DNA from: Aequorivita iocasae
Lineage (GTDB): Bacteria; Bacteroidota; Bacteroidia; Flavobacteriales; Flavobacteriaceae
Assembly (NCBI RefSeq): GCF_016757735.1
Contig: NZ_CP068439.1
Coordinates: forward strand, 2,480,001 to 2,544,000
DNA length: 64,000 nt
Reading direction: 5' to 3'
Shown here: piece by piece, positions 1 through 64,000 of the stretch
Layout of the letters: each line of letters starts with the position of its first letter
How positions within the stretch are numbered: position 1 is the first letter of the stretch
The notes under the pieces: model-generated
Seen by the model: the letters and a program-made list of their open reading frames with translations, nothing else
The model's database searches: none
What the model was told of the DNA's origin: nothing
Position numbers and translations under genes: made by a program

Positions 1-75
1 TGAGGCGTGGGTCGTGAGGCGTGAGTGGTGGGTCGTGGGTCGTGAGAGGTGAGACGTGAGTCGTGGGTCGTGTAC
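1..75. repeat. Short imperfect tandem repeat, GTGAGNCGTG-like
   Basis: The first 75 bases are degenerate copies of units such as gtgaggcgtg and gtgggtcgtg. This is low-complexity intergenic DNA with no coding potential that I can defend. Comparable runs of short degenerate units recur at other gene boundaries in the window (2210-2335, 6918-6985, 34358-34398, 41095-41270). Confidence 0.75.
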
Positions 76-111
76 GTCCCTGATATAGGTTGACCACTTT
101 AAAAGTGACGG

Positions 112-270
112 TTATTTTGAAGACTTTTTATTTTCAGTATTACCCTTCTCGGCTCGGTTAGGCGGTTTTGGCAATTTGGTATCTTTTTTAATGTCGTCCT
201 TATCCTTTTCCACCTCTCCATATTGGTTGTGGTCACGCTTTTTTCCGAATCCGTCAGTTGTATTTCCCAT
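112..270 (-). CDS. Small hydrophilic hypothetical protein (52 aa)
   Basis: A 52-codon frame runs from ATG (complement of 268-270) to TAA (complement of 112-114). The product begins MGNTTDGFGKKRD, has no hydrophobic segment, and is very rich in Lys, Asp, Glu and Asn with two prolines near the middle (KPPN), so it is probably a soluble and perhaps disordered polypeptide. The balanced charged composition and clean start and stop suggest a real gene. I recognise no family. It points away from cysQ, so the two would share a divergent upstream region at 271-397. Confidence 0.5.
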   Translation of the reverse strand: MGNTTDGFGKKRDHNQYGEVEKDKDDIKKDTKLPKPPNRAEKGNTENKKSSK

Positions 271-397
271 GAGTATATTTTTCTTTAAAAATACAAAAGA
301 TTTTGCGGTGGCAGCAAGTATTTTATAAGTATTTCAATCCTTCCAAACAACCTCATTAAATTCAAAATTGTACCTTTCTAGCCCAAAAAAACTAAAT

Positions 398-1186
398 ATG
401 CAATCACTATTAGCTGTTGCGATAAAAGCCGCTTTAAAGGCTGGTATCGAAATCCTAAAAGTCTATAACACTAACTTTGATGTGGAACACAAAAGCGATG
501 ATTCCCCGCTAACCCAGGCCGATAAAAATGCAAATGAAGTAATAAACAGCTTTTTAAAGCATACCCAAATACCCATTATAAGCGAAGAAAATAGGCAGTT
601 GGATTATTCCGAAAGGAAAGAATGGAACCGTTGCTGGATTGTAGATCCATTAGACGGCACCAAGGAATTTATAAAGCGAAATGGTGAATTCACCGTAAAC
701 ATTGCTTTGGTTGAAAACGGTAATCCCGTACTTGGGGTAATTTACGTTCCCGTTTCAAAAGAATTGTATTTTACTTCTGCGGATGGGAAGGCTTCAAAAA
801 AAATAACTGTTGTTTCAGAAGAAGATTCGATTGATGAAATTTTTAAAAATGCCAAAACCATCCGTTCAAGCATAGCCTCTTCCGAAGTTAAAATTGTAGG
901 CAGCCGTTCGCATCTAAATGAAGAAACTAAAAATTACATAGCGACAATAGAAAAAGAAAATAAAGTTGAAATAGTTTCCAAGGGAAGCTCCCTGAAATTC
1001 TGTTTGGTAGCTGAAGGGCTTGCGCAGCTTTATCCCCGGTTTGCCCCAACCATGGAATGGGATACGGCCGCGGGACAAGCAATCTGCAATGCTGTGGGAG
1101 TATCAGTGATTGACCAATCTACCCAAAAACCCATGAAGTACAATAAACCCAATTTGCTCAACAATTATTTTTTGGTAAAAGCATAG
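398..1186 (+). CDS. cysQ: 3'(2'),5'-bisphosphate nucleotidase CysQ
   Basis: CysQ removes the 3'-phosphate of PAP (and PAPS), clearing the by-product of sulfonation reactions in the cytoplasm. The 262-residue product shows the inositol-monophosphatase-superfamily metal site: SEE at about residues 62-64, DPLDGT at 83-88, and WDTAAG near residue 220. The length is normal for the family. I chose ATG 398 because the frame upstream to a TTG at 368 adds only ten unlikely residues. It heads a cluster with cysC, cysD and cysN, which make APS and PAPS; CysQ recycles the end product. The family call is firm; a broader phosphatase substrate range cannot be excluded. Confidence 0.92.
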   Translation: MQSLLAVAIKAALKAGIEILKVYNTNFDVEHKSDDSPLTQADKNANEVINSFLKHTQIPIISEENRQLDYSERKEWNRCWIVDPLDGTKEFIKRNGEFTVNIALVENGNPVLGVIYVPVSKELYFTSADGKASKKITVVSEEDSIDEIFKNAKTIRSSIASSEVKIVGSRSHLNEETKNYIATIEKENKVEIVSKGSSLKFCLVAEGLAQLYPRFAPTMEWDTAAGQAICNAVGVSVIDQSTQKPMKYNKPNLLNNYFLVKA

Positions 1187-1187
1187 C

Positions 1188-1610
1188 ATGAAAGATCAAT
1201 CCCGAAAAAGGCACATAGCCAAAACCATCACATGGCGTATGGTTGGTACGCTGGACACCATATTTTTGTCTTGGCTCATTACCGGAAATCCGCTGACGGG
1301 GCTTAAAATTGGGTTTGCGGAAGTGATAACCAAAATGATACTCTACTATCTCCACGAACGGGTTTGGTTTAACATTAACCTTTCAGAAAAAGGCATTATC
1401 CGCGAAAGTCGCAAGCGCCATGCTTTAAAAACCTTTACGTGGCGAGGGGTTGGCACGCTGGATACGATGTTGCTTTCTTGGTTAATCACAGGCAACCCAT
1501 TAACAGGACTTAAGATTGGTCTTTCGGAACTTTTGACAAAAATGTTTTTATACTATCTTCACGAACGTGTTTGGTATCGCACCAATTATGGGCTGCCAAA
1601 TAGAAAATAG
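1188..1610 (+). CDS. Tandem DUF2061 membrane protein
   Basis: This 140-residue protein contains two near-identical DUF2061 units, about residues 7-60 and 76-133. Each begins RKRH, carries TWR.VGTLDT, a hydrophobic stretch (LSWLITGNPLTGLKIG) and ends YYLHERVW. Most DUF2061 proteins have a single unit, so this is an internal duplication. It starts one base after the cysQ stop and ends six bases before cysC, so it is cotranscribed with sulfate-activation genes. DUF2061 genes are frequent neighbours of cys genes in Bacteroidota; a role in sulfate or sulfonate handling at the membrane is inference from context only. Confidence 0.82.
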   Translation: MKDQSRKRHIAKTITWRMVGTLDTIFLSWLITGNPLTGLKIGFAEVITKMILYYLHERVWFNINLSEKGIIRESRKRHALKTFTWRGVGTLDTMLLSWLITGNPLTGLKIGLSELLTKMFLYYLHERVWYRTNYGLPNRK

Positions 1611-1616
1611 ATTTTT

Positions 1617-2204
1617 ATGGAAGAAAACATAATTCCACATAATTTTAGTATTACGCAACAGCAACGGTGTGATTTAAACAAGCACAAGCCTTTATTGATT
1701 TGGTTTACCGGGCTTTCCGGTTCCGGAAAATCAACAATTGCAAACGCGCTTGAAAAAGCTTTATTTGAAAAAGGGGTTCACACCTATTTATTGGATGGCG
1801 ATAATGTGCGCAAGGGATTAAACAATAATCTTTCCTTTACCCCAGAAGACCGAAGTGAAAATATACGTCGTATTGGTGAAGTAGCCAATTTAATGATTGA
1901 TGCAGGTTTGGTAGTTTTGGCATCATTCGTTTCACCCTATAGGGATGACCGCGAAAATGTAAAGCGTATTGTGGGTTACGAAAATTTCGTGGAAGTTTTT
2001 GTGAACACCCCGATAGAGGAATGTGAACGTAGGGATGTAAAAGGATTATATGAAAAAGCGAGGACTGGTGAAATCAAGAATTTTACTGGTGTAAACGCAC
2101 CCTATGAAACCCCCATGGCTCCAGATGTGGAAATAAATACAATTGTGATTTCTATAGAAGAAGCGGTGGCGATGATTATGAAATTTATTGCAAAAAAAAT
2201 ATAA
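1617..2204 (+). CDS. cysC: Adenylylsulfate (APS) kinase
   Basis: APS kinase phosphorylates adenosine 5'-phosphosulfate to PAPS, the sulfonyl donor for sulfotransferases. The 195-residue protein has the Walker A motif GLSGSGKST at residues 32-40, the LLDGDNVRKGL substrate segment around 59-68, the FVSPYRDDRE region, and KGLYEKARTGEIKNFTG, all diagnostic of CysC. Length is typical of the stand-alone enzyme. It follows the DUF2061 gene closely. No PAPS reductase (CysH) was seen in the window, which fits PAPS being made for sulfation rather than for sulfur assimilation, although cysH may lie elsewhere. Confidence 0.95.
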   Translation: MEENIIPHNFSITQQQRCDLNKHKPLLIWFTGLSGSGKSTIANALEKALFEKGVHTYLLDGDNVRKGLNNNLSFTPEDRSENIRRIGEVANLMIDAGLVVLASFVSPYRDDRENVKRIVGYENFVEVFVNTPIEECERRDVKGLYEKARTGEIKNFTGVNAPYETPMAPDVEINTIVISIEEAVAMIMKFIAKKI

Positions 2205-2209
2205 AGGGA

Positions 2210-2340
2210 ATCGTTAATTCGGGATTCGGGATTCGTTAATTAGGAATTTGGAATTAGGAATTAGGAATTAGGAATTTGGAATTTGGGATTTGGATTTTGG
2301 AATTTGGATTTTGGAATTTGGGATTTGGGAATTTGTGTTG
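2210..2340. repeat. AT-rich GGAATTTGG/GGATTTGG low-complexity repeat
   Basis: Between cysC and the four-helix-bundle gene lies a run of degenerate 7-9 base units (ggaatttgg, gaattagg, ggatttgg). It is non-coding. The same kind of sequence, on either strand, recurs at several other intergenic sites in the window (6918-6985, and as AATCCAAC-type units at 24046-24260, 26145-26300 and 41095-41190). Confidence 0.75.
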
Positions 2341-2372
2341 AATTAGAGTGATAGCATTATAAACGATGGTCT

Positions 2373-2747
2373 ATGGCAGAAAATTTTGAAAAGCTGCATT
2401 GTTGGCAAGCTTGTTATGATTTGAAAACTTATTTGAAAACTAATATTTCGGAAAAGTTGCCAAAAACTGAAAAATTTGAGTTGTATTCACAAATTTTGCG
2501 TGCTTCACGTTCTTCAACTGCAAATATAGCGGAAGGCTGGGGGAGGTATCATTACAAAGAGAATATCAATTTTTTACGTTTTTCAAGAGGTTCGGTGGCT
2601 GAAATTTTGGATCATTGCATTGAAGCAAAAGATTGTGATTATATAAACTTGGAAACTTTAAATGAAATTCGTTCAAAAACTGAAAAATGCATACAATTGA
2701 TAAATGGCTATATCAGGTATCTTCAAAATAGGAATGATGAAAAATGA
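2373..2747 (+). CDS. Four-helix-bundle protein (S23/avd-like)
   Basis: This 124-residue protein belongs to the four-helix-bundle family known from 23S rRNA intervening sequences: the segment LYSQILRASRSSTANIAEGWGRY (shown here only in part as RASRSSTANIAEGWGRY) is the signature, followed by an FLRFSRGSVAEILDH helix. No enzymatic activity is established for the family; members are thought to bind nucleic acid or act as oligomeric accessory proteins. It interrupts the cysC-cysD interval and is bordered by degenerate repeats at 2210-2340 and 2750-2815, suggesting it was inserted rather than being an original operon member. Its function here is unknown. Confidence 0.85.
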   Translation: MAENFEKLHCWQACYDLKTYLKTNISEKLPKTEKFELYSQILRASRSSTANIAEGWGRYHYKENINFLRFSRGSVAEILDHCIEAKDCDYINLETLNEIRSKTEKCIQLINGYIRYLQNRNDEK

Positions 2748-2819
2748 ACAAACTCCCAAACTGATAAACTAGAATTGACAAATTAACGAATTCCAAATTA
2801 ACAAATTAACAAAAGACGA

Positions 2820-3725
2820 ATGAGTAAATATTATTTAAATTATTTGGACGAACTTGAATCTGAAGCCATCTACATTCTCCGGGAGGTTTGGGCACAATTC
2901 CAAAATCCCGTTATATTATTTTCAGGCGGAAAGGACTCCATTCTTGTGACGCATTTGGCAAGAAAAGCATTTTATCCATCCAAGATTCCGTTTCCATTGC
3001 TGCATGTAGATACTGGTCACAACTTCCCCGAAACCATTCAGTTTAGAGATGATTTAATAAAGGAATTGGGACTACAATTAATAGTGGGCTCCGTTCAGGA
3101 ATCGATTGATACAGGGAGGGTTGCCGAGGAAAAGGGAAAAAATGCAACACGCAACGCACTTCAAATTACCACTTTGCTCGATGTCATAGAAAGCAACAAA
3201 ATAGATTGCGCCATTGGCGGTGGTAGGCGCGATGAGGAAAAGGCCCGTGCCAAGGAACGTTTCTTTTCGCACCGTGACGATTTCGGTCAATGGGACCCCA
3301 AAAACCAACGGCCGGAGCTTTGGAATTTACTTAACGGAAAACATTTTGAAGGCGAGCATTTTCGAGCTTTCCCCATAAGCAATTGGACTGAAATGGATGT
3401 GTGGAACTATATAAAACGTGAGAATATAAAAATTCCTTCCCTGTATTTGGCACACCAACGCGAAGTGGTTTGGCGAAATGATTCGTGGATTCCGGTTTCT
3501 GAATTTTTAAAGTTGGAAGAACACGAAAAAATTGAAACCAAAAAAATCCGATTTAGGACTTTGGGAGACATCACCATTACTGGCGGTATAGAAAGCAACG
3601 CCGACACTTTGGAGAAAATTGTTGTTGAAGTTGCAGCAATGAAGCAAACTGAGCGTGGCAACCGAAGTGATGATAAACGTAGCGAAACGGCTATGGAAGA
3701 CAGGAAGCGGCAGGGGTATTTCTAA
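2820..3725 (+). CDS. cysD: Sulfate adenylyltransferase subunit 2 (CysD)
   Basis: CysD is the catalytic PP-loop subunit of ATP sulfurylase; with the GTPase CysN it forms APS from ATP and sulfate. The 301-residue protein has the PP-loop SGGKDS at 35-40, the HVDTGHNFPETI segment, the CAIGGGRRDEEKARAKER motif and the C-terminal ERGNRSDDK...DRKRQGYF typical of CysD. Length is normal. It lies upstream of cysN with a small GxxExxY gene between them, which is unusual because cysD and cysN are normally adjacent. Confidence 0.96.
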   Translation: MSKYYLNYLDELESEAIYILREVWAQFQNPVILFSGGKDSILVTHLARKAFYPSKIPFPLLHVDTGHNFPETIQFRDDLIKELGLQLIVGSVQESIDTGRVAEEKGKNATRNALQITTLLDVIESNKIDCAIGGGRRDEEKARAKERFFSHRDDFGQWDPKNQRPELWNLLNGKHFEGEHFRAFPISNWTEMDVWNYIKRENIKIPSLYLAHQREVVWRNDSWIPVSEFLKLEEHEKIETKKIRFRTLGDITITGGIESNADTLEKIVVEVAAMKQTERGNRSDDKRSETAMEDRKRQGYF

Positions 3726-3792
3726 GGAATCCGTAATAAACGAATTTTTTCCGAATTAATCCAAAATTAAACTAAGTATCCAAATTTAGGGG

Positions 3793-4194
3793 ATGGAAAC
3801 TAATAAGATATTATTTAAGGACGAGAGTTATAAGATTATCGGCGCTTGTATGCAGGTACATAATAATTTAGGCCCTGGTTTTTTGGAAGCTGTTTATGAA
3901 GAAGCGCTGGAAAAAGAGTTCCGTAATTTGAGCATCCCCTATAATAAGCAAGCTAAGCTAAATATTTTCTATAATGACGAAAAGTTGAGTAAAACCTATA
4001 GAGCAGATTTTATATGCTATGAAAAAATTATTGTAGAGATTAAGGCAATAAGTATAGTTCCAATGGCCTTTTCCAAACAATTGAGAAATTATTTGAAGGC
4101 GACAAACCTTGAACTGGGAATACTCGTCAATTTTGGAGAGTCATCCCTAACCTATAAAAGAATTTTAAATAAACCCAATCCGAACCATTCGTAA
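3793..4194 (+). CDS. GxxExxY family protein
   Basis: A 133-residue protein of the GxxExxY family: the naming motif is visible as LGPGFLEAVYEEALEKE near residues 27-43, followed by YNKQAKLNIFY, an acidic-lysine strand IIVEIKAI and LRNYLKA, and GILVNFGE near the C-terminus. The E..K core resembles PD-(D/E)XK nuclease folds, which is why the family is often linked to nucleases, but no activity is established. It sits between cysD and cysN, flanked by short repeated AATTCG-type sequences, and is probably a guest gene rather than part of sulfate activation. Confidence 0.88.
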   Translation: METNKILFKDESYKIIGACMQVHNNLGPGFLEAVYEEALEKEFRNLSIPYNKQAKLNIFYNDEKLSKTYRADFICYEKIIVEIKAISIVPMAFSKQLRNYLKATNLELGILVNFGESSLTYKRILNKPNPNHS

Positions 4195-4238
4195 TAATTC
4201 GAATAAATTCGTGCAAATTCGGATAAATAAGTGATAAT

Positions 4239-5495
4239 ATGGAAATAGACAAAAACCAATTACTAAGGTTCACCACCGCTGGAAGTGTGGACGATGGCAA
4301 GAGCACGTTAATAGGAAGATTGCTTTACGACAGCAAGGCCATATTTGAAGACCAACTGGAAGCTATAGAGAATACCAGCCGTAAGAAAGGTCACGAGGGT
4401 GTTGACCTTGCCTTGTTTACAGATGGACTTCGCGACGAGCGGGAGCAGGGCATAACCATTGATGTGGCCTATAGGTATTTTACCACCCCAAAGCGTAAAT
4501 TCATAATTGCCGATACACCGGGGCACATTCAATATACACGGAATATGGTTACAGGGGCTTCAACGGCAAATGCAGCTTTAATATTGATAGATGCCCGTCA
4601 CGGAGTAATTGAACAAACCAAGCGCCACGCTTTTATCGCTTCCCTCTTGCAGATTCCACATATTATCGTTTGTATCAATAAAATGGATTTGGTGGATTAT
4701 TCAGAAGAAGTATATGAAAATATCGTCAACCAATTTGAGGAATTTTCCTCAAAATTATATGTAAAGGACATTCAGTTTCTTCCTATAAGCGCTTTGAATG
4801 GGGATAATGTGGTAAACCGTTCCACAAACATGGATTGGTACCAAGGCGCTCCTTTATTATATACTTTGGAAACAATGCACATAAGTAGCGACATCAATAA
4901 AATAGATGCTCGTTTTCCGGTACAAACAGTTTTACGCCCACAACGGGAAGGTTTTATAGATTACCGAGGATATGCAGGTCGTGTGGCCAGTGGAATCTTT
5001 AGGCCTGGTGACGATGTAGTTGTGTTGCCTTCCGGCTTTACTTCCAAAATTAAAAGTATAGACAGTATGGACAGTTCTTTGGAAGAGGTATTCGCGCCGA
5101 TGTCTGTTGCTATCACCTTGGAAGACGACATAGACATCAGCCGTGGCGATATGATTGTTAAGGAAAATAATCAACCAAAAGCATTACAGGAATTTGACGC
5201 TATGCTGTGTTGGTTTAACAATTCACCAGCAAGACCTCGCGCGAAATATACTATTGTTCATACTTCCAACGAACAAAAAGCGATGATAAAAGAGGTGGTG
5301 TATAAAATTGATATAAACACTTACGCTCGCGAAGAAGAGGACAAGGAACTAAAAATGAACGACATTGCCCGAATCAGCATTCGGACAACAAGACCATTAA
5401 TGGTTGATGAATACCGCGATAACCGAATTACTGGCAGTTTTGTGCTGATTGACGATGCAACCCATGAGACTGTTGCGGCTGGGATGATTGTATAA
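4239..5495 (+). CDS. cysN: Sulfate adenylyltransferase subunit 1 (CysN)
   Basis: CysN is the EF-Tu-like GTPase that couples GTP hydrolysis to APS synthesis by CysD. The 418-residue protein has G1 GSVDDGKST at 15-23, the switch region REQGITIDVAYRYF, G3 DTPGH, and G4 NKMDL, followed by EF-Tu domain 2/3-like beta-barrels ending in AAGMIV. There is no fused APS kinase domain, which agrees with a separate cysC upstream. It is the last gene of the sulfate-activation cluster. Confidence 0.95.
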   Translation: MEIDKNQLLRFTTAGSVDDGKSTLIGRLLYDSKAIFEDQLEAIENTSRKKGHEGVDLALFTDGLRDEREQGITIDVAYRYFTTPKRKFIIADTPGHIQYTRNMVTGASTANAALILIDARHGVIEQTKRHAFIASLLQIPHIIVCINKMDLVDYSEEVYENIVNQFEEFSSKLYVKDIQFLPISALNGDNVVNRSTNMDWYQGAPLLYTLETMHISSDINKIDARFPVQTVLRPQREGFIDYRGYAGRVASGIFRPGDDVVVLPSGFTSKIKSIDSMDSSLEEVFAPMSVAITLEDDIDISRGDMIVKENNQPKALQEFDAMLCWFNNSPARPRAKYTIVHTSNEQKAMIKEVVYKIDINTYAREEEDKELKMNDIARISIRTTRPLMVDEYRDNRITGSFVLIDDATHETVAAGMIV

Positions 5496-5535
5496 ATTGG
5501 CTATAAGCTATAAGCATTAGGCTTTAAGCATTAGC
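5496..5535. repeat. GGCTATAAGC/TAGGCTTTAAGC intergenic repeat
   Basis: Immediately after cysN there are degenerate units of the type ggctataagc, aagcattagg, ctttaagc. The same unit family occurs at 18041-18070, 26109-26215, 27697-27790 and 34250-34290, always between genes, so it is a dispersed low-complexity family in this genome. Confidence 0.6.
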
Positions 5536-5589
5536 ATTAATGACTTACGACACAGAAATTCACATACTTATTTATTCAGCAGCTAAGCC

Positions 5590-6846
5590 TCACTCCTTAA
5601 TAACTTTATAAATTCCCATTTGTCCTTCCGATACTACCTTCATAAAGTAATGTCCGGCCGATAAGTTAGATACATTTACTTGTGACTTTGTTGACCCAAT
5701 GTCCTGTTTCAATACTTCTTGGCCCATTACATTGTAAATAACCACATTTTGAATTTCTTTGTATGCGGCCAGCTGCAATACTTCTTTTATAGGATTTGGA
5801 TGAAATGTAAATGCATCAATTGCATAATCCGCCGTTCCCAATACATCGGTCTGAAACGTATACGGCCCAGCCCAGGTACTGCTTCCGGTTCCCCCGCAAT
5901 CGGATTGTACGTAATAGTCATAAGATGTATCTGGACTTAAACCTTCCAATAGATAAGGTTTTTCCTCCACTACTATTGTAGTTCCTGTTCCTTGGGTAAA
6001 ACCGGCGATGCCCCATTCTAAATTCCAAGTAGTTGCAGTACCGTTTTCGGTCCAATCCAAAATAGCGGAAGTCAATTGAATATCTATTGCTGTTTGGTCA
6101 GTAGGAGTGGTACAGGGATCTGTTCCCCATGAAATTAAAGCATAGCCGCTATGGCCCGAGCCAGGTTCGCTACCTATTCCATTTCCGCCGCCACCGCCAC
6201 CGCCATAGGCACTGCCATTGGCAGCAGGGTCGGTAACATTGCAAGAAGAATCAACAAATCCAGCGCCCTTACCGCCATTGCCACCGGGAATTCCGCCACT
6301 GTCACCGCCACTTCCTCCAGGCGTTTGGCAATTTCCAGACCAGGGAATAGTATCGCTACCAGTGGCACCATCGCCATCAGACCCAGCGGCACCGCCACCG
6401 CCACCGCCAAAATAGGTCCAATAGCCACCACCTCCTGTACCGCCCATGTAGTTTACAGTACCTCCGGCGCCAACACCACCGGCACCGCCACCACCAAGAT
6501 CAGGATTGGCAACCCATGTTCCCGGCTCACCGCCAGTTGCTTCTATAAATGCTCCCACACTAGTTGTTTCCCCAGCTGTACCACTTTCGCCACCGGCGCC
6601 AATAGTAACTGGTATTACATCAGTAGGAACCACGGTAAAAGTACCCATGGCATAACCCCCGCCGCCGCCACCGCCTGATCCGTTTGTCCCGCCGCCTCCG
6701 CCGCCGCCGATTACTTCAATAGTTATGGATGTTACCCCAGGAGGAACAGTGAAATCGCCTGAAGCCGTAAATTCTTGTGAGCCGGATTGCGCCCAAACAA
6801 ATGGGACGGAAAATGCAATGGTAAATAAAGTAAAAATCTTTTTCAT
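5590..6846 (-). CDS. Glycine-rich secreted protein with FN3-like and T9SS sorting domains
   Basis: Predicted 418-residue exported protein. From the N-terminus: a signal peptide (MKKIFTLFTIAFSVPFVWAQ), a long glycine-rich region of about 220 residues with many GGGG runs, a fibronectin-III-like segment (about residues 245-335: CTTPTDQTAIDIQ...), and a C-terminal type A T9SS sorting domain (FHPNPIKEVLQ...GQEVLKQ...SAGHYFMKV...YKVIKE). It would be secreted across the outer membrane and attached to the surface. The start is the ATG at 6846 just before the signal peptide, not the longer frame. The glycine-rich architecture suggests a structural or adhesive surface protein; the ligand is unknown. 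Confidence 0.85.
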   Translation of the reverse strand: MKKIFTLFTIAFSVPFVWAQSGSQEFTASGDFTVPPGVTSITIEVIGGGGGGGTNGSGGGGGGGYAMGTFTVVPTDVIPVTIGAGGESGTAGETTSVGAFIEATGGEPGTWVANPDLGGGGAGGVGAGGTVNYMGGTGGGGYWTYFGGGGGGAAGSDGDGATGSDTIPWSGNCQTPGGSGGDSGGIPGGNGGKGAGFVDSSCNVTDPAANGSAYGGGGGGGNGIGSEPGSGHSGYALISWGTDPCTTPTDQTAIDIQLTSAILDWTENGTATTWNLEWGIAGFTQGTGTTIVVEEKPYLLEGLSPDTSYDYYVQSDCGGTGSSTWAGPYTFQTDVLGTADYAIDAFTFHPNPIKEVLQLAAYKEIQNVVIYNVMGQEVLKQDIGSTKSQVNVSNLSAGHYFMKVVSEGQMGIYKVIKE

Positions 6847-6917
6847 AGTATATGTTTTAGAATAATTCAACAATTTATATAAAATTCAGATAAATTCTTA
6901 CAAATAGGGATAAAATT

Positions 6918-6985
6918 GGATTCGTTAATTTGGGATTTGGGATTTGGGATTTGGGATTTGTGATTTGGGATTTGTGATTTATTAT
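6918..6985. repeat. GGGATTT-type heptad/octad repeat
   Basis: A run of near-identical gggattt units with occasional t-for-g changes (gggatttggg, gtgatttggg) between the glycine-rich protein gene and the T9SS remnant. It creates spurious minus-strand frames with repeated NHKSQIPNPKSQ-like residues, which should not be annotated as protein. Confidence 0.75.
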
Positions 6986-7139
6986 GATGGGGCGAACTTG
7001 CAGTATATAATAGGAATGAAGCTTTATTGACCCATTCTGCATAACCAACAATAAAATTTTTGTTGATATGGTGGATGCTGACCACAAATAAGTTACGGGC
7101 CGGCACAAGTTTCTATATTTTGCCCATGGCACACGTACT

Positions 7140-7318
7140 CACGGAAGAAATATATTCTTGCTCAACGCGATCCAGAACGATGTTAAATGGAGGTAAAGTC
7201 ATTACAATGGAAGCGCAGCAGCCAATGATGCAACTCGACTTAAGCCCCTTGCCAAAAGGAGCTTATTTATTAAAAATAGAGACTTAAACTGGCATGGCGG
7301 TAAAGACCAAAGGATTTT
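7140..7318 (+). pseudogene. Remnant of a T9SS C-terminal sorting domain
   Basis: A plus-strand frame ends with QLDLSPLPKGAYLLKIET, the typical end of a type A T9SS sorting domain. It is followed by a stop codon at about 7285-7287 and, in the same frame, TGMAVKTKGF, which looks like the final segment (normally ..TG...K.VKK) after a nonsense change. No signal peptide or upstream domain is present. It is probably the tail of a decayed secreted protein gene. Confidence 0.5.
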
Positions 7319-7556
7319 AAAAAAAATTATAAAAGGTTTAAAGATTGCTTTTTTGCCGCACGAGAGAATGTAGACAAAAAGGAAGACGACGCAGTTTAAG
7401 ATAATACGAAAATCTGGAAAATCAAAGTTTTAAATTACTGATTTTAAGCGATATATTTAGTTTGGCTTTTGCTGTATTATAATTTATTCCAGTTTAAGAC
7501 TTCAGGATACCTACATAATTTTTCCTACCATTTAATTAACATTTAATCGATTTTAA

Positions 7557-7590
7557 TTGGCAGTTAATCGAGATGGGTTGGTTATCTTTG
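7557..7590 (+). promoter_or_regulatory. Putative Bacteroidota-type promoter of the polysaccharide locus
   Basis: TTG at 7557-7559 and TATCTTTG at 7583-7590 match the TTTG / TAnnTTTG pattern of Bacteroidota housekeeping promoters, with a spacer slightly longer than usual. The site is about 120 bases upstream of the flippase gene, the first gene of the locus. Confidence 0.35.
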
Positions 7591-7713
7591 CGGGCTTAAA
7601 TTTTTTTGAGACGAGTATAGCGCTGGTTTTAAATTTTATTGACTACAATGTGAAAGTCATTAAGAAACACTAATATAAGGTGGGATAATGAAGTTTAGTT
7701 TAATTATTTTTAA

Positions 7714-9141
7714 ATGAGCTTAAGACAACAAGCAATCAATGGCGTAATATGGACCTTTGCTCAGCAATTTTCTGTGCAAATTATCAATTTTGGAATGCAA
7801 ATTGTTTTGGCTCGTTTACTAATGCCAGAAATGTTTGGGTTAATTGCGATGATTAACATCTTTATTTCAATTGGACAATTGCTAATGGATGGTGGGATGA
7901 CCACTTCTTTGATAAGAACTAAAAATTCTGATAACAAAGATTACTCTACAGTCTTCATGACTAATTTATCGGTAAGTATTTTTGTTTATTTAATTGTTTT
8001 TGCTTGTGCTCCCTTAATTGCTGATTTTTATGATCAAGCTATTTTAACGGAAATAGTTAGGGTATTTGCTCTAATGTTTGTGATTAATGCTTTTTCAGCT
8101 GTTCATGTGGCAAAACTCACCAAAGAAATGAATTTTAAAAAGCAAATGACCTTTCAAATTCCATCTACGGTAATTGGAGCCATAACGGGAGTCACTTTAG
8201 CTTTATTGGGCTATGGGGTGTGGAGTTTGGTCTGGTTGAATTTGGCACAAGTAACAGCTTTAAGTTTGCAGTATTGGCTAATGACCGATTGGAGGCCGTC
8301 TTTTATTATAGATAAAAGCAAACTAAAATATCATTTTAATTTTGGTTATAAAATGACACTCTCGGGATTGCTGGATAGAATATATAATAATGCTTATAAT
8401 ATTGTAATTGGGAAATTCTTTAGTCCAGCTCAAGTTGGCTTTTTCTATCAAGCAGAATCAATGCGATTGTTCCCAGTAAACCAAATTGGTAGTGTATTGG
8501 GAAAAGTTACATACCCAATGTTTGCTAAAATTGAAACCGACAAGGAATTAAAAAATGCTTGCAAGAAAACGATGAAACTGGTTTTGAGCGTAGCCATTCC
8601 AGTAATGTTTATTTTAATTCTTGTGGCAGATGATTTATTCTTGTTGGTATTTGGTGAAAAATGGATGCCTGCAGTACCTTATTTTAAAATATTAGCGATT
8701 GCTTCTATAGTGCGCCCTATTAGTGGTTACAATCTTAATATCCTTAAGGTAAAGGGAAGGAGCGATTTGTTTTTAAAAGTTGAAGTAATCAAAAAGATTC
8801 TTGGTGTAGCTGCTATTGCTATAGCCCTACCATTTGGCATTATGCCCTTAGTGATTTCTTTAACAGTAGTTTCTTATTTGTTTGTGATGGTTAATATGAT
8901 TGTTTCTGGACGACTGATTAATTATAAAGTTTATGAACAGTTAAAGGATATTAGTTTATTGTATTGTATTGGATTTGTTGTTACCGTTATTTGTTATTTT
9001 ATCCTTCCTTATATGTCAACTAATATTTTAATTGTTAATTTATTAATAGGTGCGATTTTTTATGGGGCAACATATGTTCTTTTGTTGTTCTTATTTGAAA
9101 GGCAGGTTATACATTTAATAATAGGACTGTTGAAAAAATAG
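7714..9141 (+). CDS. Polysaccharide flippase (MOP/Wzx-like)
   Basis: A 475-residue polytopic membrane protein of the MOP superfamily (polysaccharide transport/Wzx-like, MATE-related). It begins LRQQAINGVIWTFAQQFSVQIINFGMQIVLARLL, the characteristic first helix with PEMFGLIA following, and contains about 12-14 hydrophobic segments to the C-terminus. Such proteins flip undecaprenyl-linked oligosaccharide repeats across the inner membrane. It heads a run of glycosyltransferases plus a polymerase (12496), which implies a Wzx/Wzy-type assembly. The substrate is not predictable from sequence. Confidence 0.9.
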   Translation: MSLRQQAINGVIWTFAQQFSVQIINFGMQIVLARLLMPEMFGLIAMINIFISIGQLLMDGGMTTSLIRTKNSDNKDYSTVFMTNLSVSIFVYLIVFACAPLIADFYDQAILTEIVRVFALMFVINAFSAVHVAKLTKEMNFKKQMTFQIPSTVIGAITGVTLALLGYGVWSLVWLNLAQVTALSLQYWLMTDWRPSFIIDKSKLKYHFNFGYKMTLSGLLDRIYNNAYNIVIGKFFSPAQVGFFYQAESMRLFPVNQIGSVLGKVTYPMFAKIETDKELKNACKKTMKLVLSVAIPVMFILILVADDLFLLVFGEKWMPAVPYFKILAIASIVRPISGYNLNILKVKGRSDLFLKVEVIKKILGVAAIAIALPFGIMPLVISLTVVSYLFVMVNMIVSGRLINYKVYEQLKDISLLYCIGFVVTVICYFILPYMSTNILIVNLLIGAIFYGATYVLLLFLFERQVIHLIIGLLKK

Positions 9142-9148
9142 TAGGAAA

Positions 9149-10306
9149 ATGAAAAAAAAGAAAGTTGTCTATATTGTTTTAGGCTTATCATTGATTTTGA
9201 ATATCCTATATTTTAAGTTTGATACTTTTGATTATTTATGGCCTAAAATTCAGGCCAGATACTTTCCTGAAGAAACTATAAATGGATACAACAAAGAAAT
9301 TGAAAAGAAAATAATTGATGTGTCCATAAATATGCTTGATAAAGATCCAGTCATGATTTGGAGTGAACCCAAAGGCTTCACACAAACGCTTTTGTCCAGC
9401 AACCATATCACCAGTACAGCTGAATTTAGATTACATAATTATCCAAGAGCATATTTATACTACGGTTTATCAGAATACTTAATTAAAAATAATAATCAAA
9501 AGAAATTGTTAGAACTAAAAAAATCATTTGATAAATTATATGATTTTGATAATTTAAATGAGATTAAATTTTACCGAATCGATCAAGTACCATTTGGATT
9601 AACAGCTTTAAACTTATATAAACATTTTAAAGAAGATAAGTATTTAAAATTTTCTAAAACTCTTTATCATTTTATTCTGGAATATCAAGAGCAAGATGGT
9701 ATAATATCATATAGAAAAGGTAAGCATACCGTATTGAATGATATGTTAGGGATGATTATTCCTTTTCTTATAAAATTTGATGAATATAATAAGAATAATG
9801 AAAAATTTCCTATTGTAAAAAAACAATTGGACTATTTCATTAAATATGGAATTGACACAAAAACATATATGCCTTCGCACGCTATTAATAAAGATGTAAA
9901 AGTTAAAGTCGGTTCGATAAATTGGGGGAGAGGAATTGGCTGGTACGCAATAGCCCTTTCTCAATATTATCTATCAACTGGGGAATATGAGATTGAAATT
10001 AATGGATTATTATCTACATTAAAATCTTTAAAGAATTCTGAACAATTATGGAGTCAATTTCCTGGAAATTACGAGAGATTTGATGCTTCGACAACTACAA
10101 TGATTTTATATTCAAATGCAATTATGAATACAACAGTTCTAAATAAACAAGAAATATTTAAACTTTTGAAAAATTATATTTCAAAAGACGGTTTAATTCT
10201 GGAAACTTCCGGAGATACCTATGCTGTTAATAATTATTCCAACACTTATGGAAAAAGCGAACTGTCGCAAGGGATGTTACTTCTTTTATTAGCTAATTCA
10301 AAATAA
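9149..10306 (+). CDS. Membrane-anchored GH88/GH105-like hydrolase
   Basis: A 385-residue protein with an N-terminal membrane anchor or signal (about residues 5-22) followed by an alpha/alpha-barrel-like sequence. Motifs resemble the unsaturated glucuronyl/rhamnogalacturonyl hydrolase group: RIDQVPFGLTAL, GRGIGWYAIALSQYY, and a DAS-TTTMILYS segment near the end. These enzymes normally remove unsaturated uronic acids from oligosaccharides made by lyases. Its position between flippase and pyruvyl transferase suggests trimming or quality control of the exported polysaccharide, which is inference. Starts seven bases after the flippase. Confidence 0.62.
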   Translation: MKKKKVVYIVLGLSLILNILYFKFDTFDYLWPKIQARYFPEETINGYNKEIEKKIIDVSINMLDKDPVMIWSEPKGFTQTLLSSNHITSTAEFRLHNYPRAYLYYGLSEYLIKNNNQKKLLELKKSFDKLYDFDNLNEIKFYRIDQVPFGLTALNLYKHFKEDKYLKFSKTLYHFILEYQEQDGIISYRKGKHTVLNDMLGMIIPFLIKFDEYNKNNEKFPIVKKQLDYFIKYGIDTKTYMPSHAINKDVKVKVGSINWGRGIGWYAIALSQYYLSTGEYEIEINGLLSTLKSLKNSEQLWSQFPGNYERFDASTTTMILYSNAIMNTTVLNKQEIFKLLKNYISKDGLILETSGDTYAVNNYSNTYGKSELSQGMLLLLLANSK

Positions 10307-10311
10307 ATGAA

Positions 10312-11442
10312 ATGAAAAGAAAGATAGCGATATTAACACAACCATTACACGATAATTATGGTGGATTATTACAGGCATATGCATTATCAAAAACGTTAAA
10401 TCAATATGGAGATGTACTTATTATAAACAGATGGGGCGGACATAATTCATACATTAAAAAATTTGCTTCAAAAATAAAACACTCATTGATTAGAAACCCA
10501 AACATTCCAACAAAATCACAAAAGGCTATAATATCTCAACATACAAATGCATTTAGAGAAAAGTACATTCCTAATATTAGCCAAAGAATTACGACAGATA
10601 AAGGAATGAGAGAACACAGTAAGATGGGTTTTAACACTTATGTAGTTGGCAGTGATCAATGTTGGCGGCCCAACTATTCTCCAAAAATAACTAATTTTTT
10701 TTTAGACTTTGTGAGAGATAAACAGAACTTAACCAGAATATCCTATGCCGCATCTTTTGGAACTTCAGAGTGGGAATTTAATGATGAACAGACGAAAATT
10801 TGCAAAGACTTAATACAAAAATTTGAGGGTGTCTCGGTAAGAGAAAGTTCTGGCGTACAGCTTTGCAAAAATCATCTAAATAGTGATGCAATACATGTTT
10901 TAGACCCAACTATGCTTTTGGATATTGAGGAGTATAAAAAATTGACGGAATCTGAAAATGTATCAAAAAGTATGGGTAATTTAAAAGTATATGTATTAGA
11001 TAAGTCTGTGGAAAAAACTAAATTAATTGAATATGTTACTGAAAAACTAAATCTTAAATCCTTTGAAGTAATGCCCGATAAACGCATGAGGAATGCAAGA
11101 GTAACTTCTAATAACGTAAACGAATTTATTTATCCTTCGCCTCTAGTTTGGCTTAAAGGGTTTCAAGATGCCGAATTTGTGATTACCGACTCTTTTCACG
11201 GAACTGTATTTTCTATTTTACATAACTTACCTTTTATAGCCATTGGAAATGAACGGCGTGGACTTTCCCGCTTTGAATCCTTGCTTCAAATGTTTGGTTT
11301 GGAAGATAGGTTACTTATTGAATATAATATTGAAAATGCCAATGAAATTTTAAAAAGAAAAATTAAATGGTCTGAAGTTAATAATAAGCTTGAAAAGGAA
11401 AGAAAGAAAGCGAAAAACTTTTTAAATACATATCTAAAATAA
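10312..11442 (+). CDS. Polysaccharide pyruvyl transferase family protein
   Basis: A 376-residue member of the CsaB/WcaK-like pyruvyl-transferase family, which transfers pyruvate ketals from PEP to sugars of cell-surface polysaccharides. Visible motifs: NYGGLLQAYALSKTL near the N-terminus, VVGSDQCWRPNYSP, SYAASFGTSEW, a DPTMLLD segment, and TDSFHGTVFSILHNLPFIAI, the hallmark SFHG motif, near residues 285-310. Pyruvylation would give the polysaccharide extra negative charge. Cotranscribed with flanking genes (5 and 1 base gaps). Confidence 0.88.
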   Translation: MKRKIAILTQPLHDNYGGLLQAYALSKTLNQYGDVLIINRWGGHNSYIKKFASKIKHSLIRNPNIPTKSQKAIISQHTNAFREKYIPNISQRITTDKGMREHSKMGFNTYVVGSDQCWRPNYSPKITNFFLDFVRDKQNLTRISYAASFGTSEWEFNDEQTKICKDLIQKFEGVSVRESSGVQLCKNHLNSDAIHVLDPTMLLDIEEYKKLTESENVSKSMGNLKVYVLDKSVEKTKLIEYVTEKLNLKSFEVMPDKRMRNARVTSNNVNEFIYPSPLVWLKGFQDAEFVITDSFHGTVFSILHNLPFIAIGNERRGLSRFESLLQMFGLEDRLLIEYNIENANEILKRKIKWSEVNNKLEKERKKAKNFLNTYLK

Positions 11443-11443
11443 T

Positions 11444-12343
11444 ATGTTTTCAGTAATCATTCCATTATACAATAAAGAACTAAGTATATATAATACAATA
11501 CAGTCCATATTAATTCAGTCTTACAAAGATTTTGAAATTGTTATTGTAAATGATGGTTCTACCGATAAAAGTGTAGAAGTGGTTGAGAAAATCAAAGATG
11601 ATAGAATTCGTTTGATCCATCAAGAGAATCAAGGTGTTTCTGCTGCTAGAAACACAGGAATTAAACACGCAAAACACGAATGGATTTGTTTTTTGGATGC
11701 GGATGATTTGTGGGAGAAGGAGCATTTGGATGAATATTGTCAGGTATTAATTAAACATTCTCAAATACATTGGATGTTTTCAGGCTTCACTTCAAAAAAC
11801 AAAAATAAACGCTGGAAATATATTTATTATAAAAATGGATTTCTTAACAATGTGTTTGACGGTTTACTTAATGGATTAAAAATTCATACAAGTACAGTTT
11901 GTGTAAAGAAAAAACTCTTTGATATATATCCTGATTTATATTTTAGGGAGGGTCTTAATAATTCGGAAGATAGAGAGGTGTGGTATAAACTATGCTGTAT
12001 AGATCGATCTCCTTACAATATATCTAAATCATTATCTATTTATGATGTAAATGTGAGTGGATCGTTAACTAAAAACAAGACGGAAACAGTAAAAGCTCAC
12101 TTTTTAAATATGAATAAACGCTTATCTGAATTTCATTCCTACGTCTCTCTAGACGATAGTGATAAAAAAAAATTTGAAAATTTCATTTTTAACTTCAATA
12201 GAACCTTAATAAAAAGCGCATATATTGGTGGATTTATAAAAGATGATTATAAAGATTATTTAAACAAGTTTGAGTATAATTTTTTTTCTTACACTATTAA
12301 TTTTAATAAAACTATAAAGAAAATAATAATTAAACTCTGTTGA
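11444..12343 (+). CDS. Glycosyltransferase family 2
   Basis: A 299-residue GT-A fold glycosyltransferase. The N-terminus FSVIIPLYNKELSIYNTIQSIL, VNDGSTDKS, AARNTGIKHAKHEWICFLDADDLWEKEHL (DXD equivalent: DADD at about residues 85-88) are classic GT2 features. It uses a nucleotide sugar and acts at the cytoplasmic face of the inner membrane, adding one residue of the repeat unit. Sugar specificity is not predictable. Translation would stop at 12341-12343; the same frame continues open for 33 further codons (see separate remnant entry). Confidence 0.92.
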   Translation: MFSVIIPLYNKELSIYNTIQSILIQSYKDFEIVIVNDGSTDKSVEVVEKIKDDRIRLIHQENQGVSAARNTGIKHAKHEWICFLDADDLWEKEHLDEYCQVLIKHSQIHWMFSGFTSKNKNKRWKYIYYKNGFLNNVFDGLLNGLKIHTSTVCVKKKLFDIYPDLYFREGLNNSEDREVWYKLCCIDRSPYNISKSLSIYDVNVSGSLTKNKTETVKAHFLNMNKRLSEFHSYVSLDDSDKKKFENFIFNFNRTLIKSAYIGGFIKDDYKDYLNKFEYNFFSYTINFNKTIKKIIIKLC

Positions 12344-12442
12344 GTAACCTCATTTATTTGTTTTGAAAATTATGAAGTTCTTAAGCCAAAAACGGATGGC
12401 AGTGACCATTCTATAATTGAAGAGTATGTTGGGATTAACTAA
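12344..12442 (+). pseudogene. Short in-frame protein-like remnant after the GT2 gene
   Basis: Directly after the GT2 stop, the same frame stays open to TAA at about 12440-12442, ending with KTDGSDHSIIEEYVGIN. It has no start codon of its own. It could be the tail of a longer ancestral GT2 with a nonsense mutation, or the tail of a deleted gene. The call rests only on protein-like composition. Confidence 0.25.
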
Positions 12443-12495
12443 AAGCAATATATTTATTATTATCCTTTTCAGAAAAATGATTTATTATTAATTAG

Positions 12496-13932
12496 ATGCT
12501 TAGAAAGCTAATATTTATAGGTTTAACCGTATTCTTATGTGTTTACTACTTTGTACCTGATGAAAGAATGGACAAAGGGGTAATATTAACTCTACTTCTG
12601 TTAGTAACTGTGGTAACTGCAATGTTTTTTACTAGAAGAGAAACAGAACCATTTCTGAAAGCTCAATTCTTTAAGCATTCTAACCTAGCGGTTTTGGGGA
12701 TTTTAATTGTTAATTTCCAGTATTATATTGATTATTTGATTGGTAACATTCCTTCCAGCAATGATTTTATTTTTGTAAATCCACAAATTGTAATCAAATC
12801 TCTTACCCTATCAATTATTGGTCTTTTGATGTTTTATTTAGGTTATCTAAGTTTTAATAAAAGAAAAAAGCACATTGTTCAAAAGAAAAATGAACAGATT
12901 ATTAAAACAAGATTTCTAGAGGTTTTAGTGTTGGTATTTCTGATATTGTTTTTTTTAACTATTAATGTAAATTATGTTTTAGGTGGCTATGGTACTGAAA
13001 CTATCGGACAGAATGCTTTGTACATCTCACTCCTGTTAAAAATTTTTATAATAGCAATTGTAATACAAAAATCAAGAAATTTAATCTTGATGAAAAAAAC
13101 CAAATTGAGTTTTAAAAGTTATTTGTCCTATTTGGGGCTAATTACAAACATGTCTTTAACATTATATCTTTTTACTGTAATACTCAGTGGAGACAGGGGG
13201 CCATTAATTACCTTTGTTTTAATTATTTTGGCTGGGTATTTATTTGTTACAAGACGTAAATTAAAAACAAAATATGGAATCATTTTTGTAATAATAGGAG
13301 CAAGTTTTATTACACTATTGGGTATTGTTAGAACATTTGACTCTAATTTATCTTTTTTAGATAAACTGCAATTAGCTTTTCAAGAGAATCCTTTTAGCAT
13401 CGAAGAATCTTTTTTACCACAAACCAAGGAATTGGCAGGGTCTGTTAAAGCTAATCACCACGCCTTGGATTTTGTTCCTAAACAGCACGACTTTTTGTAT
13501 GGAAGGTTTCAATTTCAACAAATAACTGTAGCAATACCTTTTTTCAATATTTTTAATAGCCTAATATTTCAAGATGATTCTAAAAAGTATGCAGGGTCAG
13601 CTTCATTTGTCACATGGATTTTTCAAGGGGATAAACCTAGTTATGGAAATGGGACTTCGGTTATAGCAGATTTTTATTTTGATTTTGGATTAATTGGGGT
13701 AATTTTCGGCATGTTTCTTTTCGGATATTATATGCGTTTCGCTGAAATTACAATGTACACATATCAATTACCTTCTTTATTGGGACATTCCTTTTTTATG
13801 GTTTATATTGGTAGTGCAATATACATTTCTAGGTCATCTTTTCTTTTCGAGTTTAGAACTGTTGTTTGGGTTTGTGCAATATTATTAATTAATCAATACT
13901 TTTTTAATAAAAAACAGTATACTAAAGCTTGA
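12496..13932 (+). CDS. O-antigen/oligosaccharide repeat-unit polymerase (Wzy-like)
   Basis: A 478-residue polytopic protein with about 11-12 hydrophobic segments and a large periplasmic loop between about residues 290 and 385 (LQLAFQENPFSIEESF ... FVTWIFQGDKPSYGNGTSV), the layout of Wzy-type polymerases. The GDRGPLITFVLI segment and the GNGTSVIADFYFDFGLIGV segment are typical of oligosaccharide repeat-unit polymerases. It would link flipped repeat units in the periplasm. Together with the Wzx-like gene it defines a Wzx/Wzy pathway. Sequence identity in this family is low, so the call rests mostly on topology and context. Confidence 0.82.
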   Translation: MLRKLIFIGLTVFLCVYYFVPDERMDKGVILTLLLLVTVVTAMFFTRRETEPFLKAQFFKHSNLAVLGILIVNFQYYIDYLIGNIPSSNDFIFVNPQIVIKSLTLSIIGLLMFYLGYLSFNKRKKHIVQKKNEQIIKTRFLEVLVLVFLILFFLTINVNYVLGGYGTETIGQNALYISLLLKIFIIAIVIQKSRNLILMKKTKLSFKSYLSYLGLITNMSLTLYLFTVILSGDRGPLITFVLIILAGYLFVTRRKLKTKYGIIFVIIGASFITLLGIVRTFDSNLSFLDKLQLAFQENPFSIEESFLPQTKELAGSVKANHHALDFVPKQHDFLYGRFQFQQITVAIPFFNIFNSLIFQDDSKKYAGSASFVTWIFQGDKPSYGNGTSVIADFYFDFGLIGVIFGMFLFGYYMRFAEITMYTYQLPSLLGHSFFMVYIGSAIYISRSSFLFEFRTVVWVCAILLINQYFFNKKQYTKA

Positions 13933-13938
13933 GTATTA

Positions 13939-15039
13939 ATGATTAAGAAAAATTTCTGTTTTTTTGTTTCAACACTTGATAGTGGGGGGTTAGAAAATTA
14001 TTTATTGCGATTTTTGGAATATAAAGCTTCGGATTTTAATAAAATAGTTATTTTTTGTAAAGCAGGGAGGGGAGGACAGCTAGAAAAGCGCTATTCTTCT
14101 ATATCTAATTTAATTATATATAAAAAAAAAATAGGTTTCTTTAATCCTAAAGACTATATTTCTTTATACACCTTTTTTAAAAAATCTAAAATAGACACTA
14201 TTTGTGATTTTACAGGAAATTTTGCAGGATTAATTTTATTTACGGCAAATCTTGCCACCATAAAAAAACGAGTTGTTTTTTATCGAGGGTCAACAAATCA
14301 TTTCAATGAATCTAAATTAAGATTGCTATACAACAAGTTTGTAAAAAACTTGACCTACAGATACGCCACAAATATCTTATCAAACTCTAATGCCGCATTT
14401 GATTTTTTCTTTTCTCATGATTGGAGAAATGACACTCGTTTTAAGGTAATTTATAATGGTATAAATCCTCAACAATTTATAGAAGAAAAAGAAAATTTGA
14501 GAAATGAATTCAATATTCCTAAAGACGGTTTCGTAGTTGGTCATACCGGAAGATACAATATGGCCAAGAATCATCAAACAATTCTAAAAGTCGCAAAAGA
14601 ATTATGTACTAAATATAATGATATCTATTTTCTATTATGTGGTAATGAAGTGAAGGATAAATTAAAAGCTAAGGTTAAGAAAGAAAAATTAGAAGATAGA
14701 ATTATTTTACAAAACAATCGGGAGGATATACCTAAAGTTTTGAATACAACCAACTGTTATTATTTCCCATCAATTACAGAGGGTCAACCAAACTCATTAA
14801 TTGAAGCGATGGTTTCGGGAATCCCAATAATAGCCTCAAATATTGAACCGATACTTGAAACTACTCCAAAGGCAATCCATCATCGGTTTAAAAACCCCAT
14901 GGATGTTGAGGGATTTGTAGCTGAAATTGAGAAAATCTATTTAAATAGAGACAATATTTCCTCTTATTGTTGTACCGAATGGGCCAGGAAACATTTTGAT
15001 CATAAGGTATTATTTGAAAAATTTTATAATGAATTGTGA
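13939..15039 (+). CDS. Glycosyltransferase family 4
   Basis: A 366-residue GT-B enzyme. The N-terminal STLDSGGLENYLLRFLEY is a typical GT4 acceptor-side motif (GG.E), and the C-terminal half contains VGHTGRYNMAKNHQTIL and the EX7E-type segment PSITEGQPNSLIEAMVSGIPIIASNI (E at about residues 280 and 288). It transfers a sugar from a nucleotide donor to the growing lipid-linked repeat. It starts six bases after the polymerase stop, so it is part of the same operon. Confidence 0.9.
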   Translation: MIKKNFCFFVSTLDSGGLENYLLRFLEYKASDFNKIVIFCKAGRGGQLEKRYSSISNLIIYKKKIGFFNPKDYISLYTFFKKSKIDTICDFTGNFAGLILFTANLATIKKRVVFYRGSTNHFNESKLRLLYNKFVKNLTYRYATNILSNSNAAFDFFFSHDWRNDTRFKVIYNGINPQQFIEEKENLRNEFNIPKDGFVVGHTGRYNMAKNHQTILKVAKELCTKYNDIYFLLCGNEVKDKLKAKVKKEKLEDRIILQNNREDIPKVLNTTNCYYFPSITEGQPNSLIEAMVSGIPIIASNIEPILETTPKAIHHRFKNPMDVEGFVAEIEKIYLNRDNISSYCCTEWARKHFDHKVLFEKFYNEL

Positions 15040-15041
15040 AT

Positions 15042-16217
15042 ATGGAATTAGTATTTGTTACTGAGGCAAGATTTGTAAAAAATAGACTTGGAGATTATTA
15101 TGCGGATAGTTCTTTTAATTATGAATTATGGAATCGTTATTTAGAATCATTTTCTAAAATAGCAATCATGGCTCGGGTGAAGAGGGATGATGATTTTAGA
15201 GCCAATTCGTCTCTATTGTCTTCTGGGAAAAATGTCTCCTTTATTGAATTACCTTATTATATAGGACCTTTACAGTATTTTTTAAACTTAAGAAAATTAA
15301 AGAAAGTAATTAAACAAACTATTAATAAATCAAATGCCACATTTATATGTAGGGTTCCAGGCAATATTGGCGATTTAGCAATTAGATGCTTAATTAATAA
15401 AAATAAGAATTATGGATTAGAAGTAGTTGGTGATCCTTGGGATGTTTTTGCTAGAGGTAGCATTAAACATCCTTTAAGAAGTTACTTACGAAAAATATCA
15501 TATAATTCATTAATTTATAATGTTCAAAATGCGTCAGCAGTACTTTATGTTACCAATGAAACTCTGCAAAAAAAATATCCGGTAAGATCGAATACTTTTG
15601 AAATTTCGGCTTCTAATGTTAATATAGATGATTCTTTAATTGCGGTTGATCCTAAATCACATTCTTTTAAAAATGAATATCAAATTATTTCCATTGGATC
15701 CCTTGCTCAAATGTATAAATCTCCTGACATCTTAATCAAAAGCATTAGGATGCTTAAAAATAAAGGTATAAATTGTAAGCTAATCTGGTTGGGAGATGGT
15801 GATTTTAAAGAAGATATGGAATTTTTTGCTAAAGAGTTGAATTTGGATAATGATATAACTTTTTTAGGTAACGTTGATAAAATAAAGGTTCGAGAATATT
15901 TAATTCAGTCAGACATTTTTGTACTAGCCTCGCGTACGGAAGGACTTCCAAGAGCAATTATTGAAGCAATGTCGGTTGGTCTACCTTGTATCGCCACAAC
16001 TGTTGGTGGTATTCCAGAATTATTGGATAATGCAGTTTTAGTCCCAAAAGACAATGCTGATGCAATGGCAGAAAAAATTAAAAAATTAATTGAAATTCCA
16101 GAGTTCTATAATGAACAAGCAAGTTTAAATTTAAGACGATCGCATAATTATAAGAATAGTGTCTTAAGAGATAAACGAAAACAATTTTATCAATATCTAA
16201 TTAATTTGAGAAATTAA
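15042..16217 (+). CDS. Glycosyltransferase family 4
   Basis: A 391-residue GT-B enzyme: LVFVTEARF at the N-terminus, a C-terminal nucleotide-sugar-binding half with IISIGSLAQMYKSPDILIKSI, LIWLGDGDFKEDM and LASRTEGLPRAIIEAMSVGLPCIATTVGGIPELL (EX7E type). I chose ATG 15042, two bases after the preceding stop; a GTG at 15036 that overlaps the previous gene is an alternative and adds two residues. One of three consecutive GT4 genes, so the repeat unit probably contains several sugars. Confidence 0.9.
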   Translation: MELVFVTEARFVKNRLGDYYADSSFNYELWNRYLESFSKIAIMARVKRDDDFRANSSLLSSGKNVSFIELPYYIGPLQYFLNLRKLKKVIKQTINKSNATFICRVPGNIGDLAIRCLINKNKNYGLEVVGDPWDVFARGSIKHPLRSYLRKISYNSLIYNVQNASAVLYVTNETLQKKYPVRSNTFEISASNVNIDDSLIAVDPKSHSFKNEYQIISIGSLAQMYKSPDILIKSIRMLKNKGINCKLIWLGDGDFKEDMEFFAKELNLDNDITFLGNVDKIKVREYLIQSDIFVLASRTEGLPRAIIEAMSVGLPCIATTVGGIPELLDNAVLVPKDNADAMAEKIKKLIEIPEFYNEQASLNLRRSHNYKNSVLRDKRKQFYQYLINLRN

Positions 16218-16221
16218 TAAA

Positions 16222-17364
16222 ATGCATATTCTCCACTTAATAAAAACTAGTGAAGGGGCGACTTGGGCTGTGAGGCTGCTACAAGAAATCCATAAAAGAC
16301 ATGATGACATTACTTTTAGCGTTGTTGTTCCAAAGGGAGGAAAACACTTTCACGAGTATTTAAGTTTATGTGAAAATGTTTATGAGTTTTCATATACCAT
16401 TGATTGGGATTTATTAAATGCAGGAAAGACATTTAAAAAAATAGTTTTAAAAGAAAATCCCGATATAATTCATAGTTGGTTTACTCAAACGACCTTGTAT
16501 GCGCGTCTATTTTTGAGAGATATCAAAATTCCTAGAATTTTTCAGGTTGTTGGTCCTGCACATCTTGAAAATTCATTATTCAAGTGGGGTGATTTAAGAA
16601 GTGCCCAAAATAATGATTACTGGATTGCAACATCAAGATATATCTATAATATCTATATTAACGCAGGAATATCTGAAAATAAATTATTCTTGAATTATGC
16701 ATTTATTGATGTTGAAAATATATTAAAAGCTAAAGAACAGATTCAACCTAAAAATTTTAGAAAAGAATTTAATTTAGCCGAGGATATCAAAATCATTGGA
16801 ACCGCATCATATATTTATCCCCCTAAATTTTATGAAAAAAGTGGAGTCAAAGGGCATGAATACCTGTTACAAGCATTTAAATTTTTGATAGAAGAAAGGG
16901 ATGACGTTGTTTTAGTAATTGCTGGTTCAACTTTCGGTAATAATTGTTCGTATGAAAATAAGTTGAAGGAATTAGCTGAAGAGATTGGGAATGAAAAAAT
17001 ATTCTTTACTGGTAGATTTGATCATATTTATGAAGTAATATACAACTTCGATGTATTTGTTTATTTGTCAAAATCTGAAAATTTAGGCGGTGTATATGAA
17101 AGTTTGCTTTTTGAGATCCCTACAATTTCTTCCAATAAAGGAGCTTTGCCAGAATTGGTAATTAATAATGAAACTGGCTTTAATGTTGACCCTTCTAATT
17201 ATGAGGAATTAATACAGAAAATCAATTTATTATTGGATAATGATTTCCCAATGTATAGAAAAAGAGGTAAAGAATTGGTATTAGAAACTTTTAATAAAAA
17301 TGATATTATAGCTAATACCTATAAATTATATAAAAATATAATCACTAAAGAAATAAATATATAA
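16222..17364 (+). CDS. Glycosyltransferase family 4
   Basis: A 380-residue GT-B protein starting MHILHLIKTSEGATWAVRLLQEI, with an NPDIIHSWFTQTT acceptor-side segment, IGTASYIYPPK, GHEYLLQAFKFL, VLVIAGSTFG and a C-terminal LSKSENLGGVYESLLFEIPTISSNKGALPELV region. In this last segment the EX7E spacing is kept (SEN...YESL). Four bases separate it from the previous GT4 gene. The specific sugar is unknown. Confidence 0.88.
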   Translation: MHILHLIKTSEGATWAVRLLQEIHKRHDDITFSVVVPKGGKHFHEYLSLCENVYEFSYTIDWDLLNAGKTFKKIVLKENPDIIHSWFTQTTLYARLFLRDIKIPRIFQVVGPAHLENSLFKWGDLRSAQNNDYWIATSRYIYNIYINAGISENKLFLNYAFIDVENILKAKEQIQPKNFRKEFNLAEDIKIIGTASYIYPPKFYEKSGVKGHEYLLQAFKFLIEERDDVVLVIAGSTFGNNCSYENKLKELAEEIGNEKIFFTGRFDHIYEVIYNFDVFVYLSKSENLGGVYESLLFEIPTISSNKGALPELVINNETGFNVDPSNYEELIQKINLLLDNDFPMYRKRGKELVLETFNKNDIIANTYKLYKNIITKEINI

Positions 17365-17435
17365 CGATTGCTAACATTAAGTAAATCAAATGAATTTATT
17401 CTAATCTTTATTATTTTCATTTTCTATTTTGAATT

Positions 17436-18041
17436 ATGTACAATTCTTTTCTTAAACCTCTTTTCGATTTTATATTCGCCGTTTTAATTTTATTGATTCT
17501 AAGTCCAATATTTTTATTGGTTTGGCTATGCTTAACAATAGTAAACAACGGAAAATCTTTTTTTTATCAACGACGCCCAGGCAAAGGAGAAAAAATCTTT
17601 ACTATCGTCAAGTTTAAAACAATGACCGACAGTAGGGCCAGTAGCGGTAAATTACTGCCCGACGCACAACGCCTTACAGCTATAGGCAGTTTTGTACGCA
17701 AAACCTCCTTAGATGAACTGCCCCAATTACTAAACGTTTTAAAAGGCGATATGAGCTTCGTGGGGCCAAGGCCGTTATTGCCCGAATACTTACCTTTATA
17801 CAATGACAGGCAAAGAAAGCGGCATAACGTAAAACCTGGAATTACCGGCTTGGCTCAAGTAAATGGCCGCAATGCCATCAGTTGGGAACAGAAGTTTGAA
17901 TATGACATTTGGTATGTAGAAAACCAAAGCTTTGCGTTAGATTTGAAAATTCTTTTTAAAACTGTACAAAAGGTATTTAAAAGTGAAGGGATTGCGCAGG
18001 AGGGGCAGGTTACTGCGGAGCGGTTTACAGGGACAAAATAG
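17436..18041 (+). CDS. Initiating sugar transferase (PglC/WcaJ-type phosphoglycosyltransferase)
   Basis: A 201-residue monotopic phosphoglycosyl transferase that places the first sugar phosphate on undecaprenyl phosphate. Visible features: one N-terminal membrane helix (about residues 9-32), [53 protein letters not shown] (the catalytic DE pair and the GPRPL motif) and [12 protein letters not shown]. The small size matches the PglC class rather than full-length WcaJ. It is adjacent to a PglD-like acetyltransferase, a pairing typical of bacillosamine-type sugars. Confidence 0.93.
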
Positions 18042-18104
18042 CTTTAGGCTATAAGCTTTAGGTTTTAGGCAGAAGGGAAGGTGTAATTATAAAATATTTA
18101 AAGG

Positions 18105-18701
18105 ATGATATTATTTGGCGCCAGTGGGCATTGTAAATCGGTTATTGATATTGCAGAATCAATAGGAGAGCGTATTAGCGTGGTTTATGATGATAATCCA
18201 AAAGCAGCGGCTGTGTGCCATATTCCTGTCAAGAAATATATGGATGGAACCGACGGTACTGACGAATCTTGGATAATTAGCATTGGGAACAATAGAATTC
18301 GAAAGAAAGTAAAGGAAAAACTGCAATGTGATTTTGGGCTACTTAAACATAAAACAGCCACAGTTTCTAAATGGTCAACGATAGGTGAGGGAACTGTGAT
18401 CATGGCGCAGGTAGTTATCAATTCATGTACTTCGATAGGGGAGCATTGCATCATCAACTCTGCTGCCGTTATTGAACACGATTGTCAGATAGAAAACTTT
18501 GTACATATTTCCCCCAATGCCAGTTTGGCTGGTGGCGTTACCGTTGGCGAGGGTACGCATATTGGAATTGGCGCCTGTGTGCTGCCGGAAATCAAAATAG
18601 GAAAATGGGCTACTATTGGAGCTGGAGCGGTGATAATAAAAGATGTTCCCGATGGGGCAGTTGTTGTGGGAAATCCTGGAAGGGTTATCCATGATCAATA
18701 A
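18105..18701 (+). CDS. PglD-like sugar O/N-acetyltransferase
   Basis: A 198-residue protein with an N-terminal Rossmann-like NDP-sugar-binding portion (ILFGASGHCKSVIDIAE, GASGHCKSV at residues 4-12) and a C-terminal left-handed beta-helix of hexapeptide repeats (VIMAQVVINSCTSIGEHCIINSAAVIEHDC ... GTHIGIGACVLPEIKIGKWATIGAGAVI). The conserved His of EHDC is the expected catalytic base. PglD family members acetylate UDP-4-amino sugars. Being next to the initiating transferase, it may prepare the first sugar of the repeat. An aminotransferase and dehydratase to make that amino sugar are not in the window. Confidence 0.85.
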   Translation: MILFGASGHCKSVIDIAESIGERISVVYDDNPKAAAVCHIPVKKYMDGTDGTDESWIISIGNNRIRKKVKEKLQCDFGLLKHKTATVSKWSTIGEGTVIMAQVVINSCTSIGEHCIINSAAVIEHDCQIENFVHISPNASLAGGVTVGEGTHIGIGACVLPEIKIGKWATIGAGAVIIKDVPDGAVVVGNPGRVIHDQ

Positions 18702-19069
18702 ACAATTTGTCTGGGCCGTCTATTTTCAATGCTCTTAAATAGGACAGGAATTGTCCTGCTTGAACCGATTTGTGATATCCAATCCACTAAATGCATCACA
18801 TCTAAATCCTCTAGCATTTTACAAATGCATCAATTACCCAATTGAATACTTTCCCCATCCCAACAAACAACCATTTATCCAAATCTACAAAGGGTACAAA
18901 GCAAACCGATATAAACAACAAATGAGTCTCCCTTAAAGCCTTAAATATAATTTATTTATTTTTTTTTAAATTAGAACCGTTTAAAACCATACCTCTTAGT
19001 TTCATAACCAACCAACCAACCAACCAACCCACCAACCAACCCAACCAACCTAACCAACCCAACTCAACA
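18702..19069. other. Intergenic region with AACC microsatellite
   Basis: A 368-base AT-rich gap. A 61-codon frame at 18751-18936 has no recognisable features and poor composition and is not annotated. The last 65 bases are the tetranucleotide repeat described separately. Confidence 0.6.
19005..19063. repeat. AACC tetranucleotide microsatellite directly upstream of a start codon
   Basis: About 13 copies of a ccaa/aacc tetranucleotide with a few single-base interruptions end seven bases before the ATG at 19070 of a T9SS surface protein. In such a position length changes by strand slippage could alter mRNA leader length or expression. Confidence 0.85.
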
Positions 19070-20479
19070 ATGAGAATTCCTTTACCCTCCTACCTAAAAC
19101 TCTTTCTATTTGTTTTTTTGTTTTTTCAATTGTTATGGGGATATTCCCAAACAGTAACTAAACTATTTGACTTTAATGCTGTGAACGGAAAAAGGGCCTA
19201 TGGCGACCTGATAAGTGATAACACCTTTTTTTATGGTACTACCACTGAAGGGGGAACACATGAAAAAGGGGTTGTATTTAAAATAAAGGTTGACGGCACC
19301 GATTTTATGAAGCTACACGATTTTAATGATACCGATGGAGCAAAACCTTATGATGGTTTAACCCAAATTGGGGCTGAGCTCTTTGGGGTTACGCTTCGTG
19401 GTGGTCCAGACAATGAAGGTGTTATTTTTAGGTTGAATACCAATGGTTCCAATTATACCATTTTAAATCATTTTTCGGGTAATGCAGGCGGTTCCCTACC
19501 CAACGGAACGCTGTATTTTGACGGCACTTTTCTTTATGGCACTACCTATTCCGGAGGCTCAAATGCTGGTGGAGGCACCATTTATAAGCTAAAACCCGAC
19601 GGCTCCAATTTTACGACCATCCACAGTTTCAGCGGGAGCAATCCTATAAACGGGGCGCAGCCACAAGGTGAATTGATCTTTGATGGCATCTATTTTTATG
19701 GAGTAACTTTTAATGGGGGTACAAATAGCAAAGGGATAGTCTATAAAATCAAACCCGATGGCACCGATTTTACGAAACTGTTGGATCTTATTGGGAACAA
19801 TGGCGTTAATAATGTGGAACCAAGTGCGCTTTTATTGCACAATGGCTTTTTATACGGATGTGGCTTTTTGGGAGGGGCCAACGAAAATGGATTTATTTAT
19901 AGGATTAGTACCCAAGGTACCGATTATATGATATTGCATGATTTTGATATTTCCTCCGGCATAAAACCGCACTGTAAGCTAACTTTTGTAAACGAATATC
20001 TATATGGCACTACAACTGCGGGGGGGCTGACTGGGGGTGGTGTACTTTTTAAAATTAAACCGGACGGCTCAGATTATACCGTACTTTATAATTTTGGTAC
20101 AGAAAGCGGGTATAATTGTTGGAGCTCCCTGCTTTATCGAGGTAATCATCTATATGGTATTACCGCAAGCGGCGGTAGCAATAACGATAATGGCACTATT
20201 TTTCAATTGGATGATGGCCTGCCGCTTGCGGTTCCAAATTTTGACAAAAGCGTTACTATATCCTTGTATCCAAATCCCGTAAAGGACATTTTGCATATAA
20301 GCTTACCGGAAAACAAAGAGACCAAAGTAAAACTATATGAAGCAAGGGGAAGGTTGCTTTTGGAACAGACCATATACAATAGTGCCCTGTTAGATATAGG
20401 AAATTTTAAAACTGGGGTATATATAATTGAGGTAGGGAATAAAGCCTATAAAGTGCTTAAGCAAGGCGGTGGGTTTTAA
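19070..20479 (+). CDS. GloVer-repeat secreted protein with T9SS sorting domain
   Basis: A 469-residue exported protein: signal peptide (about residues 1-26, ending GYSQ), then about nine repeats of the choice-of-anchor tandem-repeat 'GloVer' type with the pattern LYGTT..GG....G.(I/V)(F/Y)K(I/L)..DG(S/T)(N/D)(F/Y)T.LH.F, likely forming a beta-propeller, and a C-terminal T9SS type A sorting domain (SLYPNPVKDILHI ... KVKLYEARGRLLLEQ ... GVYIIEVGNKAYKVLK). It should be surface-exposed or released. Binding function unknown. Confidence 0.88.
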   Translation: MRIPLPSYLKLFLFVFLFFQLLWGYSQTVTKLFDFNAVNGKRAYGDLISDNTFFYGTTTEGGTHEKGVVFKIKVDGTDFMKLHDFNDTDGAKPYDGLTQIGAELFGVTLRGGPDNEGVIFRLNTNGSNYTILNHFSGNAGGSLPNGTLYFDGTFLYGTTYSGGSNAGGGTIYKLKPDGSNFTTIHSFSGSNPINGAQPQGELIFDGIYFYGVTFNGGTNSKGIVYKIKPDGTDFTKLLDLIGNNGVNNVEPSALLLHNGFLYGCGFLGGANENGFIYRISTQGTDYMILHDFDISSGIKPHCKLTFVNEYLYGTTTAGGLTGGGVLFKIKPDGSDYTVLYNFGTESGYNCWSSLLYRGNHLYGITASGGSNNDNGTIFQLDDGLPLAVPNFDKSVTISLYPNPVKDILHISLPENKETKVKLYEARGRLLLEQTIYNSALLDIGNFKTGVYIIEVGNKAYKVLKQGGGF

Positions 20480-20790
20480 GCTAAAGTTAATCCCTGCAAC
20501 AATTAAAAGCTTCGCTGCGGAAACAAATATTGAATTTAGATGTAAATTGGATTAGGGAGAGCTATTACTATAAAAACTATCAAATTCTAAATCTTTTTAA
20601 ACTCAAGGGTATTTTCCCGGGGAGCGCTTTTATAAAGGGTGACCTTCTATACAGAGCATTTGTAATGCGAATAACCACCAATATCTAACTTTCACTTCAC
20701 ATCGCTGGTGCGGTTGTTCCGCCCAGGTCCTCCGTAACGATAAGCCTATAAACATTGAAGCATAAGCGAAATGCTAACGAACTAAAAATC
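20480..20790. other. Intergenic region without recognised features
   Basis: A 311-base convergent gap between the GloVer protein gene and the sigma-like gene. I see no convincing hairpin terminator, RNA gene or coding frame. A short minus-strand stretch (about 20705-20745) has protein-like codon content but no start, stop arrangement or family. Confidence 0.5.
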
Positions 20791-21570
20791 CTAACTGTTT
20801 AAGTCCGGAGAATACCTATTAATTAAACTTAGATGCAATGCTTTTTTGGCGGTCTTTAAAAGTTCTTCCACTTCAGTAGCTGTGGTATTTCGTATTTTGG
20901 CAATTTCTTCCAGTTCCAGATGCTGGTTTGTATACAATTCAAAAACATTTTGTGATGCCAAGGGTAAATTATGCAACACCATGTTGATGTGATTTTGAAT
21001 TGCTTCCTCACTAATATCTTCATCTATTTTCTCAAACAAACCCTTCTCATTGTCCTCTATAAAAACTTCATTCAAATTATAAACATTATGGTTATACCAC
21101 ATATCATCAAGTTCTTCAATCATCAGTAAATCACCACCGCCGTCTGTACTGTATTTTTCCTGCATTTCATCCCACTCAGCTTTGGAATAGGAGTCAATAT
21201 TTTTAAGAAAAAAATCATCGTACTCCTCATCTACGATAGTCTCTTCCAAAAGTTCATTGGTTTTTTTGAACAACCATAGATAGAAATATTTTTCATGTGC
21301 AACCTCTTCAATATTATCGTAGATTTCAATAAATAATTGATCGATAAAGTCATCCGCTTTATACTTGCCTTTGGAAAATTTTCCTTTTTTTATTGCGCTA
21401 TTCAATCTTTCATTTATGTATTGCCTTATTTGGGGCATTATTTTTAATACCAATTCATTAAAAGACGCTTGTTTGCCTTCTTTTTTTAATTGAATAAGAT
21501 CCGTAAAAGTATTGGTTACCAATAAACGGAACTCTTTTTTACTTTGGAAATAGGAAGTATTGGGTTTCAT
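20791..21570 (-). CDS. Sigma-70-like / RNA-polymerase sigma-type DNA-binding protein
   Basis: A 259-residue acidic protein. Its C-terminal about 60 residues (LPLASQNVFELYTNQHLELEEIAKIRNTTATEVEELLKTAKKALHLSLI) look like a sigma region 4 helix-turn-helix, and the N-terminal part (FNELVLKIMPQIRQYINERLNSAIKKG..KADDFIDQLFIEIYDNI) resembles a diverged region 2. The middle is unusually acidic. I chose ATG 21570 (MKPNTSYF); an in-frame ATG at 21633 would add 21 residues. It may be a diverged sigma factor or anti-sigma partner. It is divergent from the DUF7662-like gene. Confidence 0.5.
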   Translation of the reverse strand: MKPNTSYFQSKKEFRLLVTNTFTDLIQLKKEGKQASFNELVLKIMPQIRQYINERLNSAIKKGKFSKGKYKADDFIDQLFIEIYDNIEEVAHEKYFYLWLFKKTNELLEETIVDEEYDDFFLKNIDSYSKAEWDEMQEKYSTDGGGDLLMIEELDDMWYNHNVYNLNEVFIEDNEKGLFEKIDEDISEEAIQNHINMVLHNLPLASQNVFELYTNQHLELEEIAKIRNTTATEVEELLKTAKKALHLSLINRYSPDLNS

Positions 21571-21717
21571 AATTTCTGTTCTTAAATTTTGAATACTAAA
21601 GATAGGCTCATATCGTTGGAGATAAAATGACATATATCAGTAATAATGACGCGTCCGGAATAAAGGCTAAACAAATTATTGGCTTAGCACCCCTAGGTGA
21701 CCTTCTTTTAAAGTGCT

Positions 21718-21924
21718 ATGAGTAAATACAATCCACTTTGGGAATTTGTTCAAGAGAATGGCAACCCACAAATAAAATTAACTTTTGATGAAATACACAG
21801 AATCATAGGAATTGGGATAGACCATTCATTTTTGAATTACAAAAAGGAATTGACCCAATATGGTTACCAAGTAGGAAAAATATCCCTTAAAGATAAAACA
21901 GTGATTTTTAATAAAATAAACTAA
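21718..21924 (+). CDS. Small DUF7662-like protein
   Basis: A 68-residue protein of the pattern YNPLWEFVQ...IKLTFDEIHRIIG......ALNYKKE(W).....YQVGKISLKDKTVIFNK (paraphrased from the sequence). The order YDPL..., L(T)F.EIE.IIG, and a final G..V..VDL....V.F.K matches the small DUF7662 family, which is frequent in mobile or defence-associated DNA. Function unknown. It is followed by a clear hairpin terminator at 22038-22062. Confidence 0.6.
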   Translation: MSKYNPLWEFVQENGNPQIKLTFDEIHRIIGIGIDHSFLNYKKELTQYGYQVGKISLKDKTVIFNKIN

Positions 21925-22037
21925 TAAAAACAAAAACAATTCCCCAACTATCAGTTCACACTTCCACCAATTAAATATTCAACTTTCTGACAATTCTAGG
22001 ACAAAATGTGAAAAACTGACCACTGAACACTATCAAA

Positions 22038-22062
22038 AAAACCCTCCAAAAAAGAGGGTTTT
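22038..22062. terminator. Bidirectional hairpin terminator
   Basis: A 9-bp perfect stem AAAACCCTC / GAGGGTTTT with a 7-base loop and A/T flanks on both sides lies between the convergent ends of the DUF7662-like gene (plus) and the small membrane protein gene (minus). It should terminate both transcripts. Confidence 0.8.
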
Positions 22063-22073
22063 CACACCAAATT

Positions 22074-22253
22074 TTATTCCTCATTAAGCTTTTTAATCCG
22101 TCTATCTACCCATTTTAAAAATACAGTAACAAAAAAACTGCTTAAGGTTCCAATAATGGCCATACATACGGTCACTATAATATCATCAATGGGTAGATTT
22201 GGTAAAATCCCGAAAACTATTCCGCCAATAATTCCTACTCTATAAGTGTCCAT
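22074..22253 (-). CDS. Small membrane protein, holin-like
   Basis: A 59-residue protein starting MDTYRVGIIGGIVFGIL with two hydrophobic segments (about residues 7-20 and 25-47) and a positively charged tail (KWVDRRIKKLNEE). This layout resembles small phage holins, but no specific family is recognised. The start is the ATG at 22253, which lies 11 bases downstream of the stop of the preceding minus-strand gene; a longer frame overlapping that gene was rejected. Last gene of a four-gene minus-strand cassette. Confidence 0.6.
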   Translation of the reverse strand: MDTYRVGIIGGIVFGILPNLPIDDIIVTVCMAIIGTLSSFFVTVFLKWVDRRIKKLNEE

Positions 22254-22263
22254 AATTCCTGGC

Positions 22264-22548
22264 TTATCGGTCGGGATCAAGCAATGGGTTCCTTTCAGGT
22301 ATGGCAGTCGGGCCAAAGGGCTCGTGGTTGTCTTCCCAGTCATCCTCATCCCGGATTACAGCCTGACAGATTACGGTCGCAACCATTCCGGCAACCATAA
22401 CATAGCCCGCCAGTTTTATAACGGGAGCGGGGAGAAGCCCTGGGGCAGCTAATATGCTAACTCCCAACGAAGTCAATGCCATTCCCACATTTCTGATAAA
22501 ACGGAAAAATTTCGGTGTTGGTTGTTCCAATCGTTCAAAAAAATTCAT
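22264..22548 (-). CDS. Small two-helix membrane protein
   Basis: A 94-residue protein with two hydrophobic helices (about residues 22-42, VGMALTSLGVSILAAPGLL, and 46-64, IKLAGYVMVAGMVATVICQAV), then an acidic soluble tail (RDEDDWEDNHEPF...). Similar small proteins accompany DUF5675 genes in Bacteroidota, but I know no function. Topology would fit a holin or spanin-like role, by inference from its neighbours only. Confidence 0.6.
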   Translation of the reverse strand: MNFFERLEQPTPKFFRFIRNVGMALTSLGVSILAAPGLLPAPVIKLAGYVMVAGMVATVICQAVIRDEDDWEDNHEPFGPTAIPERNPLLDPDR

Positions 22549-22618
22549 GAGTTTAGTTTTTCAATGTTATATGATAAATCCGCCCACCCACCCTTTTTAT
22601 TAATTGTTTAACCATTGG

Positions 22619-23029
22619 TCAGCGCCCCGAGAATTCGGAACAAATGGTCAAAAACAATGCTTCATGCGCTTCCCGAAAGGCCTCTATCCGCAGTAACACC
22701 CTGTTCAATGCATTTTGCGATCCCAGACCTTTACCCAATCCTGTCAATTGGGACATAGGAGCAATGACACCCCCCAAATCTTCGCTCCCTTCAGTTAAGG
22801 GTCTGATTAGAATTCCTTTTCTCCCATATACATTTTTCAACAATAAATGATGCCTGTATTCCGGTGAATAAAAAGTCTCCATTTCATAGGTGCCATCGGG
22901 AATACATGAATTCCCGCTATCATTTGGCAACCAAGGAAGCTCAAGACAAAAACATAAAAATTGGCCTTTGTGGAATAAAGCTCCGTGGCTTGCCATTTTA
23001 TAATGGGTGCGGTGCAGATAAAAGTCCAT
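22619..23029 (-). CDS. DUF5675 family protein
   Basis: A 136-residue protein of the DUF5675 family: LCFCLELPWLPNDSGNSCIPDGTYEME near the N-terminus, a HHLLLKNVYGRKGILI(R) strand, GGVIAPMSQLTGLGKG and a helical C-terminus. The family is common in phage-derived and gliding-bacterium genomes and is sometimes found where an endolysin would be expected, yet no activity is established to my knowledge. Located eleven bases downstream of the 252-residue conserved hypothetical, so cotranscribed. Confidence 0.82.
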   Translation of the reverse strand: MDFYLHRTHYKMASHGALFHKGQFLCFCLELPWLPNDSGNSCIPDGTYEMETFYSPEYRHHLLLKNVYGRKGILIRPLTEGSEDLGGVIAPMSQLTGLGKGLGSQNALNRVLLRIEAFREAHEALFLTICSEFSGR

Positions 23030-23039
23030 CTTGAAATTT

Positions 23040-23798
23040 TTACGGCAATTGATCTACACCTACAATCGCTAGGGCATTGAACGAACCATTCCTCAAGGAA
23101 TACATTTCACCGTTCACCTCTTGAAAGAAACTTACCCCTATCACCTGTATTATAGGTAGGGTAGTGCCGGCGGTCACACTGGAAGTCAAATTAATAGCTG
23201 GCTGCAATTGCTGATCCCACGGTAGTATTGCCGAAAGTTCATGGTCCTCCTCAAAAGTTACGCCCGCAAAGTCCAGGGCACATATACCAGCCGCCAATTG
23301 AATATGGGTAGTTCCTCGTGGGGCATCAATGGTTTCAATGGGTACAAATGCGTCAATCGCAACATCCAAGGTGCCCGTTGCCCGATCAAAAGTAGGGGTG
23401 TACCCATTAAAAAACACGGTGTTCAGTTTTCCCTTAAGGTTAAAATCAAACCCGGTCAATAAGCTCATGTCGCCATCTTGGACGGTGCGTTTCCCCCTGT
23501 CGTTCAACTGATCCGATTTAACGATTGCCATTAATTGTTTAACCAATCGCGAAGTCAGCCTATTGTCACTTGCCTGTCGCAGTAACAAGCGTTCAGCTTT
23601 CCGTATCAATTGCCCTCCCTTTCCGGCGGTACCAAATTCCATCCCATTTTCACGGGTACGTTGAAAGGCAGGATCCGTTTCAATGCGTTTTTTGTCAATT
23701 CCGCCTTTTTCACGGACCATATATCCGTCTTGCGTTTTGTAAAAGGTATAATCTCCTATTGTACCTTTAAATTTTACAATTCCTTTCTGTTTTGCCAT
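23040..23798 (-). CDS. Conserved hypothetical protein, first gene of DUF5675 cassette
   Basis: A 252-residue protein. The first 45 residues (MAKQKGIVKFKGTIGDYTFYKTQDGYMVREKGG, quoted here only as the opening FKGTIGDYTFYKTQDGYMVR) are basic and typical of a family seen beside DUF5675 in Bacteroidota; the middle is helical and basic (KAERLLLRQASDNRLTSRLVKQL), and the C-terminal half is predicted beta-rich (SVTAGTTLPIIQVIGVSF). No signal peptide. It could be a structural protein of a phage-derived particle; this is inference. Confidence 0.65.
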   Translation of the reverse strand: MAKQKGIVKFKGTIGDYTFYKTQDGYMVREKGGIDKKRIETDPAFQRTRENGMEFGTAGKGGQLIRKAERLLLRQASDNRLTSRLVKQLMAIVKSDQLNDRGKRTVQDGDMSLLTGFDFNLKGKLNTVFFNGYTPTFDRATGTLDVAIDAFVPIETIDAPRGTTHIQLAAGICALDFAGVTFEEDHELSAILPWDQQLQPAINLTSSVTAGTTLPIIQVIGVSFFQEVNGEMYSLRNGSFNALAIVGVDQLP

Positions 23799-24094
23799 AA
23801 TAACAAATTTTTAAGTTAAACATAGCACAAACCTACAACGCCAAAACGCCCATCCAATCTCGTAAAACACAGCTTTCACCATTTTGCAGAATGCTGCACA
23901 TCATTGCGTATATAGCCATAAATCAACACGTTCTGTATATAACTGCAGTACCTAAAATCCCAATCAATGCTGGTCTATTCAATTTTGTAGCGAAGCAAAA
24001 CAATTTATAAAAGATCTCCACTTTCAGCTGAACTTCCCATTTCCCGAATTAACAATTCCACAATCCAAAAATCCAACAATCCAACAATCCATCC

Positions 24095-24150
24095 AGAACG
24101 TCATTACGAAGAAGCGACCCAAGGAGCGACTGAAGTAATCTCTCGAGGTA
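24095..24150. repeat. REP-like GTCATTRCGA...AAGTAATCTC element
   Basis: The block from gaacgtcattacgaag to gaagtaatctctcgag resembles the widespread bacterial intergenic element of the form GTCATTGCGAggAGCGA...GAAGCAATCTC. It is bracketed by ATCCAAC-type repeats on both sides. Probably a mobile or former miniature element. Confidence 0.55.
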
Positions 24151-24421
24151 TGGGCACAATCATTATAACAAGTAGCTACCCAATATTTCAAACAATAACA
24201 ACTCAATGATCCACAATTCCAAAAATCCACAATTCCAAAAATCCAAAAATCCAAAATCCAATTGCTAATTGTTCATTGAAGTCAACTTTAATCAGGCACC
24301 AATACTAAAACGTGCTTCATAGCTATAACTATTTGTTCTTATTAAAGATATTGAAGACTGTTGTCGCAATCAACCCGTTTGTTTGTCGTATTTACACAGT
24401 AGACCAGGCACCAATTCCTCG

Positions 24422-24429
24422 TATCTTTG
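24422..24429 (+). promoter_or_regulatory. Putative -7 promoter box TATCTTTG
   Basis: TATCTTTG fits the TAnnTTTG consensus of Bacteroidota promoters and lies about 80 bases before the NTF2-like gene. A matching -33 TTTG is not at the expected spacing, so confidence is limited. Confidence 0.3.
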
Positions 24430-24511
24430 GAATAGGATAAATTATTGACCGCCATGGATATGTCCCTAAATTTAAAAATGAGACAGATTATAACACCCTA
24501 AAGAAATTAGT

Positions 24512-24880
24512 ATGACGGCAAAAGAAGATTTTTTACGCAAATTTAATGAGGCCTATGCGAAAAGTGATACCGATTTTTTGATTGCCCACGTTACCAATGA
24601 TATTGAATGGACGATTTATGGCGACAAGACAATTTCCGGTATCCAGGATTTTAAAACGGCAGTGGAGAAAATGAAAAGTCAAGCAAAGGTAGTTTTGAAG
24701 TTAGATCAGATAATCACCCACGGCAAAACCGCCGCCGTAAATGGAATGATAAAAATGACAGGGAACGGAAAAACTTCCACCTATGCCTTTGCGGATATAT
24801 ATATTTTAAGCGGCTTCAAAAACCCAAAAGTAAAACAAATGAAATCGTATTTAATTAAAATTGGGAACGATGAAAAATAA
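24512..24880 (+). CDS. NTF2-like / SnoaL-like domain protein
   Basis: A 122-residue protein with the SnoaL/NTF2-like cone fold signature: N-terminal helix (EDFLRKFNEAYAKSDTDFLIAHVTNDIEWTIYG), a GDKTISGIQDFKTAVEKM segment and beta strands ending KVKQMKSYLIKI. Family members bind small hydrophobic molecules or act as isomerases or hydrolases. It overlaps the start of the next VOC gene by eleven bases, so the two are translated together and may be a small metabolism or detoxification unit. Confidence 0.82.
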   Translation: MTAKEDFLRKFNEAYAKSDTDFLIAHVTNDIEWTIYGDKTISGIQDFKTAVEKMKSQAKVVLKLDQIITHGKTAAVNGMIKMTGNGKTSTYAFADIYILSGFKNPKVKQMKSYLIKIGNDEK

Positions 24881-25295
24881 AGTAAAAACCTTTTGGATAA
24901 ACCTTCCCGTAAACGATGTGAAAAAGTCAAAGGAATTCTTCAGGAAGCTGGGCTTTTCCGAAACGGAGCGCCAACCCCCAAATAACGAATACGCAGGCTT
25001 TTATTTGGATGAAAGGAAAACGGTACTGATGCTTTTTCCGAAGGAACGCTTTGCGCAATTTGCGGGCAACCCCATTTCCGATACCCATAAAGGCACGGAA
25101 GTATTTTTAAATATTGATGCTCCCACGCGGGAATATGTGGATGAATTTGCAACAATAGTGAAGGAAGCTGGCGGTACGGTATATGCAGCGCCTACCGGGG
25201 TTGATGGATGGATGTATCTAATGGGGTTTATAGACCTGGATGGCCACCGCTGGGGAATGCTTTATATGGATAATTCCAAAATGCCTTCGGAATAG
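24870..25295 (+). CDS. VOC family (glyoxalase/bleomycin-resistance fold) protein
   Basis: A 141-residue VOC protein with paired beta-alpha-beta-beta-beta modules: FWINLPVNDVKKSKEFFRKLGF at the start, a central LNIDAPTREYVDEFATIVKEAGG and DLDGHRWGMLYMD at the end. Members include dioxygenases, isomerases and resistance proteins, and the metal-binding residues vary, so the substrate is open. I chose ATG 24870, inside the upstream gene, giving MKNKVKTFW. Confidence 0.85.
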   Translation: MKNKVKTFWINLPVNDVKKSKEFFRKLGFSETERQPPNNEYAGFYLDERKTVLMLFPKERFAQFAGNPISDTHKGTEVFLNIDAPTREYVDEFATIVKEAGGTVYAAPTGVDGWMYLMGFIDLDGHRWGMLYMDNSKMPSE

Positions 25296-25340
25296 TATAT
25301 CATATTCTAACCAAACGAAATAAACAAAAAACCCTAAACC

Positions 25341-25745
25341 ATGAAACAACAAATTTTTATAAACCTTCCCGTAAGGGATTTGGACAAATCGAAAGCATTT
25401 TATGTGAGCCTAGGATTCACCATAAACCAACAGTTTTCAGATGAAACAGGGGCGTGTGTGGTGATTTCGGATACCATTTTTGTCATGCTGCTTACGCATG
25501 ATAAGTTCAAACAGTTCACCCCTAAGGAAATTGCCGATGCCCATAAAACCACCGAGGTCCTCAACGCCCTAAGTGTAGCGAGCAAAGAAAGGGTGGATGA
25601 ACTAATGGAACTGGCTCTCAACAATGGTGGTACCCCAAATGGTCAGACTCAGGAATATGACTTTATGTACGGCCGCGACTTTAACGACCCGGATGGCCAT
25701 ATTTGGGAACTGTTTTATATGGATATGGAGAAATTACCTAAATAA
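25341..25745 (+). CDS. VOC family protein
   Basis: A 134-residue VOC protein resembling its upstream neighbour: IFINLPVRDLDKSKAFYVSLGFTINQQFSDETGACVVIS, then KERVDELMELALNNGGTP, and DPDGHIWELFYMDMEKLPK at the end. The C-terminal DPDGHxWEL is the usual metal-ligand strand of this group (E near the end). Probably a paralogue of 24870-25295; 45 bases separate them. Confidence 0.86.
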   Translation: MKQQIFINLPVRDLDKSKAFYVSLGFTINQQFSDETGACVVISDTIFVMLLTHDKFKQFTPKEIADAHKTTEVLNALSVASKERVDELMELALNNGGTPNGQTQEYDFMYGRDFNDPDGHIWELFYMDMEKLPK

Positions 25746-25822
25746 TGCCGAGGGCAATATGTTCGGCATCCATTCCATGGAGGAAGAGCAAGGACAATAC
25801 ATTTTTCAATAGCGAAAAGGAA

Positions 25823-26044
25823 ATGGGCAACATTGTTGAAATATTCCAAACAAACATTTCGAACTTTAAGGACGCAGCCAAAATAACATCGACAATCCAA
25901 GGACATTTTCCTTTTTACGATACAAATTTTGATTTGGAGGACAGTGATAATATTCTTAGGATAGAAGCTGCTGAGCCTATAGATGCCTCGGGAATTTGTG
26001 AGTTACTCTCCAAGGCCGGTTTCAAGGGAACTTTATTGACCTAA
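25823..26044 (+). CDS. Small hypothetical protein (73 aa)
   Basis: A 73-residue protein starting MGNIVEIFQTNISNFKDAAKI and continuing with INFDLEDSDNILRIEA-like segments and a C-terminal LLSKAGFKGTLL. This looks like a small alpha/beta domain (heavy-metal-associated/ACT-like length and pattern: strand-helix-strand-strand-helix). I chose ATG 25823 because the frame upstream to 25745 overlaps nothing and has poor composition. Family not known to me. Confidence 0.65.
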   Translation: MGNIVEIFQTNISNFKDAAKITSTIQGHFPFYDTNFDLEDSDNILRIEAAEPIDASGICELLSKAGFKGTLLT

Positions 26045-26128
26045 ACGGCAACAGAAAATTAAGTTCAATTTTTCGTAAGCCAATAGCGTGCACTTTTAAA
26101 TTAAATGCTCTAGGCTGTAGGCTTTAGG

Positions 26129-26182
26129 CTTTAAGCTTTAAGCAAGAGTCCAACAATCTAATAATCCAACCATCCAATTAGG
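26129..26182. repeat. Intergenic direct repeat, copy 1 (flanks Fic gene)
   Basis: A stretch of about 50 bases, running from ctttaagctttaagcaag through the ATCCAAC-type units to ccaattagg, is nearly identical to 27711-27771 on the other side of the Fic gene. Both copies are composites of the TAGGCTTTAAGC and ATCCAACAATCC repeat families. Confidence 0.65.
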
Positions 26183-26396
26183 CTATAAGCTATAGGCTAA
26201 AAGCTGTCTGCTAGAGTCCAACAATTCAACTATTCAATTAAAAGATTCCACAATCCAACAATCCAGCCATCTAATCATCCAAAAATCCAATTGTTAATTG
26301 CTAATTGTTAATTGTTCATTGAAAAACCCATTTACAGAAAATCATGAGGAGAAGCAGAATGCTGGCATCAAAAATAGTAATAGATAAAAAATCATC

Positions 26397-26491
26397 TTTC
26401 TATACACGATACTAACTATATGTAAAGAAATTTCGAAAAACCGAACACAAATCAATAACATGTATAGAAAATCTAATTATCTTTACATATA
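26397..26491 (+). promoter_or_regulatory. Interleaved inverted repeats upstream of fic (operator candidate)
   Basis: Two pairs of arms are interleaved: TTTCTATAC (26397-26405) with GTATAGAAA (26462-26470), and TATATGTAAAGA (26417-26428) with TCTTTACATATA (26480-26491). The last arm lies 25 bases before the ATG. Two spaced palindromic pairs suggest a regulator with several dimers, possibly the Fic protein through its own C-terminal winged-helix-like domain. Confidence 0.45.
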
Positions 26492-26516
26492 ATATGTTGT
26501 ACCTAAAGTACTAATT

Positions 26517-27578
26517 ATGAACTGGAAACCACAAAACCTTCCATATCCACAAGCGCTGGAAAGTATTAAAATACTAAAGCTTTTACCGGAAGCGCATCGC
26601 GCCTTGGCTGAATTAAAAGGAGTGGCACAATCTATACCACGACAAGATATTTTGATTAATACACTTGCCATACAGGAAGCAAAAGATAGTTCAGCAGTGG
26701 AAAATATCGTCACCACTCACGACGAAATTTATAAAGCCAGTATGGGTATTGAAAATATTACCTCTAGTAAGGCCAAGGAAGTCCAAAATTATATTGCAGC
26801 AATGAAAAAAGGATTTGCCCTTGTGGCAAGTCATAACTTTTTAACACTGAATCATATTAAGGAAATCCAAGGCATATTGGAAAACAATAATGCGGGATTT
26901 CGAAAAGTTCCTGGCACAACGTTAAAGAATCAAGATACCAATCAAGTAGTATATACTCCGCCACAGAGCAAGGATGAAATAGATAGGCTTATGCAAAACT
27001 TGGAAACCTATATCAATAATCCTGATCTTTTGCCCTTAGACCATTTGATTAAAATGGCGGTATTCCATTTTCAATTTGAAAGCATCCACCCTTTTTATGA
27101 TGGTAATGGCCGCACGGGGCGGATTTTAAACATATTGTACTTAATACAATATCAATTGTTGGAAATACCCATCCTATATTTAAGTAAATATATTATACAG
27201 CATAAGAATGATTATTACCGCTTACTTCAGCAAGTACGCGATGACGGACAATGGGAAGAATATCTTTGTTATATGCTTACCGCCGTAACTGTTACGGCAA
27301 AAGATACTTTGCAAAAAGTAAAAAATATAAAAGCCGCAATGGCACAGTATAAAATCATCTTACGGTCCAACTATAAGTTTTATAGCCAAGATCTACTCAA
27401 TCATTTATTTAAACAGCCTTACACAAAAATAGAATTTTTACAGCACGAATTAAATGTTTCGCGGATTACGGCAGCTAACTATTTGAATCAATTGGCTAAA
27501 GATGGCCATCTTACAAAACACAAAATTGGAAGGGCAAATTATTATGTGAATGCTTCTGTTTTAAATGCTTTAAATTAA
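26517..27578 (+). CDS. Fic family AMP-transferase with C-terminal HTH-like domain
   Basis: A 353-residue Fic protein. The catalytic Fic motif HPFYDGNGRTGR is intact at residues 191-202, and an N-terminal inhibitory motif SSAVEN (pattern [S/T]xxxE[G/N], residues 58-63) indicates a self-inhibited class II enzyme. The N-terminal Fic_N-like region carries the opening MNWKPQNLPYPQALESIKIL. The C-terminal about 70 residues (FKQPYTKIEFLQHELNVSRITAANYLNQLAKDGHLTKHKIGRANYYVN) form a winged-helix-like DNA-binding module. It likely AMPylates a protein target, with DNA binding for autoregulation. No antitoxin gene is adjacent. Confidence 0.92.
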   Translation: MNWKPQNLPYPQALESIKILKLLPEAHRALAELKGVAQSIPRQDILINTLAIQEAKDSSAVENIVTTHDEIYKASMGIENITSSKAKEVQNYIAAMKKGFALVASHNFLTLNHIKEIQGILENNNAGFRKVPGTTLKNQDTNQVVYTPPQSKDEIDRLMQNLETYINNPDLLPLDHLIKMAVFHFQFESIHPFYDGNGRTGRILNILYLIQYQLLEIPILYLSKYIIQHKNDYYRLLQQVRDDGQWEEYLCYMLTAVTVTAKDTLQKVKNIKAAMAQYKIILRSNYKFYSQDLLNHLFKQPYTKIEFLQHELNVSRITAANYLNQLAKDGHLTKHKIGRANYYVNASVLNALN

Positions 27579-27710
27579 TGATTTTAAAATTTAGATGGGC
27601 TTTCTCACTTGTGTTTATAGCCAGGTGTTCTAAGAAAACCACCTATCATAAAGCTTTATAGATTAACTTTTAACGGGAGGTTCTATCAAATATAGGTTTT
27701 AGCTGTAAGC

Positions 27711-27771
27711 TATAGGCTTTAAGCAAGAATCCAACAATCTAATAATCCAACCATCCAACCATCCAATTAGT
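27711..27771. repeat. Intergenic direct repeat, copy 2 (flanks Fic gene)
   Basis: Nearly identical to 26129-26182, with one extra copy of an accatcca unit. The pair brackets the Fic gene and its control region, about 1.5 kb apart. Short terminal repeats around a single gene can mark a transferable cassette, but here they belong to dispersed low-complexity families, so the significance is uncertain. Confidence 0.65.
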
Positions 27772-27827
27772 CTGTAGGCTTTAAGCTGCTGCAATTGCTT
27801 AACTAGTTAGTTTGTTCTTTTTTTTTA

Positions 27828-28238
27828 TTAGAAAGGGAGGAAGTCGGGGTTTAGATATTCCTTTTTTGCTTTTTCTGAATTGTATATATCAAGACTGTAA
27901 TGAAAAGCTATCAGTTCCCGGAAGTTATTTTTTAATCGGGGGAATTTTGTTATAAAGTCCGTAAAACTATCTGTATCTGATTGACACATAAAATGATGTA
28001 CTGCCTTTATGGCTGCTACTGTTAGCGTTGTGTTGTATTTGTGCTTTGCCCCGGCAAAAGCCACAAACTTTTTTAATTGGCTCTGGATATTCCTTTCGGC
28101 CTGGAGAAGGCCGTATTTATCAATGTGGATATAGGCCAAGCGCAAGTGAGCCTCGTGGGTAAAGTGTACGGGATCAAATTGACAGCTACTGAATTTTTTC
28201 TCGAACTCGGAGTCCGATAGGGTATAGTGATTTTCCAT
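27828..28238 (-). CDS. Hypothetical protein (136 aa)
   Basis: A 136-residue protein starting MENHYTLSDSEFEKKFSSCQFDP. It contains FTHEAHLRLAYIHIDKYG, a helical, His-rich segment (H..H spaced by two) and a KKFVAFAGAKHKYNTTLT segment, followed by helices and AVHHFMCQSDTDSFTDF. The strongly helical, histidine-containing sequence could be a metal-binding bundle. No known domain recognised. I chose the internal ATG (28238) because the longer frame from 28274 begins with a poor N-terminus. Confidence 0.65.
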   Translation of the reverse strand: MENHYTLSDSEFEKKFSSCQFDPVHFTHEAHLRLAYIHIDKYGLLQAERNIQSQLKKFVAFAGAKHKYNTTLTVAAIKAVHHFMCQSDTDSFTDFITKFPRLKNNFRELIAFHYSLDIYNSEKAKKEYLNPDFLPF

Positions 28239-28599
28239 GGGTGGATATAATTTCTGGCTATTTTTGTTATTCACTTTTGCACGTCTTACATTTTTGGGTT
28301 TTGGGTTGTGAAAGATGATGCTAAAGATGGGAATAAATATAAAACAAAAATATTACTGCAATATTCCATCTTTGGAGAACTGGAAAGCACCAATTGAAAT
28401 ATGTGAGTCTGCTCGATTCTTATTCATTAATACTAAAAAACCACACCATTTAACAATTCTCCCCAGATTGTTAGTGGTGTGGTTTAGGTAAGGAATGAAC
28501 TGGAAAATAATTATGGACTTTAGATTCCTCTTTCCAATAGTGGCTAAACAATTCCTAGATATAAGATATGCTGATTTATTTAATACATAATATCAGAAT
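28239..28599. other. Intergenic region with a long hairpin
   Basis: A 361-base gap between minus-strand genes. Its only structured feature is the hairpin at 28438-28485, a probable terminator for the upstream envelope operon. No gene is supported. Confidence 0.55.
28438..28485. terminator. Long hairpin, probable terminator
   Basis: Arms AAACCACACCA and TGGTGTGGTTT enclose further imperfectly paired TAACAAT / ATTGTTA segments around a CTCCCCAG loop, giving a stem of roughly 20 pairs with A and T flanks. It lies about 115 bases beyond the last gene (28600) of the minus-strand envelope operon. Confidence 0.65.
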
Positions 28600-28869
28600 T
28601 CATTCCTTGTTTTTTAAATTGGATAGGCTTCGACTTTCTGATTCATTGTCATTTTTTACTTTGATATAAGCCCATATAGCACAGATGGGATTGGTTATTA
28701 ATAGTCCAAATCCAAATGTGAATAAAAAAGTAAGCCCTGTAATAACAAACATTATAACGGCGCCAGTAAGTGTGGCATAAAGCATTCCTAACGGTCCGAA
28801 AAAGAAAGCTAGGATAGCCGCTGTACCAGGACTTTTCTGGGTTTTAACTATGATGGTTTGATTTTCCAT
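28600..28869 (-). CDS. Small membrane protein (TM2-like)
   Basis: An 89-residue protein with a short N-terminal soluble part and two hydrophobic segments (about residues 16-36, PGTAAILAFFFGPLGMLYATLTG, and 38-60) then ICAIWAYIKVKND. The pattern FFFGPLGMLYA followed by a second helix and an IWA motif resembles TM2-domain-like proteins seen in many bacteria. Function unknown. It ends the minus-strand envelope cluster. Confidence 0.6.
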   Translation of the reverse strand: MENQTIIVKTQKSPGTAAILAFFFGPLGMLYATLTGAVIMFVITGLTFLFTFGFGLLITNPICAIWAYIKVKNDNESESRSLSNLKNKE

Positions 28870-28885
28870 AATATGTTGCTTTAAA

Positions 28886-29221
28886 TTATTGCTTTATATA
28901 AATACCGGTATTGGTCTCATTAAAAAACATTGTCATTGTTATTCCTGAAACGGAGAAGGGAAAAGTTTCTCCAAATTCCTCAATGGTCCCATCTTTACCA
29001 TCAAATGTATAGGTGCCCTCAACTGGTCTACTATCACCCGGTTCATAAAATGAGTATTCTGAATTATTAATAAAAGTGTAAGTTCCATCATCACTTCTTT
29101 CACCTTTCCATACTGTATTGGCTAGAGAATTTGAACCTATATCATTGTCATCATCTTTTTTACAGGAGGTTTGTAAAAGCATTGCAATACTGATCGTTAA
29201 GATTAAAAATGTTGTTTTCAT
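28886..29221 (-). CDS. Small lipoprotein
   Basis: A 111-residue lipoprotein: signal MKTTFLILTISIAMLLQTSCKKDDD with the lipobox Cys at residue 20 followed by a run of acidic and Lys residues. The mature part (NTVWKGERSDDGTYTFINNSEYSFYEPGD...GTYTFDGKDGTIEEFGETFPFSVSG) looks like a small beta-barrel or lipocalin-like domain. Common in Bacteroidota as an unassigned surface lipoprotein. Confidence 0.7.
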   Translation of the reverse strand: MKTTFLILTISIAMLLQTSCKKDDDNDIGSNSLANTVWKGERSDDGTYTFINNSEYSFYEPGDSRPVEGTYTFDGKDGTIEEFGETFPFSVSGITMTMFFNETNTGIYIKQ

Positions 29222-29333
29222 ATTAGTAATGGATTATATTAATGTTAAAAATTATTTATTTTGAAAGAAGGAAATGAGGAATTATCCTAAAATTCCAATT
29301 GTAGTTCAGTCATTTTATTCCTTATTATTTAAA

Positions 29334-30278
29334 CTAAAACAAACTTTTATAAATTATGGTCTGAGGTTTACTGTTATAATAGGCCTTTGCTATATCGGCC
29401 AATGTTTTAAGACGATCTCTTTCCATATTTTGGTTGTCCTGCCGTCTTTCTTTTGCTTCCTTAAGGCGTTCTTTTTCTGCAGCATCAATTTTATTTTCTA
29501 CAGAGGAGATTAAGGTGACTGCCTCATTATAACAATTGGATTGGGGATTAATGTTGCTTAATATTGATAGAGCAGTGTTATAATCCTTTTTTGCTAGACT
29601 GGCTTTAACTTGTGTTATATTAGAGGTACACTCATTATTGATGTAGCCATTGTACGCAATAACTTGTTTTTCCTGAATATTTTTATAGCAGCCACTCACT
29701 TCTTTTGGAATAGAATACAACAGACCAATAGCTTTTTGATATTGCTGCATTTTTATTGCTGTATCCACATCATCCAGTATTCTTGGACAATTGAGCGTAT
29801 AGAACTTAATAATGTTATTTTTTACTTCATCCATAAAAGCATTTATCTCCCGATTGCCTGTACTAATTTTTGAAATGCTTTTGGTAATCGCCTTAGCTTT
29901 GCTATAGCCATCTCCTTTTATACTTTCGTTATAGGAGCCAAAGATTTTTCCTGAATTTATTTCTTTTACAAAAAGGTTAAATTCCGCTTCAATTACATGG
30001 ATGTCTTTCATACCTTCTACTTCACTATGCTCATATATTTCATAAGTAGGATAGATTACGAAATTATTGGTATAGCCTTCGCCCGATACGCCATAATTGT
30101 TAACGAGATGCTGGATTTTGCTTTCAAGTTTGCGGATGTCAGTTTGGGAAAGCATTTCGGAATTATCTGGCAATACTAAAGATAGTGAAATAGTATTTGG
30201 GGCTTCGCCAGTATATTCCTGTTGAGAGTAACTTTTGAATATTGATAATAATAAAATCAATGTGGAAATTATTTTCAT
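29334..30278 (-). CDS. Exported hypothetical protein with repeats (envelope cluster)
   Basis: A 314-residue exported protein: signal peptide at the start (about 1-18, ending SYSQ), then an alpha/beta region (ETISLSLVLPDNSEMLSQTDIRKLESKIQHLV..YGVSGEGYTNNFVIYPTYEIY) similar to other CsgG-associated envelope proteins, and a C-terminal TPR-like helical part (QYQKAIGLLYSIP..., KKDYNTALSILSNI...) ending in charged helices. It is probably a periplasmic partner of the neighbouring CsgG-like and DUF6175 proteins. Confidence 0.6.
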   Translation of the reverse strand: MKIISTLILLLSIFKSYSQQEYTGEAPNTISLSLVLPDNSEMLSQTDIRKLESKIQHLVNNYGVSGEGYTNNFVIYPTYEIYEHSEVEGMKDIHVIEAEFNLFVKEINSGKIFGSYNESIKGDGYSKAKAITKSISKISTGNREINAFMDEVKNNIIKFYTLNCPRILDDVDTAIKMQQYQKAIGLLYSIPKEVSGCYKNIQEKQVIAYNGYINNECTSNITQVKASLAKKDYNTALSILSNINPQSNCYNEAVTLISSVENKIDAAEKERLKEAKERRQDNQNMERDRLKTLADIAKAYYNSKPQTIIYKSLF

Positions 30279-30289
30279 ACTATTGGTTT

Positions 30290-31162
30290 TTACTGAATTG
30301 TTATTAAAATTATTCCAGAACGTGGGTTTTCAGCTTTTACAGGAACATTTATACTTCTAAAAAATTCTTTTATTTTACGCTCTACTTGAGCGGCCTTATT
30401 GTTGCGACCAGTTTGGGGATCGCGGATAGGATATTTATAGGAGTCAACCATTATCTGATTTTCTGTAGATGTATAGCTCACATAATTTTTATAGGAGCTT
30501 TCCTCCAGCCAGTCCTGAATTACATACTTTAGCTCATCATTTTTGGCTGGCACTATGCTTTCCATGGTGAAATTTGAATTTGGCGAAATATCGATTTCCA
30601 GTTTTAGGGTCTGGCCATTCTCCACTATTTGACCAAATTTTTCATTTAAGGTCACCAAAAAGGGTTCTAGACAATTTTTAATAGCTATTTGTGAAAGTGA
30701 AGTAAAATCATTCGTGACTCTCAACTGTGAATCACAATTGACAGTTGCCAAGGCATCACCATTATCTGTGGCATTACCCGCCAAAATTATTGTCATTCTA
30801 TTTCCTGAACTTGATTTATAAAGAATCAAATCAACTTCTACCATAATGTCGGTACCCGCCATTTGGTATAATTTTTCTTTTAGGCCTGTTTTGTTATCAT
30901 CTTTTGCAGCCTCATCCCGCTCCATTGACTTTAACAATGTGCTAAAGTCTTTGGTGGTATATCCTCGTTGATCAAAAGCATTTTTAACTTCTGAAATCGC
31001 AATGCGCAGTTCATCCTTTGTTTTTATCTCTTCACTGTATGAAAGATCTCCTTTTAATAAAGGCACAACCATAACACTGGGTTGTACTGTATTCACTTGG
31101 GAATGTGCAGTAAGGGTTAGTAAAATTGAGATTACAAAAAAGAAGTTGTTTTTTAAATTCAT
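30290..31162 (-). CDS. DUF6175 family exported protein
   Basis: A 290-residue exported protein starting MNLKNNFFFVISILLTLTAHSQ (signal peptide). The mature part has PSVMVVPLL, IAISEVKNAFDQRGYTTKDF, EAAKDD...DIMVEVDLILYKS and, near the C-terminus, KYVIQDWLEESSYKNYVSY...VDSYKYPIRDPQTGRNNKAAQ with VERKIKEFF, matching the DUF6175 pattern. The family occurs with CsgG-like and LPP20-like genes in Bacteroidota. Function unknown; envelope association is inferred from the signal and neighbours. The start is the internal ATG at 31162. Confidence 0.72.
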   Translation of the reverse strand: MNLKNNFFFVISILLTLTAHSQVNTVQPSVMVVPLLKGDLSYSEEIKTKDELRIAISEVKNAFDQRGYTTKDFSTLLKSMERDEAAKDDNKTGLKEKLYQMAGTDIMVEVDLILYKSSSGNRMTIILAGNATDNGDALATVNCDSQLRVTNDFTSLSQIAIKNCLEPFLVTLNEKFGQIVENGQTLKLEIDISPNSNFTMESIVPAKNDELKYVIQDWLEESSYKNYVSYTSTENQIMVDSYKYPIRDPQTGRNNKAAQVERKIKEFFRSINVPVKAENPRSGIILITIQ

Positions 31163-31172
31163 AATTATCTTG

Positions 31173-31646
31173 TTAAAGTCCAAATTTTCGGATTATTCCA
31201 TTTTCTTCAAGGTTTTTCTTTAAGCTCTTGGTGTTGATTTTAAGATCCATGGTTAAATGTACCTCCCCTTTTATTTTTTGTTTTGGAGTGGATTGAAATG
31301 AAGAGAGAATAAACGTTTGCATTCGCTTATTGAAGAATTCATTGAAATAGGTTGCATTTTTTTGCAATTGTTCTTTTTCATCAATTCCCACCAAGGGCTT
31401 ACTGTAATTAGAGCTGGAGATACCGCGGAAGAAAAGATTTTCAAAGGCTAGTCGTTCTGCTTGGTATTTTGCTTGAGCTTCATCTTTACCTATACCTGAA
31501 CTGCGCACTGAAATTGTTTCCATTCCTTCGGACGACAGGTAGGCTACTTTGCCCGACGTGAAATTATAATCTGTCTTAGAACCTCCACAGCCTAAAAATA
31601 GTTGTAGCATGAAAGTTGCTATGATAAGACTTAAAAGCTTCTTCAT
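31173..31646 (-). CDS. LPP20-like lipoprotein
   Basis: A 157-residue lipoprotein: signal MKKLLSLIIATFMLQLFLGCGGSK with the lipobox Cys at about residue 20. The mature part includes ISVRSSGIGKDEAQAKYQAERLAFENLFFRG, the alpha-helical 'A..A...A..' stretch typical of LPP20/FlgP-type lipoproteins, then strands. It overlaps the start of the CsgG-like gene's downstream region by no more than a few bases and is probably in the same operon. A role alongside the CsgG-like protein in an envelope assembly is inferred. Confidence 0.55.
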   Translation of the reverse strand: MKKLLSLIIATFMLQLFLGCGGSKTDYNFTSGKVAYLSSEGMETISVRSSGIGKDEAQAKYQAERLAFENLFFRGISSSNYSKPLVGIDEKEQLQKNATYFNEFFNKRMQTFILSSFQSTPKQKIKGEVHLTMDLKINTKSLKKNLEENGIIRKFGL

Positions 31647-31648
31647 AT

Positions 31649-32500
31649 TTAAATTTTTGATTTGCACAATAGTTTGGCATTACTTTGAAATTTTTCCAAT
31701 ATAGCTTCCCCGCCTTTTGAGACTTTAGCGGAGGATATTTCAGCTCCTTGCACATCTATGACTTTAAGTTCGCCTATTTCAACTTCACGCTTAATACTTT
31801 TACCGCCTGCATCATAAGTAGTAATTTCAATTACACTATACTTATCGTTTTTTTGGGTACCAGTTTGGGTGCCAACATTTAATAAAACTTCCTTTGCTTC
31901 CTCCTTTTTTGTTTCCACGATTTCCAAGATTTGAGTATGTATAGGGAAATAATTTTCAATGAATGCATCGATATATTTTTGCATTCTTATTAGGGAGTTG
32001 TCAAATGCCTTTGCGGGTGTGCTATTCGCCCCTAATGAACTTTTAAGAACACTATTAAGAAAACTGTCTTCTGGCTTTAAGGTAGCGGAATAGATAACTT
32101 GTCCTGTTTCCACATCCAATACATCTAAACTGAAGGAGATATTGCAGTCATAATAAAAACTACTTTCTGTAGCGTGTTTTGTGTAATTCACATAAATAAC
32201 CCTTCCTGTTACTAACTGTTCGGCTCCCTTTGCATTGGCTTGGGCCACAATATCACTGTTTAGAAAATTTTCCGTTTTTTGAAGTTCTTTTTCAGAATTT
32301 ATTTTCTCGAAATTTTTTCTATCCACAATTTCAAAGCGGTTAGTAGCAATAAAGGCCTGTTTCACCTTTTCATAAATGGCATCGGATTCGGCTGGAAAGG
32401 ATGCAACTTTTTCAAAAGGGAGTAAGGCTACCGTGGTTTTTTGTGACCAACTTTTTAAAGCCATCACAAAAAATAAAATGAGGAGTAATTTTATTTTCAT
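31649..32500 (-). CDS. CsgG/LpoB-like family protein
   Basis: A 283-residue protein with a signal peptide (MKIKLLLILFFVMALKSWSQ) but no lipobox. The CsgG-type fold is visible in TTVALLPFEKVASFPAESDAIYEKVKQAFIATNRFEIVDRKNFEKI..., followed by VDIVAQANAKGAEQLVTGRVIYVNYT-like and SFSLDVLDVETGQVIYSATLKP segments. CsgG relatives form outer-membrane pores or act as periplasmic LpoB-like regulators. Here the absence of a lipobox suggests a soluble periplasmic member. First gene of the 28600-32500 minus-strand run after the beta-barrel. Confidence 0.75.
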   Translation of the reverse strand: MKIKLLLILFFVMALKSWSQKTTVALLPFEKVASFPAESDAIYEKVKQAFIATNRFEIVDRKNFEKINSEKELQKTENFLNSDIVAQANAKGAEQLVTGRVIYVNYTKHATESSFYYDCNISFSLDVLDVETGQVIYSATLKPEDSFLNSVLKSSLGANSTPAKAFDNSLIRMQKYIDAFIENYFPIHTQILEIVETKKEEAKEVLLNVGTQTGTQKNDKYSVIEITTYDAGGKSIKREVEIGELKVIDVQGAEISSAKVSKGGEAILEKFQSNAKLLCKSKI

Positions 32501-32573
32501 AACTATAAATTAAAATTGATTTGGATTTTAGAATTATTGGTGTTTTTTAGCTTATGAGTGATTTTCTCCACTC

Positions 32574-33131
32574 CTAAAATTTATAGGACGCACCAATTTT
32601 TAGAATGGCAATCCCGTAGCCCAATTCAGCATTGGCGGCAAATTGATCTGTGAAAAAGTAGCGCCCGCCCACGTGCGCTCCAGCCAAAATTCCTGAACTT
32701 CGGCCATCCAATTCGTCTATAATGTCATCATCAATTTCATCATCATCATATTTAAGAGTAAGACCGACGTAACCTAACCGGACTCCCGCGTAAACGTCAA
32801 ACTTTTCCTGATTTACAAAGTGGTAATTACCCACAGTGCCAATATTGAAGTAATTATAATTGATAGTTTCATAATCATTCTGGCCAAGCCTGTATTCATA
32901 TTCACTTTTAGTCCCACCAATAAATCCTCCAATAGAAAGATTTTCCATTATAAAATATTCGCCAGAAAGTTCGATAGGAGGAATTTTAGTAGCATATCCA
33001 CTTCCCGAGGCATAATAACCTCCAACACCAATCCCAAAGTTGGCGACCATATCGCCTTTTTCAAATTGAGCGGAAACTAATGTTATGCAAAACAATGCAC
33101 TAAAAAGAGATAGTTTGTTTATAAAACCCAT
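32574..33131 (-). CDS. Outer-membrane beta-barrel protein
   Basis: A 185-residue exported protein: signal peptide MGFINKLSLFSALFCITLVSAQ, then alternating amphipathic strands (GIGVGGYYASGSG, LSIGGFIGGTKSEYEYR, YNYFNIGTVGNYHF, KFDVYAGVRLGYVGLTLKY) ending in FAANAELGYGIAILKIGASYKF with a terminal aromatic residue. This is the outer-membrane-protein beta-barrel (OmpA/OmpX-like) pattern. Probably a small porin or structural OM protein upstream of the CsgG-like gene. Confidence 0.8.
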   Translation of the reverse strand: MGFINKLSLFSALFCITLVSAQFEKGDMVANFGIGVGGYYASGSGYATKIPPIELSGEYFIMENLSIGGFIGGTKSEYEYRLGQNDYETINYNYFNIGTVGNYHFVNQEKFDVYAGVRLGYVGLTLKYDDDEIDDDIIDELDGRSSGILAGAHVGGRYFFTDQFAANAELGYGIAILKIGASYKF

Positions 33132-33405
33132 AATGTTTCAGTTTTAACGTTAACAATACCGCTAAAATGAGCATTAAGACGACTTTAAGAAACTAAAAAT
33201 GAAAATGTGCCCGATACCAATGAAAATTGGCTTTTATCTAGATTTTTGATAAAGTAGCTCTGATCGCTTCGCAACTTTGGACTTGTAGGGCTAGGATTAA
33301 AGAGGATTATGCTGTTGCCCTTAAAATTCTAAAAGCGCATTGCAAATGCCAGAGTAAATAGGCACGCTTTACAAAAGCGCGCGAGTAGAATAGTGAATAC
33401 GGCTA
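33132..33405. other. Intergenic region with a duplicated regulator tail
   Basis: The 274-base gap contains a decayed copy of the C-terminal end of the adjacent LytTR regulator (33234-33290), described separately. The rest is AT-rich with no gene recognised. Confidence 0.55.
33234..33290 (-). pseudogene. Remnant of a second LytTR regulator C-terminus
   Basis: The minus-strand translation ends YKSKVAKRSELLYQKSR followed by a stop, closely matching the end of the intact regulator at 33406-34245 (YKPEVEKRFELLYQKFR). Nothing further upstream in this copy is open. This is the stump of a duplicated regulator gene that has been deleted down to its final codons. Confidence 0.6.
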
Positions 33406-34245
33406 TTATCTGAATTTTTGATAAAGTAGCTCGAACCGCTTTTCAACTTCCGGCTTGTATGTTTTGGAGATATGGCAGATGTGTTCCCCGATTTTAAGGC
33501 GGCTACCGTTGATGCGGCCCTGAAGGACAGGATGGGAGAGGTTTACGATCTCGCTTTCGTTGATTCGGATAAAGGATACAGGCAATTTACTTGCTAGTTC
33601 GGCAAGCGAGGCGGGTAAATAATAAGACTCTTTCTCCCAGGTTTCCAAACGGGTGTAGTTGGTACGGAGTTTTATATAGCAGGGCCGGTTCTTCAACTTC
33701 GTTTTAGATTCGTTCAGTTTTGTGGAATTGGTGGTAATGAGGGCTATGTTGGAATAGGGCAGGGGGACTTGGGATATTTGATTGGTGCCCTGCTCTTTGA
33801 TATTTTCAATATAATCGGTGAAACATAAAAGCCCCTCCTTTGTGGGCAGGGACTTTTCATTTTTATTTCTGTGAAGGGCGGTCTGAATAGCGCGAACTAC
33901 TTGCTGGGTATCCAAATGGGGTTTTGTCTTTACCAAGAAGTTATCGTGCTTGGTTTTTAAGCCCTCAAAAAAGGTTTCATTGTCATCGTAATCGGTTACA
34001 TAAATAAAGGGAATATTATAGGATGTAGAAAGTATCTTGCCCAAATCGATACCCGTTTGTTCCCCTTCCAGATCGATGTCCAGCAAGGCAATATCCGGAA
34101 TTTTATTCTGTATCCGTTCCAAAGCTTTTTCCACGCTGGGGGTAAAGCCATCTACACTGTAATTTTCTTCCGAGAGGGCCATGGATAGTCGTTTGTATAA
34201 AATGGCTTTATCCTCTACTATTAAAATGTGGGCTTTTGGTTTCAT
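33406..34245 (-). CDS. LytTR-family response regulator
   Basis: A 279-residue protein with an N-terminal receiver domain (ILIVEDKAILYKRLSMALSEENYSV..., phosphoacceptor in IALLDIDLEGEQTG, GTDLGKIL..IPFIYVTDY) and a C-terminal LytTR DNA-binding domain (CYIKLRTNYTRLETWEKESYYLPASLAELASKLP..FIRINESEIVNLSHP..INGSRLKIGEHICHISKTYKPE). It is the partner of the TPR histidine kinase at 34426-36321, 180 bases away. Targets unknown. Confidence 0.88.
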   Translation of the reverse strand: MKPKAHILIVEDKAILYKRLSMALSEENYSVDGFTPSVEKALERIQNKIPDIALLDIDLEGEQTGIDLGKILSTSYNIPFIYVTDYDDNETFFEGLKTKHDNFLVKTKPHLDTQQVVRAIQTALHRNKNEKSLPTKEGLLCFTDYIENIKEQGTNQISQVPLPYSNIALITTNSTKLNESKTKLKNRPCYIKLRTNYTRLETWEKESYYLPASLAELASKLPVSFIRINESEIVNLSHPVLQGRINGSRLKIGEHICHISKTYKPEVEKRFELLYQKFR

Positions 34246-34249
34246 TTTT

Positions 34250-34290
34250 TTGGCTTTAGGCTGTAAGCTGTATGCTATAGGCTTGGTTAT
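34250..34290. repeat. TAGGCTGTAAGCT-type intergenic repeat
   Basis: A run of ggctttaggctgtaagctgt-type units, a member of the dispersed GGCTTTAAGC family (see 26109-26215 and 27697-27790). It lies between the LytTR regulator and the TPR kinase gene. Confidence 0.6.
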
Positions 34291-34357
34291 TTTATTATTT
34301 TATTTAGACATGAGGCTGTAAGACTTAGGACCTAAGACTATAAATATTTTTTAAATC

Positions 34358-34398
34358 TCATTACTCATTACTCATTACTCATTACTCATTACTCATAA
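34358..34398. repeat. CATTACT heptamer tandem repeat
   Basis: About six perfect copies of the unit cattact in tandem between the LytTR regulator and its cognate kinase gene. Non-coding. Such short arrays can vary in length and could change leader length of the downstream regulator gene. Confidence 0.8.
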
Positions 34399-34425
34399 GT
34401 CTTACCGTCCTAAGTCCTTTTTATA

Positions 34426-36321
34426 TTAATTCTTAGGAAAGCTTATCTCCATTTTCAATCCGTTCTTTCCATCCAGTTTGAAAGTGCCTTTGTATTCCAT
34501 TGTCAATAATTTTATGGTTTCCATTCCGAAGGAATCCAGTTTATCGATATTGAAATTAGCAGGAGGTCCTTTCCCGTTATCCGTTAAAATTAATATATAT
34601 TTTCCGTTATGCTCTTTTAGGCTTATGGAAATAACCCCACTATCAACATTGGGAAAGGCATATTTATAGCTGTTGGTAACAAATTCGTTGATGATAAGAC
34701 CTATGGGGAAGGAGATGTCTGCACGCAGGGTTATGTTGGCAACATTTTCTTCCAATGTTATGTTTGGTCTGTTATAGGCTTTTGTTACATTTTCCAATAA
34801 AGCGGAAATATAGGTTATTGCATTTACGTTCGTTACATCCTCTTTTTTGAATAGTTGTTTGTGCACCTCAAACATACTGCTGATACGGTTTTGTAGCTCG
34901 TCCAGTTTTTCACGATAGGAGGGGTCGGGGAATTTACCCTTGGCTAACGAAATGAAGAAATCTATAAAGGAAAGGTTATTCTTTAACCGGTGGTGCAGTT
35001 CGCGCTGTAGGTCTTCCACGAGGACTTTTTGTTTTTCAATTTCCTCTTTTTGTTTTTTGTTTTTGTTGTAGGCCATAAAGAAAAAAGCGAGCCCGGCCAG
35101 AGAAACAACAAAACCAGCACCAATGGCCCATTTTTGGGTCTTTTCCTTTTCTGTTAAAAGCGCTTGTTCGGCCTTTTCCTGTTTGAGGGTCAGGTTTTCC
35201 TTGTCCTTTTCTTCGGTAAGGAATTTGGTGGAAATATACTCGTTCCGCAATTTTTCTCGTGCCCTATTGAGGCTATCGTTCAGTAGAAAATAACGATTGG
35301 CTTCTTCCGCAGGATCTTGTTTAAGCCTAATAATGTATTGCAATGCCTCCAGTTCCCAATCCGGGCTTTTTGTTTTGAGGGCAATTTGCATGGCCTTATT
35401 GGCATGGTCTAAGGCTTTAGGCTGGTCTTTATCCAAGTTGAAATCGGCAAGATGGATATTGGAAGCAAATTGTCCACTAATATCTTCCAACTGTACTCGC
35501 TCTGCAAGCGATTGTCCCATTAATTCCCCGCCCATATTGTCGCCATTTTTAAAAAGCGCATACCCTAGATTGTCCGTAATGCGGGCTTTTGTTTCGGGAT
35601 AAGCATTTAGTTCTGTTGCAGCCAATAGCTTCTCATATATTTTTATGGCTTCCTCATAATTTTGCTGCTCTTTGTGGTTTACGGCCATATTGTTGAGCAG
35701 GGCGGCGCGTTGCTTAAAGCTTGTAGCGTAAAGCAAAGCATTTTCATATGCCTTTTGGGCATTGGCAAATTCCCCCGCATCGTTGCAGGCAATGCCCAAG
35801 GTATTGTAGAGTTTGTAATGCCCCAGACTGTCCTTGCCTTTTTCTAAATAACCCAAGCCCTTTTGGACGGTTTGCTGTGCCTGGAAAAAATCGCCTAGGT
35901 TTCTTTCCACATCGGCCTTGTTTAAGTGCAAGCTTATTAGAAGATCTATATCATTTACACTAACAGCATAGGTTATTGCCTCTTTGTAACAGCTATTGGC
36001 CGCAATGAGATTGGGTAGTTCAGCGGTATAGAATGCCTCTCTAAAGCGTGCCTGCGCCATGCCAATAGTATCTTTCAGGGATTGGGCATAAAGAAACATT
36101 TTTTTTGCAGTCGCAATTGCCTGCCCATACTCCTTCTTTTTGGATGCGGCTTTCATACTGTTGATGTAGGAATTGTACAGGGTGTCCTTTTCTTGCTGGG
36201 GCACACTATTTTTTTTAGTGGTATTGGGCCTGGTGGGATGTGAAGGAATAGCATTGTAGCCGTGGAATTCCACTAGGAAGAAAGAAAAAAACACAAGGAA
36301 TAGAAGAAAATTTCTATTCAT
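34426..36321 (-). CDS. TPR-containing sensor histidine kinase (HisKA_2 type)
   Basis: A 631-residue sensor: short N-terminal signal (about residues 1-26), TPR repeats over about residues 60-380 (TKARITDNLGYALF..., EEAIKIYEKLLA...), one transmembrane helix (about 396-420, WAIGAGFVVSLAGLAFFFMAY), a HisKA_2 dimerization segment with ELHHRLKNNLSFIDFFISLA (phospho-His), and a HATPase_c domain (FPIGLIINEFVTNSYKYAF, LILTDNGKGPP, GMETIKLL). Periplasmic TPRs probably sense a ligand or protein. Partner is the LytTR regulator downstream. Confidence 0.88.
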   Translation of the reverse strand: MNRNFLLFLVFFSFFLVEFHGYNAIPSHPTRPNTTKKNSVPQQEKDTLYNSYINSMKAASKKKEYGQAIATAKKMFLYAQSLKDTIGMAQARFREAFYTAELPNLIAANSCYKEAITYAVSVNDIDLLISLHLNKADVERNLGDFFQAQQTVQKGLGYLEKGKDSLGHYKLYNTLGIACNDAGEFANAQKAYENALLYATSFKQRAALLNNMAVNHKEQQNYEEAIKIYEKLLAATELNAYPETKARITDNLGYALFKNGDNMGGELMGQSLAERVQLEDISGQFASNIHLADFNLDKDQPKALDHANKAMQIALKTKSPDWELEALQYIIRLKQDPAEEANRYFLLNDSLNRAREKLRNEYISTKFLTEEKDKENLTLKQEKAEQALLTEKEKTQKWAIGAGFVVSLAGLAFFFMAYNKNKKQKEEIEKQKVLVEDLQRELHHRLKNNLSFIDFFISLAKGKFPDPSYREKLDELQNRISSMFEVHKQLFKKEDVTNVNAITYISALLENVTKAYNRPNITLEENVANITLRADISFPIGLIINEFVTNSYKYAFPNVDSGVISISLKEHNGKYILILTDNGKGPPANFNIDKLDSFGMETIKLLTMEYKGTFKLDGKNGLKMEISFPKN

Positions 36322-36454
36322 ACATAGAGGAGTTGGTTAGTTAGTTTATTTCTACAAGGTACAACTATATGTTTTACACTTTAGGGATTGGTTTTTAAAT
36401 ATAGAAAAAATTCCCGAAGGCGAAATATGATCGGCTTCGGGAATTGATTGGGTT

Positions 36455-36607
36455 TTAATCATCCCCATTGGGGTCCACGGGATCGTTTTCTTCCTCGCCG
36501 CCTGTGGCCTGATGGTTCCCGTTTTGGGTTAGCGGTTGTGGAGTGCAAGAGGTTAGGTTTATTCCCAACACTAGCATTAAGGCACAAAAAAATACTGTTT
36601 TTTTCAT
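36455..36607 (-). CDS. Very small lipoprotein (50 aa) between two-component operons
   Basis: An annotated-length frame of 50 codons starting ATG (36605-36607 complement) and ending TAA. The product MKKTVFFCALMLVLGINLTSC... has a lipoprotein signal with the lipobox Cys at residue 21, then a short acidic, Pro/Gly-rich tail (NGNHQATGGEEENDPVDP). It lies between the NarL-type pair and the TPR kinase gene on the same strand. The acidic tail is unlike a folded domain. It could be a secreted signalling or sensing lipoprotein of the kinase, which is inference. Confidence 0.65.
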   Translation of the reverse strand: MKKTVFFCALMLVLGINLTSCTPQPLTQNGNHQATGGEEENDPVDPNGDD

Positions 36608-36759
36608 CTCTATTCATTTAGAGGTTAAACAAAGTATCCTTCTGCCGCGCGGCTTTAAAGTGGGAGGAAGCAGACCTTCGGATTTTTTTCAACTCCCCAC
36701 AGAGTTGCAGATCCTCTTCCTTTGTACGTTATAAAATTAGGCGGGTATAAATGAAAAAA

Positions 36760-36809
36760 GGTTCCATTTTAGGAACCTGATGGTAGAAATTTTGGAACCT
36801 TTAGGTTCC
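36760..36809. terminator. Four-arm GGTTCC/GGAACC hairpin cluster, terminator candidate
   Basis: GGTTCC (36760-36765) pairs with GGAACC (36772-36777), and GGAACC (36794-36799) pairs with GGTTCC (36804-36809); all four arms are mutually complementary, so alternative foldings are possible. The second hairpin overlaps the stop of the response regulator gene that ends at 36801. Likely terminator or attenuator. Confidence 0.5.
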
Positions 36810-37472
36810 TATTATTGCCTGTTGGTGAAGTTTTAAAAGCAATTGCTTTTCATTGCTAACATCCATCTTTTCAAATATGGATTGTAGGCGCTTGTTGACG
36901 GACTTGTATTTGATGGGGAGTTTTCCAGCTTCGTACAGCTCGTCCCAGTCTGTAATACAATTTATATCCGGTAGGTATTCAATTATTTTCTTATCAATAT
37001 CGTCCAATTGCAGGGCGAAGGCAAAACGTTTTTGTTGGTTGGTATGCACTTCCTGGCTAAAATAGGATTCCCCCTTTAAAATCCGCGGAATTGCCAAGAG
37101 CAATTCGCTGCTGCTGTCGCTTGCCTTAAGCACATAGCCTTCTGGCTGAAAGTTTTGCATGACGGGGTGGATAAATTTTAGCTCATCGTGGGAGGAATAT
37201 ACAATTTGCGGCAGCTTATAATTAAGTTCCTTGATTTTTTGGAGCAAGGCTTGGCCATCCTTTATTAGTCGCGATTCCGGTTGGCGCCTAAAGGTTAGAT
37301 CGGTGATCAAGAGATCTACAGGAGCTTCCACCTTGGAGGAATTCAGAATTCTAAACCCTTCGTCGCAATCAAAGGCCGACGAAATCTTATAAGCCGGAAA
37401 GGCATCAGTTAGCTTTCCTATAAGATTTTCGAGTGTATCCTGTTCGTCTTCAATAATTAAGATGTGCTTCAT
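36801..37472 (-). CDS. Response regulator, receiver plus HTH-like output domain
   Basis: A 223-residue protein beginning MKHILIIEDEQDTLENLIGKL, with phosphoacceptor Asp in VDLLITDLTF (about residue 57), and YVLKASDSSSELLLAIPRIL typical of receiver alpha5. The C-terminal part (DDIDKKIIEYLPDINCITDWDELYEAGKLPIKYKSVNKRLQSIFEKMDVSNEKQLLLKLHQ) resembles a LuxR-like helix-turn-helix. It starts three bases after the kinase gene, so the pair is translated together. Start chosen at ATG 37472 rather than 37478. Confidence 0.82.
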   Translation of the reverse strand: MKHILIIEDEQDTLENLIGKLTDAFPAYKISSAFDCDEGFRILNSSKVEAPVDLLITDLTFRRQPESRLIKDGQALLQKIKELNYKLPQIVYSSHDELKFIHPVMQNFQPEGYVLKASDSSSELLLAIPRILKGESYFSQEVHTNQQKRFAFALQLDDIDKKIIEYLPDINCITDWDELYEAGKLPIKYKSVNKRLQSIFEKMDVSNEKQLLLKLHQQAIIGT

Positions 37473-37474
37473 AA

Positions 37475-39442
37475 TCAAAAAGCGGTTATAAATATTCCAA
37501 TCTCACTTCCTTTGTTTTTTACGGCATCAAAGCGAATGCTTCCCTTTATTTCATTTACACGCATACGCATATTGCCAATACCGTGGCCTTTTTTTAGATC
37601 CTCGTCCGTAAACCCTATTCCGTTATCCGTTATGGTAACATCGATATTTTTATTTGTTTTCTGGAATTTTACGTTGGCCGTTGTTGCTTGTGAATGGTTT
37701 TTTATATTGGAAATTGCCTCGCTGATGATAAGGTACAGGTTTCTTTTGATGGTATCGTCCACCTCTGCCCAAGGGATGGTATGGATGCCGGCGTGGGTTA
37801 TTTTTAAGGAGTCGCTATTATAATCAAATAGCAGGTTGATTATTTGATCGTCGAATTCCAGTTGTGAAAAAGGAATTTGAAACAATTCGTGGGAGAGGAG
37901 CCTGATGCTGTCTTTTACTTCCCGAACCTTCTTCGCTATTTCCACTTCTCCTTTTTGTTCGAGATTTGAAGCGATTTTTTCCAAATCCTTCGCTTTGGTG
38001 GAATGCAGATCGGCCCCTATTTTTTCGTGTTCTTTTTGTTTTGTTTGGGCAATGTTGATTATGTGTTCGTCACGAAGTTTCCGCCTGCGGTTTTTCGAAT
38101 AGTAAAAAATGCCAAAAATGCCGAGAAAGGCAGTTAAGGCTATAAAGCCATAGCGTTGGTTGAGGTTTGTGGCTTGTTGTACCTTTAGTTCCTTTTCTGC
38201 ATTGTCTTGTTTTAGTTGTAGGTTTTCCTTTTCCTTTTCCTGTGTTTCATATTTTATCTTATAGTCAGTAACTTGGGCAGTAACCTGGGTATTATACAGC
38301 ATGTCTTCAATTTCTTTAAACTTTTTATGGTATTCCAATGCCACTTCAAAGTTGCCCCGATTTTCATAAATTTCAGATAAAGATTCATAAGTAAGTAAAA
38401 TAAGTACGGGTTGAATTTCTTGATGTTTATTAGTCTCTAGAACTTCTAAAAGGAATTTTTTAGCCTTATCATATTTTTTTTGATGTAGGTAAAAATCACC
38501 AAGATTATATGTATTTGCTGCTTTAAATATATGCTCAGTATTTTTTACGATATTATATTGAGCATTATAAATTTTCAATCTTTCTTCATCATCTTTTGAT
38601 ATATAGGCAATATTAGCAGATGAAGAATACGCAACATATAATAGGTATAAATTATTAATAGATTTAAAATAATTGATTGAAGAATCAATAAGGACTTTTG
38701 CGCGGTCTAAAGAATCAACAGAAATTATGCCATCAGCATACTTTTGTTGTGACCAAGCCAATAAATAGGAATTTTTAGAAGATTTTGAAAATAAGTATTG
38801 CTTTTTACCTGATATATAATCGCCGCCAGCTTTTTTAAAAAGATTATTTTCGTATTCTTCGATATTGTATAAAGTTAAGGTATCTCTTGCCTTATTGGAA
38901 AATTCCTTTGATTTTTTTAAAAATCGAATTTGTCTATTTTTATCTCCAATTAAAGAATAATATCTTGATAATTCAAAATTATAAACTCCAGCAAGTTTGG
39001 CATCTTTCTTATCAATAATTTGGACGGCTTTTGTGTAGTAAAATACAGCGCTGTCTTTTAGGGCGACATCTTTATAATAAATTCCCATCAAATTATAATC
39101 TCTCGCTAGTCTAATGGAATCCTGATTTTGCCGATCAAGTGTAATACTTTTTTTTAAAAATGAATATACACTATCGTATTGAAACCGTATAAGTTTTACA
39201 TAAGCTTTAGCAGCATATGCATCGCTCCCAAAAGGTTTTGTTTCAATTTTCAATAACGAATCGCTGATTGAGTTTGCTAAATCTGGATTTGTATATTTCA
39301 AATTTTCAATGTAATGAAAATTCTTATTAGCAGTAGTGCTTTCTTGGGCTAAAATTTTAAAGCTGGTAAATAAAAAGAGTAAGCTTAAAAGCTTTGTGCA
39401 TAAAGCAAATTTAAAGATTTTTGTGTAATATGTTTTTTTCAT
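37475..39442 (-). CDS. TPR-containing sensor histidine kinase (HisKA_3/NarL family)
   Basis: A 655-residue sensor. Starts MKKTYYTKIFKFALCTKLLSLLFLFTSFKIL (signal, about 1-29), TPR repeats over about residues 60-400, a transmembrane helix (YGFIALTAFLGIFGIFYYS, about 425-445), a HisKA_3 module with QTKQKEHEKIGADLHSTKAKDLEKIASNL (candidate phospho-His in KEHEKIGADLH) and a C-terminal HATPase domain ending GHGIGNMRMRVNEIKGSIRFDAVKNKGSEIGIFI. Partner is the adjacent response regulator. Start chosen at ATG 39442 (signal peptide), not 39493. Confidence 0.88.
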   Translation of the reverse strand: MKKTYYTKIFKFALCTKLLSLLFLFTSFKILAQESTTANKNFHYIENLKYTNPDLANSISDSLLKIETKPFGSDAYAAKAYVKLIRFQYDSVYSFLKKSITLDRQNQDSIRLARDYNLMGIYYKDVALKDSAVFYYTKAVQIIDKKDAKLAGVYNFELSRYYSLIGDKNRQIRFLKKSKEFSNKARDTLTLYNIEEYENNLFKKAGGDYISGKKQYLFSKSSKNSYLLAWSQQKYADGIISVDSLDRAKVLIDSSINYFKSINNLYLLYVAYSSSANIAYISKDDEERLKIYNAQYNIVKNTEHIFKAANTYNLGDFYLHQKKYDKAKKFLLEVLETNKHQEIQPVLILLTYESLSEIYENRGNFEVALEYHKKFKEIEDMLYNTQVTAQVTDYKIKYETQEKEKENLQLKQDNAEKELKVQQATNLNQRYGFIALTAFLGIFGIFYYSKNRRRKLRDEHIINIAQTKQKEHEKIGADLHSTKAKDLEKIASNLEQKGEVEIAKKVREVKDSIRLLSHELFQIPFSQLEFDDQIINLLFDYNSDSLKITHAGIHTIPWAEVDDTIKRNLYLIISEAISNIKNHSQATTANVKFQKTNKNIDVTITDNGIGFTDEDLKKGHGIGNMRMRVNEIKGSIRFDAVKNKGSEIGIFITAF

Positions 39443-39780
39443 GATAAAACGATTGATGCATTTAAAATTAAATGTTAAATACCTGCAAATCAAATAAAGT
39501 AATAGAAAATATGAATGATGTTATTTTCATTCTTATGTAGTAAGTTTTCATTTTATTGGGTGACATTTTCACCTTATTTTGAATTTCTATTAACATAAAA
39601 ATGAGTTGGAAGAGCCACTTTATGGTTCAATGTAGTGTCAAATTGTGCAATATTGGACCTTGCCTTTCACTTACTGACCCGCAAATTCTCATCAATATTA
39701 GGTCTGTTTTCATTTAATTTTTTTCAGAGAGGTATTAATGCCGAAACTTGGCAGCTTAATAATCAATAAATTCTAAGATT
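39443..39780. other. Divergent intergenic region
   Basis: A 338-base AT-rich gap between the divergently transcribed NarL-type kinase and the leucine-rich T9SS protein. It should hold both promoters, but I see no convincing TTTG/TAnnTTTG pair at the right spacing and no hairpin. Confidence 0.5.
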
Positions 39781-40959
39781 ATGAAAAAAATTATTCTTGC
39801 ACTTTTTTTGATTGGTAATTGCACCTTCGCGCAGCTAACTTCCATTCCGGATCCAAATTTTGAACAGGCTTTGATTGATTTGGGTTATGACGATGTTATA
39901 GATGGGCAAGTGGTTACAGATAATATTGACGATATTATTGTTTTGGAAGTAAATGAATCCGGAATAAATGACTTAACAGGTATTGAGGATTTTACGGCAT
40001 TGGAAAATTTATCTTGTTACATCAATAATTTAAGTGCAATAGACATTAGCAATAACCTTGCTCTTAAAAGAATCGATATACGTGATAACTTGCCTTTAAC
40101 AGCATTGGATGTTTCGTCTAATTTAAATTTGGAATATATATTGATGAGCAGCCCATTAATAAGTTCAGTGGATCTGAGCAATAATCCTAACCTAAAAGAA
40201 TTTTACTCCCGTGGTGAAAACAGCAACTTGACATCTGTAGACGTTACGAATAATCCTTTGTTGGAATCCTTACGTGTACGAAGTAATAGCATCAGCGAAT
40301 TGGACCTCAGCAACAACCCTTTATTATATATAGTTGAATGTGATGACAACCTTCTTACTAGTCTCACAGTAACAAATATGCCAGCTTTACAATATCTTTT
40401 TTGTGCAAAGAATATGATAACATCATTGGATGTAAGTCAAAATCCCAATCTTGAATGGTTTTATTGCTCTGAAAATCAGATATCGACATTAGATTTAAGC
40501 GAGAATATTATTTTAAGCCAATTTGGTTGCGATATCAATCAACTTACGCATCTTGACGTAAGAAATGGTAATAATTCAGAAATCGTTGATTTTAATTCTT
40601 CAGGAAATCCACAACTTACTTGTATTTTCGTAGATGATGTAAATGCACCCATACTCTTAAATTGGGTAATAGATCCTGCTTCCACATTTGTTGCAACAGA
40701 GGCTGAATGCGATGCTCTTGGTATAGCCGAAGTGGGTTACCATAATTTCCATCTTTACCCCAATCCAGCAAATACATCGTTCTCAATACACTCACAAGTT
40801 CCCATTAATAAAGTAATCCTGCACAATTCAATGGGAAAATTAATTTCTGAATACACAGAACAAAAAGCTTATTCCCTAACAGGTCTTTCTTCAGGGATAT
40901 ACTTTGTGAGAATAGAAACTGATAACGGATATATGATTAAGAAACTTGTGGTTCAGTAA
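39781..40959 (+). CDS. Leucine-rich-repeat secreted protein with T9SS sorting domain
   Basis: A 392-residue exported protein: signal peptide (MKKIILALFLIGNCTFAQ), opening region SIPDPNFEQALIDLGYDDVIDGQV, a series of degenerate leucine-rich repeats of the bacterial type (LDVSSNLNLEYI, LSNNPNLKEF, LDLSNNPLLYIVECDDNLLTSLTV, LDVSQNPNLEWFYCSENQISTLDLS), and a C-terminal T9SS sorting domain (HLYPNPANTSFSIHS, GKLISEY, GIYFVRIETDNGYMIKKLVVQ). Surface or secreted protein with a probable protein- or ligand-binding role. Unknown partner. Confidence 0.88.
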   Translation: MKKIILALFLIGNCTFAQLTSIPDPNFEQALIDLGYDDVIDGQVVTDNIDDIIVLEVNESGINDLTGIEDFTALENLSCYINNLSAIDISNNLALKRIDIRDNLPLTALDVSSNLNLEYILMSSPLISSVDLSNNPNLKEFYSRGENSNLTSVDVTNNPLLESLRVRSNSISELDLSNNPLLYIVECDDNLLTSLTVTNMPALQYLFCAKNMITSLDVSQNPNLEWFYCSENQISTLDLSENIILSQFGCDINQLTHLDVRNGNNSEIVDFNSSGNPQLTCIFVDDVNAPILLNWVIDPASTFVATEAECDALGIAEVGYHNFHLYPNPANTSFSIHSQVPINKVILHNSMGKLISEYTEQKAYSLTGLSSGIYFVRIETDNGYMIKKLVVQ

Positions 40960-41094
40960 AATTATTTTGAAGTTGTCAACAGCCGGGGTGTATTGCCCCG
41001 TTTCATTTACCTCATCCCAATAATTACTCCAATTCACAGTTTTTGTTGCTAATACATAGTTTAATTTACTTCCAAGTATCCAATTATCCAAGTT

Positions 41095-41270
41095 TCTAAA
41101 TATCCAACAATCCAACAATCCAACAATCCAACCATCCAACCATCCAACCATCCAACCATCCAACAATCCAACCATTCAACAATCCAACCATTCATTCGCT
41201 CATTGCTCGTCCTTCGTCGCTCGTCGCTCGTAGCTCGTACTTCCTACTTCGTATTTCGTACTTCGTACTT
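41095..41270. repeat. ATCCAACA tandem repeat and CTCGTACTTCGTA-type repeat
   Basis: About ten copies of aatccaac/accatcca octads (to 41190), then a second, unrelated run of short gctcgt/acttcgt units (41198-41270). The octad family is shared with 24046-24094, 26145-26300 and 27722-27771. These are not CRISPR repeats: units are short, degenerate and without spacers. Confidence 0.75.
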
Positions 41271-41317
41271 TTTATCGAGAATGTAAATTTTAAACAACAC
41301 TTGTAATGTTAATTCAA

Positions 41318-41377
41318 TATATTTGGTTTCTCCCCTTTTATTTTGTTCCAGTGCGGAATCCCGTAATGGGATGGATT
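41318..41377 (+). promoter_or_regulatory. Leader-like repeat, copy 1 (upstream of KAP operon)
   Basis: A TATATTTG -7-like box (41318-41325) is followed by TCTCCCCTTTTA (41329-41340) and a 24-base exact repeat (41352-41375) that contains an ATCCC/GGGAT hairpin with a GTAAT loop. The same arrangement occurs at 48639-48698. The copy lies about 195 bases before the KAP gene and 40 bases before the HsdR remnant. Promoter, attenuator and recombination site are all possible. Confidence 0.6.
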
Positions 41378-41417
41378 ACGGACTATATTATATTTGAATT
41401 CTGACTAAACCAATAGC

Positions 41418-41507
41418 ATGCCACCAAACCAAAACCCTGAGCAAATAGCGCGCTATAAAATTGACGCCATGCTATTTAAAGCAGAGTTGTTTACGGGAAG
41501 GTTTTGA
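41418..41507 (+). pseudogene. HsdR-like N-terminal remnant (type I restriction)
   Basis: A 29-codon frame reads MPPNQNPEQIARYKIDAML and continues FKAELFTGRF before a stop. The part NPEQIARYKIDAML matches the conserved opening of type I restriction subunit HsdR (typically NPEQxARDKIDxxLxxAGW), with the expected AGW continuation absent. It is a stump of a restriction gene replaced or deleted at this locus. Confidence 0.5.
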
Positions 41508-41570
41508 GGGGAATCATCAAATGGAAATTCAAAATGCTTAATTATTTAGTAATCTCTTTATAATTTAAAA

Positions 41571-44300
41571 ATGTTGAATGATTGGATAGAAAATTGCAGA
41601 AAGTATGTATTGCGGTATCTATTAATTATTGCAATTTTATTTGTTTCTAAAAACATTATACAGAAACTTTTAATTGGTCTTGGCAAACTCTTCAATTTTG
41701 AATCGACCGAGTTTAAAATAGGTTATATTATATTGATAATTCTTGGATTTAGTAGCTACCTATTCTTAATAGATAAAAAATTTATAGTTTCAAAAAAGGG
41801 GCATTTCCTTGCAATTGCTCTATTCTCAAGTTATTTGATTTTTCGATTTTTCGACAACGGAGTTATATATCTTCCAGAACCCACGCTTTTAAAATACATT
41901 GATGTCGTTGTTTTATTTTTTCTATTGCATTGTATTCACTGGAGCAACATTAAACTACTAAGCTCAATTACAAATTCCAACAGTAAGGACTTTTTTATCA
42001 ACGATGCTGTATTTGTAGATGGAGAAATTGATAATGAATTAATTGTACAAAAACTTATTACTAGCATTAAAGGCTACAAACCTAAAAACTCATTTAGCAT
42101 AGGCATTAATGCGGAATGGGGTTTTGGTAAATCAACCTTTTTACATCGATTTGATCAAGAATTTAGAAAAACCAATTCCGAAACCATTATGTTTTGGTTT
42201 CACATTTGGAAAAATAAAGGTGATAAAGCAATCATTGATAATTTCTTCAAAGAATTCGCAACAAACCTTAAGCCTCACTCTGCTGAAATTGAAGATAATA
42301 TTGAAAAATATACTGATGCTATTTTAAGTGTAAGTCCGGGAGAGATTAGCAATTTAATACGAGCTGGTAAAGATATCTTTAGAGAAGATCATAGTCTTGA
42401 AGGGTACTATCAAAAGATTCAAGAGGCTATCAAACGGATTAATCGCCAAATCATAATTATACTTGATGATTTGGATCGACTTGAAAACAACGAAATTCTT
42501 GATACCTATAAAATTATAAGAACATTATCTGATTTTGACAATGTGATATTTCTAGCTGGTTATGACAGAAATTACCTAGAAAAAACACTTGGTGATAGTA
42601 AGGAGAACTACATAAATAAAATTTTTCAAGTAGAAATTGATCTCCTACCATTTGATGAGAGTCAAATCAATGAAATGCTTTTGGATGGTATTAAAAAAGC
42701 ATTTCCACATCGTATTAATCAAGAAGACAAGCAAGAAGAACACATTAGAAATGAAAAATTATTTCTAGTATTTAACTCCTTATTTGCTGGTAAAGCTTTT
42801 CAAGCATCTTTGGATTTATCTAACATTAGTCTTGATAATTTACTTAATGAAGAAACCCAATTTAGTTGTAGTGACTTAAAATTAGATTATAAATATTTTA
42901 TTAGAACCTATAGAGATCTAAAGAGATTTCTTAATGAATTTAAATTTAGTAAAACCTTAATTAATACGAATGATATATATCTTCCCGATTATGTACTATT
43001 TAGACTTTTAACTTTTCGCTATAAAAATTTACACCATTTAGTTTTTGAAAAAATATCAAACATTATTGATAACAAAGACTATGACGTGGTAAATGAAAAA
43101 ATGACTGATAGTTGGAACGAGACTGATGGTAGTCATTATATTTATACTGAAAGCTCAAAAGAAAAACTATTCGATACACTGAAAGCGAATAATTATAATT
43201 TAAAAGATATAGAAATCATAAATGCTTCCTTATGTATTTTGTTCGGTGAAAAAAGTAAAGCTTTCTATGAAACAAATCAATATACTATTTCTAAATCTTA
43301 TTACACAAATTTTTATTTAAGAAATGGAATTCCTAATGATGCGTATACTGTCTCTAAATTTAAAGAATCTTTTTACGCAGGTAATATAGTAGACTTGATA
43401 AATAAAATGAAGGGTTTGTCTCAAAATGTTAGATTACAAGCTTTCAATGAGCTAAAATTATATTTGTTTTCAATTGCTAATTCCGTAGAAAACAACAAAG
43501 CTGATTTTTCAAAATTTATAATCGCATTAAATCACTTTGAATTCATTTCTCTGGTAAACGATTTCAAGGAAGTTGAAAAAATAATTCAAAATTTCTCGGA
43601 AAAAACACCGAATCTTACTCATACAGATTTAAAGGATGCTCTTATTAATTCAAATATAATTATAGGTCCACTAGATCGCTTTTTAGCAGATGTAATCATC
43701 AATGCAGCAAGAAAAGAAAGAGATGATATATACACAAAAGAAAATTCTATCGAATACGCTAATTTTCCTTTTAATGTAACAGACACCAAGAATATATTAT
43801 TAGAAAAGTTCGAAAACGTCTTGAAACAAAATGTAGGATATAATATTCACTTTAGCTACTACACCCTTCAAGTTGATTTTATTGCGGTAGACTTTCAAAT
43901 AATACTAGCATTTAAAGCTGACAAGCTATTTAAAAAACACATCCAACGGAATTTTCTTCATTTTTTGTGGGTAGGTTATCTAGATTTTAAAGCAGAACCA
44001 GAAGGATTCCCACAAGAACATCAGACTTATAAACCTAATGATTTTCTTTGTCAGATTTTCTGCAACATAACAGATTGGAAGGCTCTAAAAGCTCATAAAA
44101 AAAATAAAGATATTTATAAACAATTTAGAGAGAATGGATTCAAAAACTATAATGAGTATTTGATGACTGAGGAAATTGAAAATATTATAGTAGGTGAAGA
44201 CCACAAATCGAAGTTGGAAAGGATTAAAAAATTAATGAAAGTCTTTATTGCCAATGATTGTAAACCATTAAACAGAAAACAATTTGCAGAAGTTAAATAA
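41571..44300 (+). CDS. KAP-family P-loop NTPase with membrane segments (putative defence)
   Basis: A 909-residue protein with four hydrophobic helices in its first about 130 residues (e.g. VLRYLLIIAILFVSKNII, YIILIILGFSSYLFLI), which anchor it in the membrane, then a KAP P-loop domain: Walker A NAEWGFGKSTF at about residues 180-190 and Walker B IIIILDDLDRLEN near 294-306, then a YDRNYLEKTLG sensor-like segment. The long helical C-terminus has no recognised domain. KAP proteins with N-terminal helices occur in phage-defence loci. It is first in a four-gene operon whose next gene overlaps its end. Confidence 0.85.
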   Translation: MLNDWIENCRKYVLRYLLIIAILFVSKNIIQKLLIGLGKLFNFESTEFKIGYIILIILGFSSYLFLIDKKFIVSKKGHFLAIALFSSYLIFRFFDNGVIYLPEPTLLKYIDVVVLFFLLHCIHWSNIKLLSSITNSNSKDFFINDAVFVDGEIDNELIVQKLITSIKGYKPKNSFSIGINAEWGFGKSTFLHRFDQEFRKTNSETIMFWFHIWKNKGDKAIIDNFFKEFATNLKPHSAEIEDNIEKYTDAILSVSPGEISNLIRAGKDIFREDHSLEGYYQKIQEAIKRINRQIIIILDDLDRLENNEILDTYKIIRTLSDFDNVIFLAGYDRNYLEKTLGDSKENYINKIFQVEIDLLPFDESQINEMLLDGIKKAFPHRINQEDKQEEHIRNEKLFLVFNSLFAGKAFQASLDLSNISLDNLLNEETQFSCSDLKLDYKYFIRTYRDLKRFLNEFKFSKTLINTNDIYLPDYVLFRLLTFRYKNLHHLVFEKISNIIDNKDYDVVNEKMTDSWNETDGSHYIYTESSKEKLFDTLKANNYNLKDIEIINASLCILFGEKSKAFYETNQYTISKSYYTNFYLRNGIPNDAYTVSKFKESFYAGNIVDLINKMKGLSQNVRLQAFNELKLYLFSIANSVENNKADFSKFIIALNHFEFISLVNDFKEVEKIIQNFSEKTPNLTHTDLKDALINSNIIIGPLDRFLADVIINAARKERDDIYTKENSIEYANFPFNVTDTKNILLEKFENVLKQNVGYNIHFSYYTLQVDFIAVDFQIILAFKADKLFKKHIQRNFLHFLWVGYLDFKAEPEGFPQEHQTYKPNDFLCQIFCNITDWKALKAHKKNKDIYKQFRENGFKNYNEYLMTEEIENIIVGEDHKSKLERIKKLMKVFIANDCKPLNRKQFAEVK

Positions 44301-45639
44301 AAACCTTCAAAAACCTACAGCAGCAATTTTCAATATTAAAAAATTGCTTCAATGTAATTTTAAAATTGCAGCCTATCAACGACCTTATAAATGGTCTGTT
44401 AAAAATGTAAATGATCTCATTGACGATATGATAACTTTTCAAGAGAAAAACGCATATCGTATAGGTACTATTATTATTTACAGAGGTAAAAAAAAGAAGA
44501 TTAAAGAAATTGTAGACGGTCAACAACGCTATTTAACTTTATTGCTTATATACAAAGCTTTAAAAGAAAATGAACCGTCTAATACCTTACTAAATTTCGA
44601 TGTACCTTCTTTAAATAATTTAGAATTTGACAATGCGATCAGTATTGCTAATCTAAAAGCAAATTATGCTCATATACAATCTAGAGTTACTGATTTTGAT
44701 GAAGGTTTAATTCGTTTCTTTTTAGAAAAATGTGAGTTTGTTCAAGTTACTATAACCGATTTAGGAGAGGCCTTTCAGTTTTTTGATTCCCAAAACTCTA
44801 GAGGTAAAGCTTTATATCCTCATAATTTACTGAAAGCTTTTCACCTTCGTGAGATGAACCACCTAGAGGAGCCTGAGAAAATCAAAATTATTGCGCATTG
44901 GGACAAAACAGATCCTCAATTCCTTAAAGATGCTTTTGCCAATTATTTTTTTAAAATCAGGAATTGGTCAACAGGTAAAAGTGCGTCCTATTTTTCTAAA
45001 GATGAAATATCCGTTTTTAAGGGGGTAAATCTTTTAGACAATCAATTATACCCATATGCCCGGTCTATTGCCATAAATGCAAAGTATGTAGGCTTAAAAC
45101 AGCAGATTCTCTATGACTTTAATGATAGCCAAGAGCACTTCCCCCACCAGCTTGATGCATTCACTGTAAATGGCGAGTGGTTTTTTGATTTTGTAAAACA
45201 CAAATCTAAAATGGTTGAAGCAATTAAAGACTTTACAAATGACTATTACAACTTTGATGATCATAATTCTAAAGCTTTTGAGGTCATTAATAAATTAAAT
45301 ACTTATACTAAATCGTATAGAACAGGAGATAAGTATTGCCGTAATCTATTTGAAGTAACCCTGCTCTATTACATCGATAAATTTGGAGAAAAGCAACTGG
45401 AAAAAGTGATTCCATTAATTTTCTTTTGGGCTTACAGACCTCGTATAAAACTTACAGCCGTAAGACTTGAATCTGTTGACAACCATGCGAGACATCCTAA
45501 TAGCCTCATTCGCCTCATTAAAGAAAGCTTAACCACATCTCAAGTACTCATCTATAGACTCAAACCAATTACTAAAATAGGCGGTAATTCTGATGAGCTA
45601 GCTAGACTATATACTGAATACAAACTTATCCAAACCTAA
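44284..45639 (+). CDS. DUF262 domain protein (putative defence)
   Basis: A 451-residue protein with an N-terminal DUF262 (GmrS-like, ParB/Srx-fold) domain: FKIAAYQRPYKWSVKNVNDLIDDM, YRIGTIIIYRG and the DGQQR motif at residues 78-82, followed by FQFFDSQNSRGKALYPHNLLKAF. No DUF1524/HNH nuclease domain is seen in its C-terminus. The likely start is TTG 44284, inside the KAP gene (17-base overlap), because no ATG occurs before the domain. It ends overlapping the next DUF262 gene by one base. Function would be NTP-driven nucleic acid recognition, by analogy. Confidence 0.82.
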   Translation: MQKLNKNLQKPTAAIFNIKKLLQCNFKIAAYQRPYKWSVKNVNDLIDDMITFQEKNAYRIGTIIIYRGKKKKIKEIVDGQQRYLTLLLIYKALKENEPSNTLLNFDVPSLNNLEFDNAISIANLKANYAHIQSRVTDFDEGLIRFFLEKCEFVQVTITDLGEAFQFFDSQNSRGKALYPHNLLKAFHLREMNHLEEPEKIKIIAHWDKTDPQFLKDAFANYFFKIRNWSTGKSASYFSKDEISVFKGVNLLDNQLYPYARSIAINAKYVGLKQQILYDFNDSQEHFPHQLDAFTVNGEWFFDFVKHKSKMVEAIKDFTNDYYNFDDHNSKAFEVINKLNTYTKSYRTGDKYCRNLFEVTLLYYIDKFGEKQLEKVIPLIFFWAYRPRIKLTAVRLESVDNHARHPNSLIRLIKESLTTSQVLIYRLKPITKIGGNSDELARLYTEYKLIQT

Positions 45640-47603
45640 TGTCCAAAAATCCACCACTATTAAGTATTTCTGATATTTTTAAAAATGCAAATTATAGCAT
45701 ACCTATTTATCAACGTGAATATGCCTGGACAATCACGGAAGTTACACAGTTGCTGTCTGATCTATGTAGTCAAGCAAAAGCCAATCAAAACGACAACTAC
45801 TATTTAGGCACTTTAGTTATTAATAAAGGAATTCGTGATATAGAAGAAGTTATAGATGGACAGCAACGATTAACCACCCTATATATACTACTAGCTTACC
45901 TGTCTCACAATAAAGAATCATCTTATAATCTTAATTTTGATTTTGACACGCTGTTATTTGATTCCAGACCCCATTCAATTAGCGCTTTACAAGCCGTCTA
46001 TCATAAAAAACTTGATGATGTAAATGAACCAGCAATAAAAGCAACTTATAAAATTATTAGAGATAACCTAAGTCAATATTTTGAAGAGTTTAGTATTACA
46101 GAGGAAGAATTTACAGACTACCTTTTAAATAAAACGCTTCTTCTCAAAGTTACAGTACCACCGGATACAGATCTTAACCATCATTTTGAGATTATGAATG
46201 TCCGTGGTGAGCAACTTGAAAAGCACGAGGTTCTCAAATCAAGACTTATGGGGTTTTTAAAAGATTACCCAGAGGATCGGGAACTATTTAATACTGTATG
46301 GGAAGCTGCAAGTGATATGAACCGATATATACAGTTGTTCTTTACAAGGATTACAGGAGATGATACTAAAAACTCCCGAAAGAAAATCTTTGGAAATGAT
46401 GGAAATACAATACCAGAATGCTATGAAGAATTACTTACAGCCTTTATAAGTACTCAAGAGGTATATGAAAAAGAAAATAAGTCATCTAAATCAAGTTTGA
46501 ATAAAATTCTAGAGTCAAAAGAAATAATTCACTTGGAAAAATCTGAAAATAAAGAATATCAGGAACAACTTACAGCTGTTATTAACTTTCCTAATTTTTT
46601 ACTTCACGTTTTAAAAATTCAAGAAAACAACAAGGATGTAGCCTTAGATGACAAACAATTACTCAAACAATTTGAGCAAGTTTATAATTATAAGAGTGAT
46701 CAATCTAAGTTTGCTAAAGATTTTTGCTATAGTCTACTCAAAATGAAATTTTTATTTGATAAATACGTTATTCGAAATTTAGATTTAGGACAGGACACCA
46801 AATGGATATTATGGAAGCAAGTTCATCAGTTTCAAAAAGGAAAATCACATTACTTTAAAGATACATTTGAGTGGGCTGAGAGGGAAGATGAAAACAATAA
46901 TGATAATAATCGTATCATAATGTTACAATCTATGTTTCACGTATCTTTTCCTACAAGAATCTATAAGCATTGGTTTAACGCTACCTTATATCACTTGTTT
47001 AATAATTCTAAAAGGGGAGTAATTGAGGCAGAAGAGCTGATAGCTTATTTGGAAAAATTGAATGATGCTTTTTTCTTTGATCGAAATCAATCATCTGATG
47101 ATGATTTAGCATATGAAGAAATTATTTTCAACAATAAGGCTTTAGCAAAAAATAATACTGTAAGCGATGATATTTGGAGTTTAGGCACGCAAACTAAAAA
47201 TTTCATATTCAATAGGCTTGACTATTTAATTTGGTATTATTCCACAATAGAGACAGAAACTCATAAAAATCTAATTTCAATTGATAAAGCTAAAAATTTT
47301 CAATTTGGTTTTAGAAGTTCAGTAGAGCATTTTTTTCCTCAACACCCTAGAAATGGAGATGAACCTCCTTTTGACAATATAGATTGCTTTGGAAATCTTT
47401 GTCTTATTAGCCAGCAAAAAAACTCACGTTTTAGTAATGACTTACCAAAAGCAAAAAAAGCAAACTATCACAGACCAGATGACAAGCCCGAAAGCTTAAA
47501 AATGGAATTAATGTGGGAAAATGCCGATAATTGGAATGCGGAGAATCTTGAAAAACATGAGAAATTAATGATTGAAATCTTAAACTCAACTTATGAAGGA
47601 TAG
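45639..47603 (+). CDS. DUF262-DUF1524 (GmrSD-like) putative nuclease
   Basis: A 654-residue protein with the complete two-domain layout of GmrSD-type type IV restriction enzymes: DUF262 (YSIPIYQREYAWTITEV, YYLGTLVI, DGQQR at residues 73-77, FEIMNVRGEQLEKHEVLKSRLM) and a C-terminal DUF1524 HNH nuclease (SVEHFFPQHP at about 562-569, FGNLCLIS, NSRFSNDLPKAK). GmrSD cleaves modified phage DNA. Here it is paired with a second DUF262 protein and a KAP NTPase, an arrangement I do not recognise as a named system. Start ATG overlaps the stop of the upstream gene by one base. Confidence 0.88.
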   Translation: MSKNPPLLSISDIFKNANYSIPIYQREYAWTITEVTQLLSDLCSQAKANQNDNYYLGTLVINKGIRDIEEVIDGQQRLTTLYILLAYLSHNKESSYNLNFDFDTLLFDSRPHSISALQAVYHKKLDDVNEPAIKATYKIIRDNLSQYFEEFSITEEEFTDYLLNKTLLLKVTVPPDTDLNHHFEIMNVRGEQLEKHEVLKSRLMGFLKDYPEDRELFNTVWEAASDMNRYIQLFFTRITGDDTKNSRKKIFGNDGNTIPECYEELLTAFISTQEVYEKENKSSKSSLNKILESKEIIHLEKSENKEYQEQLTAVINFPNFLLHVLKIQENNKDVALDDKQLLKQFEQVYNYKSDQSKFAKDFCYSLLKMKFLFDKYVIRNLDLGQDTKWILWKQVHQFQKGKSHYFKDTFEWAEREDENNNDNNRIIMLQSMFHVSFPTRIYKHWFNATLYHLFNNSKRGVIEAEELIAYLEKLNDAFFFDRNQSSDDDLAYEEIIFNNKALAKNNTVSDDIWSLGTQTKNFIFNRLDYLIWYYSTIETETHKNLISIDKAKNFQFGFRSSVEHFFPQHPRNGDEPPFDNIDCFGNLCLISQQKNSRFSNDLPKAKKANYHRPDDKPESLKMELMWENADNWNAENLEKHEKLMIEILNSTYEG

Positions 47604-48318
47604 TATTGAAAATAGGTTCTCCTTAAAAGATATAAAAAGTGCATTTGACCATTTCCTTGGACAAGAAAAGTATGGTGTCCGAGATATATTTAATGGTATC
47701 CTAAATTCAATTAGCAAACAATTACAACAAGAAGGGATTTATGCGTTTTGGTGGAAAAATGAAAATGACTTGCTTAAAAACCATTTACTAAATCCAGATA
47801 CATCCTATTATTTAAAAGGTCCACATGACAACTCAGAAAAGGCAAACCACTTCTTAAGAGTAATTTTCAATAAAGAATGGATAAACAATGCTAGTCAAGG
47901 TACTCATATCTGCTTATATGTAGGGAAAAGCACAAATATTAAATCAAGAATAAATGGTCAAATAAAATACAATATAGATCCAAAAAAGTTTAACCAATTT
48001 GATCCTACTATCTGGAAAGATAGTAAAAGTAAAAATCAATTAGATGACGATCATAGTCATCTATGGCCAGAATCCAAGAACAATGAAAGATTAACAAAAT
48101 GCAAATATGGTTTTGGTAAAAAACCTAATACTGTAAGTCAATTGCGTATAGGCTTGGAACGTCTTTTTAATACCGATGCATTAGAATTAATTAAAGAGCA
48201 CGTAGAGATTTCATTTTTACCTTATCCTGGAAAAGAAAATGCTGTAAACCGTTTCTTTATAGAGGAAAAACTAATCGCTTCTTTGTATCCTATTTTAAAC
48301 ATAGATGTTGAGAGATAA
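47593..48318 (+). CDS. GIY-YIG-like endonuclease domain protein
   Basis: A 241-residue protein. GIY at residues 48-50 (QQEGIYAFWW) and YVG at 109-111 (HICLYVGKSTNIKSRI, catalytic Arg about 119) match the GIY-YIG nuclease core with an unusually long insertion of about 55 residues. Near the C-terminus NRFFIEEKLIASLYPILNI supplies the expected Glu and Asn. A role as the nuclease arm of the operon is inferred. It overlaps the DUF262-HNH gene by eleven bases, so translation is coupled. Last gene of the operon. Confidence 0.65.
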   Translation: MKDSIENRFSLKDIKSAFDHFLGQEKYGVRDIFNGILNSISKQLQQEGIYAFWWKNENDLLKNHLLNPDTSYYLKGPHDNSEKANHFLRVIFNKEWINNASQGTHICLYVGKSTNIKSRINGQIKYNIDPKKFNQFDPTIWKDSKSKNQLDDDHSHLWPESKNNERLTKCKYGFGKKPNTVSQLRIGLERLFNTDALELIKEHVEISFLPYPGKENAVNRFFIEEKLIASLYPILNIDVER

Positions 48319-48319
48319 T

Positions 48320-48510
48320 AACTTACACTTTAATCCGAATCTTTACATTTGTTTTTCGAAAATCCTTAATCATTCTCAAAACATTAATAGCATTATCCCA
48401 AGCCTACTTCATTTCCACCTACACTTCAGCCGCAGCTTTCACAGTATCAAAAGAAATTTCATAAGTTCGGTTAGAAGACCAACTGTATGTTCAAGCTTGG
48501 CAGGAATAAT
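48320..48510 (-). pseudogene. Possible decayed minus-strand gene
   Basis: On the minus strand one frame reads NRTYEISFDTVKAAAEV, stop, VEMK, stop, AWDNAINVLRMIKDFRKTNVKI: protein-like segments broken by stops. I cannot assign a family. It may be a fragment of a gene lost from the island. Confidence 0.25.
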
Positions 48511-48638
48511 AGTCTAAAATATTAACAAAATACCTACCCCCATTACGGTGTTTCGGAACAACCAATGAAAAGCCCACCATATTTTAAGTGCCAAATAAAA
48601 ATGAAACCCTTAGGTGTGGGTGAATTATCATTTTTTCC

Positions 48639-48698
48639 TATATTTACAGCTCTCCCCTTTTAAATTGTCCCTAATGCGGAATCCCGTAATGGGATGGA
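48639..48698 (+). promoter_or_regulatory. Leader-like repeat, copy 2 (upstream of phosphorothioation operon)
   Basis: TATATTTA (48639-48646), TCTCCCCTTTTA (48651-48662) and the 24-base exact repeat (48675-48698) reproduce the order and spacing of 41318-41375. It lies about 180 bases before the DUF4007 gene. The shared core includes an inverted repeat ATCCC-GTAAT-GGGAT able to form a small hairpin in RNA. Confidence 0.6.
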
Positions 48699-48880
48699 AT
48701 TAAATTGTTTTAAATTTATTAATTCCGGGTAAGAAATCATTTTTAGACAAACTAGACAATTGGAGATTTAATTAACAATAATCAGAAATTCGTGGTTAAC
48801 AACTCGAATGGATTTAAACTCGATTAATATCTAATAATTGGTTACTTTGTAGCTTATAAAATAGTTTTTCATACGAAAAT

Positions 48881-49765
48881 ATGATATTGGAAAATACTGA
48901 AATAATTAAATATACATTCTCTGGACATGACTCTTTTCAATGCCGACAACTTTGGTTAAAAAAGGGTTATGACTATGTGCAAGAAGGGAAGAATTTTAAC
49001 GATGAAGATGCGGTTGTTGAACTTGGAGTTGGGAAAAATATGGTTTCATCAATTCGTTTTTGGTTGAAGGCTTTCAACATTATCGACAACAAGGACATAC
49101 CAACTGAATTTGGAAAGCGATTATTTGATGACGAAACTGGCTATGATCCTTTTTTGGAAGATGAAGCAAGTCTTTGGCTTTTGCATTATCAGTTAGTGAA
49201 AAATGGTTTTGCTTCTATATACTCTATCATTTTTAATGAATTCAGAAAAGAGAAACTCTTCTTTAACAAAGAAACCTTTGTAAACTACATGAAGAGAATT
49301 GGAGAGAGCAATCCTGATTTGAATTTCAATGAAAACACGGTTGCTAAAGATTTTATTGTTTTTTCAAACCTTTATAAAAGTGATCCTGAAAGTAAGGATG
49401 TTGAGGATAGTTTTTCCGGCATTCTTTCTGAAATAGAACTTTTAAAGACCAGTGGAAAAGGCAAAGATGAGCAATTTTTCATTGAGAATTCAGAAAGAGA
49501 CGATCTTCCTGAGTCAATCGTTTTGTATGCTATCTTGGACAATCCAAACTACACAAATTCAATTAGTTTAAATTCCCTTGAGTTTGATTGGAATAGTCCA
49601 GGTTCAATTTTCGCTTTAAATCGTTCGGGATTGATGAATAAAATCGCTGATATTATTGATGATTCCAAAGAAGTAACTTTTACTGATCAGGCTGGGATTA
49701 AAGAATTACAGTTCAAGAAAAAAGAAGACGCTTACAAAATTTTAGATAGATACTATGCCAAATAA
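48881..49765 (+). CDS. DUF4007 family protein (phosphorothioation-associated)
   Basis: A 294-residue protein of the DUF4007 family: FSGHDSFQCRQLWLKKGYDYV near the N-terminus, VVELGVGKNMVSSIRFWLKAF, TEFGKRLF, DPFLEDEASLWLLHYQLV and a C-terminal FALNRSGLMNKI region. DUF4007 proteins are recurrently encoded beside DNA-sulfur-modification genes and a large ATPase. Its activity is not established to my knowledge. It overlaps the ATPase gene by eleven bases and is the first gene of the operon, about 180 bases after the leader-like repeat. Confidence 0.88.
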   Translation: MILENTEIIKYTFSGHDSFQCRQLWLKKGYDYVQEGKNFNDEDAVVELGVGKNMVSSIRFWLKAFNIIDNKDIPTEFGKRLFDDETGYDPFLEDEASLWLLHYQLVKNGFASIYSIIFNEFRKEKLFFNKETFVNYMKRIGESNPDLNFNENTVAKDFIVFSNLYKSDPESKDVEDSFSGILSEIELLKTSGKGKDEQFFIENSERDDLPESIVLYAILDNPNYTNSISLNSLEFDWNSPGSIFALNRSGLMNKIADIIDDSKEVTFTDQAGIKELQFKKKEDAYKILDRYYAK

Positions 49766-52700
49766 TTTCACTACATCGGTAAATATTATCAGAGATACTG
49801 ATAGGGACTTCAATTACATCCCAACACCTAATTCGAGACAAGTTGTTAGCCAAATAGTTAATGACTTTAAAAAGGGGATCCGTTCATTTAATATAGTGGG
49901 AACGTATGGAACTGGTAAATCTTCATTTCTTTTGGCGTTCGAGCAAAGCGTACAAGGAACGAAACGTTACTTTGAGACTAATTTCCTTGCTGATCCTAAG
50001 TTTGATTTTATAAAATTTATTGGTTCTTATGCTTCTATTGTAGAGCAATTTGCAGATGCATTTGATGTTCAAATAAATAAGAATCAACAAGAAAATATAC
50101 TTTCAGAAATATTTAACCGATACCATTATATTGGAAAAGAAAACAAAGTTTTATTTATACTAATTGATGAGTTTGGAAAGTTTTTAGAGTATGCTAGTAA
50201 GCACAACCCTGAAAAAGAATTATACTTTGTTCAGCAATTGGCAGAATTCTGTAATAACCCAAAGCACAATATTGTTTTACTTACCACAGTTCACCAAAGC
50301 TTAGAATCTTACGCTTATTCACTAAGTAAAACCCAACAACAAGAATGGACAAAAGTAAAAGGGCGTTTTCGTGAAATCACTTTTAACGAGCCTGTTGAGC
50401 AGCTTTTGTTCTTGGCTTCGGAATATGTCGCAGAAAACTTTGAAACAAAGACTTCAAAATCAGAAATTGAAAAATGTTTGAAGCTCACTACTGAAACGAA
50501 AGCCTTTAACTTCAACAAAGATTTTCTAAAAGAAATTGCTTCAAAACTATATCCGCTTGATATTCTTTCCGCCAATATTCTCACGTTATCATTGCAAAGA
50601 TATGGACAAAATGAACGTTCATTATTTTCATTTCTTGAATCATCAGACCATACAGGTTTGGCTAAATTTAACAAACAAGTAAATCCATTTTACAATCTGT
50701 CAAATGTTTATGATTACCTCAATTTCAATTTCTATTCGTTTTTAACATCAAAATATAACCCCGATTTTTCTGCTTGGAGCTCTATCCGCTCAGCTATGGA
50801 GGAAGTGGAAAGAGCGTTTGATTCCAACATTAATGATTACATCAAATCGGTAAAAACGATTGGACTTTTGAATATCTTCTCAGCAAGCGGTTCAATATTG
50901 GACTTGAATTTCTTTGTTGATTATTTGAAAACTGCTTGTGGAGTGTCAGATGCCAATGATATTATAAAAAATCTTGAAGCCAAGAATATTATTCGCTACC
51001 GTTCCCATTCAAAACGATATATTCTTTTTGAAGGAACAGATTTAGACATTCAAACTGCATTGATAGAAGCGGCAAATAAAATTTCGGAAGTGGTTGATAT
51101 TACAACTCTTCTGAATAAACACATTCAATTCAATCCAGTTTTTGCCAAGCAATATTCCTTTGCAACAGGAACTCCGAGATATTTTGAATTTATTATTTCA
51201 GACTATCCCGAAACCAAAAAAAATCCAGAAGGTGAAATTGATGGCATTGTGAATCTTGTTTTTAATAGCAAGCTGAAAGAAGACGATATTCAAAATAAAT
51301 CAAAATTACAGGAGGAAGCGATTATTTACTGTTTTTTTAAAAACTCAGCTGAGATAAAAAACTTATTGTTTGAGATTGAGAAAATTCAAAAGGTTATTGA
51401 AGAAAATAAAGATGATAAGGTAGCCAAGAGAGAACTTGAAAATATTGTTGAATCACAAATACGTTTATTAAACCACTATATAACGGATAGCATTTTTTCA
51501 GGCAGCAAAGATGTGAAGTGGTATTTTAATGGTGAAGAAAAGAAAATTGTTGATAAAAAGGACTTCAACAAGTTGCTTTCTCAAGTTTGTAGCTTAGTAT
51601 ATGATGCCACTCCTGTTTTTAAAAACGAATTGGTTAACAAACATAAAATATCTTCTTCAATTCATACAGCCAAGAAAAGATATTTTTCAGCATTAGCCAA
51701 TGATTGGGATAAAGAAAATCTAGGGTTTGAAGACTCAAAATTTCCACCCGAAAAAACCATTTATCTTTCATTGCTAAAAGAAAATGAAATTTCACCCATT
51801 CGCGAAAACGCAACAGACGTAATTGCAATTGATAAGAAATCAAGTTTTTTCAAACTCTGGAGAGCCTCAGAAGACTTTTTAGAAAGTGCTAAATCAGAGC
51901 AACTGAAAGTTTCGGAGCTAAGTGAACTTTTAAGCAAGCGTCCATTCAAACTCAAACAAGGCTTGATTGATTTTTGGGTTCCCACCTTCTTGTTTTTAAA
52001 ACGTGATGATTTTGCGGTATTCGGTGAAGATAGCTACATCCCTAATCTTTCAGAGGAAAATTTAGAACTGATAGCAAAGTATCCTGAAAAATATTCTATC
52101 AAAACATTTGATATTGAAGGCGTAAAGCTTGATATTTTCAACAGCTACCGAGCATTTTTGAATATTGCTACTGAGCAAAAATTTGACAACAATTCTTTTA
52201 TAGAAACCATCAAACCTTTTATTGTTTTCTACAAACAGTTACCAGAATACAGTAAGAACACAAAAAGACTTTCACCATCAGCTATTAAGATTAGAAAAGC
52301 GATTGCCACCAGTAAAGACCCAGAGGAAACATTTTTTGAAGCATTTCCTAGTGCTTTAGGATTGTCTCTTTCTTCTTTACAACAAGACAAGTCTAAACTT
52401 CAAAACTTTACTAGGAGTTTGCAGGAGGGAGTAAGAGAACTACGAACCGCTTATGATGAGTTAGTGCAGCGTTTTGAAGATTTCATTTGCAGTGAGTTTG
52501 TCGGGAATACAGCTGACTTTGATGAATATAAAGAATATCTTCAAAAACGTTTTTCAAAGCTAAAAAAACATATGCTTTTAAGTAATCAAAAGACTTTTGT
52601 ACAGCGTTTAGATTCACCGCTTGATGATCGAAAGGCTTGGTTGAATTCAATAGTACAGGCGGTTGCCGGAAAAACTTTAGAAGCATTCTCTGATGAAGAT

Positions 52701-52976
52701 GAAATCCTGCTTTACGAACGATTCAAGTCAATGATTTTGGAATTGGATAGTTTAACCAAAATCTCAAAAACTGATATTGATGAAAGTAAAGAAGAAGTTA
52801 TTGGAGTTAAAATCGATTCGTTTTTTAGCAAGTTAGACCCCAAAGTGGTTCGAGTACCAAAGAATAAGAGCAAGGAGATTGAGCAATTGAAAAATGAGCT
52901 AAGAAATAAATTGGGAAAAGACAATACTTCAAACATTGCAGCTGTCTTGAATCTATTAAAAGAATTATTACAATGA
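49755..52976 (+). CDS. Large AAA-type ATPase of a phosphorothioation-linked system
   Basis: A 1073-residue ATPase: Walker A GTYGTGKSS at residues 49-57, Walker B-like VLFILIDEFGKFLEYA at about 133-147, and an arginine-finger-like region TTVHQSLESYAYSLSK...KGRFREITF at about 180-215. The remaining 800 residues are mostly helical with no named domain. Proteins of this type are recurrent next to DUF4007 and are thought to drive restriction in sulfur-modification systems. It overlaps the DndC-like gene by four bases. Confidence 0.78.
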   Translation: MPNNFTTSVNIIRDTDRDFNYIPTPNSRQVVSQIVNDFKKGIRSFNIVGTYGTGKSSFLLAFEQSVQGTKRYFETNFLADPKFDFIKFIGSYASIVEQFADAFDVQINKNQQENILSEIFNRYHYIGKENKVLFILIDEFGKFLEYASKHNPEKELYFVQQLAEFCNNPKHNIVLLTTVHQSLESYAYSLSKTQQQEWTKVKGRFREITFNEPVEQLLFLASEYVAENFETKTSKSEIEKCLKLTTETKAFNFNKDFLKEIASKLYPLDILSANILTLSLQRYGQNERSLFSFLESSDHTGLAKFNKQVNPFYNLSNVYDYLNFNFYSFLTSKYNPDFSAWSSIRSAMEEVERAFDSNINDYIKSVKTIGLLNIFSASGSILDLNFFVDYLKTACGVSDANDIIKNLEAKNIIRYRSHSKRYILFEGTDLDIQTALIEAANKISEVVDITTLLNKHIQFNPVFAKQYSFATGTPRYFEFIISDYPETKKNPEGEIDGIVNLVFNSKLKEDDIQNKSKLQEEAIIYCFFKNSAEIKNLLFEIEKIQKVIEENKDDKVAKRELENIVESQIRLLNHYITDSIFSGSKDVKWYFNGEEKKIVDKKDFNKLLSQVCSLVYDATPVFKNELVNKHKISSSIHTAKKRYFSALANDWDKENLGFEDSKFPPEKTIYLSLLKENEISPIRENATDVIAIDKKSSFFKLWRASEDFLESAKSEQLKVSELSELLSKRPFKLKQGLIDFWVPTFLFLKRDDFAVFGEDSYIPNLSEENLELIAKYPEKYSIKTFDIEGVKLDIFNSYRAFLNIATEQKFDNNSFIETIKPFIVFYKQLPEYSKNTKRLSPSAIKIRKAIATSKDPEETFFEAFPSALGLSLSSLQQDKSKLQNFTRSLQEGVRELRTAYDELVQRFEDFICSEFVGNTADFDEYKEYLQKRFSKLKKHMLLSNQKTFVQRLDSPLDDRKAWLNSIVQAVAGKTLEAFSDEDEILLYERFKSMILELDSLTKISKTDIDESKEEVIGVKIDSFFSKLDPKVVRVPKNKSKEIEQLKNELRNKLGKDNTSNIAAVLNLLKELLQ

Positions 52977-54076
52977 GCAAAGTAAGACACGTATTAGGCA
53001 TATCAGGAGGAAAAGACAGTGCAGCTTTGGCTATTTATGTCAAAACTAAATATCCTTCTATTAATTTAGAATTCTATACCTGCGACACAGGTAAGGAATT
53101 AGACGAAACCTATCAATTGATAAAAAATCTGGAGATTTATCTTGGAATCAAGATTGAACTTTTGCAAGGTGCACAAAATAGTTCAGAAGACCCCTTTGAC
53201 CATTTTTTGAAAATGTATGGAGGTTTTCTGCCCTCCTCGCAAGCTCGTTGGTGCACCAAAAAGTTAAAGTTAGAACCTTTTGAAAACTATGTAGGAACAG
53301 ATCCAGTGATTTCTTATGTTGGAATCAGAGGTGATGAAGAAAGAGAAGGATATATTTCTACCAAAAAAAATATTCAATCAATATTTCCATTTCGTAAGAA
53401 TATTTGGAGTCAAGATGTTGTTCAAAAAATGCTTTCGAACCAAAATATAGAGCAATTAATAGAAATGTCTTCAAGCATAGACTTTGGTAAAAATCAGGAA
53501 AAAGCATTACTAACGATTACTCGAAAGTTGGATACAAGTTTCACCATTGACCAAAAGCTAAATGTTTTATTAGATGCAAATGTGAAAGCGTTTAATCATT
53601 TAGTTTTTGATTACTTGAAAACAACCGATTACCCTTTAGCAACTGAAGCTACTTTTCCGCTTTTGGAAAATGACGAAGTATTGTTGAGAGATGACATTTT
53701 TAAAATATTGAAAGAAAGTGGCGTAGGTGTACCCGCATATTACAACAAAATAGATTTTGAAATTAATGGAAAAAAAGGAGAATATGCTAGAAGTCGCTCT
53801 GGCTGTTTCTTCTGCTTTTTCCAACAGAAAATTGAATGGGTGTGGCTGTATGAACAACATAAAGATTTGTACTTAAAAGCAATGGAATATGAGAAAGATG
53901 GTTATACGTGGGCACAAGGCGAAAGTTTAGAGGATATAATTAAACCTGAAAGAATCGAACAAATCAAGGAAGAGTACATTAAAAGAATGGAACGAAAATC
54001 AAAAGTTAAATCACCTTATCTGGTGGACATCTTGGATGATGCTGAGGGAGAAGGATGTGCTGCTTGTTTTATTTAA
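52973..54076 (+). CDS. DndC-like PP-loop sulfur-transfer protein
   Basis: A 367-residue PAPS-reductase-family PP-loop ATPase: SGGKDS at residues 11-16, FYTCDTGKELDETYQLI, SSQARWCTKKLKLEPF, then a cysteine-rich GCFFCFFQQKIEWVW near residue 274 and GCAACFI at the end, which together could hold an iron-sulfur cluster. DndC supplies sulfur activation for DNA phosphorothioation. Canonical DndC is nearer 500 residues, so this is a short variant. Its position, between the ATPase and DndB/DndA, supports the role. Confidence 0.8.
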   Translation: MSKVRHVLGISGGKDSAALAIYVKTKYPSINLEFYTCDTGKELDETYQLIKNLEIYLGIKIELLQGAQNSSEDPFDHFLKMYGGFLPSSQARWCTKKLKLEPFENYVGTDPVISYVGIRGDEEREGYISTKKNIQSIFPFRKNIWSQDVVQKMLSNQNIEQLIEMSSSIDFGKNQEKALLTITRKLDTSFTIDQKLNVLLDANVKAFNHLVFDYLKTTDYPLATEATFPLLENDEVLLRDDIFKILKESGVGVPAYYNKIDFEINGKKGEYARSRSGCFFCFFQQKIEWVWLYEQHKDLYLKAMEYEKDGYTWAQGESLEDIIKPERIEQIKEEYIKRMERKSKVKSPYLVDILDDAEGEGCAACFI

Positions 54077-54089
54077 TTTTTCTGAGGGT

Positions 54090-54617
54090 ATGACTGGTAG
54101 TGCATTTTCATTAGGAGAAGAAGTAGAATTGAGAAAAGTCGAGTATAAACTTCACGGAGAGCTGTGGAAAAAATTTACCTCTACTGATTTTGATTTAAAT
54201 TTTGAGAATTGGATTAAAATAAAATACTTGAATGAAAATGCAGATGATTTTGATGATAATATAAGAGATGTTCCCCATAATAAAGGTGGGTTATACTTGT
54301 TTTATGTGAAATGTCAAATAATTTCTGGAATAACCGAATACCCTTTATATGTTGGAAGGGCACAAATAACAGAAAACCAAAATCTAAGAAAACGAGTTAA
54401 AGAATATTTCCAGAAATATAGCAAGAGTAATGAAAGACCTAAGTTAACCAGAATGTTCAATTATTGGAAGAATGATTTGTACTTAGCTTATTATCCACTA
54501 GATGATAACGAAGATGTGATTAGTATTGAAAATCAATTCATAAACTCTTTACTTTTACCTATGAATACTGAAATTCCAGATACCGAAGTTAAACAAGCAA
54601 TTAAAGCATTCCAATAA
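54090..54617 (+). CDS. GIY-YIG-like nuclease domain protein inside the phosphorothioation operon
   Basis: A 175-residue protein with GLY at residues 67-69 (KGGLYLFYV), YVG at 87-89 (YPLYVGRA), a conserved Arg at about 99 (NLRKRVKEYF), a Glu in SIENQFINSLLLPMN near residue 150 and the closing Asn. This is the GIY-YIG nuclease pattern. I chose ATG 54090 rather than 54036, because it follows a purine-rich GAGG and removes a 41-base overlap. It is not part of canonical Dnd systems and would add a nuclease to this variant. It shares one base with the DndB gene. Confidence 0.62.
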   Translation: MTGSAFSLGEEVELRKVEYKLHGELWKKFTSTDFDLNFENWIKIKYLNENADDFDDNIRDVPHNKGGLYLFYVKCQIISGITEYPLYVGRAQITENQNLRKRVKEYFQKYSKSNERPKLTRMFNYWKNDLYLAYYPLDDNEDVISIENQFINSLLLPMNTEIPDTEVKQAIKAFQ

Positions 54618-55849
54618 TGAAAATACCTGCATTAAGATCTAAAATAGGAGATTGGGATTATTACGTAACTACTTTAACATTTGAACAAGTGAGACAGTAT
54701 GTCTCAAAAATTGATGACCAGTTACATAAGTCAGATTCACTTAAAGATTTGATTCAAAGAAGCATTACAAATAACTTTTTAAGTATAAAAGATTACATTA
54801 TTAATCAACCTTCTGTTTTTTTTAATTCACTTGTCCTTGCTGTTTATGACGATTATCCTAATTGGCAAGAAATTGAGTTTAAATATGATGGTATTGAAAC
54901 TTATAAAATGGGCTTGCTTGATTTTTCAAGTAATCATAAAATATTTCCCGTTGATGGTCAGCATCGTGTTGAAGGAATAAAGGCAGCATTAAGAGAAAAT
55001 CCCGAATTTAAAAATCATCAAATAGCTGCAATATTTATTGGTCATAAAAATGATATTGAAGGCAAACAACGAACAAGAAGGTTGTTTACAACTTTAAACC
55101 GATACGCAAAACCGGTTAAATTAGATGACATTATTGCGTTAGATGAAGATGACTCTGTTGCAATAGTAACAAGGCATATGCTAGAAGAATATGATTTATT
55201 TACAGATAAAAGAGTAATTTATTCTAAACAAAAGGCAATACCCACCAATAATAAGGATGCATTAACTTCAATAATAACTCTATATCAAGCTAATGTTGAA
55301 TTATTTAGTGTTTACTATGAAAAAAAGTTTGAAAAAAAACCTACGAAGAATCGAGTCTCTGAGTATTTAAAATTCAGGCCATCAGAAGAAGAAATTGAAG
55401 AATTTAAAATCTTTTGTATTCAATATTGGGACTCATTTAAAAGTAAACTTTCTTTTATAACCGAATATCTAACCCTAGATGTTAATGCTGCCGTGCCCTA
55501 CCGAAATAATGAAACCGGAGGAAATCTTCTTTTTAGACCAATTGGGTTACTTCCATTTTTAAAAGCAAGTTTAACAATCCACAAGAGAGAGGAAAAGACT
55601 TTCAATGAAATTTTTGAAAGGTTTAATAATATCAATTATGCTATAGATACTCCGCCTTGGCAGTATGTTGTATGGAACCCTATTGAAAATAAAATGATTA
55701 TGAATGCATCTTCTTTAACATATTTGTTATTGATATACCTATATGATAGTAAGATACTTCAAGGAAATGAATTACAAAAATTGAAAGAAGGTTACGCTTC
55801 AAAAATTTCCTACGAGCAGAATCTAGATGATGTTTTAAATGAGATCTAA
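54617..55849 (+). CDS. dndB: DndB-like DGQHR-domain protein
   Basis: A 410-residue protein with the DGQHR motif (PVDGQHRVEGIKAAL) at residues 113-117, the hallmark of DndB and related DGQHR-domain proteins, and an RRLFTTLNRYAKPV segment typical of the family. DndB represses or modulates the dnd system and binds the modified promoter region. The DGQHR fold is related to the DUF262/ParB-Srx fold in the neighbouring operon. Starts at ATG overlapping the GIY-YIG gene by one base. Product followed immediately by DndA (TTG start). Confidence 0.85.
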   Translation: MKIPALRSKIGDWDYYVTTLTFEQVRQYVSKIDDQLHKSDSLKDLIQRSITNNFLSIKDYIINQPSVFFNSLVLAVYDDYPNWQEIEFKYDGIETYKMGLLDFSSNHKIFPVDGQHRVEGIKAALRENPEFKNHQIAAIFIGHKNDIEGKQRTRRLFTTLNRYAKPVKLDDIIALDEDDSVAIVTRHMLEEYDLFTDKRVIYSKQKAIPTNNKDALTSIITLYQANVELFSVYYEKKFEKKPTKNRVSEYLKFRPSEEEIEEFKIFCIQYWDSFKSKLSFITEYLTLDVNAAVPYRNNETGGNLLFRPIGLLPFLKASLTIHKREEKTFNEIFERFNNINYAIDTPPWQYVVWNPIENKMIMNASSLTYLLLIYLYDSKILQGNELQKLKEGYASKISYEQNLDDVLNEI

Positions 55850-56998
55850 TTGGAAGAATTGAACAAAATATCATACCTCGACTACAACGCCACCACCCCA
55901 ATCGACCCAAGGGTATTTAAAGCAATGTTACCGTTTTTAAAGGACAATTTTGCCAATCCAAGCAGCACCCACCATTTTGGACAGAGTATCAATGGAAAAG
56001 TAAAACAGGCTCGTGAACAAATCGCAGATTTTATTAATGCTGAATCTAATGAATTAATTTTTACTAGCGGAGCAACAGAAGCTATTAATATTGCCATTAA
56101 AGGAATTGCGGAAAGCTATTCAAATAAAGGAAAACACATCATCACTCTATCAACTGAACACAAAGCGGTTTTAGACACTTGCAAAGATTTAGAACGAAAA
56201 GGTTTTGAGGTTACTTATTTGCCTGTTCAACCTAATGGATTGATTGATTTAGTAGAATTGAAACAAGTCATACGACCTGACACTATTTTGGTTTCCGTAA
56301 TGTATATCAATAACGAAACCGGAGTCATTCAACCAATAAAAGAAATTGCAACATTGACCCACCAAAATGGAGCTTTGTTTATTACAGATGCCACACAAGC
56401 AGTTGGCAAAATTGAAATTGATGTAGATGCTTTAGGCATTGACTTACTTTGTTTTAGCGGTCATAAAATGTATGCTCCAAAAGGGATTGGAGCCTTGTAT
56501 GTAAGAAATAAAACAAAACTCACCCCTCAAACGCACGGAGGTGGTCACGAACAAGGCTTGAGAAGTGGTACACTCAATGTTCCTGGAATTATTGCCTTGG
56601 CAAAAGCTTGTGAAATAGCCAGTGAAGAAATGGCTTTGAATCAAAGAAAAATTTCTGCATTGAGAGACAAACTCGAAACTGAATTTTTAGAACTGCCAAA
56701 TACTTCACTTATTGGTGATTTAGAAAACAGAATTTTCAACACGACCAATATTTGCTTCAAAGGACAAGATGCCAATGTTCTGATAGGCAGAATGAAAAAT
56801 ATTGCTGTTTCCAATGGCTCTGCTTGTTCATCGGCTGTTATTGAGCCATCCCACGTTTTGAAAGCTATGGGATTAAATGATGATGATGCTTTTGCCTCTC
56901 TCCGTTTTTCATTAGGAAAATACAACACAATTGAAGACATTGAAACTGTAGTCAACAAAATAAAAGAACTCACTCAACCAAATTTTAAATATGCTTAA
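55850..56998 (+). CDS. dndA: Cysteine desulfurase DndA
   Basis: A 382-residue PLP-dependent NifS/IscS-type cysteine desulfurase: ISYLDYNATTPIDPRVFKAM, the substrate and PLP site TSGATEAINIAIKG, LLCFSGHKMYAPKGIGALYVR (PLP lysine in SGHK) and a cysteine loop SNGSACSSAVIEPSHVL. It supplies persulfide sulfur for DndC. The first usable codon is TTG 55850, directly after the DndB stop; this non-ATG start with zero spacing implies translational coupling. It is the sulfur source of the operon. Confidence 0.9.
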   Translation: MEELNKISYLDYNATTPIDPRVFKAMLPFLKDNFANPSSTHHFGQSINGKVKQAREQIADFINAESNELIFTSGATEAINIAIKGIAESYSNKGKHIITLSTEHKAVLDTCKDLERKGFEVTYLPVQPNGLIDLVELKQVIRPDTILVSVMYINNETGVIQPIKEIATLTHQNGALFITDATQAVGKIEIDVDALGIDLLCFSGHKMYAPKGIGALYVRNKTKLTPQTHGGGHEQGLRSGTLNVPGIIALAKACEIASEEMALNQRKISALRDKLETEFLELPNTSLIGDLENRIFNTTNICFKGQDANVLIGRMKNIAVSNGSACSSAVIEPSHVLKAMGLNDDDAFASLRFSLGKYNTIEDIETVVNKIKELTQPNFKYA

Positions 56999-59195
56999 AG
57001 ATTGTGATTGGTCATTGGATAGAGATTACAAAACTGGTTCAGAAAATGAGCCTTTGCAATTCTATTTGGATGGATTAGCCAATAGCAAAGAATTTAATTT
57101 GTTGTTGGGTTATTTCAGTTCATCAGCTATTAATTTACTTTCTGTTGGCTTTGCCACATTCATCAGCAAGGGTGGAAAAATGAAAATGGTTATCAATCAC
57201 TTGCTTTCATCAAAAGATAAAGAAGCTATTGAAAAAGCCGCCCAAGAATCGATAAACAAAGTTTTTGATTTAACAGATGTAGTAAGTCTTGGACGAGTTC
57301 TTGATGAATATGATACGCATTTTTTTGAATGTTTGGCATATTTAATAGCAGAAAAACGCATTGAAATAAAGGTTATCAAACCCAAGAACGGAAAAGGAAT
57401 AGCCCATTACAAATCAGGCGTTTTTAGTGATGGTCAAGATGCTGTTGGCTATCAAGCATCTTGCAACTTTACCTATTATGGTCTTTCTGAAAACATAGAA
57501 CAACTAGAAGCTTTTTTGAGTTGGGAAAATGGCAGGTCAAACAAACTGATTAAAAAGCAACTTAAACTCATTGATGACTATTTCGCTGAAAAAGATGAAG
57601 ATGTTGAATATGTCTCTGTTAGTGAAATTGAAGTCGTTCTAAAAGACAGATTTGGCAAGAAAGACATCAACGAATTGCTTGTTCAAGAAGAACAATTACT
57701 AAAAAAGAAACAGAGTTTAATGCTTTCTAATCCAAAGCTTAAAAAAACTATCAGTAAGCTTTTTAACGAAATTGAAATAATTAGACGCACACCAAGATTC
57801 CCATATTCAGAAGGAGCGAGAGAATATCAGATTAATGCTTACAACAGTTGGGTAGCAAATAATTACAAGGGTATGTTTGCAATGGCAACAGGAACAGGTA
57901 AAACGATAACCTCGCTTAACTGCCTACTTTACGAATACAAGAAAACAGGAATTTACAGGGCAATTATAACCGTACCAACAACGGCTCTGGTTGAACAATG
58001 GAAAAAAGAATGTGCTAAGTTTAATTTCAGAAATATCATTACTGTCAGTTCAAAAGAAAATTGGGATAAAAACCTAGCATTTTTCAATACTGCCTCAAAA
58101 CTGATTGATACTTCTTATATCGTCATTGTTACTTATGCTTCTTTGGCAAGACCAAAGTTTCAAAGTTACTTTACACAACTTCCAAAAGACACTATTTTAA
58201 TTGCAGATGAAACGCACAATTTGGGTTCTCAAGGAATTTTAAGATTGCTGCCAAACATCCATCTTGAAAAACGAATTGGATTATCCGCAACTCCGCACAG
58301 AAAATTTGACGAATTAGGAAATCAAGCCATTCAAGACTTTTTCAATGATGAGCCACCTTACATTGTTTCCTATTCAATGGAAGAAGCATTGAATATTGGT
58401 TGGTTGTGTAAATACACATATCACCCACACATTGTAAAGCTAACAGACCAAGAGATGGAAAAGTATAAAGAACTTTCCCTTCAATTGTTGAAAATGGGCT
58501 TATTTGATAAAGAGACAGGTTCTTTTAGAAGCACTCCAGAAATTGAGAAGAAACTATTAGAAAGAAAACGAATCATTCACAAAGCATCCAATAAATTAAA
58601 TGCATTCAAAGCTATATTAAGAAGTGAGTTTGACAAAAGAAAGAATCTGAAATACACTTTAATTTATGTTCCGGAGGGCATTGAAGCAAATTTTGATGAA
58701 GCTGATTACAGTGTTGAAACCGAAGTCGAAAACAGATTAATTAATGAATATACAAAAGCAGTAAGCCATACAGATGATTCAGTAATGGTGAAACAGTTTA
58801 CTGCAAATTCTACTAATCGTGAGGAGATTTTAAAAAACTTTGAAGAAAGTAAAATTCACGTATTGACCTCTATGAAATGTTTGGATGAAGGTGTTGATGT
58901 ACCACGTTCCGAATTGGCGATTTTCTGTGCAAGTACAGGAAATCCACGACAATTTATCCAAAGAAGAGGAAGGGTTTTGCGGTTGCACAAAGATAAAATT
59001 CACGCAACCATACACGATTTAGTAGTTGTGCCGGAAGTATCTGATGAAAGCACTTTTGAAATGGAAAAAGGGCTGGTAAAAAAAGAACTCGAACGAGTGG
59101 TTGACTTTGCTAATCTGGCAATGAACAAAACCGCCACGTACGAAACGCTGAAAAATATTTTGGACTACTACAATTTAAACCTTAACGATTTATAA
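56991..59195 (+). CDS. PLD-domain DEAD/DEAH helicase, phosphorothioation restriction enzyme
   Basis: A 734-residue fusion of an N-terminal phospholipase-D-like nuclease domain (LLLGYFSSSAINLLSVGFATFISKGGKMKMVINHL; HxK in AHYKSGVF near 138) and a superfamily-2 helicase: Walker A ATGTGKTITS at about residues 298-307, the DETH box LIADETHNLG near 403, SATPHR at about 430 and QFIQRRGRVLR at about 655. This layout matches the restriction enzyme described with Dnd systems (TIGR04095-like). It would cut DNA lacking the phosphorothioate mark. Overlaps DndA by eight bases. Confidence 0.82.
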   Translation: MLKDCDWSLDRDYKTGSENEPLQFYLDGLANSKEFNLLLGYFSSSAINLLSVGFATFISKGGKMKMVINHLLSSKDKEAIEKAAQESINKVFDLTDVVSLGRVLDEYDTHFFECLAYLIAEKRIEIKVIKPKNGKGIAHYKSGVFSDGQDAVGYQASCNFTYYGLSENIEQLEAFLSWENGRSNKLIKKQLKLIDDYFAEKDEDVEYVSVSEIEVVLKDRFGKKDINELLVQEEQLLKKKQSLMLSNPKLKKTISKLFNEIEIIRRTPRFPYSEGAREYQINAYNSWVANNYKGMFAMATGTGKTITSLNCLLYEYKKTGIYRAIITVPTTALVEQWKKECAKFNFRNIITVSSKENWDKNLAFFNTASKLIDTSYIVIVTYASLARPKFQSYFTQLPKDTILIADETHNLGSQGILRLLPNIHLEKRIGLSATPHRKFDELGNQAIQDFFNDEPPYIVSYSMEEALNIGWLCKYTYHPHIVKLTDQEMEKYKELSLQLLKMGLFDKETGSFRSTPEIEKKLLERKRIIHKASNKLNAFKAILRSEFDKRKNLKYTLIYVPEGIEANFDEADYSVETEVENRLINEYTKAVSHTDDSVMVKQFTANSTNREEILKNFEESKIHVLTSMKCLDEGVDVPRSELAIFCASTGNPRQFIQRRGRVLRLHKDKIHATIHDLVVVPEVSDESTFEMEKGLVKKELERVVDFANLAMNKTATYETLKNILDYYNLNLNDL

Positions 59196-59205
59196 AATTC
59201 TTCTT

Positions 59206-59436
59206 ATGGCAAGGAAAGACGATATACTCAAAAGTTTTTTAACCCACGAGCTCATTGAAAACAAGTATAAACTTAAAAAAGAAGAAATGCCTTCTACAGT
59301 TAGAGAAGCTTTGAATTCTGATATTCCGATAGTAAAAGCAGTTGCTTTAATTGTGGAGGGCTTGGAAAAATCTCCTACAGCAACTGATAATGAATTGAGA
59401 AATAGTGTTCTTCAATTTTTAAATACTGCGATATGA
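59206..59436 (+). CDS. Small unknown protein of the phosphorothioation operon (76 aa)
   Basis: A 76-residue acidic, helical protein starting MARKDDILKSFLTHELIENKYKLKK and continuing with VREALNSDIPIVKAVALIVEGLEKSP. I do not recognise a family. It occupies the usual place of DndE next to dndD but lacks the ribbon-helix-helix-like features known for DndE, so a DndE substitute is a guess. Spacing: 10 bases after the helicase and sharing four bases with dndD. Confidence 0.6.
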   Translation: MARKDDILKSFLTHELIENKYKLKKEEMPSTVREALNSDIPIVKAVALIVEGLEKSPTATDNELRNSVLQFLNTAI

Positions 59437-61619
59437 TAATTAAAAAAATACAAATAGAGAATTACCTCTGCTATTATAGTATAAACACTTTTCAATTTGA
59501 GGATGGTCTTAATATTGTTTTAGGCGAGAACAATGAGGGTAAGACTAAGTTTTTTGAAGCTGTTGAGTGGTTGTTTGATGGCAGAACAGATGATGTAGTT
59601 AATCTAATTTCAGCAAAAAAACTAAATGAAATTAGTTCAGGAGATAGCTTTAGAGTAAGTGTATCAATGATTGTAGAACAATATGAGACCGAATCTAAAA
59701 TATCAAGAAGTTTTACGGTTAACAAAAAAGCGACTAATGAGATTGACACGTCAAGTGTTTTGTTCGAAGGAGAAGAGACAGACAATACCACAGGAGAAAG
59801 AATTCCAAAGAACGCACAAAACCTACTGGACAGAATTTTTCCATATCAAATACGAAAGTATTCAATGTTCAAAGGAGAAACTGAATTGAACATATTTGAT
59901 AATGATGAAGCTCTCGCAAACTTAATAAACCTTTTTTCAGATGCCAGACATTACGAGAAATACACTGAAAAGGGGGCTTTTTTAAGAGATAAAGCTGAAA
60001 AAGCAGTTGAGCAATCGACAAGGCAAAATAGGCGAAATCAGAACGCTTATAATTTATTAGAAAGTGAAATATCTCAGCTGCATAGAGAAAAAGAAAGATT
60101 GAAAGTTCATCTTAATAGTACTGAAGAAGAAAAGACTAAGCTTGAAAAAAACATAAAAGAAGCTGAGAAATACGCTAATAATGCCAAGGAATTAGAAACA
60201 ATAAATAAAAGAATTGAAAATATTGAAACTAAAATTTCGCTAGCAAACAGAATAATTGACTTTAATTTTACAACCTCTCTTTTTGATGAGAATTGGATTC
60301 TAGTAAACTTTGAGCCATTCCACAAAGAGTTTTCAGAAAAAATTGCAGCCCACAGTATAAAGAGAAGAGAATTACAATCAGAATACGATAAGGAAAAGGG
60401 CATTAAAGAAGGTGAGAAAAGGGTAAAAGCTGAACTTCTCAATAATGCGGTTCCGCTACCAGATAATATTCCTTCAAAAGCAATTATGGAGGAAATGCTT
60501 AGTGAGAAAATTTGCAAAGTTTGCAATAGATCTGCTAATCCAAATGGAACAGATGAAGAAGTTAAAGCATATAATTTTATGATGTCAAGACTTAAAACCT
60601 ATCTCGAAAGTCAAGCCGTCAAAGAAAATGAACCTGAAAAAGATGAACTACTATTTAAATATGATTATGCGAACAGACTTGAAAATTTAAGTATAAGCCA
60701 CGAAGACAATCTGAAAAACTTAAGATTAATCCGTTCAGATATAAAAGATAAATTTGAGTTAATAAGTGAAAGGGAAAAGGAAAAGCAAGGGTTTGAAGAA
60801 CTTCTAGAAAAAGAAAAAGATGAAAGAAAGAAAATTTTAGGCGACTCAAAAATTGCCGATGAATCAAAATTATTAAATGTTTTTAAGAATTATACACATT
60901 GGCAAGAAGACTTTAAATCAATAAATAAAGATTATTTTAATCTAAATACAAAATTTCAAGGCATACTGAATAAGATTAAGTTAAAACAGGATGAAAAAGA
61001 TAAAATTGATTTAACTTCTGCAAGTTCATTTTTATTAAAAACCAGAGATATTCTAAGACATATCGAAGTAATATTCAATGAAACTAAGGAAAAAAAATTT
61101 GACGAATTCATTAATAGACTTGAAAGCAAGTCAAATAAATATTTGAGTAAAATCAACGTTGAAGCATTTACTGGTCAGATTAAGTTCTCTAAAAAGAGAA
61201 TTGGAGGGGATAGAATGAAAATTGAGGTTTCACTCTTCGAATCTGGTGGCAGATATTTTGTTCCAGGTACAGCAGTAAGAACTTCAATGAACATTTCTAT
61301 CCTTCTTGCAATTTCTGAACTTGCCAACGAAGTTAGGGATGAAACCTATCCGATGATTTTTGATGCACCTACATCTTCATTTGGAGAAACTAAAACGGGT
61401 GATTTTTTAAATCTAATTTATGAAACATCAAATCAAAAAATAATACTCCTAAAAGACTTTATCGGTTCTGTTAAAAATCCTGATGGTTCAATTAAAGAAT
61501 TATTTATAAAGAATGAGTTCAACTCTGTAAAACGAAAAAAGGCATTTTGGGTAAAACTGGAAAGGCCATTTGACAAAAATATACTATCAACAATTAATAC
61601 TGAAGTAAACCCATTATAA
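59433..61619 (+). CDS. dndD: DndD-like SMC-family ATPase
   Basis: A 728-residue SMC/Rad50-like ATPase. Walker A GENNEGKTK at residues 31-39, a CKVC zinc-hook at about 361-364 (EKICKVCNRS), long coiled-coil arms, and the signature/Walker B region RTSMNISILLAISELANEV ... YPMIFDAPTSSFGETKTG near residues 615-655. DndD provides ATPase and perhaps nicking activity during phosphorothioation. It follows the 76-residue protein and precedes a 173-residue unknown protein by one base. Confidence 0.88.
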   Translation: MIIKKIQIENYLCYYSINTFQFEDGLNIVLGENNEGKTKFFEAVEWLFDGRTDDVVNLISAKKLNEISSGDSFRVSVSMIVEQYETESKISRSFTVNKKATNEIDTSSVLFEGEETDNTTGERIPKNAQNLLDRIFPYQIRKYSMFKGETELNIFDNDEALANLINLFSDARHYEKYTEKGAFLRDKAEKAVEQSTRQNRRNQNAYNLLESEISQLHREKERLKVHLNSTEEEKTKLEKNIKEAEKYANNAKELETINKRIENIETKISLANRIIDFNFTTSLFDENWILVNFEPFHKEFSEKIAAHSIKRRELQSEYDKEKGIKEGEKRVKAELLNNAVPLPDNIPSKAIMEEMLSEKICKVCNRSANPNGTDEEVKAYNFMMSRLKTYLESQAVKENEPEKDELLFKYDYANRLENLSISHEDNLKNLRLIRSDIKDKFELISEREKEKQGFEELLEKEKDERKKILGDSKIADESKLLNVFKNYTHWQEDFKSINKDYFNLNTKFQGILNKIKLKQDEKDKIDLTSASSFLLKTRDILRHIEVIFNETKEKKFDEFINRLESKSNKYLSKINVEAFTGQIKFSKKRIGGDRMKIEVSLFESGGRYFVPGTAVRTSMNISILLAISELANEVRDETYPMIFDAPTSSFGETKTGDFLNLIYETSNQKIILLKDFIGSVKNPDGSIKELFIKNEFNSVKRKKAFWVKLERPFDKNILSTINTEVNPL

Positions 61620-61620
61620 G

Positions 61621-62142
61621 ATGAAAAATTTGTTTGAAAAATGGAAAGAAAAAATTCCTAAATACCACATAGTTTTTAGAGAGACTTTATTTGAAAAATT
61701 GACGCGTACAGGTGGTGGTGGTGAACAAGGAAGAGAAGATAGAGGGAAACAATTCTCAAACAACTATGAGTTATATATTTATGCTTTCTTTTTTGGGTTG
61801 TATAAAGACGAATATAGTCCAATATCCGAGGGTTCAAGGAAAATTGATTTTAGTATGCCTATTAAGACTTGGGGTAGTAAAACTAATGTTTTAGGTCGTA
61901 AGGACTTTACTAACTTGCAAGAAAATATGTTTATATCACTTTTAGCAAAAACGGACATTGACCTAGTAGCTCTTGAAAAAGGAGAATTGGACGAAGATGA
62001 TGCAGTAAAACTGTTGATTAAAACAATGGAATCTTACACCAACGGAGGACTCATTCTGATAAAGGAAAAACTGGAAGAAAATCCTAACTACTTCCTTCAG
62101 CCGACTTCATTTGTGAATATGATATTAGAGACCGCTGATTAA
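61621..62142 (+). CDS. Unknown protein (173 aa) at the end of the phosphorothioation operon
   Basis: A 173-residue protein with no recognised domain: opening KNLFEKWKEKIPKYHIVFRETLFEKL, a glycine-rich loop RTGGGGEQG near residues 30-38, an aromatic-acidic stretch NYELYIYAFFFGLYKDEYSPI, then IKTWGSKTNVLGRKDFTNLQENM and an acidic helical C-terminus. It begins one base after dndD and is the last gene before the IS-truncated region. A system-specific accessory protein is likely from context. Confidence 0.68.
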   Translation: MKNLFEKWKEKIPKYHIVFRETLFEKLTRTGGGGEQGREDRGKQFSNNYELYIYAFFFGLYKDEYSPISEGSRKIDFSMPIKTWGSKTNVLGRKDFTNLQENMFISLLAKTDIDLVALEKGELDEDDAVKLLIKTMESYTNGGLILIKEKLEENPNYFLQPTSFVNMILETAD

Positions 62143-62246
62143 TAAAAGGAATAATTTATAAGATATGAAACCTAAAAAAAATAGTGGGTCCTTAAAAAAC
62201 AATAGTTTATATTTGAATATTCTCCCCAGTTTTAAAAATTAAAACA

Positions 62247-62450
62247 ATGAAAAAAAATAAATTTTTATTTTTAGGGGGAGTATTTTTTCTATTTCTTACC
62301 TCATTTTCACATGAGGTTGCGGAAGTCTACATCTGCAAAGGTCCACAAAGCAAGAAATACCATTATAAAAAAGACTGTAGAGGTCTTTCAAGTTGTTCTA
62401 CGGATACCTATTCGGTAAAATTAAGCGAAGCTAAGAAACTGGGGATGTAA
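62247..62450 (+). pseudogene. Secreted small protein truncated by the IS element
   Basis: A signal peptide (MKKNKFLFLGGVFFLFLTSFSH) is followed by VYICKGPQSKKYHYKKDCRGLSSCSTDTYSVKLSEAKKLG, a family-like segment in which full-length relatives usually continue with a KT(L)CG or similar ending. Here the last real codon is at 62445, and the IS begins at 62446, so the frame ends with an IS-derived M and stop. The gene is therefore truncated at its 3' end. Confidence 0.65.
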
Positions 62451-62510
62451 GCTTCCCTTAAAACCGAACTGTTTAAAAGTAGAATAATTATCTTAAATTT
62501 AAACAGTATT

Positions 62511-62777
62511 ATGAGACGAAGTAAATTTTCACCGCAACAGATTGCAAAGATTTTAAAGGAATTCGACAACGGAAAGAGTGTTGACCAGATCAGCCGTGAG
62601 CACGGTGTTGCCCCTGCGACCTTCTATAAGTGGCGCTCCAGGTATGCCGGGATGAACACCAAGGAGCTCAAGCGCCTCAAGGAGCTGGAAGAAGAGAACG
62701 CCAGGCTCAAGCAGATGTATGCCTCCCTTGCCCTTGACCACCAGATGGCCAAGGAGATCATCGAAAAAAAGCTCTAA
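62511..62777 (+). CDS. IS3-family transposase OrfA
   Basis: An 88-residue helix-turn-helix and leucine-zipper protein: [44 protein letters not shown] is a typical IS911/IS3 OrfA DNA-binding region, followed by a coiled-coil [21 protein letters not shown]. Its last codons include an A7 run (62764-62770) at which ribosomes can slip -1 into the orfB frame, which is open from about 62765. Confidence 0.9.
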
Positions 62778-62851
62778 AGCCCTGCAGGAAGCGAACCATT
62801 GCCAAAGAACTTATTCATTACGGCATCTGCAGGGCGTGCCGTGTACTCAAC

Positions 62852-63640
62852 ATGAGTAAGAGTGTTTATTATTATAGGCCGTTGCCCAAGGATGACAGCG
62901 AGATAGAACAGGCCTTACAACAAAAGGCAAAGGAACATTCAGAGGAAGGTTTTTGGAAGGCCTATGACCGGTTGCGCGAAGAGGGAAAACCCTGGAACCA
63001 TAAGCGTATGCACCGGGTCTATGTGGCACTGGGGCTCCCCTTGCGCAGAAAGGTGAAGAAACGTTTGCCTGCCAGAACAAAAGAACCCCTGGAGGTTCCA
63101 AGCGAGCTCAACCATACCTGGAGCATGGATTTTGTAACAGACGTCCTAGAGAACAAAAGGCGCTTTAGGGCATTTAATATAATCGACGATTTTAACAGGG
63201 AGGCACTCCATATTGAGGTCGACTTCTCCCTGACGAGCAACCGCGTGGTCTGGGTGCTCAACCACCTTATCAATAAAAAAGGCAAACCAAAAAAAATACG
63301 GATGGACAACGGCCCTGAGTTTATCGCCAAGATCGCCTCGGAATGGAGCGAGATGCACGATATCGAGTTCAAGTATATACAGCCGGGGAAACCCACACAA
63401 AATGCGTTTGTCGAAAGGTTCAATGGGAGTTACAGAAGAGGGGTGCTCAACAAATATATCTTTGAGGATATAGATCAGGTAAGGGAGCAGACACAGATAT
63501 GGATGCACGATTACAACCATTACCGCCCGCACGACGGGCTGGGTAAAATACCGCCGGTAAAATATGCGGAACTTAATTCTCTTGGGGCTAGCCCCAAGAG
63601 AATTAAAAACAATAAGTTTGTAGAAGTATTAGAAAAATGA
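62852..63640 (+). CDS. IS3-family transposase OrfB (DDE integrase)
   Basis: A 262-residue DDE transposase catalytic protein. Catalytic residues are visible: Asp in WSMDFVTD, Asp in [12 protein letters not shown], and Glu in [14 protein letters not shown]. The orfB frame is open upstream to 62765, so the natural product is probably an OrfAB fusion formed by a -1 frameshift at the A7 run; the ATG at 62852 is the first in-frame ATG. The C-terminal coding region ends with a 34-base perfect palindrome. Confidence 0.9.
63573..63606. terminator. 34-bp perfect palindrome at the orfB end
   Basis: The sequence from TTAATTCTCTTGGGGC to GCCCCAAGAGAATTAA is perfectly palindromic over 34 bases, within the orfB coding end, about 60 bases before the right IS end. 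As RNA it would form a very stable hairpin. Terminator-like, or a regulatory hairpin of the transposon. Confidence 0.7.
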
Positions 63641-63650
63641 ACAGTTCTAA

Positions 63651-64000
63651 TTAGGGGAAGCTTACAGGTTGTTGCCTTAACGCAATGTCAATGACATTAA
63701 AAGGTGGTGCAACAACCCAAGTGTGTCCGGCTTGGAATTCTCCGTCATCAACAGACCAAAAATATTTAGTTTCAATCTTTGATTCAATGGGGAAGTCAAT
63801 TGTTAAACTTCCTTTAGTTAAATAATTCCAATAGCCTTCCTTTTCAAGAATTCTGCTCAAAACAATTGAAATATCTATACAGGCACCAAGTCTACCATCT
63901 TTTTTTAATTCCTGATTCAAAATTTTCGCAATGAATGGGATTTCTTTTTTTGCTCTTTCTATATATTCAATTGAGTATTTTTTCTCATTTACATAATTAG
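63651..64000 (-). pseudogene. Transglutaminase-like protein truncated by IS and by window edge
   Basis: A minus-strand frame open to the window end, without a start within it. Visible segments: DGRLGACIDISIVLSRILEKEGYWNY, SLTIDFPIES, GHTWVVAPPFNVIDIALRQQ, then IS-derived PVSFP and a stop. The Cys (in GACID), His (GHTW) and Asp (VIDIAL) are spaced like a transglutaminase-type catalytic triad. The 3' end is replaced by the IS; the 5' end lies beyond the window. Confidence 0.5.

Follow-up and report, generated by a model that had tools for sequence, protein, structure and literature searches.

The window, a 64,000-nucleotide stretch of the Aequorivita iocasae chromosome, carries four open reading frames on the + strand between positions 41571 and 48318, overlapping successively by 17, 1, and 11 bases, as an earlier note on this DNA had described. 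The first, kap (41571..44300; 909 amino acids [aa]), encodes a KAP P-loop NTPase predicted to be anchored in the membrane. It is followed by a tgvA-like gene with DUF262 and DUF7834 domains (gene 2, 44284..45639; 451 aa, with a TTG start), a tgvB-like gene with DUF262 and DUF1524 (His-Me/HNH) domains (gene 3, 45639..47603; 654 aa), and a gene for a GIY-YIG-family protein (gene 4, 47593..48318; 241 aa). The complete cassette is known from three genomes, that of the window and those of loci L041 and L042, and the overlapping genes stand in one fixed order in all three. Because these two loci carry the same four genes at nucleotide identities of 85.6% (L041) and 77.3% (L042) across the whole block, the arrangement is not due to chance. 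By BLASTN, the similarity to L041 (positions 7211-14029, 85.6%) covers 41483..48312 on the + strand of the window, and none was found beyond these limits at an E value of 1e-5. Every cassette gene had a dN/dS ratio of 0.09 to 0.22 in every pair among the three genomes, and all four genes are under purifying selection. The suggestion that these restriction- or defence-type parts form one real unit, for which the earlier note had proposed checking whether the genes are conserved together elsewhere, was thus borne out.

The identity of kap is supported by Pfam (KAP_NTPase; E = 1.5e-32), by motifs, and by orthologues in L041 (87% aa identity) and L042 (67%). The Walker A motif (INAEWGFGKST) starts at residue 179, and the Walker B region reads IIIILDDLDR. 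Three hydrophobic segments, near residues 12-37, 48-73, and 104-130, all lie N-terminal of Walker A, consistent with the membrane anchor that had been proposed. In PADLOC-DB 2023, the best match of KAP was PifA (E = 2.8e-30), limited to the P-loop domain (residues 158-393). Between the window and L041, dS was 0.28 for kap and 0.71 to 1.20 for the other three genes; kap may therefore have been exchanged separately. Our genome searches used samples drawn from larger groups, and a KAP profile run across 247 genomes of the class matched only the window's own genome. No useful match was obtained with KAP in plasmids at an E value of 1e-10 or with a two-row KAP alignment against viral contigs.

Genes 2 and 3 are TgvAB-like, resembling a type IV restriction system of two proteins that has been published (PMC11411939), as judged from their sequences. 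The product of gene 2 (aa identity of 84% with the L041 orthologue and 80% with that of L042) matches GmrSD_N/DUF262 (E = 7.1e-27) and DUF7834 (E = 1.2e-57), and Pfam found neither DUF1524 nor another nuclease domain in it, in agreement with its earlier description as a nuclease-less DUF262 protein. It retains QR (32-33), DGQQR (78-82), and FxxxN (167-171). Directly behind it, gene 3, which had been called a GmrSD-like DUF262-DUF1524 protein, matches both GmrSD_N (E = 4.5e-30) and GmrSD_C/DUF1524 (E = 1.5e-11) and retains QR (25-26), the same NTPase motif DGQQR (73-77), FxxxN (183-187), H564, N586, and N595. H564 and N595, the His-Me catalytic histidine and asparagine, are invariant among 10 aligned sequences, and their spacing of 31 equals that between H571 and N602, the residues replaced in the mutants H571A/N602A of TgvB (PMC11411939). 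The kinship is drawn from architecture, motifs, context, and homologues in the published five-gene order. In a PDB search with gene 3 as a single query at an E value of 0.01, the sole match was SspE (E = 0.0086); with a profile of 10 TgvB homologues, SspE was among five matches, ranked after unnamed DUF262 proteins. PADLOC-DB 2023 returned mainly HEC-06, Orf5, SspE, and PifA for the cassette proteins and nothing named TgvAB.

For gene 4, the only Pfam match was GIY_YIG_2, at 19.6 bits and thus under the cut-off of 22.4, but the orthologues in L041 (27.4 bits) and L042 (25.8 bits) exceed it and so support the GIY-YIG assignment made in the earlier note. The protein has GIY at residues 48-50 and, separated from it by a long insertion, YVG at 109-111, together with R119, E224, and N236, which we take to be the catalytic motif residues of the superfamily. 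Neither DUF4041 (by Pfam) nor a hydrophobic segment was found in it, and there was no PADLOC match at an E value of 0.1 and no informative PDB sequence match, in libraries that may or may not include CMoRE. Searches of the protein against viral contigs and against phages gave no useful match, and among 249 genomes it matched only the window's own. A GIY profile matched 3 of 296 genomes, its own and two others; in the latter two it picked up the small GIY-YIG-like gene belonging to a phosphorothioation island. A relative of gene 4 in Cupriavidus (L021) stands without KAP or TgvAB matches.

An Ssp/Pbe phosphorothioation island, absent from the earlier note, lies downstream on the same strand; its first gene, SspB, begins 562 bp after the cassette, and the island reaches position 62142. 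Domain searches and its occurrence without the cassette elsewhere mark SspB, SspC, and SspD (48881..54076, + strand) as a neighbouring, separable unit. The rest of the island (54036..62142, + strand) comprises a second GIY-YIG-like gene, DndB, SspA/DndA, PbeA, a PbeC-like SMC protein, and a dnd_assoc_4-like protein, the second GIY-YIG-like gene scoring below the Pfam cut-off and the dnd_assoc_4-like protein below its own. Direct repeats of about 48 bp with the dyad ATCCC-N5-GGGAT stand upstream of kap (41329..41375, + strand) and between the cassette and SspB (48651..48698, + strand). Directly upstream of kap, positions 41418..41486 (+ strand) hold a possible relic of an hsdR N terminus, a short match with an E value of 1 or worse; local BLAST of this segment against the collected loci found no hsdR and gave five chance-level matches. 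The left flank of the island had no match in two genomes of the same genus, and an empty site was therefore not seen.

To place the pair among its relatives, we considered the best 80 of at least 423 confirmed TgvA relatives as TgvA loci. The whole cassette was present in two of these 80 (L041 and L042), with its order unchanged and adjoining type I restriction genes in both. In 77 of the same best 80 of at least 423, neither KAP nor GIY1 was found in the fetched flanks, 22 of the 80 loci being shorter than 15 kb; the TgvAB core thus does not need KAP or GIY1. In L074, KAP, a GIY-YIG-like gene (20.4 bits; cut-off, 22.6), and a DUF4357 gene come in succession, with TgvAB at another place within that type I cluster. 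Homologous tgvA-tgvB pairs were adjacent and ordered in at least 86 of 97 loci according to a strict script, with longer overlaps in 4 more; two loci, L014 and L049, have identical TgvA ends and probably represent one record. Type I genes, whose seeds were first named by eye and then mostly verified by Pfam, occurred in the fetched flanks of 46 of the 97 pair loci and on both sides in 31, and the published order hsdM-hsdS-tgvA-tgvB-hsdR was contiguous in 11 (e.g., Acinetobacter L108). Isolated look-alikes of phosphorothioation genes were also seen near TgvAB (an SspA-like gene in L090, a weak PbeA in L080, and a weak SMC in L043), of which only the SspA-like gene of L090 remained at a stricter limit.

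The KAP search itself led to another set of neighbours. All three full-length relatives that it recovered outside the window's genome (L032, L136, and L137) adjoin type IV genes together with type I or III genes, the type IV partner being McrBC in two and a GrwAB-like pair in L136; this count excludes the partial matches L132-L135. The occurrence of members of this KAP clade beside McrBC or a GrwAB-like pair is a new observation. No GIY1 or GIY-YIG seed match was found in these three loci. None of eight partial KAP matches had a restriction seed nearby, the seeds of this control being type I, McrBC, TgvAB, and phosphorothioation genes, with type III systems outside their coverage. As L041, L042, and L074 were found through TgvA, their link between KAP and type IV enzymes is partly selected, and only L032, L136, and L137 were reached through KAP. 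The KAP frame of L136 has no clear start and lies near a transposase gene; in L137, mcrC is split over two frames and the hsdS match is 99 aa long.

Taken together, we consider it likely that the four genes make up a mobile cassette for type IV (modification-dependent) restriction whose TgvAB-type core is supplemented with KAP and GIY-YIG proteins, a variant of the two-protein form. TgvA and TgvB would form a heteromeric complex that uses its two DUF262 NTPases to detect hypermodified bases on incoming DNA, with NTP turnover permitting cutting by the His-Me nuclease of TgvB. KAP, anchored in the inner membrane through its N-terminal helices, would oligomerise as a DNA-binding NTPase and hold or load the machinery where DNA enters, thereby widening its range, and the GIY-YIG protein may serve as a second nuclease on captured or cut DNA. 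The cassette would travel next to genes for the marking of host DNA (type I restriction-modification or, in the window, phosphorothioation), such that phages evading the marking by base hypermodification would still be cut. This model draws on the domains and motifs, the joint conservation of the genes, their purifying selection, and the modular neighbours reported here and, from publications on relatives, on the two-protein requirement and modified-base specificity of TgvAB and on the DNA binding and oligomerisation of QatA; the roles of KAP and of the GIY-YIG protein, complex formation, and the modification targeted are ones that we infer. More tentatively, and with somewhat less than even confidence, we propose that a distinct clade of membrane-anchored KAP proteins is a general and exchangeable partner of TgvAB, McrBC, and GrwAB-like enzymes, which it would tether or power at the inner membrane beside a host-marking system to catch entering hypermodified phage DNA. 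The four-gene cassette would then be the most elaborated form, with GIY-YIG added.

The operon could alternatively combine two independent mini-systems, a TgvAB enzyme and a KAP/GIY-YIG pair resembling a two-piece SNIPE, the latter cutting entering DNA regardless of base modification. Such an arrangement is in keeping with the many TgvAB loci that have neither KAP nor GIY1 (77 of the best 80 of at least 423), with the placement of the KAP, GIY-YIG-like, and DUF4357 genes apart from TgvAB in L074, and with the low dS of kap, which would allow for separate exchange; SNIPE, a membrane-bound GIY-YIG nuclease (PMC13190303), provides a precedent. We nevertheless regard it as rather unlikely, as the four genes overlap in a fixed order in all three cassettes and KAP also precedes McrBC or a GrwAB-like pair in loci without a GIY1 or GIY-YIG seed match, which suggests that it is with type IV enzymes, and not with GIY-YIG, that KAP is linked.

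The adjoining island raises another alternative, that the cassette is an SspE-like restriction arm of the phosphorothioation system and senses phosphorothioate through DUF262. SspB is close by and on the same strand, and gene 3 has the SspE-type DUF262-DUF1524 architecture and SspE as its PDB match. SspB was found in the window's genome but not in those of L041, L042, and L074, whose completeness is unstated, and in the first two of these the cassette stands beside type I genes. A DndC model found nothing in the L041 and L042 genomes either, but it was uninformative, as it also failed on the window's own genome, where SspD is present. Conversely, L141 has the island conserved but no cassette, as does L142, in which no SspA was recognised, and the island already has PbeA and the PbeC-like SMC gene. 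Since cassette and island occur independently, phosphorothioate dependence is very improbable, and we set this reading aside. PifA has a proposed membrane-damaging, abortive mode of action, and KAP might by analogy be a suicide effector triggered by TgvAB, given that PifA is its best PADLOC match and that it has hydrophobic N-terminal segments. We find this improbable, because the match spans the P-loop domain only and the TgvAB authors favour direct action on the phage (PMC11411939).

If the cassette is indeed an equipped TgvAB-type system, its value would lie partly in questions that the available text of PMC11411939 and PMC12137116 describes as open for TgvAB and GrwAB, namely, why two DUF262 proteins are needed and how modified DNA is recognised. 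A pair whose genes overlap those of a membrane NTPase and a second nuclease is a natural test bed for the contributions of kap and giy. Should a census uphold the association of KAP with three kinds of type IV enzymes, it would indicate that type IV restriction includes a common step as yet without a name. Cassettes of the TgvAB, KAP, and GIY-YIG type appear to move between different host-marking systems.

We found no named system that comprises all four genes, either in PADLOC-DB 2023 or in the searched open-licence PMC literature. The earlier claim of an unrecognised combination thus holds in part: genes 2 and 3 are recognisably TgvAB-like, and no description of the KAP and GIY-YIG additions to TgvAB was found in that literature. 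According to PMC10853773, URI/GIY-YIG nucleases are found near Dnd genes, and mobile defence neighbourhoods include a KAP NTPase coupled with Orc/Cdc6 genes; the main text of that paper contains neither DUF262 nor GmrSD, and the available text does not describe the present gene set. In the accessible part of PMC10855626, a KAP protein is a mere row of an expression table. The Ssp/Pbe systems adjoin the cassette on the chromosome and share the DUF262-DUF1524 architecture through SspE, yet cassette and island occur independently. QatABCD likewise places a KAP NTPase within a multigene defence operon, and its QatA binds DNA and oligomerises, with loss of QatA and QatD altering phage range (PMC13279940). 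Membership in QatABCD was rejected, as the QatB, QatC (QueC-like), and QatD (TatD) domains are absent among the scanned genes and the QatA equivalog scores 24.6 against a cut-off of 600; the similarity of KAP to QatA is restricted to the P-loop region. GIY-YIG nucleases in antiphage defence are known from CMoRE/PD-T4-3, CMoRE itself being a type IV enzyme (PMC12923530), and from SNIPE, which cuts injected phage DNA at the membrane (PMC13190303). Gene 4 had no DUF4041 match, no hydrophobic segment, and, in libraries that may or may not include CMoRE, no PADLOC match and no informative PDB match.

The closest likenesses are those of the DUF262 pair. BrxU, GmrSD, and SspE share the DUF262-DUF1524 architecture of gene 3, although, in the accounts available, usually as a single protein without a second DUF262 partner. 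GrwAB is a pair of DUF262 proteins, neither of them dispensable, that respond to base hypermodification, but its gene order is reversed and GrwB has a long C terminus unlike that of TgvA (PMC12137116); a pair of this architecture, likened by architecture and not by sequence, follows KAP in L136 and not in the window. TgvAB, of Vibrio cholerae VPI-2, is a GmrSD-family type IV system that needs both of its proteins and restricts phages with sugar-modified hydroxymethylcytosine, probably by acting directly on the phage, with some phages overwhelming it at high multiplicity (PMC11411939). The earlier suggestion of a heteromeric, NTP-dependent recognition complex of two DUF262 proteins with an HNH effector accords, by analogy, with these published accounts of TgvAB and GrwAB. 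TgvAB and genes 2 and 3 have in common the adjacent DUF262 and DUF262-DUF1524 genes, DGQQR in both proteins, the H/N spacing, and an association with type I clusters. As published, however, TgvAB is a pair of genes inside hsd genes, whereas here the pair is flanked by overlapping KAP and GIY-YIG genes and has a phosphorothioation island as its neighbour.

Four overlapping genes occupy 41571-48318 on the + strand of the window, with overlaps of 17, 1 and 11 bases, as the earlier note had described. Pfam searches returned KAP_NTPase for gene 1, DUF262 (GmrSD_N) and DUF7834 for gene 2, and DUF262 and DUF1524 (GmrSD_C) for gene 3, in agreement, DUF7834 apart, with the domains named there. Membrane anchoring of the KAP protein is also supported by hydropathy, which placed hydrophobic N-terminal segments in gene 1 and none in genes 2, 3 and 4. 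The proposed GIY-YIG identity of gene 4 is supported as well: its own Pfam match is below threshold, but the expected motif residues are present and the orthologues in loci L041 and L042 (L-numbers denote loci fetched for comparison) pass the GIY_YIG_2 cut-off. Gene 4 had no PADLOC match, and neither it nor the cassette KAP protein had an informative match in PDB.

Judged from architecture, motifs and context against the published description of the V. cholerae proteins, genes 2 and 3 correspond to the TgvAB system, in which DUF262 is the N-terminal domain of TgvA, and TgvB carries both DUF262 and DUF1524; defence against Tevenvirinae is reported to require both proteins and to be lost on DUF262 or His-Me substitutions (PMC11411939; review PMC12409362). 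In both window proteins the QR, DGQQR and FxxxN motifs are intact, and H564 and N595 of the window TgvB lie 31 residues apart, as do H571 and N602 of the published TgvB. Within the class, 8/395 genomes contained DUF7834, the family to which the C terminus of TgvA belongs.

We compared 97 TgvA-matching loci (80 genome contigs, the best 80 of at least 423 confirmed TgvA relatives, plus 6 viral, 4 plasmid and 7 further genome loci), among which L014 and L049 probably represent the same record counted twice. A strict script scored an ordered, adjacent tgvA-tgvB pair in 86/97. In four others (L079, L094, L102 and L111) tgvA and tgvB are likewise both present and appear to overlap by more; L053, L121 and L124 have no scored pair, the stretch stopping at or shortly past tgvA; in L107, L117 and L119 the ORF caller labelled no tgvA although tblastn matched there; and the remaining locus, L126, is a fragment. 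Type I restriction genes flank 46/97 loci, on both sides in 31, and the exact published order hsdM-hsdS-tgvA-tgvB-hsdR occurs in 11.

Some TgvAB-like pairs have other neighbors. McrB/McrC homologues lie nearby in 4/97 loci (L057, L064, L072 and L088), so type IV enzymes of different kinds do at times travel in company. In Aliarcobacter/Arcobacter (L002 and L057), the pair sits between a 775-aa gene (annotated PD-(D/E)XK in L002, with an L057 counterpart that is 83% identical) and a UvrD-type gene (1043/1040 aa; 85% identical), with McrBC coming next in L057; this set is possibly another four-gene TgvAB variant. A TgvA-like gene at <60% identity also occurs in 891 plasmid records, 854 of them from Klebsiella; in the single Klebsiella record examined (L005) a TgvB-like gene comes after it.

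The complete cassette was found, in the same order, in two of the best 80 of at least 423 TgvA relatives, Flavobacteriaceae MAG UBA1903 (L041; overlaps of 17, 1 and 11) and Psychroflexus aestuariivivens (L042; 14, 8 and 11), so that the gene order is conserved in these two further genomes, as the operon reading of the earlier note would have it. Among the other 78, KAP occurs in L074 alone; the fetched flanks of the remaining 77 hold neither KAP nor the gene 4 family, with 22 of the 80 loci being <15 kb. BLASTN of window positions 38001-64000 gave a single block against each locus, 41483-48312 for L041 (85.6% identity) and 41570-48318 for L042 (77.3%), which marks the cassette as a discrete unit. 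Pairwise dN/dS among the three copies was 0.09-0.22 for all four genes, with dS reaching 1.5 in the more distant pairs. Between the window and L041, dS was 0.28 for kap and 0.71-1.20 for the other genes, a contrast also seen along the alignment, which suggests that kap was exchanged separately from the rest.

In both L041 and L042, Pfam-checked hsdR, hsdM and hsdS genes precede the cassette. Directly upstream of kap in the window, a short reading frame (41418-41486) resembles an hsdR N terminus, so the cassette may once have adjoined a type I system here too. This frame matched only three plasmid records (E of 1-8), all annotated as DEAD/DEAH helicases; the one checked matches at residues 4-24 and adjoins an hsdS gene. 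Local BLAST against the fetched loci returned no hsdR.

A repeat of ~48 bp with the dyad ATCCC-N5-GGGAT lies upstream of the cassette (41329-41375) and, in the same orientation, upstream of SspB (48651-48698). Copies in one same-genus genome (L152, about 8923-8974; L153, about 9200-9227) precede a type I cluster that includes a GrwAB-like pair, and an operon encoding DndB-like, GIY-YIG, methylase and ResIII proteins. Searching with a 24-mer from these four copies, with up to 3 mismatches, gave six sites in three genomes, namely the four sources and two degenerate copies (L154 and L161) with no recognised defence genes downstream. The reversed pattern gave 0 sites, 0/500 shuffles reached the window score, and the genomes of L041 and L042 had no match. 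The repeat is possibly a shared operator or insertion site.

That SspB gene opens a phosphorothioation island (48881-62142), absent from the earlier note, that begins 562 bp downstream of the cassette and consists of SspB, SspC, SspD, another GIY-YIG-like gene, DndB, SspA/DndA, PbeA, an SMC ATPase resembling PbeC and a gene weakly matching dnd_assoc_4. Its gene content suggests that Ssp modification is joined here with Pbe-type restriction genes; ORFs past it (62511-63640) are transposase-like. The cassette could be read as a phosphorothioate-dependent arm of this adjoining island. We consider this reading unlikely because each occurs independently: SspB (PF13182), found in the window's genome, was not found in those of L041, L042 and L074 (of unstated completeness), and the fetched island stretches of L141 and L142 lack the cassette. 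The DndC model had zero matches in all 4 genomes and, having missed the window's own, gives no evidence either way. Both L141 and L142 keep SspB-SspC-SspD, DndB (split in two in L142), the small second GIY-YIG-like gene, a dnd_assoc_4-like gene, an SMC gene and PbeA, some on the opposite strand.

For KAP, a single-protein search (E of 1e-20) matched 10/395 genomes, an alignment search (1e-40) 8/397, and a search at 1e-60 only the window's own among 247. Full-length relatives outside that genome number three: L032 and L137 (type I genes, KAP, McrB, McrC) and L136 (type III-like methylase and helicase, transposase, KAP, DUF262-DUF1524 protein, long DUF262 protein), whose DUF262 pair has the architecture and order of GrwAB. 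The eight partial matches of the single-protein search (L033-L040), by contrast, have surroundings without any restriction seed used. In L074, a type I cluster in which TgvAB is embedded is followed by KAP, a GIY-YIG-like gene scoring below the cut-off and a DUF4357 gene. The number of cases is small, and the way in which L041, L042 and L074 were discovered makes them a biased selection.

The combination had been called unrecognised, which appears to hold for the whole set and not for its core: the TgvAB pair is published, and the open-licence literature searched gave no description of the four-gene set. One source describes nucleases of GIY-YIG type within Dnd neighbourhoods, and also a KAP NTPase that accompanies Orc/Cdc6 genes (PMC10853773). 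Both the cassette and the association of KAP with several type IV enzymes appear undescribed in the literature searched.

On the best reading, TgvA-TgvB would sense hypermodified bases, with cutting by the TgvB His-Me domain; we infer, by analogy, that KAP would anchor or load this complex at the membrane and that the GIY-YIG protein would serve as an extra nuclease. QatA, a KAP protein from a published system, is described as binding DNA and apparently assembling into heptamers or octamers; susceptibility to some phages is reported to return when QatA and QatD are lost (PMC13279940). For gene 4, the analogues are CMoRE, a GIY-YIG protein reported to be itself a type IV enzyme (PMC12923530), and SNIPE, a membrane-bound GIY-YIG nuclease reported to cut injected DNA (PMC13190303).
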